Source of the DNA: Thauera linaloolentis 47Lol = DSM 12138
Lineage (GTDB): Bacteria; Pseudomonadota; Gammaproteobacteria; Burkholderiales; Rhodocyclaceae
Direction of reading: 5' to 3'
NCBI RefSeq assembly: GCF_000310205.1
Contig: NZ_AMXE01000042.1
Location: forward strand, 1-34,551
DNA length: 34,551 bases
Shown here: positions 1 through 34,551 of the stretch, piece by piece
Layout: each line of letters starts with the position of its first letter
Numbering within the stretch: the stretch's first letter is position 1
Position numbers and translations under genes: made by a program
Notes under the pieces: model-generated
What the model was told of the DNA's origin: nothing
The model's input: the letters and a program-made list of their open reading frames with translations, nothing else
The model's database searches: none

Positions 1-45
1 ACAAACCACTCAACCCGTCCGGCAGACACCGCGAAAGAGACGCGC

Positions 46-73
46 ATTATAGACAACAAAATAAAATACGCAA
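46..73 (-). promoter_or_regulatory. Candidate sigma-70 promoter reading out of the window to the left
   Basis: On the minus strand a TTGCGT hexamer (68-73) is followed after 16 nt by a perfect TATAAT (46-51), then by GCGCG-rich bases. A perfect -10 with a GC-rich discriminator is typical of strong, stringently controlled promoters of stable RNA or translation genes in proteobacteria. The gene it would serve lies left of position 1 and cannot be seen. Nothing else was recognised in bases 1-130. Confidence 0.5.
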
Positions 74-130
74 GGAAGTAAACTCACCCCTGCATCACAT
101 CCCGCCTTTGCCGCGCAGCTCGCGATTGGC

Positions 131-3100
131 TCACGCCATGCCGCGCCCGTCACTTTCTCCCCGTCCCAGCCGGAACCACAATGCGTAGAGCGCGGGGACG
201 AACAGCAAAGTGATTGCGGTGCCGACCGACACGCCGCCGATCAGCACATAGGCCAGCGGCCCCCAGAAGGTGTCCAGCGTCAGCGGGATGAAAGCAAAGG
301 CCGCGGCCAGCGCAGTGAGGATGACGGGACGGGCGCGCCGCACGGCGGCCTCGACGACGCCGTCGAAGGCATCCATGCCCGCCTCGAAATTGTCGGCGAC
401 CTGCTGCGTGAGGATCAGCGTGTTGCGCATCAGGATGCCGGCCAGGCCGGTAAGGCCGAGCAGCGCGACGAAGCCGAAAGGCTGATTGAACAGCAGCAGC
501 GCCGCCACCGCGCCGATCAGGCCGAGGGGCGCGGTGGCAACGACGATGAAGGTGCCCGAGAAGGAGCGCATCTGCAGCATGATGAAGATGAGCATGAAGG
601 CGACCATCACCGGCTGCAGCTTCTGGATGGATGCATTGGCCTTGCCCGACTGCTCGACCGCGCCGGAGATCTCCAGGCGATACCCGGGCAGCAGCGTATC
701 GCGCAGGTCCGCCAGCGACTTCCATACGGCGTCGGTCACATCGTTCGGCTGCGCCCCCTCGACATCTCCCTGCACCGTCAGCTCCAGTTCACGGTTGTAG
801 CGCTTGATCACCGGTTCCTCGAAACGCACTTCGATACGCCCCAACTGGCTCGCGGGCAGCTTGCGGCCGTCGGGGGTGACGATCTCGAGCATCGCCAGAC
901 TCCCGGCATCGAGCCGCCGGCCGCCGCTGGCGCCGCGCGCGATGACATCCACCGTGCGGATGTCCTGACGAGCCTGGGTCACGCGCACGCCATTGAGGTG
1001 GAACTGCAACTGCTGCGAGACGTCCTGCGGCGTCAGGCCGAGCAGCTTCAGCCGCTCGGCATCCATGGCCAAGTACAGCACCGGCGCGCGCTCGTCCCAC
1101 TCCAGGTGCGGATCGACCACATGCGGATCGGCCGCCATGACGTCCCGTACCCGATGCGCGATGCGGCGCAGCTCCAACGCATCGGGACCAACCACGCGAT
1201 AGGCCACCGGCCAGATGACCGGAGGGCCGAACAGCAGGCGAGACACGCGCACCCTCGCTTCGGGGAATTCGCCTTCGTCGATGTGGCGCTGCAACTCGGC
1301 CATCACCCGGGTGCGCGCCTCCACGCCCTGCGTCACTGCAATGATCTTGGCGAAGGCGGGGTCGGGCGGCTCGGGGTTGGCGGACAGGAAGAAACGGGGG
1401 GCGCCGCCACCGGCGTAGCTCGACAGGGTGCGCACCTCGGGCATCGGCGCGAGAATCGCTTCCAGCTTGCGTACCGTCGCATCCGTTGCGCCGATGCTGC
1501 TGCCCTGCGGCAGGTACACACTCACCAGCACTTCCGGGCGGTCGGAGCTGGGAAAAAACTGCTTCTGCACCACCATGGCCATGCCTGCGACGGACAGGAC
1601 GAGCAAACCCAGGGTGCCGAAGACCACCGTCTTGCGCCAGCGCACACACCAGGCGATGAGACGGCGCAGGCGCTGGAACATCGGCGTCCCGTACACGCTT
1701 TCATGACTATGCACATGCTCGCGCGCCACTTCGGGCAGCATCTTCACCCCCAGGTAGGGGACGAACACCACCGCCACCAGCCAGGACACCAGCAAGGACA
1801 GCGCCAGCACCCAGAAAATGTTTCCGGCGTACTCGCCCACCGCCGAACGCGCGAAGCCGATCGGCAGGAAGCCCGCGACCGTGACCAAGGTGCCGCACAA
1901 CATCGGCGCGGCGGTCACACTCCAGGCATGGGCCGCCGCGCTCACGCGGCTCCAGCCCTCTTCCATCTTCACCAGCATCATCTCGACCGCAATGATGGCA
2001 TCATCCACCAGCAGGCCGAGGCCGATGATCAGCGCACCGAGCGAGATACGGTCGAGATTGATGCCCATCAGCTTCATGATCAGGAACGCGATGCCCAGCG
2101 TGAGCGGCACCGCAATGCCCACCACCAGCCCCGCGCGCCAACCGATGGCCAGCATGCTGACCGCCACCACCACCGCCACCGCCACCAGGAACTTGACCTG
2201 GAACAGGTTGACCGCACCGGCGATCGCCTCGGCCTGGTTGGTCAACACCTCCAGCGACATCCCCAGCGGCAATTGCCCACGCTCGGCTTCGATGAAATCG
2301 GCAAGGCGGCCGCCCAGCACCAGGCCGTTCTCGCCTTTGTTCATGACCATGCCTAGCAAGAGCGCATCCTGGCCGCGCGAGCGCACTAGATAGCCCGGCG
2401 GATCCTCGTAGCCGCGGCGGACACTGGCGATGTCGCCGAGCCGGAACACACGGTCCCCCACCCGCAACGGCACCGCGGCGAGTCGTTCGGGATCCGACAG
2501 ATCCGCATCCAGCCGCAGATACAGGCGCGGCCCGTCGGTCTCCATGCTGCCAGCCGGCAGCAAGCGGTTGTGCGCCGAAATGGCATCGAACACCACCTGC
2601 GGCGACAGCCCTAGATTGACGAGCGTGGCGTTGTCGAACTCGACATATACGCGCTCGGCACGCTCACCCAGCACCTGGGCCTTGTGCACGCCCGGCACGT
2701 GCTGCAGGCGGTCGCGGATCGCCTCGGCCTCACGCGTGAGCTCGCGCATGGGCATGCCCGGCGCGGTCAGGGCGATCAGGCTGAAATAGGTGTCGGCGAA
2801 ATCCTCGTTGACGATCGGCCCGATGACGCCGGCAGGCAGGTTGCCGGCCTCGTCCTGCATGCGTTTGCGCACGTCGTACTTGAGCGCAGGCACCTGCGCG
2901 GCCGGCGTGTAGTCGTGGAACTCGATCTGCAGGTTGGCCGAACCGGGGCGCACCGTGGTGATGATGCGATAGATGTTCTCGACCTCCTGGACACGCTTCT
3001 CCAGACGGTCGACCACCTGTTCCTGCATCTCCTGCGGCGTTGCCCCCGGCCACACCGCATTGACCACCAGCACGCGCATGGTGAAGGCCGGATCCTCGGC

Positions 3101-3211
3101 ACGCCCGAGGGAAAGAAAAGCATAGGCACCCGCCAGCACCGCCAGGACGAGGAAGAACAGCGTCACCGATCGCTCGCGTACGGCGAGCGCGGACAGGTTG
3201 GGGAAGCTCAT
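131..3211 (-). CDS. RND-family efflux pump permease
   Basis: Inner-membrane proton-driven resistance-nodulation-division permease of 1026 aa, the usual size for the AcrB/MexB superfamily. The N-terminus has the family pattern of a short cytoplasmic helix, a first membrane segment (about 15-35) and the large periplasmic porter region. A second membrane block begins near residue 340 and carries the proton-relay motif LVDDAIIAVE with D403, D404 and E410. A second periplasmic and membrane half follows. The start at 3211 is preferred because its ATG overlaps the adaptor gene stop by 4 bp (ATGA), so translation is coupled; an upstream in-frame extension to 3373 lies inside the adaptor gene. No TolC-type channel gene is visible, so the pump probably borrows one from elsewhere. 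Substrate cannot be predicted. Confidence 0.93.
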   Translation of the reverse strand: MSFPNLSALAVRERSVTLFFLVLAVLAGAYAFLSLGRAEDPAFTMRVLVVNAVWPGATPQEMQEQVVDRLEKRVQEVENIYRIITTVRPGSANLQIEFHDYTPAAQVPALKYDVRKRMQDEAGNLPAGVIGPIVNEDFADTYFSLIALTAPGMPMRELTREAEAIRDRLQHVPGVHKAQVLGERAERVYVEFDNATLVNLGLSPQVVFDAISAHNRLLPAGSMETDGPRLYLRLDADLSDPERLAAVPLRVGDRVFRLGDIASVRRGYEDPPGYLVRSRGQDALLLGMVMNKGENGLVLGGRLADFIEAERGQLPLGMSLEVLTNQAEAIAGAVNLFQVKFLVAVAVVVAVSMLAIGWRAGLVVGIAVPLTLGIAFLIMKLMGINLDRISLGALIIGLGLLVDDAIIAVEMMLVKMEEGWSRVSAAAHAWSVTAAPMLCGTLVTVAGFLPIGFARSAVGEYAGNIFWVLALSLLVSWLVAVVFVPYLGVKMLPEVAREHVHSHESVYGTPMFQRLRRLIAWCVRWRKTVVFGTLGLLVLSVAGMAMVVQKQFFPSSDRPEVLVSVYLPQGSSIGATDATVRKLEAILAPMPEVRTLSSYAGGGAPRFFLSANPEPPDPAFAKIIAVTQGVEARTRVMAELQRHIDEGEFPEARVRVSRLLFGPPVIWPVAYRVVGPDALELRRIAHRVRDVMAADPHVVDPHLEWDERAPVLYLAMDAERLKLLGLTPQDVSQQLQFHLNGVRVTQARQDIRTVDVIARGASGGRRLDAGSLAMLEIVTPDGRKLPASQLGRIEVRFEEPVIKRYNRELELTVQGDVEGAQPNDVTDAVWKSLADLRDTLLPGYRLEISGAVEQSGKANASIQKLQPVMVAFMLIFIMLQMRSFSGTFIVVATAPLGLIGAVAALLLFNQPFGFVALLGLTGLAGILMRNTLILTQQVADNFEAGMDAFDGVVEAAVRRARPVILTALAAAFAFIPLTLDTFWGPLAYVLIGGVSVGTAITLLFVPALYALWFRLGRGESDGRGMA

Positions 3212-4257
3212 CGCGCCAGCTCCCGCACCTTCATGCCCTCGGTCAGCAAGTGGGTGCCCAGCGCCACCACGGTGTCGCCGTCGGCCAGGGCGCCTCGCAC
3301 GCGCGCCATCTCGCCGTCGGTGGACTGCACGCCGACCGGCACCGAACTGACGGCGCCGTCGCGCACGCGCCATACGCGCGCGCCCTCGCCGCGCTCGTTG
3401 AGCGCCCCGAGCGGAACGACGAATTCGCCTTCGGCTACCGTCGCGGTACGAAAGCGCGCGCGCAGCACGGCGCCCAGCACCAGTCCGTCCTGCGTGCCAT
3501 GCACGGTGTAGCGTGCGCGCAGCGTACGGCCCTGGCGCTCGACCGCACCCGCCGTCTCGCGCAGCGCCAATGGCCGTGTCGTCCCGTCGCCCAGCAGGGC
3601 GAGGCCCTCGGCCGGCGGTGTCACGCTGGCGGGGAAATGCACTTCGAGCTCGCGCTCGCCTGTCTGCGCCAGCAACGCTACCTGCTGGCCAACGGCGACG
3701 ACCTGCCCGGGCTCGCCGACGACATCGACCAGCACGCCGGCCTGCGGCGCCTGCAGACGGGCATACCCCAGCGCATTGCGCGCCTGCACCAGACGCGCCG
3801 CAGCCGCCTCGTGCCGCGTATGTGCCTCGCGCCGGGCCAGCTCGAAGCGCTCGATGGCCTGCTCGCTGGTGTAATTGCGCTGCTGCAGCTGCCTCGCCCG
3901 CAGCAGATCGGCCTCAGCCGTGGCCAGCGCCGCATCCGCCGCCGCCAGATCGGCCGCGGCGGCACGCACGCCCTGCTCGAAATCATGCGTATCGAGCTGG
4001 AACAAGGCCTGCCCGGCCGCGACGCGCTCGCCCGCATCCACCGCGCGGCGGGCGATGCGCCCCCCGACCTGGAAGGCCAGCGGCGACTCCACGCGCGCCC
4101 GCACCGTGCCCGACAAGCCGACGTCGGCCGCCCCTCCCGTGGCCACTTTCACCGTCTTGACGAAGGGCGGCGCCTTCTCCACCTGCGGCGGTGGCGCCTT
4201 GCCGCAGGCAGACAGGATCAGTACACCGATGAAGAGCGAAAGCGTCGAGATGCGCAT
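3208..4257 (-). CDS. RND efflux periplasmic adaptor (membrane fusion protein), lipoprotein
   Basis: Periplasmic adaptor of 349 aa that would bridge the RND permease encoded immediately downstream and an outer-membrane channel. The N-terminus is a lipoprotein signal with lipobox LSAC, lipidated cysteine at residue 18. It is followed by a barrel-sandwich (lipoyl-like) half motif, RVESPLAFQVGGRI, and an alanine/arginine-rich alpha-helical hairpin at about residues 90-150. The second lipoyl half follows (RLQAPQAGVLVDVVGEPGQ), then beta-barrel and membrane-proximal domains. The order and length match the HlyD/AcrA family. It overlaps the permease gene by 4 bp, so the two form an operon. A 159-bp upstream gap separates it from the Lrp-type regulator on the same strand and probably contains the promoter, although no convincing hexamers were identified. 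Confidence 0.92.
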   Translation of the reverse strand: MRISTLSLFIGVLILSACGKAPPPQVEKAPPFVKTVKVATGGAADVGLSGTVRARVESPLAFQVGGRIARRAVDAGERVAAGQALFQLDTHDFEQGVRAAAADLAAADAALATAEADLLRARQLQQRNYTSEQAIERFELARREAHTRHEAAAARLVQARNALGYARLQAPQAGVLVDVVGEPGQVVAVGQQVALLAQTGERELEVHFPASVTPPAEGLALLGDGTTRPLALRETAGAVERQGRTLRARYTVHGTQDGLVLGAVLRARFRTATVAEGEFVVPLGALNERGEGARVWRVRDGAVSSVPVGVQSTDGEMARVRGALADGDTVVALGTHLLTEGMKVRELAR

Positions 4258-4416
4258 GGGGGTATCCCGTTAGAGCGTGCCAAATGATCGCCGCAGGGAC
4301 AGGGAGATGCCGGTTGCCCCTTTCGAAGGACGGACATTATCCACCTCCGATACGGGTTTCCATACTGCCCGGCATGGATTAGCCCCCCGTCCGCCGATAC
4401 GCCGCGAGAAGGCGAG

Positions 4417-4884
4417 TCACGGCTCCGGCGGCAGATAGAGGCTCTCCTTCACCTCCTCCATCACCACATAGCTGCGCGATTCGGCGGCCGACGGCAGCTT
4501 GAGCAGGATGTTGCCGAGCAGGCGCCGGTAATCGCCCATTTCGGCGATGCGCGCCTTGATCAGGTAATCGAAATCTCCCGACACCAGATGGCATTCCATC
4601 ACTTCGGGCACATAGGCAAGTTCTTTCTTCACGCGGTCGAAAGTGTCGTTGGACTTGGCCGACAGCTTCAGCTCGACGAAGACCAGCAACGGCCTGCCCA
4701 GCGCCCGCGGGTCGACGCGCGCGTGATAGCCGGTGATGACGCCCTCGCGCTCGAGACGGCGCACACGTTCGGTGCACGGCGTGGCCGACAAGCCGACGCG
4801 CTGGGCCAGCTCGGTCATCGACAGACGGCCCTCCTTCTGCAACAGATCGACGATCTTGCGGTCCACCCGATCGAGTTCGCGCAT
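4417..4884 (-). CDS. dadR: Lrp/AsnC-family transcriptional regulator, probable DadR
   Basis: DNA-binding regulator of 155 aa. An N-terminal winged helix-turn-helix (residues 1-55, with [12 protein letters not shown] and [11 protein letters not shown]) is followed by a RAM ligand-binding domain containing [12 protein letters not shown] and ending in [10 protein letters not shown]. These are close to signatures of E. coli Lrp and Pseudomonas DadR. The gene is divergent from dadA-dadX, the arrangement in which an Lrp-family protein senses alanine and activates D-alanine catabolism. The ATG at 4884 is chosen because GGAG stands 7 nt upstream. An ATG at 4908 and a GTG at 4911 are in frame but lack a ribosome-binding sequence. 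The gene symbol rests on context and motif similarity, not on a search. Confidence 0.85.
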
Positions 4885-4941
4885 TTCGCTGCTCCAGTCG
4901 AAGAACATCACGCCGAATGGGGAGTCACTTCATTCATCCCC

Positions 4942-4960
4942 TGTTTTTCAGTGAAAAACA
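4942..4960. promoter_or_regulatory. Perfect 19-nt palindrome between dadR and dadA, candidate Lrp/DadR operator
   Basis: TGTTTTTCAGTGAAAAACA reads the same on both strands apart from the central base. It is AT-rich in a GC-rich background and lies in the 132-bp divergent intergenic region, 56 bp before the dadA start. Lrp-family dimers bind short palindromes with AT-rich arms, so an operator for the adjacent regulator is the simplest reading. This is inferred from position and symmetry. Confidence 0.6.
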
Positions 4961-5016
4961 CTGGCCTTGCTTGCCTAAACTGCACATATCCAACAGGAAT
5001 CCGGCAGGAGACAGCC

Positions 5017-6327
5017 ATGCATGTGATCGTACTCGGAAGCGGCATCATCGGCACCACCACCGCGTGGTACCTCGCCCAGCGCGGCGCGCGCGTCACGGTA
5101 CTGGAACGCCAGCCCGGCGCCGCACTCGAGACCAGCTTCGCCAATGCCGGCCAGGTTTCGCCCGGCTACTCCACCCCATGGGCCGCCCCCGGCATTCCGC
5201 TGAAAGCCCTGAAATGGCTGTTCCAGCGCCACGCCCCCTTCGCCCTGCGCGCCGACGGCAGCCTGTTCCAGCTGCGCTGGATGACGCAGATGCTGGCCAA
5301 CTGCACCGTAGAACGCTATGCGCTCAACAAGGAACGCATGATGCGGCTGTCCGAATACGCACGCGACTGCCTGCGCACGCTGCGCGCCGACACCGGCATC
5401 CACTACGAGGAACGCAGCCTCGGCACGCTGCAGCTGTTCCGCACCCAGGCGCAGCTCGACGCGGCGCAGCGCGACATCGCCGTGCTGCGGGAATGCGGCG
5501 TGCCCTTCGAGCTCCTGCCGGCCGGACAGCTCGCGAGTGTGGAACCCGCGCTCGCCCGCAGCCGCAGCCCGCTGGCGGGCGGCCTGCGGCTGCCGAACGA
5601 CGAAACCGGCGACTGCCATCTGTTCACCACCCGGCTCGCGGACATGGCACGCAAGGCCGGCGTGGAGTTCCGCTTCGGCGTCGACATCCGCGAAATCCTG
5701 ACGGGCGGTGGTGGCGTGATCGGGGTACGCACCGGCGACGGCGGGCATGGCCAGGTACTCGCGGCGGACCGCTACGTGCTCGCGCTGGGCAGCTATTCGC
5801 GCCGGATGGCGGCAGGCCTGGGCCTGGACCTGCCGGTCTATCCGGTCAAGGGCTATTCCCTGACCGTACCGCTGACCGATCCGGACGGCGCCCCCCGCTC
5901 GACGGTGCTCGACGAAACCTACAAGGTCGCGGTGACGCGCTTCGACAAGCGCATCCGCGTCGGCGGCATGGCCGAGCTCGGCGGCTTCGACCTGCGCCTG
6001 AATCCGCGCCGCCGCGAAACGCTCGAAAAGGTGGTGGGCGACCTGTTTCCGCACGGCGGCGACATTCCCAACGCTGAATTCTGGACCGGCCTGCGGCCGA
6101 TGACGCCCGACTCGACGCCGATCATCGGCGCCACGCCCTACCCCGAACTCTTCATCAACACCGGCCACGGCACCCTCGGCTGGACGATGTCCTGCGGCGC
6201 CGGCCAGCTCGTCGCCGACCTGGTCACCGGCAGGCAGCCCGCCATCCGCCACGACGACCTCGGCCTGCACCGCTACGGCCGCGAAGCCACGCGGCGGGCG
6301 CAGGGTCTGAGCCTTTCGCCGGCATGA
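5017..6327 (+). CDS. dadA: D-amino acid dehydrogenase, small (FAD) subunit
   Basis: Membrane-associated flavoprotein of 436 aa that oxidises D-alanine and other D-amino acids to the 2-oxo acid and ammonia, passing electrons to the quinone pool. The N-terminus is a textbook FAD-binding Rossmann motif ([20 protein letters not shown]7, G9, G12). The motif [20 protein letters not shown] follows, and the C-terminal FAD contact region [14 protein letters not shown] and [16 protein letters not shown] is typical of DadA. Length agrees with the family (about 430). The ATG at 5017 has GGAG 6 nt upstream; the reading frame stays open upstream through the intergenic palindrome but without a comparable ribosome-binding site. 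It is followed on the same strand by the catabolic alanine racemase, the standard L-alanine to pyruvate route. Confidence 0.95.
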
Positions 6328-6504
6328 AACCCGCGGCCTGACCGGGGGGCTGGTCCACGTACGGCGACATCCGGCACGGAGCGCTTTCCAGGCCCGGCAA
6401 CCCGGCGCGCGCTGCACATTTCCGGCACCGCGCCGCGCACGCATTGCAGCCGGCCCCGCTTGGTAGCACCATGTTGCGCCTTGCCCCCTACAAGGATGGA
6501 AACG

Positions 6505-7566
6505 ATGCGCCCCGCCCGCGCTCTGATCGACCTCGCCGCGCTGCGGCACAACTACCGGCTCGCGCGCGCGCGCCACGGCGCATCGGCGCTGGCGGTGATC
6601 AAGGCCAACGCCTACGGCCACGGCGCCGTGCGCTGTGCCCGGGCATTGGCCGCAGAAGCCGACGGCTTCGCCGTCGCCTTCCTCGACGAAGCGCTGGAAC
6701 TGCGCGCGGCCGGCATCACGCAGCCCATTCTGTTGCTGGAAGGGGTATTCGACGCCGTCGAACTGGCAGACGCGGCCCGCCACGACGTGTGGCTGGCAGT
6801 CCATCACGAAGCCCAGTTGCGCATGATCGAGACCACCCCGCTCGCTGCCCCGCTGCATGCATGGCTGAAGGTCAACAGCGGCATGAACCGCGCCGGCTTC
6901 GTCGGCCCCGCCGTCGCCACCGCCTGGCAACGCCTGCAGGCGAGCGGCAAGGTTCGTGAAACCACGCTGATGACGCACTTCGCCCGCGCCGACGAACCGC
7001 AAGCGATCACCACCGCCGAACAGATCGAGCGCTTCGACGCCGCCACCCGGGGCCTGAACGGCGCCCGCAGCCTGGCCAATTCCGCCGCCATCCTGGGCTG
7101 GCCGCAGGCTTGCCGCGACTGGGCGCGCCCGGGCATCCTGCTGTACGGCGCGGATCCGATGCCCGGCGAGGCCAACGGGCTGCAAGCGGTGATGACGCTC
7201 GAAAGCGCGGTGATGGCCGTGCGCGAAATCGAACCCGGCCAGGCGCTGGGCTATGGCGGCCGCTTCGTCGCCGAACGGCGCACGCGCGTGGGCCTGGTGG
7301 CGATGGGCTATGCCGACGGCTATCCGCGCAGCGTGCCCGACGGCACGCAGGTTGCCGTCGACGGCCAGCCGAGCCGTCTCATCGGCCGCGTGTCGATGGA
7401 CATGTTGACGGTGGATCTGAGCGATCTTCCCGCCGCAGGCATCGGCAGCCGGATCGAGCTGTGGGGCCGGCAGGTGCCGGTCAACGACGTCGCGGCGGCG
7501 GCGGGGACGATTGCCTACGAACTGTTGTGCAACGTGAAGCGGGTACGCCTCGACTACCGCGAATGA
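6505..7566 (+). CDS. dadX: Catabolic alanine racemase
   Basis: PLP-dependent racemase of 353 aa interconverting L- and D-alanine and feeding D-alanine to DadA. The PLP lysine is K33 in AVIKANAYGHG. The opposing catalytic tyrosine should be Y250 in ALGYGGRF, and Y269 in MGYADGYPR matches the second active-site tyrosine. The substrate-side motif SMDMLTVDLS and the end NVKRVRLDY are typical. Of several in-frame starts, the ATG at 6505 is chosen because AAGGA stands 8 nt before it and because MRPARALIDLAALRHNY aligns with the normal family N-terminus. The 177-bp gap after dadA holds no recognised gene, so co-transcription with dadA is likely but not certain. It is named dadX rather than alr because of its dadA neighbour. 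Confidence 0.92.
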   Translation: MRPARALIDLAALRHNYRLARARHGASALAVIKANAYGHGAVRCARALAAEADGFAVAFLDEALELRAAGITQPILLLEGVFDAVELADAARHDVWLAVHHEAQLRMIETTPLAAPLHAWLKVNSGMNRAGFVGPAVATAWQRLQASGKVRETTLMTHFARADEPQAITTAEQIERFDAATRGLNGARSLANSAAILGWPQACRDWARPGILLYGADPMPGEANGLQAVMTLESAVMAVREIEPGQALGYGGRFVAERRTRVGLVAMGYADGYPRSVPDGTQVAVDGQPSRLIGRVSMDMLTVDLSDLPAAGIGSRIELWGRQVPVNDVAAAAGTIAYELLCNVKRVRLDYRE

Positions 7567-7571
7567 CGGCT

Positions 7572-7601
7572 CCGGCGGGCAAGGAGGCCCTTGCCCGCCG
7601 G
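7572..7601. terminator. GC-rich hairpin between convergent dadX and ccmI
   Basis: A 13-bp perfect stem (7572-7584 with 7589-7601, arm CCGGCGGGCAAGG) closes a 4-nt loop. It lies 5 bp after the dadX stop and 7 bp before the ccmI stop, where two transcription units converge. There is no T-run on either side, so it is not a classical intrinsic terminator. It may act as a bidirectional pause or 3'-end protecting structure. Confidence 0.65.
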
Positions 7602-7608
7602 GTGGGAA

Positions 7609-8835
7609 TCACGGCCGCACGCGGTCGATTTTCAGGCTGACCCCGCTGGCATCGGTGGCGACGGGTGCACTGAGGCCTTCGAGATCGCCGCTGCGCGCGG
7701 TGGCATCGCCCCCCTTCGAAACGCGCGCGCCGACGATGATGCGCTCGGGTAGCGGCGCATCGTCGCCCATCATCAGCGCCGCGCCGTCGAACGAGAAGTC
7801 CCGCGGCAGCTCGCCGGCCTTGAAGCGCAGCGCGGCCAGCGGCGGACCGCCCGCTTCGCCGCGGGCGAAGACGAACACCGCGTCTTCCGGTGCCAGCCGG
7901 TCGAGCAGCGCCGCATCCACCTCGAGCCGGCCGGACAGCGTCAGCGGGCCACCAGCGGCAGCCGGTGCGGCTGCGGCCTCCACCAGCGGCGGCAGGCCAG
8001 CCTTCGCGCGCGCCTCGTTCACACTGGCGCGGATGCCGCGCGCGACATCCTCGCCCGGCGGAATGCGTGCGAGGATCTTCTCCCAATGCCCTGCGGCGGC
8101 GGCGTAGTCGCCGCGCTGATAGGCGGCCGTGCCGGCCAACGCGAGCGCCTTGGGATGGTCCGGCGCGAGCGCCAGCGCCTTGTTCACCAGCACTTCGGCA
8201 TCCCCCACCACCGTGCCCCGCATCGCGGCGACCACATCGGCCCAGTCGGCGAACACGTCCGGTTCGCCCGGCGCAAGCTTCGACAGCTTCTCGTAGGCCG
8301 CCGCCGCCTTGGGGAAATCCTCCAGCACCAAATAGGAACGGGCCAGCATCATCCAGCCCTCGACGTTGTCCGGCTCCTGCTGCAGGCGCGTTTCCAGCTT
8401 GCCCACCATGTCGGCGATTTCCGCCTGGGAAAAGCCCTGCTGGCCCTCCACGTTCGCCGGATCGAGCCCGTCCGGGGTACCGAAGGCGAGATAGCCAACC
8501 ACCGCCAGCACCGGCACGCTCAGCGCCAGGCCCACGGCCCAGCTCCGCTCGGTGCGCACATCGGCGCTCTGGGCGCGCTCGGCGACGGCCTCGCCTTCTT
8601 CCAGCGCGCGCCGCTCGACCTCCTCCCGGCTCTTCGCGTGGGTGGCGGCGTCGATGCGGCCCGCCGCGAGATCGGCGTCCAGCTCGGCCAGTTGCTCACG
8701 CAGCACGGCCAGCACGAGGCTGCTCTGCTCCGCCTGCTCGCGCTGCGCGCGGCCGCCGGCACGGAACAGCGGTGGCAGGATCCAAAGCAGGGCACCGGCC
8801 AGCAGCAGGCCGGCAAAAAGAAGGAAAGCGGTCAC
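7609..8835 (-). CDS. ccmI: Cytochrome c maturation protein CcmI
   Basis: Membrane-anchored apocytochrome chaperone of 408 aa, part of the heme ligation complex with CcmF and CcmH in System I. Residues 1-25 form the first membrane segment. A cytoplasmic loop with a leucine/charge-rich coiled-coil pattern follows (about 30-90), then a second segment (about 97-115). The periplasmic part has TPR repeats (for example EGWMMLARSYLVLEDFPKAAAAYEKL) and a C-terminal beta-rich domain. The start is GTG at 8835, sharing bases with the ccmH stop in a GTGA overlap. The size corresponds to the CcmI protein found as a separate gene in many beta- and alphaproteobacteria (the C-terminal half of E. coli CcmH). 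It is the last gene of the operon. Confidence 0.92.
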   Translation of the reverse strand: MTAFLLFAGLLLAGALLWILPPLFRAGGRAQREQAEQSSLVLAVLREQLAELDADLAAGRIDAATHAKSREEVERRALEEGEAVAERAQSADVRTERSWAVGLALSVPVLAVVGYLAFGTPDGLDPANVEGQQGFSQAEIADMVGKLETRLQQEPDNVEGWMMLARSYLVLEDFPKAAAAYEKLSKLAPGEPDVFADWADVVAAMRGTVVGDAEVLVNKALALAPDHPKALALAGTAAYQRGDYAAAAGHWEKILARIPPGEDVARGIRASVNEARAKAGLPPLVEAAAAPAAAGGPLTLSGRLEVDAALLDRLAPEDAVFVFARGEAGGPPLAALRFKAGELPRDFSFDGAALMMGDDAPLPERIIVGARVSKGGDATARSGDLEGLSAPVATDASGVSLKIDRVRP

Positions 8836-9374
8836 GAACGGGACTCCGGAGATTCAGATGAAGACGGCTTGGCATCGCCCGCGAGCAGGTCGCGGGCACG
8901 GCGGCGCTCGGCCTCGCTCAGGCCGTCCATGGCGGCAAGCTCACCCGCCCGCCGGCGCAGCCGCCAGGCCAGCCAGCCGGCGCCGCCCACGAGCAGCATC
9001 ACCGGGCCGCCCCACAGCAGCAGGGTCGTCGCCTTGAACGGCGGTTCGTAGAGCACGAAGTCGCCGTAGCGGGCGACGAGATAATCCACCACCTCGCCCT
9101 TGCTGCGGCCACTGGCGAGCTGCTCGCGTACCTGTTCGCGCAGGTCTACCGCCAGCGGCGCATTGGATTCGGCGATCGACTGGTTCTGGCACACCAGGCA
9201 GCGCAGCTTGTGCGACAACTCCATCACGTCGGCTTCGAGCTGTGGATCGGCCGCAACGGTGGGCGCGGCACCCGGCTCGGCCGCCGTCCGTTGCGCGGCG
9301 GCGGGAAAGGTCGCCGCCAGCAGCGCGGCCAGGGCCAGCCCGCGGGAAAGCTTCACGAACACATCAACCCGCAC
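8832..9374 (-). CDS. ccmH: Cytochrome c maturation protein CcmH (thiol oxidoreductase)
   Basis: Protein of 180 aa that keeps the apocytochrome CXXCH cysteines reduced for heme attachment. It has a signal sequence (through about residue 27), then the hallmark LRCLVCQNQSIAES with redox cysteines C59 and C62. A three-helix domain and a single transmembrane helix (about 119-137) follow, with a short cytoplasmic tail. The start is taken as GTG at 9374, where GGAGG stands 6 nt upstream inside the end of ccmG, giving an 11-bp overlap. Another GTG at 9356 would give a cleaner signal peptide but has no ribosome-binding sequence. The short form (no TPR part) fits the separate ccmI downstream. Confidence 0.94.
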   Translation of the reverse strand: MRVDVFVKLSRGLALAALLAATFPAAAQRTAAEPGAAPTVAADPQLEADVMELSHKLRCLVCQNQSIAESNAPLAVDLREQVREQLASGRSKGEVVDYLVARYGDFVLYEPPFKATTLLLWGGPVMLLVGGAGWLAWRLRRRAGELAAMDGLSEAERRRARDLLAGDAKPSSSESPESRS

Positions 9375-9957
9375 GGCGCACCTCCTCGATCTTCGGCAGG
9401 ATCACCTGCTGCAGGCTTTCCGGTGTGATGGGGCCGATGTGTTTGTAGCGGATGCGGCCCTCGCCGTCGATCAGGAAGGTCTCGGGCACCCCATACACGC
9501 CGAAGTCGATGCCGACCCGGCCGTCGATGTCGAGCACCGACAGCACGTAGGGATCGCCATGGTCGGAAAGCCAGCGCCGCGCACGCTCGATCGCCAGCGC
9601 CGTTTCGGTCTCGAGCGCCATGCCGCGCGCGTTGATCGCGCCGTCGCCGCGCACCTCCTTGTAGTTGAGGCCGACGACGGGGACGATCTTCTGCTGCGCC
9701 ATGCGCACCAGCAGCGGGTGCTCCTGGCGGCAGGCCACGCACCAGGAGGCCCACACGTTCAGCAGCCAGACCTGGCCCTTCATCTCTTCGAGGGCGAAAG
9801 GCCGGGCCGGGTCATCGAGCCGCGCGAGGCTGAAGCCCGGCGCGGGCTTGTCGATCAGCGGCGACGGCACCTCACGCGGGTTCAGGGTGAGGCCGAAGGC
9901 GAGGAAGCCCGCCAGGGCGATGAACAGGATCAGGGGAACGAGGAATTTTGCTTTCAT
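9364..9957 (-). CDS. ccmG: Thiol:disulfide oxidoreductase CcmG/DsbE
   Basis: Periplasmic, membrane-anchored thioredoxin-fold protein of 197 aa that supplies reductant to the cytochrome c maturation complex. An uncleaved N-terminal anchor (residues 5-24) precedes a thioredoxin domain with the active site WASWCVACRQEHP (C73, C76). The acidic and cis-proline features of DsbE proteins follow (GVYGVPETFLIDGEGRI). The start ATG at 9957 lies 19 nt after the ccmF stop and the 3' end overlaps ccmH by 11 bp, consistent with one polycistronic message. Confidence 0.95.
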   Translation of the reverse strand: MKAKFLVPLILFIALAGFLAFGLTLNPREVPSPLIDKPAPGFSLARLDDPARPFALEEMKGQVWLLNVWASWCVACRQEHPLLVRMAQQKIVPVVGLNYKEVRGDGAINARGMALETETALAIERARRWLSDHGDPYVLSVLDIDGRVGIDFGVYGVPETFLIDGEGRIRYKHIGPITPESLQQVILPKIEEVRRAG

Positions 9958-9976
9958 CGGAAGGTTTCCGTGCCGC

Positions 9977-11950
9977 TCAGGCGACGCGCTGGTTGGCCGC
10001 CACCGTGGCGTCGCGCGCGGCGAGCCGGCGGTAGCGGCGGTCGGCGGCGGCGCAGATGCCGCCCAGGCCCATCAGGATGCAGCCCAGCCAGATCCAGCTG
10101 ATGAAGGGCTTGTAGTACAGGCTGACGATCCAGGAGCCGTCCTCGATCTGCTCGCCCAGCGACACGTACACGTCGCGGAACGGGCCGATGTCGATCGAAG
10201 CCTCGGTCATCGGCATGCCCTGCGCCACGTACAAACGCTTCTCCGGCGTCAGCGTGGCCACCGGGCGGCCGTCGCGGGTGACGTCGATCGTCGCCCGTGC
10301 GGCATCGTAGTTGGGGCCGTCGGCGTCCTGCACGCCACGGAAGGTGAAGGTGTAGCCGGCCAGCTCCGCATGCTGGCCGTTCTGCATCTTGACGTCGAGG
10401 TTGGCATCCAGGCTGCCCACCAGGGTCACGCCGATGATGAACACGCCGATGCCCAGGTGCGCCAGCCACATGCCCCACCATGCGGCGGTGATCGAGCGCA
10501 GGCGCGCGCCCATCGCCGCCCCCGCGCGTTCGGTGATGCGCCCGGCCAGCAACTGGATGCTGGCGAGCACCACCCAGGCGGCCAGCGCCAGGCCGAGTAC
10601 CGTGCGCCAGGTGACGTGGCCGACGGCGTAGGCCGTGCCCACGCCGATCAGCACGCTGGCGATGAAGGCCGGCGCCACCTTGCGCACCGCCGCCCCGAGG
10701 TCGTCGTCCTTCCAGCGCAGGAAGGGGCCGAACATCATCAGCACCACCACCGGCGTCATCAGCGGGATGAACACCGCCTCGAAATACGGCGGCCCCACCG
10801 AGATCTTGCCCATGCCCAGCGCATCGAGGAACAGCGGGTACATCGTGCCCAGCAGCACCGAAGCGGATGCAACGGACAGCAGCACGTTGTTGCCCAGCAG
10901 CGAGGTCTCGCGCGACACCAGGCCGAAGCTGCCACCACCGCCGAGCTTCGGCGCGCGCCATGCGTACAGCAGCAGCGACACGCCGATGACGATGACGAGC
11001 AGGGCCAGGATGAAGAGGCCGCGCTTGGGGTCGGTGGCGAAGGCATGCACGCTGGTGATGACGCCCGAGCGCACGATGAAGGTACCGAGCAGCGACAGCG
11101 AGAAGGCGCTGATCGCCAGCAGCACCGTCCAGCTGCGGAAGGCGCCGCGCTTTTCGGTGACGGCCAGCGAGTGCATCAGCGCGGTGCCGAGCAGCCAGGG
11201 CATGAAGGAGGCGTTCTCGACCGGGTCCCAGAACCACCAGCCACCCCAGCCCAGCTCGTAATAGGCCCAGCCGGAGCCAATCGCGATGCCGGCGGTGAGG
11301 AACACCCAGGCCACCGTGGTCCACGGCCGCGACCAGCGCGCCCAGGCGGCATCGAGCCGGCCGCTGAGCAGCGCGGCGATGGCGAAGGCGAAGGCCACCG
11401 AAAAGCCCACGTAGCCCATGTAGAGCAGCGGCGGGTGGATGATCATGCCGGGGTCCTGCAGCAGCGGGTTCAGGTCGCGCCCCTCGCCGACCGCCGGCAG
11501 CAGGCGGTCGAAGGGGTTCGACGTGACCAGCAGGAAGGACAGGAAACCGACGCTGACCCAGCCCAGCACGCCCAGCACACGGGCGACGAAGGCTTCGGGC
11601 AGGTGGCGCGAGAACACCGTCACCGCGACCGTCCACAGCGACAGCGACATCGCCCACAGCAGCAGCGAGCCTTCATGGTTGCCCCACACGCCGGTGATCT
11701 TGTACATCAGCGGGGTAGCGCTGTGCGAGTTCGCCGCAGCGAGCTGCACCGAGAAGTCGCTCTGGATGAAGGCCCAGGTCAAACAGGCGTAGCTGAACAG
11801 GATGAAGAAGAACTGCCCCTGCGCGGCCGGCCGGCCCACGGCCATCAGTGCCAGGCGGTTGCGGCTGGCGCCGATCATCGGCACGACGGCCTGCACCAGG
11901 GCGAGGACCAGGGCGAGAACGAGGGCGAAATGTCCGAGTTCGGGAATCAT
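9977..11950 (-). CDS. ccmF: Heme lyase CcmF
   Basis: Large polytopic membrane protein of 657 aa and core of the System I holocytochrome c synthetase. It shows the conserved tryptophan-rich periplasmic heme-handling segment GWGGWWFWDPVENASFMPW, flanking histidines (for example in LLWAMSLSLWTV... and LMHSLAV) and many hydrophobic helices. Length and motif order match the family (E. coli CcmF is close to 650 aa). The ATG at 11950 follows the ccmE stop by one base (TGACATG), so translation is almost certainly coupled. Confidence 0.96.
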   Translation of the reverse strand: MIPELGHFALVLALVLALVQAVVPMIGASRNRLALMAVGRPAAQGQFFFILFSYACLTWAFIQSDFSVQLAAANSHSATPLMYKITGVWGNHEGSLLLWAMSLSLWTVAVTVFSRHLPEAFVARVLGVLGWVSVGFLSFLLVTSNPFDRLLPAVGEGRDLNPLLQDPGMIIHPPLLYMGYVGFSVAFAFAIAALLSGRLDAAWARWSRPWTTVAWVFLTAGIAIGSGWAYYELGWGGWWFWDPVENASFMPWLLGTALMHSLAVTEKRGAFRSWTVLLAISAFSLSLLGTFIVRSGVITSVHAFATDPKRGLFILALLVIVIGVSLLLYAWRAPKLGGGGSFGLVSRETSLLGNNVLLSVASASVLLGTMYPLFLDALGMGKISVGPPYFEAVFIPLMTPVVVLMMFGPFLRWKDDDLGAAVRKVAPAFIASVLIGVGTAYAVGHVTWRTVLGLALAAWVVLASIQLLAGRITERAGAAMGARLRSITAAWWGMWLAHLGIGVFIIGVTLVGSLDANLDVKMQNGQHAELAGYTFTFRGVQDADGPNYDAARATIDVTRDGRPVATLTPEKRLYVAQGMPMTEASIDIGPFRDVYVSLGEQIEDGSWIVSLYYKPFISWIWLGCILMGLGGICAAADRRYRRLAARDATVAANQRVA

Positions 11951-11951
11951 G

Positions 11952-12398
11952 TCATTGGCTCACGGTTGCCGCGGCCTTGCTGGCCTGTTCCACTGCATGC
12001 GCCGCTTCCGGCGGCATGTAGTTCTCGTCGTGCTTGGCCAGCACCTCGGTGGCGCGGAAGGTGCCGTCGGCCTCCAGCTTGCCCTGCACCACCGCGCCCT
12101 TGCCTTCCTTGAACAGGTCCGGCAGCGTGCCGCGGTAGCTCACCGGAATCACCTGGGCGGTATCGGTGATGGCGAAGCTGACGGTCAGGCCGTCGGCCTC
12201 GCGCCGGATCGAGCCTTCCTCGACCATGCCGCCGACGCGGAAGGTGGTGCCGGTGGGCGCCTTGCCCGCGGCGACTTCGCTGGGGGTATGGAAGAACACC
12301 AGGTTCTGCTGGAAGGCGCTCAGCACCAGGGCGACGGCGGCGACGAGCAGGACCACGCCGCCGCCGACCAGCATCAGACGTTTGCTACGGGCTTTCAT
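11952..12398 (-). CDS. ccmE: Cytochrome c maturation heme chaperone CcmE
   Basis: Periplasmic heme chaperone of 148 aa anchored by one N-terminal helix (about residues 8-28). It has an OB-fold body and the heme-binding motif [10 protein letters not shown], with covalent heme ligand H123 and Y127. It receives heme from the CcmABCD complex and passes it to CcmF. The ATG at 12398 is chosen because it overlaps the ccmD stop (ATGA) and gives the usual [11 protein letters not shown] start; a longer in-frame extension to 12638 lies inside ccmD. Confidence 0.95.
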
Positions 12399-12631
12399 GT
12401 TTCCGACTCCATGGCGGGCACCGGTGTGCCGCCCTCTTTTGCTGAACCTCTCGCTGAATCCTTGCCGACGGCGCGCCGCCAGCGCAGCAGCCGCGTGACG
12501 GTGTCCTTCCGGCGCCGCAGGACCAGCACGAGTTCCAGCGCCATCAGCGCAAACGTGAGGCCATAACTGCCCCACACGAAATACGCCGCGCCCCCCATGT
12601 TCCAGAACGCGGACCAGCTCTCCCACTGCAT
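12395..12631 (-). CDS. ccmD: Heme exporter accessory protein CcmD
   Basis: Small membrane protein of 78 aa with one hydrophobic helix (about residues 14-39, containing [23 protein letters not shown]) followed by a basic segment ([15 protein letters not shown]), the standard CcmD layout. It stabilises CcmC-CcmE and is needed for release of holo-CcmE. The ATG at 12631 overlaps the ccmC stop by one base (TGATG) and the stop overlaps ccmE by 4 bp. It is easily missed because its frame is open much further upstream. It is slightly longer than the 69-aa E. coli protein. Confidence 0.9.
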
Positions 12632-13407
12632 CAGGCACGCCCTCCCTTCGCCTGCATTTCGCGCTCGAGCACCGCGCCGACCCATTCGGTATGCCGCTCG
12701 CGTTCGAGGATCATCGACCGCGCGCGCCACAGCACCACCGCGATCGTGTACATCCAGGCGGCGATCGCCATCACCAGCATGCCGACCAGCATGGTCGTCG
12801 CCATCGACGGCGCCTTGGTCACGCTGACCGAGGCGCCCTGGTGCAGCGTGTTCCACCACTGCACCGAGAAATAGATGATCGGCACGTTCACCGCGCCGAC
12901 GAGGGCGATGATGGCGCCCGCGCGGTCGGCGCGGCGCGGATCCTCGATCGCGCGCGTCAAGGCGATGAAGCCGAAGTACAGGAAGAGCAGCAGCAGTTGC
13001 GAGGTCAGGCGCGCATCCCACACCCAGTAGGCGCCCCAGGTCGGCTTGCCCCACAGCGCGCCGGTCCACAGCGCGACGAAACAGAACATCGCCCCGGTCG
13101 GCGCCAGCGCCTGGCTCATGATGAAGGACAGGCGGGTGTTCATGACCAGGCCGACGCCGGACCAGAACGCCATCATCAGGTAGACGAACATCGACATCCA
13201 GGCCGCCGGCACATGGATGAAGATGACGCGATAGACCTCGCCCTGGGTGGCATCGGTGGGTGCGACAAACAAGCCGAGCCACAGCCCGGCCAACGTCAGG
13301 ACCAGCGCCGCGGCGGCGAACCAGGGCGCGAGGCGGCCCGCCAGCGGATAGAAGTTGTGCGGGGCCGCGAAGCGGAAAAGGCTGCGGCTGCGCTCTGGAG
13401 CATTCAT
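12631..13407 (-). CDS. ccmC: Heme transporter/heme-handling protein CcmC
   Basis: Polytopic inner-membrane protein of 258 aa that loads heme onto CcmE. It has six hydrophobic segments and the tryptophan-rich motif [17 protein letters not shown] shared with CcmF, plus conserved histidines in [13 protein letters not shown] and [10 protein letters not shown]. The ATG at 13407 is preferred; a GTG at 13416 would add three residues. It lies 61 bp after ccmB and runs into ccmD with a one-base overlap. Confidence 0.95.
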
Positions 13408-13468
13408 GCGTCGCACTCGTTGTTGGTACGTTCCACCGGCAAGCCCGCCGCCGGTTCGGGGTTCATCA

Positions 13469-14137
13469 TCAATCCGTCGAAATCCGCAGCGCCGCGGCGC
13501 AGGCCCACGGCGCCAGCGCCAAGGCCCCCGCCAGCCCCCCGCCCAGCAGCAGCAGGTGGGCCGCGGCGCCGGTACCGGACATCTCCGCCTCGACCGCGCC
13601 CGCGCCGAAGATCAGCACCGGCACGAACAAGGGCAGCACGAGCAGGGCCAGCAGCATGCCACCGCCGCGCAGGCCCAGCGTCAGCGCGGCACCGACCGCG
13701 CCGAGCAGCCCCAGGATCGGCGTACCCAGGGCCAAACTTAAGACCAGCACCGGCAAGGCGCCTTGCTCAAGGTCAAGCAACAGTGCCAGCCCGGGCGCGA
13801 CCGCCACCACCGGCAGCCCGGTGCTGAGCCAGAACGCCAGCACCTTGGCCGTGACCCATAGCGCAGCCGGTTCGCTAGACAGGAGAAGCTGCTCCAGGGT
13901 TCCGTCGGAATAGTCCTGCGCGAACAGACGGTGCAGCGACAGCAGGCAGGCGAGCAGCGCGGCGACCCACAGCACCCCCGGGGCGATCGCCCGCAGTTGG
14001 TTGGGTTCGGCGCCGACGCCGAAGGGGAACAGGCAGACGACGATGACGAAGAAGGCGAGCGTGACCAGCACGTCGGCGCGGCCGCGCCAGGCCAGCAGCA
14101 GGTCGCGGCGCAGCACGGCGAGGAAGGTGCTCAGCAT
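13469..14137 (-). CDS. ccmB: Heme exporter permease CcmB
   Basis: Membrane subunit of the CcmAB ABC complex, 222 aa with six hydrophobic helices. It contains the family segment LHRLFAQDYSDGTLEQLLLSS and the following helices typical of CcmB. With CcmA it uses ATP hydrolysis to release heme-loaded CcmE from CcmC/D. The ATG at 14137 overlaps the 3' end of ccmA by 7 bp, which sets the start; a longer in-frame extension lies within ccmA. Confidence 0.94.
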   Translation of the reverse strand: MLSTFLAVLRRDLLLAWRGRADVLVTLAFFVIVVCLFPFGVGAEPNQLRAIAPGVLWVAALLACLLSLHRLFAQDYSDGTLEQLLLSSEPAALWVTAKVLAFWLSTGLPVVAVAPGLALLLDLEQGALPVLVLSLALGTPILGLLGAVGAALTLGLRGGGMLLALLVLPLFVPVLIFGAGAVEAEMSGTGAAAHLLLLGGGLAGALALAPWACAAALRISTD

Positions 14138-14757
14138 GCGTAGGCTCCGACGTCGAGCACGCGCGGCGTCCGGGTGAACGGAGCGTCCTGGTGAGTGGTC
14201 AGCATCACCATGCCGCCGCCGGCGCAGTGTTCGGACAAGGCCTGCGCCAGGTCGGCCACCGCATTGACGTCGAGCGCGGTGAAGGGCTCGTCGAGTACCC
14301 ACAGCGCGCGGCGCGCGGACAGGAACAACCGGGCCAGGCCGACGCGGCGGCGCTGCCCCTGGGACAGCACGCGGGACGGCAGGTCGAGTTGGTCCGCGAG
14401 TCCGATGCGCTCGAGCGCCCGCGTACAGGACGCCTCGTCGCTGTCGTCGCCCGCGGCGGCACAGGCGAAGCGCAGATTCTCGAGCGGGCTCAGCAAGTCG
14501 TTGATGGCCGGCGCATGGCCGAGGTAGAGCAGTTCGCGGTGGAAGGCCTCGCGCTCGCGGCGGATCGATGCCCCCTGCCAGCGGATCTCGCCCGCCTCGG
14601 GCAGCGCCAGGCCGGTGACCAGCCGCAGCAGGCTGGTCTTGCCGACGCCGTTGGGCCCGGCGACGCGCAGCAAATCGCCCGCCTGCAGGCAGAAGGCGAG
14701 TTCGCGGAACAGCAGTCGATCGCCTTTCAGACAGGCGAGATCATGGGCTTCGAGCAT
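14131..14757 (-). CDS. ccmA: Heme exporter ATP-binding protein CcmA
   Basis: ABC ATPase of 208 aa and the first gene of the ccm operon. It has Walker A GPNGVGKT (residues 34-41), signature LSQGQ (131-135), Walker B ALWVLDE (151-157) and the switch histidine H189 in LTTHQ. Length matches CcmA (about 205 aa). The ATG at 14757 gives the normal N-terminus MLEAHDLACLKGDRLLF. A perfect -10 hexamer lies only 9 bp upstream, so the message may begin almost at the start codon. Upstream in-frame sequence without family similarity was not included. Confidence 0.95.
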   Translation of the reverse strand: MLEAHDLACLKGDRLLFRELAFCLQAGDLLRVAGPNGVGKTSLLRLVTGLALPEAGEIRWQGASIRREREAFHRELLYLGHAPAINDLLSPLENLRFACAAAGDDSDEASCTRALERIGLADQLDLPSRVLSQGQRRRVGLARLFLSARRALWVLDEPFTALDVNAVADLAQALSEHCAGGGMVMLTTHQDAPFTRTPRVLDVGAYAC

Positions 14758-14766
14758 GGGGAAACG

Positions 14767-14772
14767 ATTATA
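14767..14772 (-). promoter_or_regulatory. Perfect TATAAT -10 hexamer just before ccmA
   Basis: On the minus strand TATAAT is followed by CGTTTCCCC and then the ccmA ATG. Transcription starting about 7 nt after the hexamer would leave a leader of only a few bases and no ribosome-binding sequence. No good -35 hexamer was seen at the standard distance. Confidence 0.5.
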
Positions 14773-14860
14773 GCGAGGAACACCGCGGCTCTCGCGTTTG
14801 TTCGGCACACTACGCCGCCGCGCCCGCCCTCGGGCAGCCGCGCCCTTGTCCCGAAGCGAC

Positions 14861-14893
14861 GCGGTCCGCGAGGCATGCCGCCCCGCGGACCGC
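14861..14893 (-). terminator. Hairpin after the cytochrome b gene
   Basis: A 10-bp perfect stem (14861-14870 with 14884-14893, arm GCGGTCCGCG) encloses a 13-nt loop that itself contains GGCATGCC. It starts 17 nt after the cytochrome b stop and precedes the ccmA promoter, where the module 1 operon would be expected to end. No T-run follows, so termination is inferred from position. Confidence 0.5.
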
Positions 14894-14909
14894 CAGGCGC
14901 CGGACCCGA

Positions 14910-15713
14910 TCAGTAGGAAGGAATGAAGCGGTTCACCCAGGCGAACAGCTCGATCAGCGGCCACACGATGCAGATCAGGATGCCGGCGATCAGGATGATC
15001 TCGGTGAACACCGGCCCGACCGAGCCGGTCAGGTTGCTGGCGAAGCGCGGCGCCGGCACCTGCGTGTAGTGCTTCAGTTCAGGGTCGGTCACCTCGGCGT
15101 CCTTCACGCCGGTGATCATGCCGAGGACGTGGTTGGTCTTGTGGCATGCCGAGGCCCAGCAGTTGCCGATCAGGTGCAGGGTGACCAGCGAGGCGGCGAT
15201 GTTGCCGCACCAGATGTGCAGGTCTTTGAGGCCGACCGTGATTTCCTGGCCGAACAGCGCGAACGTGGTGAACTCGTCTTCCCAGTCGCTCGGCACCATG
15301 TCCCCGAGGGGCCCCATTTCCTGGCCCGCGCTGTACAGCATCAGGCCCAGCACGCAGGTGCCAAGCATGATGAAGATCAGCGCGAACACCATCGCTCCGC
15401 CCAGCGGATTGTGCGAGATCGTGTGCATCGGGTGGCCGACCACCGAATCGACGCCGTACTTGACCATCGTCTTCGGGCTGTAGATGAAGGTCCAGAAACG
15501 CACCGCGCGCGGGCCGACGAAGCCGTAGACCACGCGGAACAGCATGTAGCCCATGATCACGTAGGCCGCATAGACGTGCAGCGGAAACTTGTCGGACTTG
15601 ATGTACAGCGCGGCGAAGCACAACACCATGACCCAGTGGCCGATGCGGACGATGGGGTCCCAGACCTTGACGAATACCCGGGCCGGAGGCGTGCCCGTTG
15701 CTTGAGTGCTCAT
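14910..15713 (-). CDS. Membrane cytochrome b (Ni-hydrogenase cytochrome b / b561-like), module 1
   Basis: Integral membrane protein of 267 aa with four to five hydrophobic helices and histidines placed as in the di-heme cytochrome b family that serves hydrogenases and formate dehydrogenases. H26 lies in RIGHWVMVLCF and H46 in PLHVYAAYVIMGYMLFRVV. H166 and H180 occur in DLHIWCGNIAASLVTLHLIGN, with H94, H97, H101 and H191 as further candidates. The expected role is exchange of electrons between the quinone pool and periplasmic cytochromes. It is the last gene of a same-strand cluster with a monoheme c, a decaheme c and an MtrB-like barrel, where Shewanella would use the tetraheme CymA. The start ATG at 15713 excludes an unsupported 18-residue extension. 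Direction of electron flow and heme count are inferred. Confidence 0.85.
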   Translation of the reverse strand: MSTQATGTPPARVFVKVWDPIVRIGHWVMVLCFAALYIKSDKFPLHVYAAYVIMGYMLFRVVYGFVGPRAVRFWTFIYSPKTMVKYGVDSVVGHPMHTISHNPLGGAMVFALIFIMLGTCVLGLMLYSAGQEMGPLGDMVPSDWEDEFTTFALFGQEITVGLKDLHIWCGNIAASLVTLHLIGNCWASACHKTNHVLGMITGVKDAEVTDPELKHYTQVPAPRFASNLTGSVGPVFTEIILIAGILICIVWPLIELFAWVNRFIPSY

Positions 15714-15755
15714 GATTTTCTCGGTAGGCAAATGAAGGAAATCCTCGGCCGACGC

Positions 15756-15786
15756 CCGGCCATCCATCTTGGGGATGGACGGCCGG
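15756..15786 (-). repeat. Intercistronic hairpin between mtrB-like gene 1 and cytochrome b
   Basis: A stem of 6 bp plus 6 bp (CCGGCC/GGCCGG and TCCATC/GATGGA) around one A-C mismatch closes a 5-nt loop. It starts 25 nt after the barrel gene stop on the minus strand. It could be an attenuator or an mRNA-stabilising element that lets the barrel and cytochrome b be made in different amounts. No T-run is present. Confidence 0.5.
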
Positions 15787-15810
15787 AACGCCCTGCGCGA
15801 ACCCTGCCGC

Positions 15811-17988
15811 TCAACGGAATGTGTAGATGTAGCGCACGGCGATGAAATTCGCCGTCTGCTTGGGCTTGACGCTCACATACGTGCCGTCGGCATAGCTGAA
15901 CGGCGAGCCGTCGGCCAGCGACCAGGTCCAGTCGTTGGTCTTCCAGCGCTCGTGGATGAAGTCGACGCGCACCTCGGCGCTGTCGTCGATGACGTAGGAC
16001 GAGAACACGCTCACCCTGAACAAGCGGCTGTCGATGTCGGACAGGTCGCCGGAGAAGTTCGCCGGCAGCAGCGTGCTTCCCCCGGGCAGCAAGCTGACGC
16101 GCTGGTCGTACTTGCTGGTGCTGCGCGTCCACTCCAGGTCGGCGCCAACCTTGAGCTGCGACATCGCCTCGCCGCGCACGCCCAGCCCGAACGAGTGGCC
16201 GACGTCCTCGAGCGCGGTATCGAGAATCGCCGGGCTGCCGCCGCCGTTGGCCGCGCGCGCGTTGCGCTGCCGCGCCTTGCTCTGGTCGTACGAGTACCAG
16301 CCGTTGAGCCGCCACGTATCGCTCAGCACATAGGCCGCATCCAGGCTGTAGAGACGTGTCGTGCCCTTGTGCAGGCCGAAGGGCCGCGTGTCGGCGACGG
16401 CGGCGTCGTAGCTGTCGTCGTGCTCGTACTTGTCGCGCCCGTCCTCGATGTTGAACTGGAGGGAGAGGTTTTCCAGCGGCATCCAGTCGAGGGCGAGGCG
16501 GACCTTGTTACGGTCGCGGTCGGCGATGTTCAGGGGGCTGATCCGGTTGCTGAACTGGGCGAACCCCTGGTTGTCGGTGTTGTAGGTGCTGTTCGCGCGC
16601 ACCCAGCTCGAGCCGGAGCGTTCGCTGTACAGATAGGACAGCGAGCCGTTGAGCACCTCGGAGAGCGATTTCCTCAGTTCGAGGCGCCACGTCGTTTCAT
16701 CCACGTCCTTGCGCATCGGCACGACGCGCTGCGCATCCGGTCCGCCCGCGCCGTCGACCACCGAAACCTTGCGGTCCTGCTGGCGCTCATCCACGCCGAG
16801 GGTGACGCGGTAGTCGGACGGTAGCCGGTAGCTGGCCTCGAGCTTGGCGGTCAGGGTTTCGTTGGAAACCGGCATGTAGTTCATGCACTGGTTGACGCCG
16901 CACGCGGGGTTGACCTGGATGAAACGGCTGGTCGGCGTCTTGTCGTCGACATCCTCATAGCGCAGATTGGCCAGCAGCGACAGCTCCTTGGTCGGCCGCG
17001 ACGTCAGTCCGAGCTGGAACAGCTTGGTGTCGACCCGGCCGTCCAGCCTGGACGGCGAGCCATCCACCGAGATGCCGAGGCCCTGTGTCGGCAGGCGGTC
17101 ATCCTGCGTCGCGCGGGTATAGGCCAGCTTGAAGGTGGCGCGGGTGCTGGACGTGAAGTTGTAGCCGCCGTTCAGGTAGATCTGGTGCGCCTGGTTGTCG
17201 AGCGGCTGGGTGAAGTAGGTGGTGCCGCTGAGCGAGCCATCGGCCAGCCTGTTGGCATGGGTCACCATGTCGCGCCGGGTCCTGTACCAGCTCCCGTAGT
17301 ACCCCCCGGACAACTGCAGCTTTTCCGCAGTGTAGTTCAGCACCGCATCGACCTGGCGGGTGGTGCTGTCGATCGGCTCGAGCAGGAAGGTCGGCGAAAG
17401 GCCGCTGGAAGGGCGCAGCCCGCTGCTGCGCCAGCCCGTCTTCTCCTCGTTCTTGAAGTCGAGCTGGAAATCGAGGCCGGGCATCAGGTTCTTGTACAGG
17501 CCCAGGGTGCTGATCTGGCGCTCGCTGCTCGGCCTGACCGTGTGCTTGAGCAGCGAGCCATGGCCCTGAACCTGCGTCGCCCCGCCATTGCTCGTCTGCA
17601 GCGAGGTATTGAAGGTGTTCGGGTTGTCGCGCGTGATGCGCTTGAAGCCCAGCGAGATGCCGACGTCGCCCTGGCGCAGGTATTCGCCGCGGATCTTCTC
17701 GCTGCCGTCGATGCCGAGATTGCGGACATCGAGCTTCCACCACGTGCCGTTATCGGCATCCAGCCTGACGATGTCCGCATCGATCAGCCCGTAGGCCTGG
17801 CCTTCGCGCATGCCATCGTACATGCCCTGCTGGTAGCGGTCCCCGGACCAGTTGCCGATGCCGACCGAAACCGAGCTTTGCGGCTTCATCAGCGCGTCGC
17901 GTTCGTCATCCGCCTGGGCCGGCCCGAAGACGGCCAGCAAGGCGGCGGAGAGAGCGGTCAGGCGAAACACGCTCGTCGTAATGTGCAT
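15811..17988 (-). CDS. MtrB/PioB-family decaheme-associated outer-membrane barrel, module 1
   Basis: Predicted outer-membrane beta-barrel of 725 aa that would sheath the decaheme cytochrome encoded 16 bp upstream and let electrons cross the outer membrane. A signal peptide (about residues 1-26, ending AQA) is followed by a short periplasmic region. The rest consists of alternating amphipathic strands with tight turns, typical of MtrB/PioB/MtoB, including repeated D-R/K strand pairs such as SDTWRLNGWYSYDQSKA. The N-terminal CXXC motif described in Shewanella MtrB is absent; the only cysteines are C363 and C368 in a loop. The C-terminus is IYTFR, so phenylalanine is next to last. Family assignment rests on this architecture and the adjacent decaheme gene. 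Confidence 0.88.
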   Translation of the reverse strand: MHITTSVFRLTALSAALLAVFGPAQADDERDALMKPQSSVSVGIGNWSGDRYQQGMYDGMREGQAYGLIDADIVRLDADNGTWWKLDVRNLGIDGSEKIRGEYLRQGDVGISLGFKRITRDNPNTFNTSLQTSNGGATQVQGHGSLLKHTVRPSSERQISTLGLYKNLMPGLDFQLDFKNEEKTGWRSSGLRPSSGLSPTFLLEPIDSTTRQVDAVLNYTAEKLQLSGGYYGSWYRTRRDMVTHANRLADGSLSGTTYFTQPLDNQAHQIYLNGGYNFTSSTRATFKLAYTRATQDDRLPTQGLGISVDGSPSRLDGRVDTKLFQLGLTSRPTKELSLLANLRYEDVDDKTPTSRFIQVNPACGVNQCMNYMPVSNETLTAKLEASYRLPSDYRVTLGVDERQQDRKVSVVDGAGGPDAQRVVPMRKDVDETTWRLELRKSLSEVLNGSLSYLYSERSGSSWVRANSTYNTDNQGFAQFSNRISPLNIADRDRNKVRLALDWMPLENLSLQFNIEDGRDKYEHDDSYDAAVADTRPFGLHKGTTRLYSLDAAYVLSDTWRLNGWYSYDQSKARQRNARAANGGGSPAILDTALEDVGHSFGLGVRGEAMSQLKVGADLEWTRSTSKYDQRVSLLPGGSTLLPANFSGDLSDIDSRLFRVSVFSSYVIDDSAEVRVDFIHERWKTNDWTWSLADGSPFSYADGTYVSVKPKQTANFIAVRYIYTFR

Positions 17989-18004
17989 GATTTCTCTCCC
18001 TCGC

Positions 18005-18961
18005 TCAGTAGCGGAAACGCCGGGTGGTGATGGCGTCCTGCGTGCTGTTGCTGCCGTGGATGTTGGTATGGCAGTTCAGGCAGCCGCGCGCGACCGTGCC
18101 CGTGGCCGTGCTGCCCAGGACGCCGGAGGCCGTCGGCAGGCCTGCGGCCTGGCTCGGGTGGCTGCTCTGGCTGTGGCATTCCTGGCACAGGAAGGGCGGA
18201 CGGGACTTGAGCAGGCTGGCGGTCGTCGTGCCGTGCGGGTTGTGGCAGCTGCCGCAATCCTCGGCGACGGGCTGGTGGTTGTGCACGAAGGGGCCGCGCT
18301 TCTCCATGTGGCAGCTGTAGCAGGTCTCGTTGACGCTGTTCCTGAGCAACTGCTTGGGATTGTCGCCATGCACGTTGTGGCAGTCCGAGCACGTCATCTT
18401 GCCTTCGGGGATGGGGTGGTGCGAGGGACGGGTAAGCTCGGCGCGCTGCTGCTTGTGGCAGCTGTAGCAGACCTGCGGCTGCTCGAGCTCGTCGCGCACC
18501 TTGTCGTGGCCGGTGTGCACCTGGTGGCAGCTGGTACAGGACACGTCGCGCGCGGCGTGGGTGCTGCTGTTCCAGTTCATGTGCTTGCCGCCCTGGTGAC
18601 AGGACATGCAGGTCGCGCTCTGCTGCTCGGCCGTCAGATGCGATTTCTTGCTGAAGAAGACGTCCGGCGCGGGACGCACCTGCACGTCCTCGGGCTTGTT
18701 GACGTGCGCTTCGCTTTCTCCGTGACAGGTGGTACAGCTCGGCACCCGGCCGTCCTTCGTCACGCCGTGCTTGGTCTTGGCGATCGACAATACGGGGGCG
18801 ACCTCGTATTCGTCATGGCAGCTCGTGCACTTCGCATCACCCTGATAGATGATGTCCTCGCCCTCCTGCGCTTCTTCCTGCGCCAGCGCGGAAGGCGCGA
18901 AAGTGCCGACACCCGCGATCATCAGGGCCGCGAGCAGCCCCTTCTTTATCGTTTTGAACAT
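18005..18961 (-). CDS. Periplasmic decaheme cytochrome c, MtrA/DmsE family, module 1
   Basis: Multiheme cytochrome of 318 aa with a signal peptide (to about residue 27, ALA/Q) and exactly ten CXXCH motifs: at 45, 76, 118, 142, 165, 191, 214, 236, 259 and 294. Extra histidines between them allow bis-histidine ligation. MtrA-type signatures are present, including CYSCHMEKRGPFVHNHQPV, CHNPHGTTTASLL and a C-terminal CHTNIHGSN. Length equals Shewanella MtrA (about 333 aa) rather than the longer PioA. It is expected to insert into the barrel encoded immediately downstream and act as an electron wire between periplasm and cell exterior. It is 28 bp after the monoheme cytochrome gene. No MtrC-like or DMSO-reductase genes adjoin it, so donor, acceptor and direction are open. 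Confidence 0.95.
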   Translation of the reverse strand: MFKTIKKGLLAALMIAGVGTFAPSALAQEEAQEGEDIIYQGDAKCTSCHDEYEVAPVLSIAKTKHGVTKDGRVPSCTTCHGESEAHVNKPEDVQVRPAPDVFFSKKSHLTAEQQSATCMSCHQGGKHMNWNSSTHAARDVSCTSCHQVHTGHDKVRDELEQPQVCYSCHKQQRAELTRPSHHPIPEGKMTCSDCHNVHGDNPKQLLRNSVNETCYSCHMEKRGPFVHNHQPVAEDCGSCHNPHGTTTASLLKSRPPFLCQECHSQSSHPSQAAGLPTASGVLGSTATGTVARGCLNCHTNIHGSNSTQDAITTRRFRY

Positions 18962-18989
18962 GGAGGTACCCCCGGGGCAATCGGACGGC

Positions 18990-19334
18990 TTACGGACGGG
19001 ACAGAATCCACTGGACGACGGCGTTGATCTCGTCTTCCTTCTTCGTCTTCAGCGGCTCGTGGTCCTCTTGCTTGCCCTTGATCTCCACCTTGCCGAAGGT
19101 CGTCACGTGCTTGTGGATTTCCGCTGCGGCATCAGGCTTGTCGCGGTACTTCGCGGCGATTTCCTTGTACGAAGGGCCGTCCTTTGCCTTTTCCGGCGTA
19201 TGGCACTTCATGCAGTTGTTCTTCTTCAGCAGGGACTTGACCTCGTTGTCATCCATGGCGTGCGAAGCGGACGCGCCAAGGAACAAGACGGTACAGGCGG
19301 CGGACAGGGCGGTACGGAACAGGCGGGCTTTCAT
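18990..19334 (-). CDS. Monoheme class I-like cytochrome c lacking an obvious axial methionine
   Basis: Small periplasmic cytochrome of 114 aa with signal peptide (residues 1-26), a single heme site CMKCH (41-45) and a C-terminal helix VVQWIL as in c551/c5 proteins. The mature protein contains only two methionines, one near its N-terminus and one within CMKCH. The region where class I cytochromes carry the axial Met instead reads KQEDHEPLKTKKEDE with H92; H74 and H76 lie upstream. Histidine as sixth ligand, hence a lower potential, is therefore likely but inferred. It is the first gene of module 1 and is suited to shuttle electrons between the cytochrome b and the decaheme protein. A short GAGAG sequence precedes the ATG. 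Confidence 0.9.
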   Translation of the reverse strand: MKARLFRTALSAACTVLFLGASASHAMDDNEVKSLLKKNNCMKCHTPEKAKDGPSYKEIAAKYRDKPDAAAEIHKHVTTFGKVEIKGKQEDHEPLKTKKEDEINAVVQWILSRP

Positions 19335-19423
19335 TTCGGATCTCTCGCACAGGTGGTTCGAAAACGCGCGCCGGACGGGAAAACCGGCTACGACAGTGCG
19401 ATTGTGTTCCGATCCGGAAAAAC

Positions 19424-19456
19424 CCTACATCGGAAAGGGATTAAAGTACCTGTAGG
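19424..19456. repeat. Spaced inverted repeat upstream of module 1
   Basis: CCTACA (19424-19429) and its reverse complement TGTAGG (19451-19456) are separated by 21 bp in the promoter region of the monoheme cytochrome gene. The right arm overlaps the separate inverted heptad site at 19453-19466. Paired half-sites about two to three helical turns apart would fit cooperative dimers or a regulator plus polymerase arrangement. Chance occurrence is possible with 6-bp arms. Confidence 0.35.
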
Positions 19457-19466
19457 AAATATCCTA
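19453..19466. promoter_or_regulatory. Inverted heptad site, candidate target of the adjacent NarL-type regulator
   Basis: TAGGAAATATCCTA consists of two head-to-head heptads, TTTCCTA and TATCCTA, and lies 119 bp upstream of the monoheme cytochrome start. The heptad TTTCCTA is close to the published recognition sequence of the NarL-family regulator BvgA, and NarL-family proteins generally bind paired inverted heptamers. The NarL-type regulator gene lies immediately on the other side of this site. The link is inferred. Confidence 0.45.
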
Positions 19467-19496
19467 ATGCTGCGGCGCGTCCGTCCCGTGCCGCGG

Positions 19497-19514
19497 CCGC
19501 CGGGGATCCGGCGG
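19497..19514 (-). terminator. Hairpin after the response regulator gene
   Basis: CCGCCGG (19497-19503) and CCGGCGG (19508-19514) form a 7-bp stem with a 4-nt loop, 10 nt after the response regulator stop. It lacks a T-run, so it is only a weak terminator candidate separating the regulatory pair from module 1. Confidence 0.4.
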
Positions 19515-19524
19515 AGAGAAGGCC

Positions 19525-20178
19525 TCAGTACAGGTCGCCGGGATCGACGAGGTGATGGGCGATGGCATAGCGCACGAGTTCGGACAGGTTGCCCATTTCC
19601 ATCTTCTGCAGGATGCGCGTCTTGTGCGTGCTGATGGTCTTCACGCTCAGCGACAGTTCGGTGGCGATCTCGGTCAGGCCGTGGCCCTGGACCAGCATGC
19701 CGAACACCTGGTATTCGCGGTCCGACAGCAGCGTATGGGGCAGCACGGTACCGATCGGGCGCAGGGCGCGCGCCATCAGCTCAGCCACCTTCTCACTGAC
19801 ATACACCCCGCCATGCGCAACGCGGCGCATAGCGTGCAGCAGCAGCTCACAGTCGCTTTCCTTGGTGACGTAGCCCGCGGCGCCGGCATGCAGCGCACGC
19901 ACCGCGTACTGCTCCTCCTGGTGCATGCTGAGGACGAGGATGGGCAAGCCGGGCTGCTCGTCCTTGACCAGCCGGATCAGGTCCAGCCCGCTGCGTCCGG
20001 GCATCGAGATGTCGAGCACGAGCAGGTCCCAGGCGCGGCTGCGCACCATATGCACGACCTCGATGCCATTGGCCGCCTCGCCGACGACGCTCAGGTCGTC
20101 GGTCTCGGCGAGAATCTGCTTCAGGCCGTCGCGGACGATGGCGTGGTCGTCGGCCAGTAGCACTTGCAGTTTTCCCAT
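19525..20178 (-). CDS. NarL/FixJ-family response regulator
   Basis: DNA-binding response regulator of 217 aa. The receiver domain has the acidic pair D10/D11, phosphoacceptor D56 in LLVLDISMPGRSG, the switch threonine/serine region LVLSMHQEE and lysine in GYVTKES. A LuxR-type helix-turn-helix follows at about residues 148-212 (LLSDREYQVFGMLVQGHGLTEIA, LSLSVKTISTHKTRIL). It is the partner of the sensor kinase encoded 97 bp upstream on the same strand. Position between two cytochrome conduits suggests it controls one or both, and a candidate inverted heptad site lies beyond its 3' end in front of module 1. The start ATG at 20178 gives the normal MGKLQVLLADDH; a longer frame upstream is not supported. 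Confidence 0.94.
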   Translation of the reverse strand: MGKLQVLLADDHAIVRDGLKQILAETDDLSVVGEAANGIEVVHMVRSRAWDLLVLDISMPGRSGLDLIRLVKDEQPGLPILVLSMHQEEQYAVRALHAGAAGYVTKESDCELLLHAMRRVAHGGVYVSEKVAELMARALRPIGTVLPHTLLSDREYQVFGMLVQGHGLTEIATELSLSVKTISTHKTRILQKMEMGNLSELVRYAIAHHLVDPGDLY

Positions 20179-20209
20179 GCTGCGACTTCTCCTTGTCTGC
20201 AAAATTTTC

Positions 20210-20228
20210 CGGCAGGCATCCCCTGCCG
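20210..20228 (-). repeat. Small hairpin between kinase and response regulator genes
   Basis: CGGCAGG (20210-20216) and CCTGCCG (20222-20228) form a 7-bp stem with a 5-nt loop in the 97-bp gap. On the minus strand it is followed by GAAAATTTTGC, which is not a clean T-run. It may partly attenuate transcription between the two genes; it is weak evidence for a terminator. Confidence 0.3.
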
Positions 20229-20275
20229 AAGCCACGCTGCGCATGCGCGATGCTACCCGGCGCAGGCAGCCTGGC

Positions 20276-22309
20276 TCAGGACTGCACCGGGATCCGCATC
20301 TCGATCCGCGTCCCCTCGCCGGGCACGGAGAATACCGACAGCACGCCGCCATTGGCCCGCGCGCGCTCCCGCATTCCGAGCAGCCCCAGCCCGGTCCTGC
20401 GCACATCGTCCACGACGAAGCCGACGCCATCATCGGATACCGTCAGCCTCCAATCATCGCCATCGCGGCGGAATTCGATCAACACCGCCCGCGCATGCGC
20501 GTACTTGATGATGTTGGTGAGCGACTCCTGCAGCACGCGGAACAACGACAAGGCCTGGCTGCCGCCGCGCGGCGGCTCGTCGCGCTCATCCACGTCGAGC
20601 GTCACGCCCACCCCGGTGCGCTTCGAGAAATCGTCGACGAGCCAGGAGATGGCCGCAACCAGTCCGAGGTCGTCAAGGATCAAGGGGCGCAGCTGGTAGG
20701 TGATGCGGCGCACCGAGCCGATCGTCTGGCTGAGCTGGCCCTTGATGACGCCGACCTTTTCCCTGAGATCGGCCCGATCCGCCGGCAGGCGCCCGCCCAG
20801 CCACGACAGCTCCAGCCGGATGCCGGTCAGGAGCTGGCCGAGCTCATCATGCATCTCGCGGGCGACGTCGGCGCGTTCCTGCTCGCGCACGTTCTGCATC
20901 GCGGTGGACAGCTCCAGCAAGCGCTGGTTGGTGACGCGCAGGTTCTCGTCGCTCTTCCTGCGCTCGGTGAGGTCGCGCAGCACGACGGTGAAGATCCGGT
21001 TGTCGCGGAACACCGTGGCCGAGAAACTGCACTCGGCCGGAAACTCGCTGCCATCGGCATGCAGGCCGCGCATCTCGGCCTGCCCCAGCCCGCCCCGCTC
21101 GCCGAGGCCGGCATCGCGCCAGACCCCGGCGATACGCACGAAAACCGCCCGCGACGGCGGCGCCAGCAAGTCCTCGAAGGGACGGCCGACGAGCTTGGCG
21201 GCATCACAGCCGAACATGTGCTCGGCGGCGCGGTTACAGAGCACGACGGCGAAGCACTCGTCGAGAATGACGATGCCGTCGGTCACCGACTGCAGCATCT
21301 GGCGCAGGCGTTCGTCGCTTTCGCGCAGTTCCGACTCCGCCTCCTCGTGCCGCAGCAAGCTCCAGATCAGGCCGCCCGCCGCGACCAGGATCAACAACGA
21401 GACGATCACCGCGCCGCCGACGATCGGACGCATGATCTGGGGCCATGCATAGAGCGCGTCGTCCTCGTCGATCGCGACTGAAATCGCCAGCGGATACTGC
21501 GGTACGGCCCGGTAAGCGATGAAACGGTTCCGGCCATGCGAGGCCTCGGTCACCATGACGACCTCGCCCGAGACGCCGGGGCCGGGCATCAGGCCGGCGG
21601 GCAGCATGGCGGTGGGCCTGCCGGTCAGCACCGGATCCGGCGGCGCGCCCGCCACCAGCACGCCGCTACCGTCGAGCAGCTCGATGCGCCGCCTCACCCG
21701 CGGGTCGACCCGGCTGTAGAACCCCTCGAAATAGTCGATCAGGATCGACACCGCCAGCACGCCGCGGAAATTGCCTTCCGGATCATCCAGCCTACAGGCG
21801 ATGATCAGCGTCCAGCGGCCGTCGGCGCGGCTGAGGATGGGCGCGCTGATGACCAGCTCCTCGCTGCCGGCGGCGGCGGCGCGGCGGAAATAATCGCGGT
21901 CGGCGAGCGAATCCGGCGGGGGGCCGCCGGGCAGCGAGGAATTGGTCGGGTATCCGTGCGGGTCGATGACGAATATCGACCGGATCTGCGGCAGGCCCGC
22001 GGAGCGGGCGCTGAGCAGGGCCTGCACCGGGAAGCTGTCCAGCGGCAGGCTCTGGCCGATCGTGTCGGACAAACGGTATTGCACACCGCGCAAGGCCACC
22101 GTCGCGCCTTCGAAGGCCCGGCTGCTCTGCTCGGCGAGTATCACGGCCAGGCTGTGGATCTCGGCGCGGGCCCGTTCCAGCTCGGCGCGGCGCAACTCGA
22201 GGAGCACCAGCCCGGCACCGAGCACCAGGGCACTGACAATCAAGGCCGTCAACGCGGCGACTGCGAGGATGGGGGGCTGCAACCAGCCCGCGCGCTCCGA
22301 CTGCGGCAT
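20276..22309 (-). CDS. Membrane sensor histidine kinase with extracytoplasmic Cache-like and PAS domains
   Basis: Sensor kinase of 677 aa. Transmembrane helices at about 15-37 and 295-317 flank a periplasmic region that looks like a double Cache sensor (for example SIFVIDPHGYPTNSS, DSLADRDYFRRA and FRGVLAVSILIDYF). A PAS domain covers about 332-450 (DGIVILDECFAVVLCNRAAEHMFG). A HisKA_3 dimerisation helix has H487 in REMHDELGQ, and the HATPase_c domain has N-box ESLTNIIKYAHA (595-606), G1 DDGVGF and G2 GLGLLGMRERA. This is the NarX/UhpB/DegS type that pairs with NarL-family regulators such as the one downstream. The signal is unknown; Cache domains usually bind small organic molecules. The ATG at 22309 starts a hydrophilic N-terminus directly before the first helix. 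Confidence 0.93.
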   Translation of the reverse strand: MPQSERAGWLQPPILAVAALTALIVSALVLGAGLVLLELRRAELERARAEIHSLAVILAEQSSRAFEGATVALRGVQYRLSDTIGQSLPLDSFPVQALLSARSAGLPQIRSIFVIDPHGYPTNSSLPGGPPPDSLADRDYFRRAAAAGSEELVISAPILSRADGRWTLIIACRLDDPEGNFRGVLAVSILIDYFEGFYSRVDPRVRRRIELLDGSGVLVAGAPPDPVLTGRPTAMLPAGLMPGPGVSGEVVMVTEASHGRNRFIAYRAVPQYPLAISVAIDEDDALYAWPQIMRPIVGGAVIVSLLILVAAGGLIWSLLRHEEAESELRESDERLRQMLQSVTDGIVILDECFAVVLCNRAAEHMFGCDAAKLVGRPFEDLLAPPSRAVFVRIAGVWRDAGLGERGGLGQAEMRGLHADGSEFPAECSFSATVFRDNRIFTVVLRDLTERRKSDENLRVTNQRLLELSTAMQNVREQERADVAREMHDELGQLLTGIRLELSWLGGRLPADRADLREKVGVIKGQLSQTIGSVRRITYQLRPLILDDLGLVAAISWLVDDFSKRTGVGVTLDVDERDEPPRGGSQALSLFRVLQESLTNIIKYAHARAVLIEFRRDGDDWRLTVSDDGVGFVVDDVRRTGLGLLGMRERARANGGVLSVFSVPGEGTRIEMRIPVQS

Positions 22310-22357
22310 TCTGTTCCGGCCGGCTGGCCGGCCAATATTTGGTAACAGATTCTAAGA

Positions 22358-22373
22358 CAGAAGCCGGCTTCTG
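22358..22373. promoter_or_regulatory. Perfect 16-nt palindrome upstream of the sensor kinase
   Basis: CAGAAGCCGGCTTCTG is fully self-complementary and lies 49 bp before the kinase start, between a GC-rich hairpin and the coding region. Position and symmetry fit an operator for a dimeric regulator near the kinase promoter. No known consensus was recognised. Confidence 0.4.
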
Positions 22374-22388
22374 CGGCGCATCACGAAA

Positions 22389-22419
22389 CGGCGGCGCGGG
22401 CCCCCGGGCCCGGCCGCCG
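22389..22419 (-). terminator. Strong GC hairpin after the module 2 cytochrome genes
   Basis: On the minus strand, just downstream of the last module 2 gene (stop at 22424), CGGCGG (22389-22394) pairs with CCGCCG (22414-22419) and an inner GGGCCC pair (22398-22403, 22406-22411) extends the stem. The three bases after it are TTT. This is a plausible terminator separating module 2 from the kinase gene, although the T-run is short. Confidence 0.5.
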
Positions 22420-22423
22420 CAAA

Positions 22424-23131
22424 TCAAGGCTGGCGCGTCCCCGCGGGCAGCGTCAGCCGCGACATGTAGTCGCTGACCGCCTTCAGGTCCTCGTTGCTGT
22501 AGTCGCGGATGAAGATGACCATCTTCGGGTTGGCGTTGCGCCGCTCCCCGTCGCGGATCATCACCGCCTCCTTGTACAGATAGGCGTAGTGCTGGTGCGC
22601 CACCAGCGGATAGAACTCTGTCGCGTTGCCTTCGCCGTTCTTGCCGTGGCAGCTCGCGCAATCGTTTTCGTAGAGCTCGCGGCCGCGCTCCAGGCGGTTG
22701 CCGCTGCCCTTGCCGTTGTCGAGCGAGATCGGCAACTGGTTGAGATAGGCGGCGATGTTCGCCACTTCCTCGACCGACACCACCCACTCGCCGACGAAGG
22801 GATGCATCTTCGGATTGTCGCGGCGCCCCGCGCGCACATCCATCATCTGCTTGATCAGCACCGAGGCATGCTGGCCGGCCAGGCTCGGGTAGATGGCATC
22901 CGCCCGCCCCGAACCGTCCGACTGGTGACAGCCCTGGCAGATCTCGTAGGCGATCTTGCCTTGCTCGATGTCGGGGCGGTGGGCGAGCGCCGCATCCTTG
23001 TCGGGATCGGGCTGGTTCCACACGTAGCCGCTGGATTCGATGCCCGGCGCGCGCGGCGCGGCGTCCGGCTGGGCGAGGGCCGTGCTACAGGCCGTGGCCA
23101 GCACGAACATGGCAGAAAGTGCGGATTTCAT
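22424..23131 (-). CDS. Diheme cytochrome c (c4-like), module 2
   Basis: Periplasmic cytochrome of 235 aa with a signal peptide (about 1-20, ALA/Q) and two class I heme domains. CQGCH is at 65-69 and CASCH at 158-162. Each is followed by a candidate axial methionine in the same context, NPKM (M109 and M204), the pattern of two fused c4-type domains. Met ligation implies a relatively high potential. It overlaps the preceding cytochrome c4-like gene by 4 bp (ATGA) and closes the module 2 operon. A periplasmic electron shuttle between the decaheme conduit and an inner-membrane or terminal-oxidase partner is the likely job. Confidence 0.92.
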   Translation of the reverse strand: MKSALSAMFVLATACSTALAQPDAAPRAPGIESSGYVWNQPDPDKDAALAHRPDIEQGKIAYEICQGCHQSDGSGRADAIYPSLAGQHASVLIKQMMDVRAGRRDNPKMHPFVGEWVVSVEEVANIAAYLNQLPISLDNGKGSGNRLERGRELYENDCASCHGKNGEGNATEFYPLVAHQHYAYLYKEAVMIRDGERRNANPKMVIFIRDYSNEDLKAVSDYMSRLTLPAGTRQP

Positions 23132-23754
23132 TTGCTGGCCTCCAGGCTGGCGATGTACTCCGCCACGGCGCGGGTTTCGGTCTCGCCGAGGCGGCTGGCG
23201 ATGGTCTGCATCAGGCGCTTGTCGTTGGTGCGGCGGCCGTCCGCGAACTGCTGCATCTGGTCGAGCACGTAGGTCGGATGCTGCCCGGCGAGCCGGGGGT
23301 AGCGCGCGTTGCCGACGCCGTTCTGGCCATGGCAGCCGGCACAGGCCGGCACGCCCTGGTCCGGATTGCCTTCGTTGAAGACCCGGCGCCCGGTTTCGAG
23401 CATCGACGGATCGTCGACCTGGCCCGGCGAGGGCTGCTGCGACGCGAAGAACACCGCCGCATCGGCCATGTCGCGGGCGCTCAGGCCCTCAACGATGGGC
23501 TTCATGATGTCGCTCTGGCGCCGCGCGCTGGCAAACTCCTGCAACTGCTTCAGGGCATAGTCGGCATGCTGGCCGGCCAGCTTCGGAAACATGGGGACCG
23601 GGCTGTTGCCGTCCGCGCCATGGCAGGCGACGCAGACCTCGGCGGCAACGGCCTTGCCGCGCTCGAGGTCGCCGACCACCTCGGCGGAGGCGGAGCTGGC
23701 GGCCAGCAGCAGGCCGGCACAGGCCGCCGCTGCGATCATTCTCGAATGCTTCAT
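23128..23754 (-). CDS. Diheme cytochrome c4-like protein, module 2
   Basis: Periplasmic cytochrome of 208 aa, the usual size of cytochrome c4. It has signal peptide ending ASA/E, heme sites CVACH (41-45) and CAGCH (138-142), the c4 motif FPKLAGQHADYALKQLQEF and its second copy YPRLAGQHPTYVLDQMQQF. Candidate axial methionines lie in SDIMKPI (M84) and KRLMQTI. Duplication of the two half-molecules is visible by eye. GGAGG lies about 9 nt before the ATG, just after the stop of a 20-codon frame (23756-23818) filling the gap to the barrel gene. It lies between the module 2 barrel gene and a second diheme gene, forming a tandem pair of soluble electron carriers. Confidence 0.94.
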   Translation of the reverse strand: MKHSRMIAAAACAGLLLAASSASAEVVGDLERGKAVAAEVCVACHGADGNSPVPMFPKLAGQHADYALKQLQEFASARRQSDIMKPIVEGLSARDMADAAVFFASQQPSPGQVDDPSMLETGRRVFNEGNPDQGVPACAGCHGQNGVGNARYPRLAGQHPTYVLDQMQQFADGRRTNDKRLMQTIASRLGETETRAVAEYIASLEASK

Positions 23755-23823
23755 CTCACTTTGCCTCCTGTACCGCTTCCATCGTGGCGATCTCGACCGG
23801 CTGGGAAAGTCGGCGCATGCGTC

Positions 23824-26535
23824 TTACAGCCTGATCTGCAGCAACAGGCCGATCAGGCTGGCCCGGTAGTTCTGCGGACCGGCATCGAGGATGACGGCGG
23901 TCGGCAGCGCGGTGCCCGGCGCATTGACGGCGACCGGATCGGACTCCAGCCCGCTGTAGTGCCAGTCGCGATACCTGCCGTACTCGTGGCGCAGCAGCAG
24001 GCGGGCCGACACCGTCTTGGTCACCGGCACCAGCAGGTTGGCCTCGAGGATGTTCTGGCTGGTCGTCAGGTCCGGGAAGCCGCTGCCCGCGGCGGCGATC
24101 GTGGCCGCGTTGGCATTGGCCGGCAGCGAGTACTTCATCTCGGTCCTGCTCTTGGCATAGGTGTAGCTGATGTCGAACTTGACCTTGCCGAAGTCGTGGC
24201 GCAGGCCGAGCCCCAGGGTGTCGCTGCGGTCCTTGTGGTCCAGCTCCCAGAAGTTGCCGGCCACGAACACCGCGCCCGAGTTCGGGCTCTGGCAGATTTC
24301 CTCCGCGTTCTCGGGCGTGATCACGCCCATCAGGCTCGACGCGCCGATCAGGCAGCCGGTGCCGCCGCCGCTCGGCACCGAGCGCTGGTCGAGCGTCCCG
24401 CGCTGGAAGGAATAGAAGGCGTAGACGTTGCTGGCCGGGCTGTACTGCCAGTCGACATCGACGTTGAACCAGTTCTGCCGCTGCTTGCCGCTGCGCCCGT
24501 AGTCCGAGCTCGGGTAGCGGATCTCCTTGAGCTGGGCCGACAGGCCGATGTCGAGGTCCTCGCGCGGCATGTAGTTGAGGCGGGCATTGAGCGTGTTCTG
24601 GTCGCGGTCGGAGAGGTCGTACTTGCGCATGCCGTTGTTCATGTGCACCACCCACGACTGCACGTTCGAGCCCGCCGCTTCCGGCATCGGCACGATATGG
24701 CCGCTCAGGAAGCTCGCGTACGGATGGTGCGTGTGGTAGCTGCTGCCACGGCGGCGATCGTGGGCGAAGGACAGGCGCACAGTCGTGTCTTCGATGCTGC
24801 GATTCACGTAGCCGAGCTTGTACTTGTCTTCCCAGGTCTTGTCGCGCTCGCGGTGGTCGCGCGCGTAAATCTCGCGCTCGTAGGCGGCGTTGATGCTGGA
24901 AGTCTTGAGCCGCCAGTCCGCCGTCAACCCGGTGTTCAGCTTCCGGTAGTCGTACGGCACGCTGCGGATGGGGATGTTGCCGGCCGCCGCCCCGTTGCCG
25001 CCGTACAGCATGGACACGTTGCTGCCGTCGTTGATCATGCGCCCCCACACCCCGGTGCAGCCGAAGGCGCTGACGCCGCCGGGCGTGCCGTCGCCGCTGT
25101 CGATGTACTCAGCGTTGGGGTTGCAGGCCAGGTAGTCGGTGTGGTTGCGGGTTTCGTAGTAGCGCGCCTTGGCCTTGATGTTCAGGCGGCTGGTCGGGTT
25201 CAGCGACAGCCCGAGGTCGACGAGCCGGGTGTCGATGCGGGCATCGGCCGATTGGCGGCTGAGCGAGTCGGTGCTGTCCCAGTTGGCCGTCGACACGTTG
25301 GTCGGCCGCAGGCCCGAATAGGTGGTGTACGGGACCAGGTCGTCGTCCTGGCGCGACGAACCCATCGACACCACGGCGGTGAAGCGCCCGTTCATCAGGT
25401 CAGGCAGCTTGCGCGCGTACTCGGCCTTGATGTTGTAGGCCTCGTTGTCCGGATAGAGGTCGAAGCGGCCCGCGGTGAACATGCCGGGCGTCGCCCCCGT
25501 GATCGTGCCCGGCGTCACCCGCAGCGGCGTCTCGAAACTCAGCGTGTCGATGTTGTTGCGGAACAACGACGCCGACGCCTGCAGGTTGAAGCTGTTCAGC
25601 GGGTCGGTGTAGTACAGGCCGCCGACGAAGTCGTGCGTCTCGTAGTCGATCGGCTCGATCACCTCCATCGGCGCCTGACCGCCGCCGCCGGCCCACACCG
25701 AACCGAAGGGCCGCGCGCCCTCGCGCTTTTCCAGCGAGTAGCCGGCGAAGACCTTCAGGTTGTCGGTCAGGTTCATGTCCAGGCGCAGGCCGCCCTTCTT
25801 CCGCACCAGCCCGAGTTCGGTGTTGGTGTTGGCCTGCGCGACCGCGGTGATGGCCTGGTTGTCCGCCGCCAGGTCGCCACTGCCGCCCGCGGTCAGGCCG
25901 GGCTTCAGCGTCAGGTTGCCGCTGCCGGCGCCGTTCCACAGCGAGCGGAACGAGGTGGTGAACACGTGCGGCGTTTCATTGTAGAAGGCCTTCACCCGCC
26001 AGTCGTTGTAGCGGCCGAAGGTGGCGCCGTAGAACTGGTCGTCGCGGTCGACCCCACCGCCGACCACTTCGAAGTAGTGGGCGGTGTCCGCCTTCTCGGC
26101 GGAGACGCCGAAGGCGCTCAGGTAGCCGCCATTGCCGACGTCCTTGTAGCGCTTGAAGCCCTGCTCTCGGTGATCGCCCGACACGTGGGTCACGCCGAAC
26201 TCGACGAAGCCGAGGTATTCCCAGCCGCCGGTGGTGCTATGGACGCGATCGCTCGGCACCTTGGGCACGCTGTAGAGCTGCCCGGTCGGCGTGCGCGCCG
26301 CGATCGGCTCGCCATTCAGGCCGTCGGGATCGTAGCCGCTGGTGTAGGTCAGCGGATTCACCGGCGCCAGGTTGAGCGCATTCCCCAGCGAGGTATCGGC
26401 CCCCACCGCGGAGTCGGCCCAGGCGCGCTCGACGGCCATCATCGCCAGCGCCGCGCCCACCAGGACGCTCAGCATCCGGACCTGCGGCTGGACGGAGAGG
26501 CGGACGGCCGCGCAATTCGCATTGACGTTGTTCAT
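23824..26535 (-). CDS. MtrB/PioB-family decaheme-associated outer-membrane barrel, module 2
   Basis: Predicted outer-membrane barrel of 903 aa, about 180 residues longer than the module 1 homologue. The signal peptide is long (to about residue 40, AWA/D). The mature protein alternates amphipathic strands with long polar loops, for example RIDTRLVDLGLSLNPTSRL and EDLDIGLSAQLKEIRYPSS. MtrB-type paired strands such as DRDQNTLNARLNYMPRED are present. No N-terminal CXXC is present; cysteines occur as likely loop pairs C471/C493 and C728/C748. The C-terminus is LLLQIRL rather than the usual terminal phenylalanine. The gene starts 15 bp after the decaheme cytochrome gene. The extra length is in loops, which could cap the outer face of the conduit in place of a surface cytochrome; that is inference. 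Confidence 0.88.
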   Translation of the reverse strand: MNNVNANCAAVRLSVQPQVRMLSVLVGAALAMMAVERAWADSAVGADTSLGNALNLAPVNPLTYTSGYDPDGLNGEPIAARTPTGQLYSVPKVPSDRVHSTTGGWEYLGFVEFGVTHVSGDHREQGFKRYKDVGNGGYLSAFGVSAEKADTAHYFEVVGGGVDRDDQFYGATFGRYNDWRVKAFYNETPHVFTTSFRSLWNGAGSGNLTLKPGLTAGGSGDLAADNQAITAVAQANTNTELGLVRKKGGLRLDMNLTDNLKVFAGYSLEKREGARPFGSVWAGGGGQAPMEVIEPIDYETHDFVGGLYYTDPLNSFNLQASASLFRNNIDTLSFETPLRVTPGTITGATPGMFTAGRFDLYPDNEAYNIKAEYARKLPDLMNGRFTAVVSMGSSRQDDDLVPYTTYSGLRPTNVSTANWDSTDSLSRQSADARIDTRLVDLGLSLNPTSRLNIKAKARYYETRNHTDYLACNPNAEYIDSGDGTPGGVSAFGCTGVWGRMINDGSNVSMLYGGNGAAAGNIPIRSVPYDYRKLNTGLTADWRLKTSSINAAYEREIYARDHRERDKTWEDKYKLGYVNRSIEDTTVRLSFAHDRRRGSSYHTHHPYASFLSGHIVPMPEAAGSNVQSWVVHMNNGMRKYDLSDRDQNTLNARLNYMPREDLDIGLSAQLKEIRYPSSDYGRSGKQRQNWFNVDVDWQYSPASNVYAFYSFQRGTLDQRSVPSGGGTGCLIGASSLMGVITPENAEEICQSPNSGAVFVAGNFWELDHKDRSDTLGLGLRHDFGKVKFDISYTYAKSRTEMKYSLPANANAATIAAAGSGFPDLTTSQNILEANLLVPVTKTVSARLLLRHEYGRYRDWHYSGLESDPVAVNAPGTALPTAVILDAGPQNYRASLIGLLLQIRL

Positions 26536-26550
26536 GTCGAATCCCTCCGA

Positions 26551-27546
26551 TCAGCGCTGGAAGCGGGCACCCGCCGGGTGATTGCTGCCATGGACCTGCG
26601 TGTGGCAGTTCTGGCACGAGCGGCCCATGACGCGGGAGTTGAGGCCGGTGTCGTTGCCGGCCATCTGCGAGGTGTTGTAGAACACCGACGGATGGTTGGT
26701 GTTGGCATGGCACTGCTGGCACAGGGCCGGACGGGCCACCTGCAGCAGCTTGTCGTGGTTGCTGCCGTGCGGCGTGTGGCAGTTGGTGCAGGCCTCGCGC
26801 ACCGGCGCATGCTCCCAGACGAAGGGACCGCGCTTCTCGGCGTGGCAGCTGTAGCAGAGGTCGTTGACCGAATCGGCCTTGAGCAGCGGCGCGGTCGTCG
26901 TGCCGTGCGGATTGTGGCAATCGACGCAGCTCATCTTGCCTTCCGGCACCGGCATGTGCGAACGCTTGCGGAATTCCGCGCGCTGCTGCGAGTGGCAGCT
27001 TTCGCAGGTCTGCGTGATGCTCTGCTTCTTCAGCAGGCTGGTGCCCGAGAAGCGCGCCATCGGGTTGTGGCAGTCGCTACAGGCGAGCTTGTTCAGGTCG
27101 TGCGCGGAACCCGGCCAGTGCATGCGCTGACCGCCCTCGTGACAGCTCAGGCACTGCCCGTTCTGCTTGTCGAGCGGCGTGCCCCAGGACTTGGTGAAGC
27201 CGATGATCAGCGACTTGTCGACGATCTTGTCCCAGGCCTCCCCGCCCTGCGCCACCGGGTCGGCCGCTTCGCTGCCCATGTTCTCGGCATGGAGCGAGCC
27301 CGGCCCGTGACAGGCTTCGCATACCTGGCGCTCGGTCTCGTTCTTCGGGTTCTGGCGAAAGATCTTGGCGTGGAGGGTGTGGCCGAAGTGGGATTCTTCG
27401 ACCTGGTGACAGGAAACGCAGACCTGCTCACCCACGTAGGTGGCATGCCGGGCCGGCTCGTCCGCCGCGCCCGCCGCGCCGCCCGCGAAAAGGGCAGCGG
27501 CCGTCAGTACCGCCCGCAAGGCTGGAAATACACCGGAAAGCTTCAT
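26551..27546 (-). CDS. Periplasmic decaheme cytochrome c, MtrA/DmsE family, module 2
   Basis: Multiheme cytochrome of 331 aa with signal peptide (to about residue 27) and ten CXXCH motifs: at 43, 76, 132, 156, 181, 207, 231, 253, 276 and 311. It shares the order and many blocks with the module 1 protein (CYSCHAEKRGPFVWEHAPV, CHNPHGTTTAPLL, CHTQVHGSN) but has a longer stretch between hemes 2 and 3. The ATG at 27546 has GAGGAG 8 nt upstream; a 15-residue in-frame extension to 27591 is not supported. It is followed after 15 bp by the second barrel gene, so it should form the second outer-membrane conduit. Size fits MtrA/MtoA rather than PioA. It heads the operon, downstream of the AraC-type regulator. 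Confidence 0.95.
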   Translation of the reverse strand: MKLSGVFPALRAVLTAAALFAGGAAGAADEPARHATYVGEQVCVSCHQVEESHFGHTLHAKIFRQNPKNETERQVCEACHGPGSLHAENMGSEAADPVAQGGEAWDKIVDKSLIIGFTKSWGTPLDKQNGQCLSCHEGGQRMHWPGSAHDLNKLACSDCHNPMARFSGTSLLKKQSITQTCESCHSQQRAEFRKRSHMPVPEGKMSCVDCHNPHGTTTAPLLKADSVNDLCYSCHAEKRGPFVWEHAPVREACTNCHTPHGSNHDKLLQVARPALCQQCHANTNHPSVFYNTSQMAGNDTGLNSRVMGRSCQNCHTQVHGSNHPAGARFQR

Positions 27547-27586
27547 ATCGTCGTCTCCTCGCCTGCAATGCCGACGCATTACGGCC

Positions 27587-27606
27587 GCCACCTAAAAACC
27601 GGTGGC
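27587..27606 (-). repeat. Inverted repeat in the leader of the module 2 operon
   Basis: GCCACC (27587-27592) and GGTGGC (27601-27606) enclose an 8-nt AT-rich loop, 40 bp upstream of the decaheme start. If transcribed it would form a short hairpin in the 5' untranslated region; it could instead be a protein-binding site. Confidence 0.35.
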
Positions 27607-27650
27607 ACTCCAAGGGTGAACGGAGGGGAAACGCAGCCCGATATCCGCAG

Positions 27651-27666
27651 CGCCGCTGCAGCGGCG
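27651..27666. repeat. Perfect 16-nt GC-rich palindrome upstream of module 2
   Basis: CGCCGCTGCAGCGGCG is fully self-complementary and lies 104 bp upstream of the decaheme start. It may be an operator, but GC-rich palindromes arise readily by chance in this genome. Confidence 0.3.
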
Positions 27667-27739
27667 GACATATGACCGGACACCCTCCTCTGGCTTGTCC
27701 CCGGGCGGGCCGCCTGACTGTCTGCGGCCAGCTCCGGGC

Positions 27740-27757
27740 TGTAACAAGGTGGTTACA
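27740..27757. promoter_or_regulatory. Inverted repeat at the AraC-gene end, candidate operator
   Basis: TGTAAC and GTTACA flank a 6-nt spacer (AAGGTG). The site spans the AraC-family stop codon, about 195 bp before the decaheme start. A similar arrangement, TGTAAC-N5-GTTGCG, occurs at 28847-28863 upstream of the AraC gene itself, and the octamer GGTTACAA is common to both. This makes binding by the AraC-type protein conceivable. Confidence 0.4.
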
Positions 27758-28805
27758 AGTTTGGAACGAGTCTAATCTGCTTCCGCACACGCGCCTTGCC
27801 GGAAAGTGAACCGATGTTTGCGCAATCGGTCCCCGCCTCCTGGGTACACGGCGCCGCGCCGCTGCAACAGGGCGCGATCCCGCCTCTCACGTCGCTCGGG
27901 CTGACGCCGAAGCGGGCGCGGAAGACACGGCTGAAATGGGCCTGGTTGGAAAACCCCCATTCCTGGGCGATCAGATAGACCGGCCGCCTGAGCCTGCCCG
28001 GCGCGGACAGCTCGCGATGGCAAGCATCGAGCCGCTCGGCGGTGATCCACTGCATCAGCGTCATCGTGCTGCGCGCGAAAAGGCGGTGGATGTAGCTCGG
28101 CGACAGGCCGACCGCATCGGCGATCAGCTTCACATCCAGGTCGGGGTCGGCCAGCCGGCCATGCGCGAAGGCCTTGACCCGCTCGAGGTGGTAAGCCTCG
28201 ACCGCGGAGGCGTCGTCCTGCACCTGGCGGGAAAAACTGCGCAGCATGCCGCCCAGCAAGCCGAGCACGGCATCCGCGCAACTCTTGAAGTCGGACGGCG
28301 CCAAGGTCTGGCGCTGCATGAAGATGCTGCGCAGGGTGCCGGCGAATACCGCTGCCGAGCCGCAACAGGACGCCATGCAGGAAACGGTCAGCGCCCGCCA
28401 GTCCCGCATCGCCGTCTCCAGGCTGGAACAAGGCACGCGCAGCACCACGTGATGGAAATCGTCCCTCAGCTCCAGCGCGAAATGCTGGCTGTCATCGAGC
28501 AGGTGCAGCGATCCGGGCTGAAGCCGCGCCTCGCGGCCGCCCTGCCGCACCGACCCGGTGCCGGCCACGTTCAGCAGCACGGCGACGCCGTCGCTGCAGC
28601 CGCGCACCTGCAGGGTATGCGGCGAGCCCCGGGTCTCGAACACTTCCAGCATGCCGAAGCGGAAGTGGCTCAAATGCATCGCGAATGGCGCCAAACCGTT
28701 CGGCTCGATCTGATGGCCCGACTGCAGCAGCGCCCCCATATCGCTACAGCACTGCGCAATGCGTTCGTGTTCGGGCCTCGCTTCTGCGGCGACTATCTCG
28801 GTCAT
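27753..28805 (-). CDS. AraC-family transcriptional regulator, cysteine-rich
   Basis: Regulator of 350 aa. The N-terminal half (to about 195) resembles the cupin-like AraC_binding_2 sensing domain (FRFGMLEVFETRGSPHTLQV, LQPGSLHLLDDSQHFAL). The C-terminal AraC DNA-binding domain covers about 205-308, with two helix-turn-helix units (DVKLIADAVGLSPSYIHRLFA and VYLIAQEWGFSNQAHFSRVFRARFGVSPSDVR). Unusually, there are 13 cysteines, including clusters C143/C147/C148 and C313/C314/C320/C328, the latter in a tail of about 40 residues beyond the DNA-binding domain. The ATG at 28805 is chosen because GGAGGAG precedes it; longer in-frame sequence upstream is not supported. It is same-strand and just upstream of the module 2 operon, which it probably controls. 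Effector unknown. Confidence 0.9.
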   Translation of the reverse strand: MTEIVAAEARPEHERIAQCCSDMGALLQSGHQIEPNGLAPFAMHLSHFRFGMLEVFETRGSPHTLQVRGCSDGVAVLLNVAGTGSVRQGGREARLQPGSLHLLDDSQHFALELRDDFHHVVLRVPCSSLETAMRDWRALTVSCMASCCGSAAVFAGTLRSIFMQRQTLAPSDFKSCADAVLGLLGGMLRSFSRQVQDDASAVEAYHLERVKAFAHGRLADPDLDVKLIADAVGLSPSYIHRLFARSTMTLMQWITAERLDACHRELSAPGRLRRPVYLIAQEWGFSNQAHFSRVFRARFGVSPSDVRGGIAPCCSGAAPCTQEAGTDCANIGSLSGKARVRKQIRLVPNL

Positions 28806-29036
28806 CGGCGGATCTCCTCCAGACGTGACAGGAATGCTTCTTGTTTTGTAACCGCCTGTTGCGGCCTTTCCCGAAGCTTGTACTACGAACCGGAAGCCTT
28901 CTGGCCGAAATGGACCCGCCCGGCCCGGCCGGCAGGAGAAGACTGTCGCACTTCGGCAACAGTGTCGACACCCTGCCCGACAGCCCGCCATGCCAGGCCT
29001 CACGGGCACTTCACCCCTTCGGCATGGAAAACCATG

Positions 29037-29351
29037 TCAATCGATTTCCCAGTCGTCGATCTCCACCACCAGCCCCGGTTTCGCCTCGATCAGGACGTAG
29101 AAGGGTACGGCGGGTGTGTCGAAGGAGAAGGCCCCGTCGGCATCGAGTCTCCCGCGCACGAGAATCGCGTCATCGTCGCTCAACACATCGATGCGCAGCC
29201 CCGGCAGCGGCTTGCCGTTGACGCCACCGGTACAGCGGATGGTTTTCGCATCCTGGCGGATGCAGTCGCCGAACATTTCGTAGCCATGCGCCAGCACCTG
29301 CTGCGAACAGATCATCAGCAGGCCGGCAAAGACGCAATATCCTTTCTTCAT
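29037..29351 (-). CDS. Small periplasmic protein of unknown function in siderophore locus
   Basis: Protein of 104 aa with a signal peptide ending VLA at residue 20-21, so the mature chain would begin at or near HGYEMFGDC. The body looks like a small beta-sandwich (NGKPLPGLRIDVLSDDDAILVRGRLDADGAFSFDTP), similar to carboxypeptidase-regulatory-like domains and the accessory periplasmic proteins of metal transporters. Two cysteines (C30, C40) could pair. It begins 4 bp after the PepSY-protein stop, so it belongs to the iron-uptake operon. An N-terminal histidine can contribute to a metal site, but nothing here proves metal binding. The exact family was not recognised. Confidence 0.75.
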   Translation of the reverse strand: MKKGYCVFAGLLMICSQQVLAHGYEMFGDCIRQDAKTIRCTGGVNGKPLPGLRIDVLSDDDAILVRGRLDADGAFSFDTPAVPFYVLIEAKPGLVVEIDDWEID

Positions 29352-29355
29352 CGCT

Positions 29356-31071
29356 TCATCGACTCCTTTCGTCTGCCCACTGCGCCGTCGCCGGCGAAGC
29401 CAGCACCAGCGGTATTGCCGCGCGGTGCCTAGTGCCGTCCCATCCTTCCAGCGTCAGCCACAGGTCGGCATCCGGGCGAACATCCGCGGGGATCTGGACA
29501 TTGGCGAAGCGCCGGTAAGGGCTGCCCGAAAACAGTTCCCCCGACGTACGCACGTCGCCACGCGGCCTGCCGACGCGCAGGTAGGCGGCCTTCACTTGCG
29601 GAATGCAGGCCTGGCACACGGCCAGAGTGAACACTTTGTCGTACTCGTCATCGTGGTGCTTGGGCGGTTCGACGCGCCATTCGCCCAGCGTCACCGACCA
29701 CGGCCCCACCTCGAATTCAGCCGCTACCCGCTGCCCCAGGCCCGTCTTGGCAGCGGGTTTCTCCTGCGCCAGATAGTGCGGTAGCCAGGCCACCGGCAGA
29801 ATCAGCAGCAGCGCGCTCAGGTGAAAGCGCCAGCGCTTCCACCAACGCGCGGGCGCATTGCCTTCGGGCGGCGCCAAGGACGCCGGCAACGGTGCATCGA
29901 TGCTTTCGTCACCCTCGCGCTGCCTGCCCTTCAATGCCGCCGCCGTCGCCTTGGCAGTGCGTTTCGTCCAGATCAGCAGGCCGGAGCCGACCATTGCGGT
30001 CAACAGCACACCGCAGACGAAATACACCAGTTTCAGGCCCAGGCCGACGAAATCGCCGGCATGCAAGGGACGCATCGATTGAGTGAAGATTTCCAGCCCG
30101 GAACGATTGGCGATGCTGCGCGCGAATTCCACCCGGCCGGAATAAGGGTTGATCCACACGCTTTCCGTCAGCAGTGGCCAGGAAGCCGCCTGGCCGACGA
30201 CGCGGATCGGACTGAAAGCGCTTTCGCCCAAGGAGAAAAACGACGCATCGACGTCGGGAAAGGTATCCCGCATGATTTGCGCCGCCCGGTCCAGCCCGAT
30301 GCGCGCCACCTGGCCGCCCGGCTGCGCCTGCGGCACATCGTCGCGAGAGAGGATCAGCGGCAGCGCCGGGCTGGTCGACGGCAATTCGATGTCCGCGTGT
30401 CTCAACACCCCTTGGATCAGGAACCACAGCCCGGTGACGGCCATGATCAGGATGAAGGGAATCGACCAGATGCCGGCCAGCCGGTGCAGGTCGCCCCAGA
30501 ACACGCGGCTGCCGCGGTCGATGCGCAGACGAGGACGAAAAAAACCGCGCCAGAAACGCTTGTAGACCACCAACCCGGTGACCAGCGATCCGAGCAATGG
30601 CAGGGACAACAGTGAAACCGCGTACCAGCCCGGACTGACGCCCTCCTTGAACGGTACCAGCAGCCAGCCGTGCAAGGCACGGATGAACTGCCGAAAGGAA
30701 AACCCCTCCGGCTCGCTGCCCTGGATGTGGCCGGTGTAAGGGTTGACGTAATGGTTGACCAGGCTGGTGTCGGGATACTCCGCCTGCACCGTCCACGCGA
30801 ACATCGACTTCACCGGGCGGGAAATGCGCCGCACCACGGCCTCGGGATGCTCGCGGGCAATGACGGCGAGGATGGCATCGTAGCCCAGCATCTCGGCATC
30901 GGCGGCGGGCGGATTGGCGCGCACCGCCGGATCGGCCAGCCAGACGATCTCTTGGCTGACAGTGGCGATGCTGCCGGTCAGGCAGACGAAGAACAGGAAA
31001 GCCCAGACGGGCAGCGCCAGCCAGCTATGGGCCAGAAACCACCAGCGGGCGGAGGATGGGGCTCGATTCAT
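29356..31071 (-). CDS. PepSY-associated membrane protein with extra C-terminal domain
   Basis: Inner-membrane protein of 571 aa. The PepSY-TM architecture is clear: an N-terminal helix (about 10-40), PepSY-like periplasmic repeats (HVNPYTGHI-type motif in VNHYVNPYTGHIQG; second copy VWINPYSGRVEFA), conserved histidines in IRALHGWLL, GDLHRLAGIWS and MRPLHAGDFVG, and further helices near 150, 205 and 345. Proteins of this kind accompany TonB-dependent siderophore receptors and are thought to reduce ferric-siderophores. Unlike most, it continues after a last helix (about 415-435) into a region of roughly 135 residues containing CQAC (C486, C489). The gene sits between the receptor and a small periplasmic protein. 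Confidence 0.87.
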   Translation of the reverse strand: MNRAPSSARWWFLAHSWLALPVWAFLFFVCLTGSIATVSQEIVWLADPAVRANPPAADAEMLGYDAILAVIAREHPEAVVRRISRPVKSMFAWTVQAEYPDTSLVNHYVNPYTGHIQGSEPEGFSFRQFIRALHGWLLVPFKEGVSPGWYAVSLLSLPLLGSLVTGLVVYKRFWRGFFRPRLRIDRGSRVFWGDLHRLAGIWSIPFILIMAVTGLWFLIQGVLRHADIELPSTSPALPLILSRDDVPQAQPGGQVARIGLDRAAQIMRDTFPDVDASFFSLGESAFSPIRVVGQAASWPLLTESVWINPYSGRVEFARSIANRSGLEIFTQSMRPLHAGDFVGLGLKLVYFVCGVLLTAMVGSGLLIWTKRTAKATAAALKGRQREGDESIDAPLPASLAPPEGNAPARWWKRWRFHLSALLLILPVAWLPHYLAQEKPAAKTGLGQRVAAEFEVGPWSVTLGEWRVEPPKHHDDEYDKVFTLAVCQACIPQVKAAYLRVGRPRGDVRTSGELFSGSPYRRFANVQIPADVRPDADLWLTLEGWDGTRHRAAIPLVLASPATAQWADERSR

Positions 31072-31087
31072 GGGAAGACCATTGGTG

Positions 31088-31123
31088 CTCGAGCCGGGGC
31101 ATTGCCGATGCCCCGGCTTCGAG
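31088..31123 (-). repeat. Long intercistronic hairpin between receptor and PepSY genes
   Basis: GCCGGGGCAT (31093-31102) pairs with ATGCCCCGGC (31108-31117) around a 5-nt loop. The stem continues with CTCGA/TCGAG after one bulged T, giving 15 base pairs. It starts 20 nt after the receptor stop. No T-run follows, so it more likely stabilises the receptor mRNA 3' end or partly attenuates downstream genes than fully terminates. Confidence 0.65.
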
Positions 31124-31143
31124 TCAGGCGGATAGATGCGGGA

Positions 31144-33570
31144 TCAGAAACTGCCGCGCACGGTCAGCAGGAAATTGCGCGGCGCGCCGACGTAGTTGGT
31201 CGAGTAATTGCGGATGTACGAGTAGTAGTGCTTGTCGAACAGGTTGTCGATGTTCAGCGCGGCGGACCAGTTCTTGTCGATCTGATAGGCCACCCGGGCA
31301 TTCCAGATCGAATACCCATCCTGCAGCGTGACGATCTGGGTCGTCGTCAATGGGTATTCCTGTTTGCTGAGGTAATTGACCCCGGCGCCGATGCGCCATT
31401 GGCTCAAGCCGCCGGGCAGTTGCCAGTCCGACCAGACGCGCAGGATGTGTTTGGGGTCCCAGTTGAACGGCTTGCCGACTTGGGCCGGAGTGGTATCGTT
31501 TTCCAGGTACTTGTTGCGGTTATAGGTGTAGCCCCCGCTGATTTGCCAATCCTTGGTCAGATGGCCGTGTGCTTCCAGGTCGAACCCTTCGCTGCGGACT
31601 TCCCCCGCGGCCCTGGAGCACCATTCAGCCCCGGTGCTGCCGCAGATCCGGGGCGCGTCGTAGTCCAGGACGCCCCGGTTCTCCTGGTCGATGCGGTAGA
31701 CGGCCAGGGAGGCGTTCAACGCGCCGTCGAACAGTTCGCCCTTGATCCCGGCTTCATAGTTGGTGCCGACGATGGGTTTCAGGACCTGGAAATTGACGTC
31801 GGTCACGCTTTGCGGCTGGAAGATGTCCGCATAGCTCGCATACACTGACCACTGCGGCGTCAGGGCATAGACGGCACCGAGGTAGGGGGTGAACACGCCG
31901 TCTTCCTTCATGCGGGTGCTCGCGGTGAAATTCGGCACGTTGGCATACTCGTACCAGCTGGCCCGCCCCCCGAGAATGAGCGACAGGCGATCGGTCAGGC
32001 GGCTGCGCAGCATGCCGTAGATGCCCTTCTGCTCCGTGTCTTTGTCGGCATGCGCAATACGCGTCGGGGCTGTCGTGCCCAAGGGAGGAACATCGGGCCG
32101 GGGATCGAACACATCGTAGTTGTAGTGATTGCGGTACTGCACGTAGGCATCGTCGTGTTTGTGCCGGGCGTAGTTGGCGCCAAGCACGATTTCGTGATCG
32201 ATGCCCAGGCCCTCGAATTTGCCCGACAGGTTGGCGTCGAAGCTGACGTTCCTGCCTTTCAGGTCGAAGCTGTAGCCCAAACCGCTGACGGTGCCACCGC
32301 CGACGGGGACCGTTCCATTCGGCGTCGAGTTGATCGCCTCGTATTCTTCGTGGATATAGGAGCCCGCCATTTTCAGCTTCCAGTCGGCGCCGAAGCGGTG
32401 TTCCAGATCGAGCAGCAACTGGGTTTCCGTCCGCTTGGCGTCGTTCCAGCGCGCCCAGGGCTGGGCCGAACGGGGCAGGCCAAGTTCCCGGCCGTCGGCA
32501 TAGCGCGTGATGCCGTCGTAGATCAGGCGGTTGCCCTTGATCTTCGAGTGCAGAATCCCGACGCCGACCGTGGTGTCCGGAGACAGATCGAAATCGAGCG
32601 CCCCGTAGAAATTCAGGTTGCGCTCGTAGAGGGTGTCGATGAAGGAGCCCTTGTCCTCGTAATCCAGCACGGCCCGGCCGCGGACCTTGCCGTCCTGGTC
32701 GAGCCTGCCGCCGGCATCCAGGCGGGCGCCGTAGTTGTCCCACGATCCGACCCGGCCCTCGACATTGAAGGCGGTCTCGGCCAGGCCGCGCTTGCGCACC
32801 AGGTTGATCGCGCCGGAGGGTGTGCCGGCACCTTCGAGCAGGCCCTGCGCGCCGCGCAGCACTTCGACGCGATCCAGGTGGAAGGTGCTGGAAACGAAGG
32901 TATTGCCCAGCCCCCCTTCACGGTTCGTCGGAATGCCGTCGTACTGGACGTTGCCGGTGGCAAAGCCCCGCATGACGAAGTCGGTGCTGCCGCCGTAGCG
33001 TCTGAACAGGGTGACGCCGGGCGTGTTGGCCAGCACCTCGTCCAGCGTATCCAGCCCCTGGTCGTCCATCCGCTGCCGAGTCATCACGGTGATCGACTGC
33101 GGGATGTCCTTGAGCGCCTGCGCCCCCTTGAACAATGTCGAACCACGGACCGCGTAGGAGCCAGAGCCTTCGGTGGTAGCGTCATGCACCATCCCGGCAA
33201 TCACCCTGACCGGCGCCAGCACGGCTTCCCCCGACGCGCCACCGGCCCCGCGCCGCACAACCACCTCCTTGCCGTTGATCTCCGCCACCAGCCCGCTGCC
33301 CGCCAGCAGGCGGTCGAGGGCCTGGCGGGCCGTCATTTCGCCAGACAGGGCGGGGGCCTGCCGGCCGGCGATCACCTCGGGGCTCACCAGCAGTTGCAGT
33401 CCGGCCTGGTTGGCGAGCTGGTTGAGCGCGCTGCCGAGGGACTGCGCTTTCAGTGAAACCACTATGGAGGCGGACTCCTGGGCGTGGACCTGTGCCGTGG
33501 CGCCCATGACGGCGAATGCCAGGGCGCAGGCCACGCCCAGCGGAGCGGAATGGAAACGGCGGTGGAACAT
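31144..33570 (-). CDS. TonB-dependent siderophore receptor with STN signalling domain (FpvA/FhuE/FecA type)
   Basis: Outer-membrane receptor of 808 aa. A signal peptide (1-30, VHA/Q) is followed by an STN signalling domain (about 34-107: ASIVVSLKAQSLGSALNQL, ARQALDRLLAGSGL). The plug comes next (IPQSITVMTRQRMDD, LDEVLANTPGVTLFRRYGG, DFVMRGFATGNVQYDGIP), then a 22-stranded barrel ending in the canonical FLLTVRGSF. STN-bearing receptors signal through a FecR-type anti-sigma regulator, and such a gene lies directly upstream. The ATG at 33570 has AAGGAGG about 8 nt upstream; an 83-residue in-frame extension is rejected. Ligand is probably a ferric-siderophore of the hydroxamate or pyoverdine class, not determinable here. 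Confidence 0.94.
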   Translation of the reverse strand: MFHRRFHSAPLGVACALAFAVMGATAQVHAQESASIVVSLKAQSLGSALNQLANQAGLQLLVSPEVIAGRQAPALSGEMTARQALDRLLAGSGLVAEINGKEVVVRRGAGGASGEAVLAPVRVIAGMVHDATTEGSGSYAVRGSTLFKGAQALKDIPQSITVMTRQRMDDQGLDTLDEVLANTPGVTLFRRYGGSTDFVMRGFATGNVQYDGIPTNREGGLGNTFVSSTFHLDRVEVLRGAQGLLEGAGTPSGAINLVRKRGLAETAFNVEGRVGSWDNYGARLDAGGRLDQDGKVRGRAVLDYEDKGSFIDTLYERNLNFYGALDFDLSPDTTVGVGILHSKIKGNRLIYDGITRYADGRELGLPRSAQPWARWNDAKRTETQLLLDLEHRFGADWKLKMAGSYIHEEYEAINSTPNGTVPVGGGTVSGLGYSFDLKGRNVSFDANLSGKFEGLGIDHEIVLGANYARHKHDDAYVQYRNHYNYDVFDPRPDVPPLGTTAPTRIAHADKDTEQKGIYGMLRSRLTDRLSLILGGRASWYEYANVPNFTASTRMKEDGVFTPYLGAVYALTPQWSVYASYADIFQPQSVTDVNFQVLKPIVGTNYEAGIKGELFDGALNASLAVYRIDQENRGVLDYDAPRICGSTGAEWCSRAAGEVRSEGFDLEAHGHLTKDWQISGGYTYNRNKYLENDTTPAQVGKPFNWDPKHILRVWSDWQLPGGLSQWRIGAGVNYLSKQEYPLTTTQIVTLQDGYSIWNARVAYQIDKNWSAALNIDNLFDKHYYSYIRNYSTNYVGAPRNFLLTVRGSF

Positions 33571-33589
33571 GGGGTACGGCCTCCTTGAT

Positions 33590-33608
33590 GGTATTGAGAA
33601 TTGTTCCC
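33590..33608 (-). promoter_or_regulatory. Candidate Fur box before the siderophore receptor
   Basis: GGTATTGAGAATTGTTCCC matches the classical 19-bp Fur consensus form GATAATGAGAATCATTATC at 13 of 19 positions, including the TGAGAAT core. It lies 19 bp upstream of the receptor start codon. Iron-dependent repression would be expected for this gene. The match is by eye. Confidence 0.45.
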
Positions 33609-33697
33609 GAACCCAAAGAAGACGCACCAGCCCCGGATGTGTTGAGGTCCCAGGTATTTTTTTCGCGGGCCGCGTCTTGCGCATGCCCGGAGGCGCG

Positions 33698-34551
33698 CTA
33701 CTCCCGCCCCTTGCCGACGATTTCCGCCCGCCCGTCGGCCAGTCGCCGCAGGCGCACGGGCAGCACGCGCGGAAGCGCGCGAGCGAAGGCATCCTGTTCG
33801 CGCCAGGCGAAACTGCCATGCACGCGCAGGGCAGCCACGGCCGGGTCGCGCACGACGAGACTCACCGGGCCGTAGCGCTCGAATTCAGCCAGTGCCTGGC
33901 CGAGGGTGGCATCGGCGAAATCGATGCGGCCATGGCGCCAGGCGGCGGGTTCGCCGTCCGGTGCCCGGACAGCGGCGCCCAGATGCCCTTGCGCATCAGC
34001 GGCGACGGATTGCCCGGCGCCGAGTTCGATCGCTTCGGCGACCTGGAACAGCGTGGCCGGCCCGCCACTGCGAACGACCGCCACGCGCCCTTCTTCGACG
34101 CTGACGTACACACCCTGGCCGAACATGCCGCCAGCAGCATGGCGGACGGAGAAGCGGGTGCCAACCACGGTGATGCGCAGCGCGCCGGCCAGCACGTGGA
34201 AGGGGCGTCCGGCGTCGGCACGCACGTCGAACATGGCCTGCCCGCCGCTCAGGCGCACTTCGCGGCCGCCGCGGTAATAGGCGATCTCGGCCTGGGTCGC
34301 CGTATCCAGCCAGAGGGTGCTGCCATCCGGCAGCACGACTTCGCGGGTGGAGCCGCGCGCGGTTGAGAAACGCTGTTCGTGGAGCGGCCAGCGCTGCCAG
34401 GCCGCCCAACCCAGCCAACCGCCGGCCAGCCCGGTCACGGCCAGCGCCGCCGGTGCGAAGCGCGGCAGGCCAAGCAGCCAGGCGCGGCGCCCGGCCGATT
34501 CGGGCGGGGCCGGCGGCGCACACCCCTCGCCGCGGGCAGGCTGCGGAGCAA
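33698..34551 (-). CDS. FecR-family anti-sigma/sigma-regulator, N-terminus beyond the window
   Basis: Iron-uptake signalling protein; the last 284 or so residues are in the window and the frame remains open to the edge, so the cytoplasmic FecR N-terminal domain is missing. A membrane helix is visible (LGLPRFAPAALAVTGLAGG, followed by LGWAAW). It is followed by the periplasmic FecR domain (GSTREVVLPDGSTLWLDTAT, VRLSGGQAMFDV, FHVLAGALRITVVGTRFSVR). A C-terminal part resembles an STN-type fold (IDFADATLGQALAEFERYG). It would receive the signal from the STN domain of the receptor and control a FecI-type sigma factor, probably encoded just to the right. It stops at 33698, 127 bp before the receptor. 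Confidence 0.9.
   Translation of the reverse strand, partial: APQPARGEGCAPPAPPESAGRRAWLLGLPRFAPAALAVTGLAGGWLGWAAWQRWPLHEQRFSTARGSTREVVLPDGSTLWLDTATQAEIAYYRGGREVRLSGGQAMFDVRADAGRPFHVLAGALRITVVGTRFSVRHAAGGMFGQGVYVSVEEGRVAVVRSGGPATLFQVAEAIELGAGQSVAADAQGHLGAAVRAPDGEPAAWRHGRIDFADATLGQALAEFERYGPVSLVVRDPAVAALRVHGSFAWREQDAFARALPRVLPVRLRRLADGRAEIVGKGRE

Follow-up and report, generated by a model that had tools for sequence, protein, structure and literature searches.

In Shewanella oneidensis, the mtrBAC-omcA-mtrFED genes form a single cluster that holds two conduits, which passages of two papers treat as duplicates accompanied by MtrC/MtrF and OmcA (PMC4222724, PMC8805035). The Mto system (mtoABD with cymA or imoA in Sideroxydans lithotrophicus ES-1, mtoABCD in Dechloromonas aromatica and Gallionella ES-2) has no MtrC, and joins a decaheme wire, an MtrB/PioB barrel and the monoheme MtoD to an inner-membrane partner, either CymA/ImoA or a multiheme CbcL-type MtoC. 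PioABC, an MtrAB-type conduit that serves electron uptake, likewise does without MtrC; DmsEFAB lends the name of its DmsE to the wire model TIGR03508; and the PdsA-associated MtrCAB clusters, Group 2 and part of Group 3 in passages of Baker et al. (PMC8805035), carry a periplasmic diheme cytochrome beside MtrAB. Here we describe a locus of Thauera linaloolentis 47Lol in which two conduits lie side by side, within a window of 34,551 nucleotides (the whole stretch of DNA analysed, contig NZ_AMXE01000042.1). What is new and unusual here is the arrangement; the machine itself is of a known kind.

Both modules are MtrAB-type porin-cytochrome conduits, that is, a decaheme MtrA with an adjoining MtrB/PioB barrel, and every feature given here by its coordinates is on the minus strand. 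Module 1 comprises a sensor histidine kinase with dCache, PAS and HisKA_3 domains (20276-22309), a LuxR-type response regulator (19525-20184), an MtoD-like monoheme cytochrome c (18990-19334), the wire mtrA1 (18005-18961; 318 aa), the barrel mtrB1 (15811-17988; 725 aa) and a 267-aa cytochrome b561 (14910-15713; PF01292) that has no CXXCH. Module 2 runs from an AraC-family regulator (27753-29009), upstream of the type-2 wire mtrA2 (26551-27546; 331 aa), through the type-2 barrel mtrB2 (23824-26535; 903 aa) to two diheme cytochromes c4 (23128-23754 and 22424-23131). An earlier note on this DNA had described two pairs of a decaheme (ten CXXCH each) and a barrel gene on one strand, parted by a two-component system and with barrels about 180 residues apart in length, and all of this is borne out: the pairs are separated by the response regulator and histidine kinase, one barrel is 178 residues longer than the other, both wires match TIGR03508 above its cut-off (271 and 259 bits against 192), and both barrels match PF11854 (449 and 344 bits) and TIGR03509, likewise above cut-off. 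Scanning the window for the strict heme pattern gives 26 occurrences, whereas shuffled sequence averages 2.3 and none of 100 shuffles gets to 26. Fold modelling covered MtrB2, for which AlphaFold2 predicts a barrel (mean pLDDT 81) in which a manual count gives 26 strands and one face bears long loops; its top fold match is 6r2q_B, with a TM-score of 0.65 by query and 0.89 by target. The cytochrome b561, the MtoD-like monoheme and the two cytochromes c4 are genes that the note had left unused.

The same note had reported neither MtrC nor CymA in the block, and profile searches of the genome (4.2 Mb, 220 contigs, 99.99% complete) extend this to the assembly: no MtrC was found with TIGR03507 and PF22113, and no dedicated CymA with PF03264, leading us to reject the idea that either sits elsewhere in the genome. 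The OmcA/MtrC model TIGR03507 gave two weak matches, neither over the cut-off (best E 0.08), and the eight PF22113 matches fell on NapC, a NirT-like and a NapB-like protein, the two MtrA and DnaJ. Those to PF03264 number three, namely the NapC of the nap operon, a NirT-like protein adjoining nirS, and mtrA2 (nap, nirS and NapB were identified by eye in translations); NapC and NirT are members of the CymA family. All eight genome-wide Paired_CXXCH matches lie inside mtrA1 and mtrA2, and only mtrB1 and mtrB2 exceed the cut-off among six MtrB_PioB matches. A plasmid source of the conduits was rejected, as tblastn of both barrels against plasmids gave no match.

With surface MtrC/OmcA found neither in the cluster nor in the genome, the locus does not belong with MtrCAB. 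Nor does it belong with PioABC, for all the likeness of that conduit to those of Thauera, or with DmsEFAB, as the ten block ORFs scanned include neither a PioC-type HiPIP nor a DMSO-reductase-type enzyme (DmsA/DmsB). The expectation that a known locus holds one conduit had to be given up: the Shewanella cluster holds two, as here, and two or three MtrAB sets per locus occur in a further six cases (G180, G034 and G246, and the named loci L208, L211 and L261). Given that the two Thauera modules are of the same families, on the same strand and adjacent, one could suppose a recent tandem duplication like mtrCAB/mtrDEF. However, mtrA1 and mtrA2 are only 37% identical and mtrB1 and mtrB2 20%, branches with SH-aLRT 100 separate the two wires, as they do the two barrels, and the partners of the two pairs differ. 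Divergence this deep argues against a recent duplication, which we reject as vanishingly improbable, and the earlier view of two distinct conduits stands. Branches are long in the MtrA tree that includes the S. baltica reference, and placement in it is unsure.

Module 2 is the resident unit at this locus, and module 1 the later arrival. In Thauera sp. Sel9 and T. butanivorans, mtrA2 is 89 and 90% identical and the araC gene is 78-79% identical and syntenic. The ccm cytochrome c maturation operon (7609-14765; ccmI assigned by NCBIfam, the other genes by eye in translations) flanks module 1 in the window and is syntenic in the congeners, with its ccmA-containing block 91% identical by blastn, and it is module 2 that directly adjoins ccm in both congeners and in one related genus. 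The blastn blocks stop at 14759 and restart at 22441, so that a 7,681-bp stretch holding module 1 (14760-22440) is missing at the same place in both congeners, where the gap measures 93 bp (Sel9) and 96 bp (T. butanivorans) against 7.7 kb in the window; of the two modules, T. butanivorans carries only module 2. Judged by these block ends, module 1 is an insertion beside module 2, made after the resident unit was in place. Adjacency alone therefore does not show one joint system, and of the earlier proposal of an undescribed dual locus, the part that holds is the two distinct conduits without MtrC or dedicated CymA.

Indeed, it is quite conceivable, if somewhat short of an even chance, that the modules are coincidental neighbours, the ccm locus being a landing site for c-type cytochrome operons whose jobs are unrelated. 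The insertion is clean relative to the congeners, multi-conduit loci adjoin ccm in G034 and G246, ccm genes are present in 15 of the 80 named loci (the best 80 of at least 583 relatives), six mtrCAB clusters adjoin ccmA-I in passages of Baker et al. (PMC8805035), and the exact operator core described below stands only before module 1. On the other hand, the conduits may share carriers or conditions, and Pseudothauera rhizosphaerae keeps both module types on one contig, 33 kb apart. Coincidence is compatible with our preferred explanation, which needs no link between the conduits.

The partner sets that the earlier note took to be missing are present. Like PdsA-associated MtrCAB, module 2 has periplasmic diheme cytochromes beside its MtrAB, but without MtrC, and these proteins match the cytochrome c4 structure 6q2u (E 3.2e-45 for the first, 2.4e-19 for the second, c4-like one) rather than PdsA, which we rejected at 61 and 44 bits against an NF049874 cut-off of 330. 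Of the 67 named type-2 loci that extend far enough to show such c4-like genes, 46 have them after mtrB2 and 20 lack them (11 cut loci and 2 without an mtrB2 match were left out of the 80). Within the family, 12 of 18 annotated type-2 loci have them, four do not and two are cut; an araC match lies near mtrA2 in 6 of the 18, and two family loci (L094 and L095) consist of MtrAB alone. Across the 80 named loci, 40 of which reach 20 kb, the ORFs with at least four CXXCH are only MtrA copies or pieces and a 4-heme ORF of three loci, which suggests that type-2 loci lack a nearby MtrC. In the open-licence literature searched (titles, abstract openings and passages), we found no MtrAB-c4 unit without MtrC, and searches for MtrAB in Thauera or Rhodocyclaceae gave no lead.

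Module 1 resembles Mto in its decaheme wire, its MtrB/PioB barrel, its MtoD-like monoheme and the lack of MtrC. The best PDB match of the monoheme protein is S. lithotrophicus MtoD (4xxl, E 3.9e-22), and the distal His aligns, predicting an MtoD-type cytochrome with a bis-His heme. Where Mto has a CymA/ImoA tetraheme or a CbcL-type multiheme MtoC, neither of which is present in module 1, a cytochrome b561 without c-hemes takes the place; the membrane half of a relative's 8-heme MtoC-like protein belongs to the same Pfam family, and a cytochrome b561 lies directly downstream of MtrAB in L176-L180. By analogy with ES-1, where MtoA and ImoA interact with the monoheme PmcA and not with MtoD in passages of PMC13390432, MtrA1 may have a partner other than MtoD.

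Unlike Mto, module 1 has its own two-component system, and among 29 module-1-type loci of relatives, eight contain homologues of both kinase and regulator, the latter being at most 70% identical in mto-type loci. Upstream of mtoD, a motif scan places a 38-bp operator/promoter-like block, TAGGA-N4-TCCTA-N8-TTAATCC-N4-CCGAT (19429-19466); with as many as three mismatches allowed, the window contains it once and 100 shuffles not at all. At that threshold, the block precedes five of the eight loci with the two-component system and one of the 21 without it (Fisher p 0.0025, a value that is too small because the rows are related), and at up to five mismatches eight of eight and one of 21, the threshold having been picked after the sites were seen. 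The five-mismatch site of L138 differs from that locus's TAGGA-N4-TCCTA core, which has other spacing; L141 has its two-component genes on the downstream side of the operon; and a one-mismatch core occurs in two of 13 type-2 loci (L092 and L097). These patterns suggest that the block tracks the two-component system in relatives, as an operator might.

The history of mtrB1 is unlike that of its neighbours, and on the trees module 1 looks like a patchwork, with the barrel from one lineage and MtoD, cytochrome b561 and perhaps the wire from another. The grouping of mtrA1 with L176/L177 has a support of only 72/93.8, and the topology test does not reject (p-AU 0.319) an alternative clade that joins mtrA1 to 21 mto-type rows. 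The barrel exchange could instead have taken place in the L176/L177 lineage. In a second candidate case of exchange (L136/L149), barrel protein identity varies from 35 to 69% along the length, which may reflect fast divergence without recombination.

How might the two conduits work? Our best explanation, in which we place about as much trust as doubt, is that they are separately wired and regulated, module 2 passing electrons to c4 and module 1 exchanging them with the quinone pool, probably for electron uptake. Each MtrA would thread its own MtrB and carry electrons across the outer membrane without a surface multiheme protein, so that the outermost MtrA heme would meet the substrate directly. 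Gene order, on which the pairing of partners in both modules is based, would place cytochrome b561, with MtoD or without it, between module 1 and the quinone pool, and the sensor kinase and regulator of that module would turn it on by way of the 38-bp block. Cytochromes c4 are high-potential, and module 2 would exchange electrons with its two on the high-potential side, that is, with an oxidase or denitrification. Flow from wire to c4 or MtoD would run downhill, as c4 is high-potential and MtoD lies above the MtoA hemes. The values given in passages of PMC4412085 are +155 mV for MtoD and +30 to -350 mV for the MtoA hemes. The net movement of electrons would most likely be into the cell, with Fe(II), reduced humics or a cathode as examples of the reduced donor outside, and would supplement organic growth; a search for RuBisCO found none in this genome, which weakens a lithoautotrophic role.

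The Shewanella MtrAB system is reported to be electrochemically reversible in a passage of PMC12016527, which counts against a fixed inward direction. We regard it as rather unlikely, though worth weighing, that both conduits export respiratory electrons, with an electrode, humics or Fe(III) accepting them, module 1 drawing on quinol via b561 and module 2 via a nearby NapC. A 4-heme ORF taken as NapC does adjoin araC-mtrA2 in both congeners and in Pseudothauera, the nap operon of the window's genome has a 92% match to that place, and cytochrome b561 families are able to oxidise quinol. However, in most loci module 2 goes with c4 rather than with a dedicated quinol dehydrogenase, the MtrC that would serve solid acceptors was not found, and many records carrying the type-2 module are from Xanthomonadales, which are mostly aerobic. 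It is improbable that the conduits serve a non-respiratory use, whether by reducing or oxidising toxic oxyanions or metals or by giving the cell surface redox protection: the name of the congener Sel9, which has module 2, is a mere hint at selenium, and we recognised no genes for detoxification in the block, which would speak against such a role.

Returning to separately wired conduits, a more daring version, which we hold to be doubtful, is that they form a split inlet at two potentials (c4, and quinone via b561) under separate control, and that barrels are swapped as cassettes whilst wire and partners stay. If true, such cassettes would contradict the view of MtrA and MtrB evolving as an inseparable pair. 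The locus presents conduits as units that are added, rewired and, it seems, in part exchanged at a single site in the chromosome. One strain could serve to test whether the direction and the potential of extracellular electron flow depend on which inner partners are present, and a clear target for study is the MtrC-free MtrAB-c4 unit, whose range extends from Thauera to Xanthomonadales.

The window spans the whole of contig C42 in a draft genome of 4.2 Mb, and every gene of its conduit block lies on the minus strand, in the transcription order araC, mtrA2, mtrB2, two cytochromes c4 (module 2), then histidine kinase, response regulator, MtoD-like monoheme, mtrA1, mtrB1, cytochrome b561 (module 1), and finally ccm. 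Each MtrA wire has ten CXXCH motifs, in line with the two decaheme proteins of the earlier note, and the window has 26 matches to the heme pattern, many more than the shuffled mean of 2.3. The two wires share 37% identity over 286 columns and the two barrels 20% over 642, whilst trees of 58 rows each split type 1 from type 2 at SH-aLRT 100 for wires and barrels alike. This phylogeny bears out the proposal of two distinct conduits, and together with the identities it speaks against a recent duplication. For MtrB2, AlphaFold2 (33 sequences; mean pLDDT 81, pTM 0.75) predicts 26 long strands, by our count, and one face with long loops; the best solved match of this model is 6r2q_B of the Mtr complex (E 2e-41; TM 0.65 by query, 0.89 by target). 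Elsewhere in the window, 131-7566 holds an RND efflux permease and adaptor, an Lrp-type regulator, a D-amino acid dehydrogenase and an alanine racemase.

Profile searches of the window genome gave no other MtrB and no OmcA/MtrC over the cut-off, which supports the claimed absence of MtrC. Paired_CXXCH at E 0.1 found nothing beyond the two MtrA, and PF22113 yielded no new multiheme protein, its single match outside the heme proteins already known being a DnaJ. The supposed lack of CymA is better put as a NapC/NirT family consisting of NapC and a NirT-like protein besides mtrA2. RuBisCO large subunit had zero matches in this genome at E 0.001, and 5 of 14 control genomes match.

The two pairs have different partners. 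Both diheme proteins of module 2 match cytochromes c4, and three of four Met positions align with their counterparts in one solved c4, the fourth being shifted by one. In module 1, the best solved relative of the monoheme protein is 4xxl (E 3.9e-22), with the distal His region aligned and the His conserved; 4xxl is MtoD of S. lithotrophicus ES-1, according to the available part of PMC4412085. The ORF at 14910, which is 285 aa long, or 267 aa if read from its second Met, codes for a cytochrome b561 (PF01292) that lacks CXXCH. At this position the related locus L088 has a gene for an 8-heme protein, likewise with PF01292 as its membrane half, that fits the description of MtoC/CbcL-type proteins in the accessible part of PMC6295460. 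Of 20 further module-1-type loci, 10 have an ORF of this class (7 to 9 CXXCH) next in line, and at 1e-4 none of the 20 matches the window's cytochrome b561. Of the 8-heme type the window thus has the membrane half, but no multiheme head. A pair of MtoD-like monoheme and cytochrome b561 also occurs in locus L184, with zero conduit genes within the fetched 19 kb.

By comparison of gene orders, module 2 is the resident unit at this place. In Thauera sp. Sel9 and T. butanivorans NBRC 103042, nap, araC, mtrA2, mtrB2, c4, c4 and ccm run unbroken, and Pseudothauera rhizosphaerae has the same order, if its 4-heme and 2-heme ORFs are taken for NapC and NapB. DNA homology to the two congeners stops at window position 14759, on the ccm side, and resumes at 22441; between these end points lie 7,681 bp in the window, and 93 and 96 bp in Sel9 and T. 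butanivorans. Module 1 was inserted here, probably by gain in the window's lineage, since an outgroup genus has the uninterrupted order. A second stretch, on the far side of module 2, extends from 28923 to the contig end plus ~1.1 kb of another contig (C26) and carries fecI (identified by eye), fecR, a TonB siderophore receptor and a PepSY protein. The right end of the window and the left end of C26 share 63 bp, and the reading frame of fecR is continuous across this overlap. This cassette lies between nap and araC in the window genome and is absent there in the two congeners.

MtrB occurs in 3 of 29 Thauera genomes, the window genome counted, and the remaining two carry module 2 only; at 1e-10, MtrB2 has matches, some of them weak, in 42 genomes out of 395 across the family. 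c4-like genes adjoin mtrB in 12 of 18 annotated type-2 loci of the family (L077 lies outside this set), are absent in four, one of which stops 0.8 kb past mtrB, and two loci are cut. Among 80 type-2 loci from named records, the best 80 of at least 583 relatives, 67 have room for the comparison (11 are cut and two lack an mtrB2 match): the c4-like gene is downstream in 46, elsewhere in one and missing in 20. Apart from a 4-heme ORF in L185-L187, every ORF with at least four CXXCH in these 80 loci, 40 of which extend to 20 kb, is a copy of MtrA or a fragment of one. Many of the loci L231-L264 come from Xanthomonadales records, Dyella, Dokdonella and Stenotrophomonas among them, and in most of these a c4-like gene accompanies the type-2 MtrA-MtrB. 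Type-2 MtrAB also appears in L191, L201, L202, L209, L210 and L215, whose MAGs bear the labels Opitutaceae, Opitutus or Opitutia, which suggests transfer or binning error.

Module 1 itself looks like a patchwork, judging from its differing relationships. Loci L176 and L177 have the closest relatives of its MtoD (65/63% identity) and its cytochrome b561 (74/68%), but their barrels reach only 32/29%; DNA matches cover cytochrome b561 and mtrA1-mtoD and leave mtrB1 uncovered, except for one 85-bp patch matching L177. MtrB1 falls within the mto group beside locus L136 (support 78), and a tree that puts it with L176/L177 is rejected (p-AU 9e-6). For mtrA1, it is the pairing with L136 that fails (p-AU 0.004); its grouping with L176/L177 is weak (support 72/93.8), and the test does not reject a place among 21 mto-type rows (p-AU 0.319). 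The wire of L136 clusters with those of L139, L149, L146 and L155 (100/100), and keeping its barrel with them is rejected (p-AU 0.0002). L136 and L149, syntenic mto loci of one genus with flanks and wire conserved, may be a second case of such a patchwork: they match at 88% and 80% before mid-mtrB and at 89% after, with ~1.4 kb of nearly unalignable DNA in mid-mtrB, broken by a single 202-bp patch. MtrA and MtrB trees seldom deviate, the proteins being structurally linked, as stated in the available part of Baker et al. (PMC8805035).

Upstream of mtoD, at a distance of 95-132 bp, stands the 38-bp block TAGGA-N4-TCCTA-N8-TTAATCC-N4-CCGAT, a candidate operator for the module 1 regulator. At up to three mismatches it is the sole match in the window, with zero in 100 shuffles. 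Among 29 other module-1-type loci, 8 possess the kinase-regulator pair, and 5 of these have the block, versus 1 of the 21 that lack the pair; at up to five mismatches, all 8 have it. The one locus with the block but no pair is L176, with an exact copy before mtoD (14215-14252) and no matching pair within the fetched 20 kb. The exact TAGGA-N4-TCCTA core is absent before module 2 and from 13 type-2 loci, two of which hold it with one mismatch.

That known loci generally hold one conduit each, as the earlier note had it, proved wrong. Shewanella has two in one cluster (available parts of PMC4222724 and PMC8805035), and the related genomes G180, G246 and G034 have two, two and three per locus; several are also found in named loci L208, L211 and L261. 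In G034 (L265) and G246 (L266), three and two MtrAB sets stand in a row directly adjoining ccm genes. The MAG loci L208 (Azonexus), L211 (Nitrosomonadales) and L261 (Rhodanobacter) each have two type-2 conduits; one MtrA of L208 is incomplete, and L261 has a separate c4-like gene for each conduit. MtrAB without MtrC is likewise already known from Mto and Pio. Within the accessible portions of the open-licence literature, we saw no block with two deeply different conduit types and separate partners, no Mto-like operon with a plain cytochrome b561 at its end, and no MtrAB-c4 unit. The nearest analogue described there is an mto operon from Gallionellaceae, after which come two small cytochromes and a fusion of cytochrome b561 with a diheme part (PMC5566968, in part).

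Electrons would cross the outer membrane through each MtrA-MtrB pair. Cytochromes c4 are His/Met high-potential proteins. For the Mto proteins, the available part of PMC4412085 gives +30 to -350 mV for the MtoA hemes and +155 mV for MtoD. A simple scheme is weakened by findings in ES-1, where MtoD showed no interaction with either MtoA or ImoA and may instead act for a terminal oxidase (accessible part of PMC13390432). We infer direction, substrate and the pairing of partners: flow from the wire to the MtoD or c4 carriers is downhill, and for this reason electron uptake is favoured.
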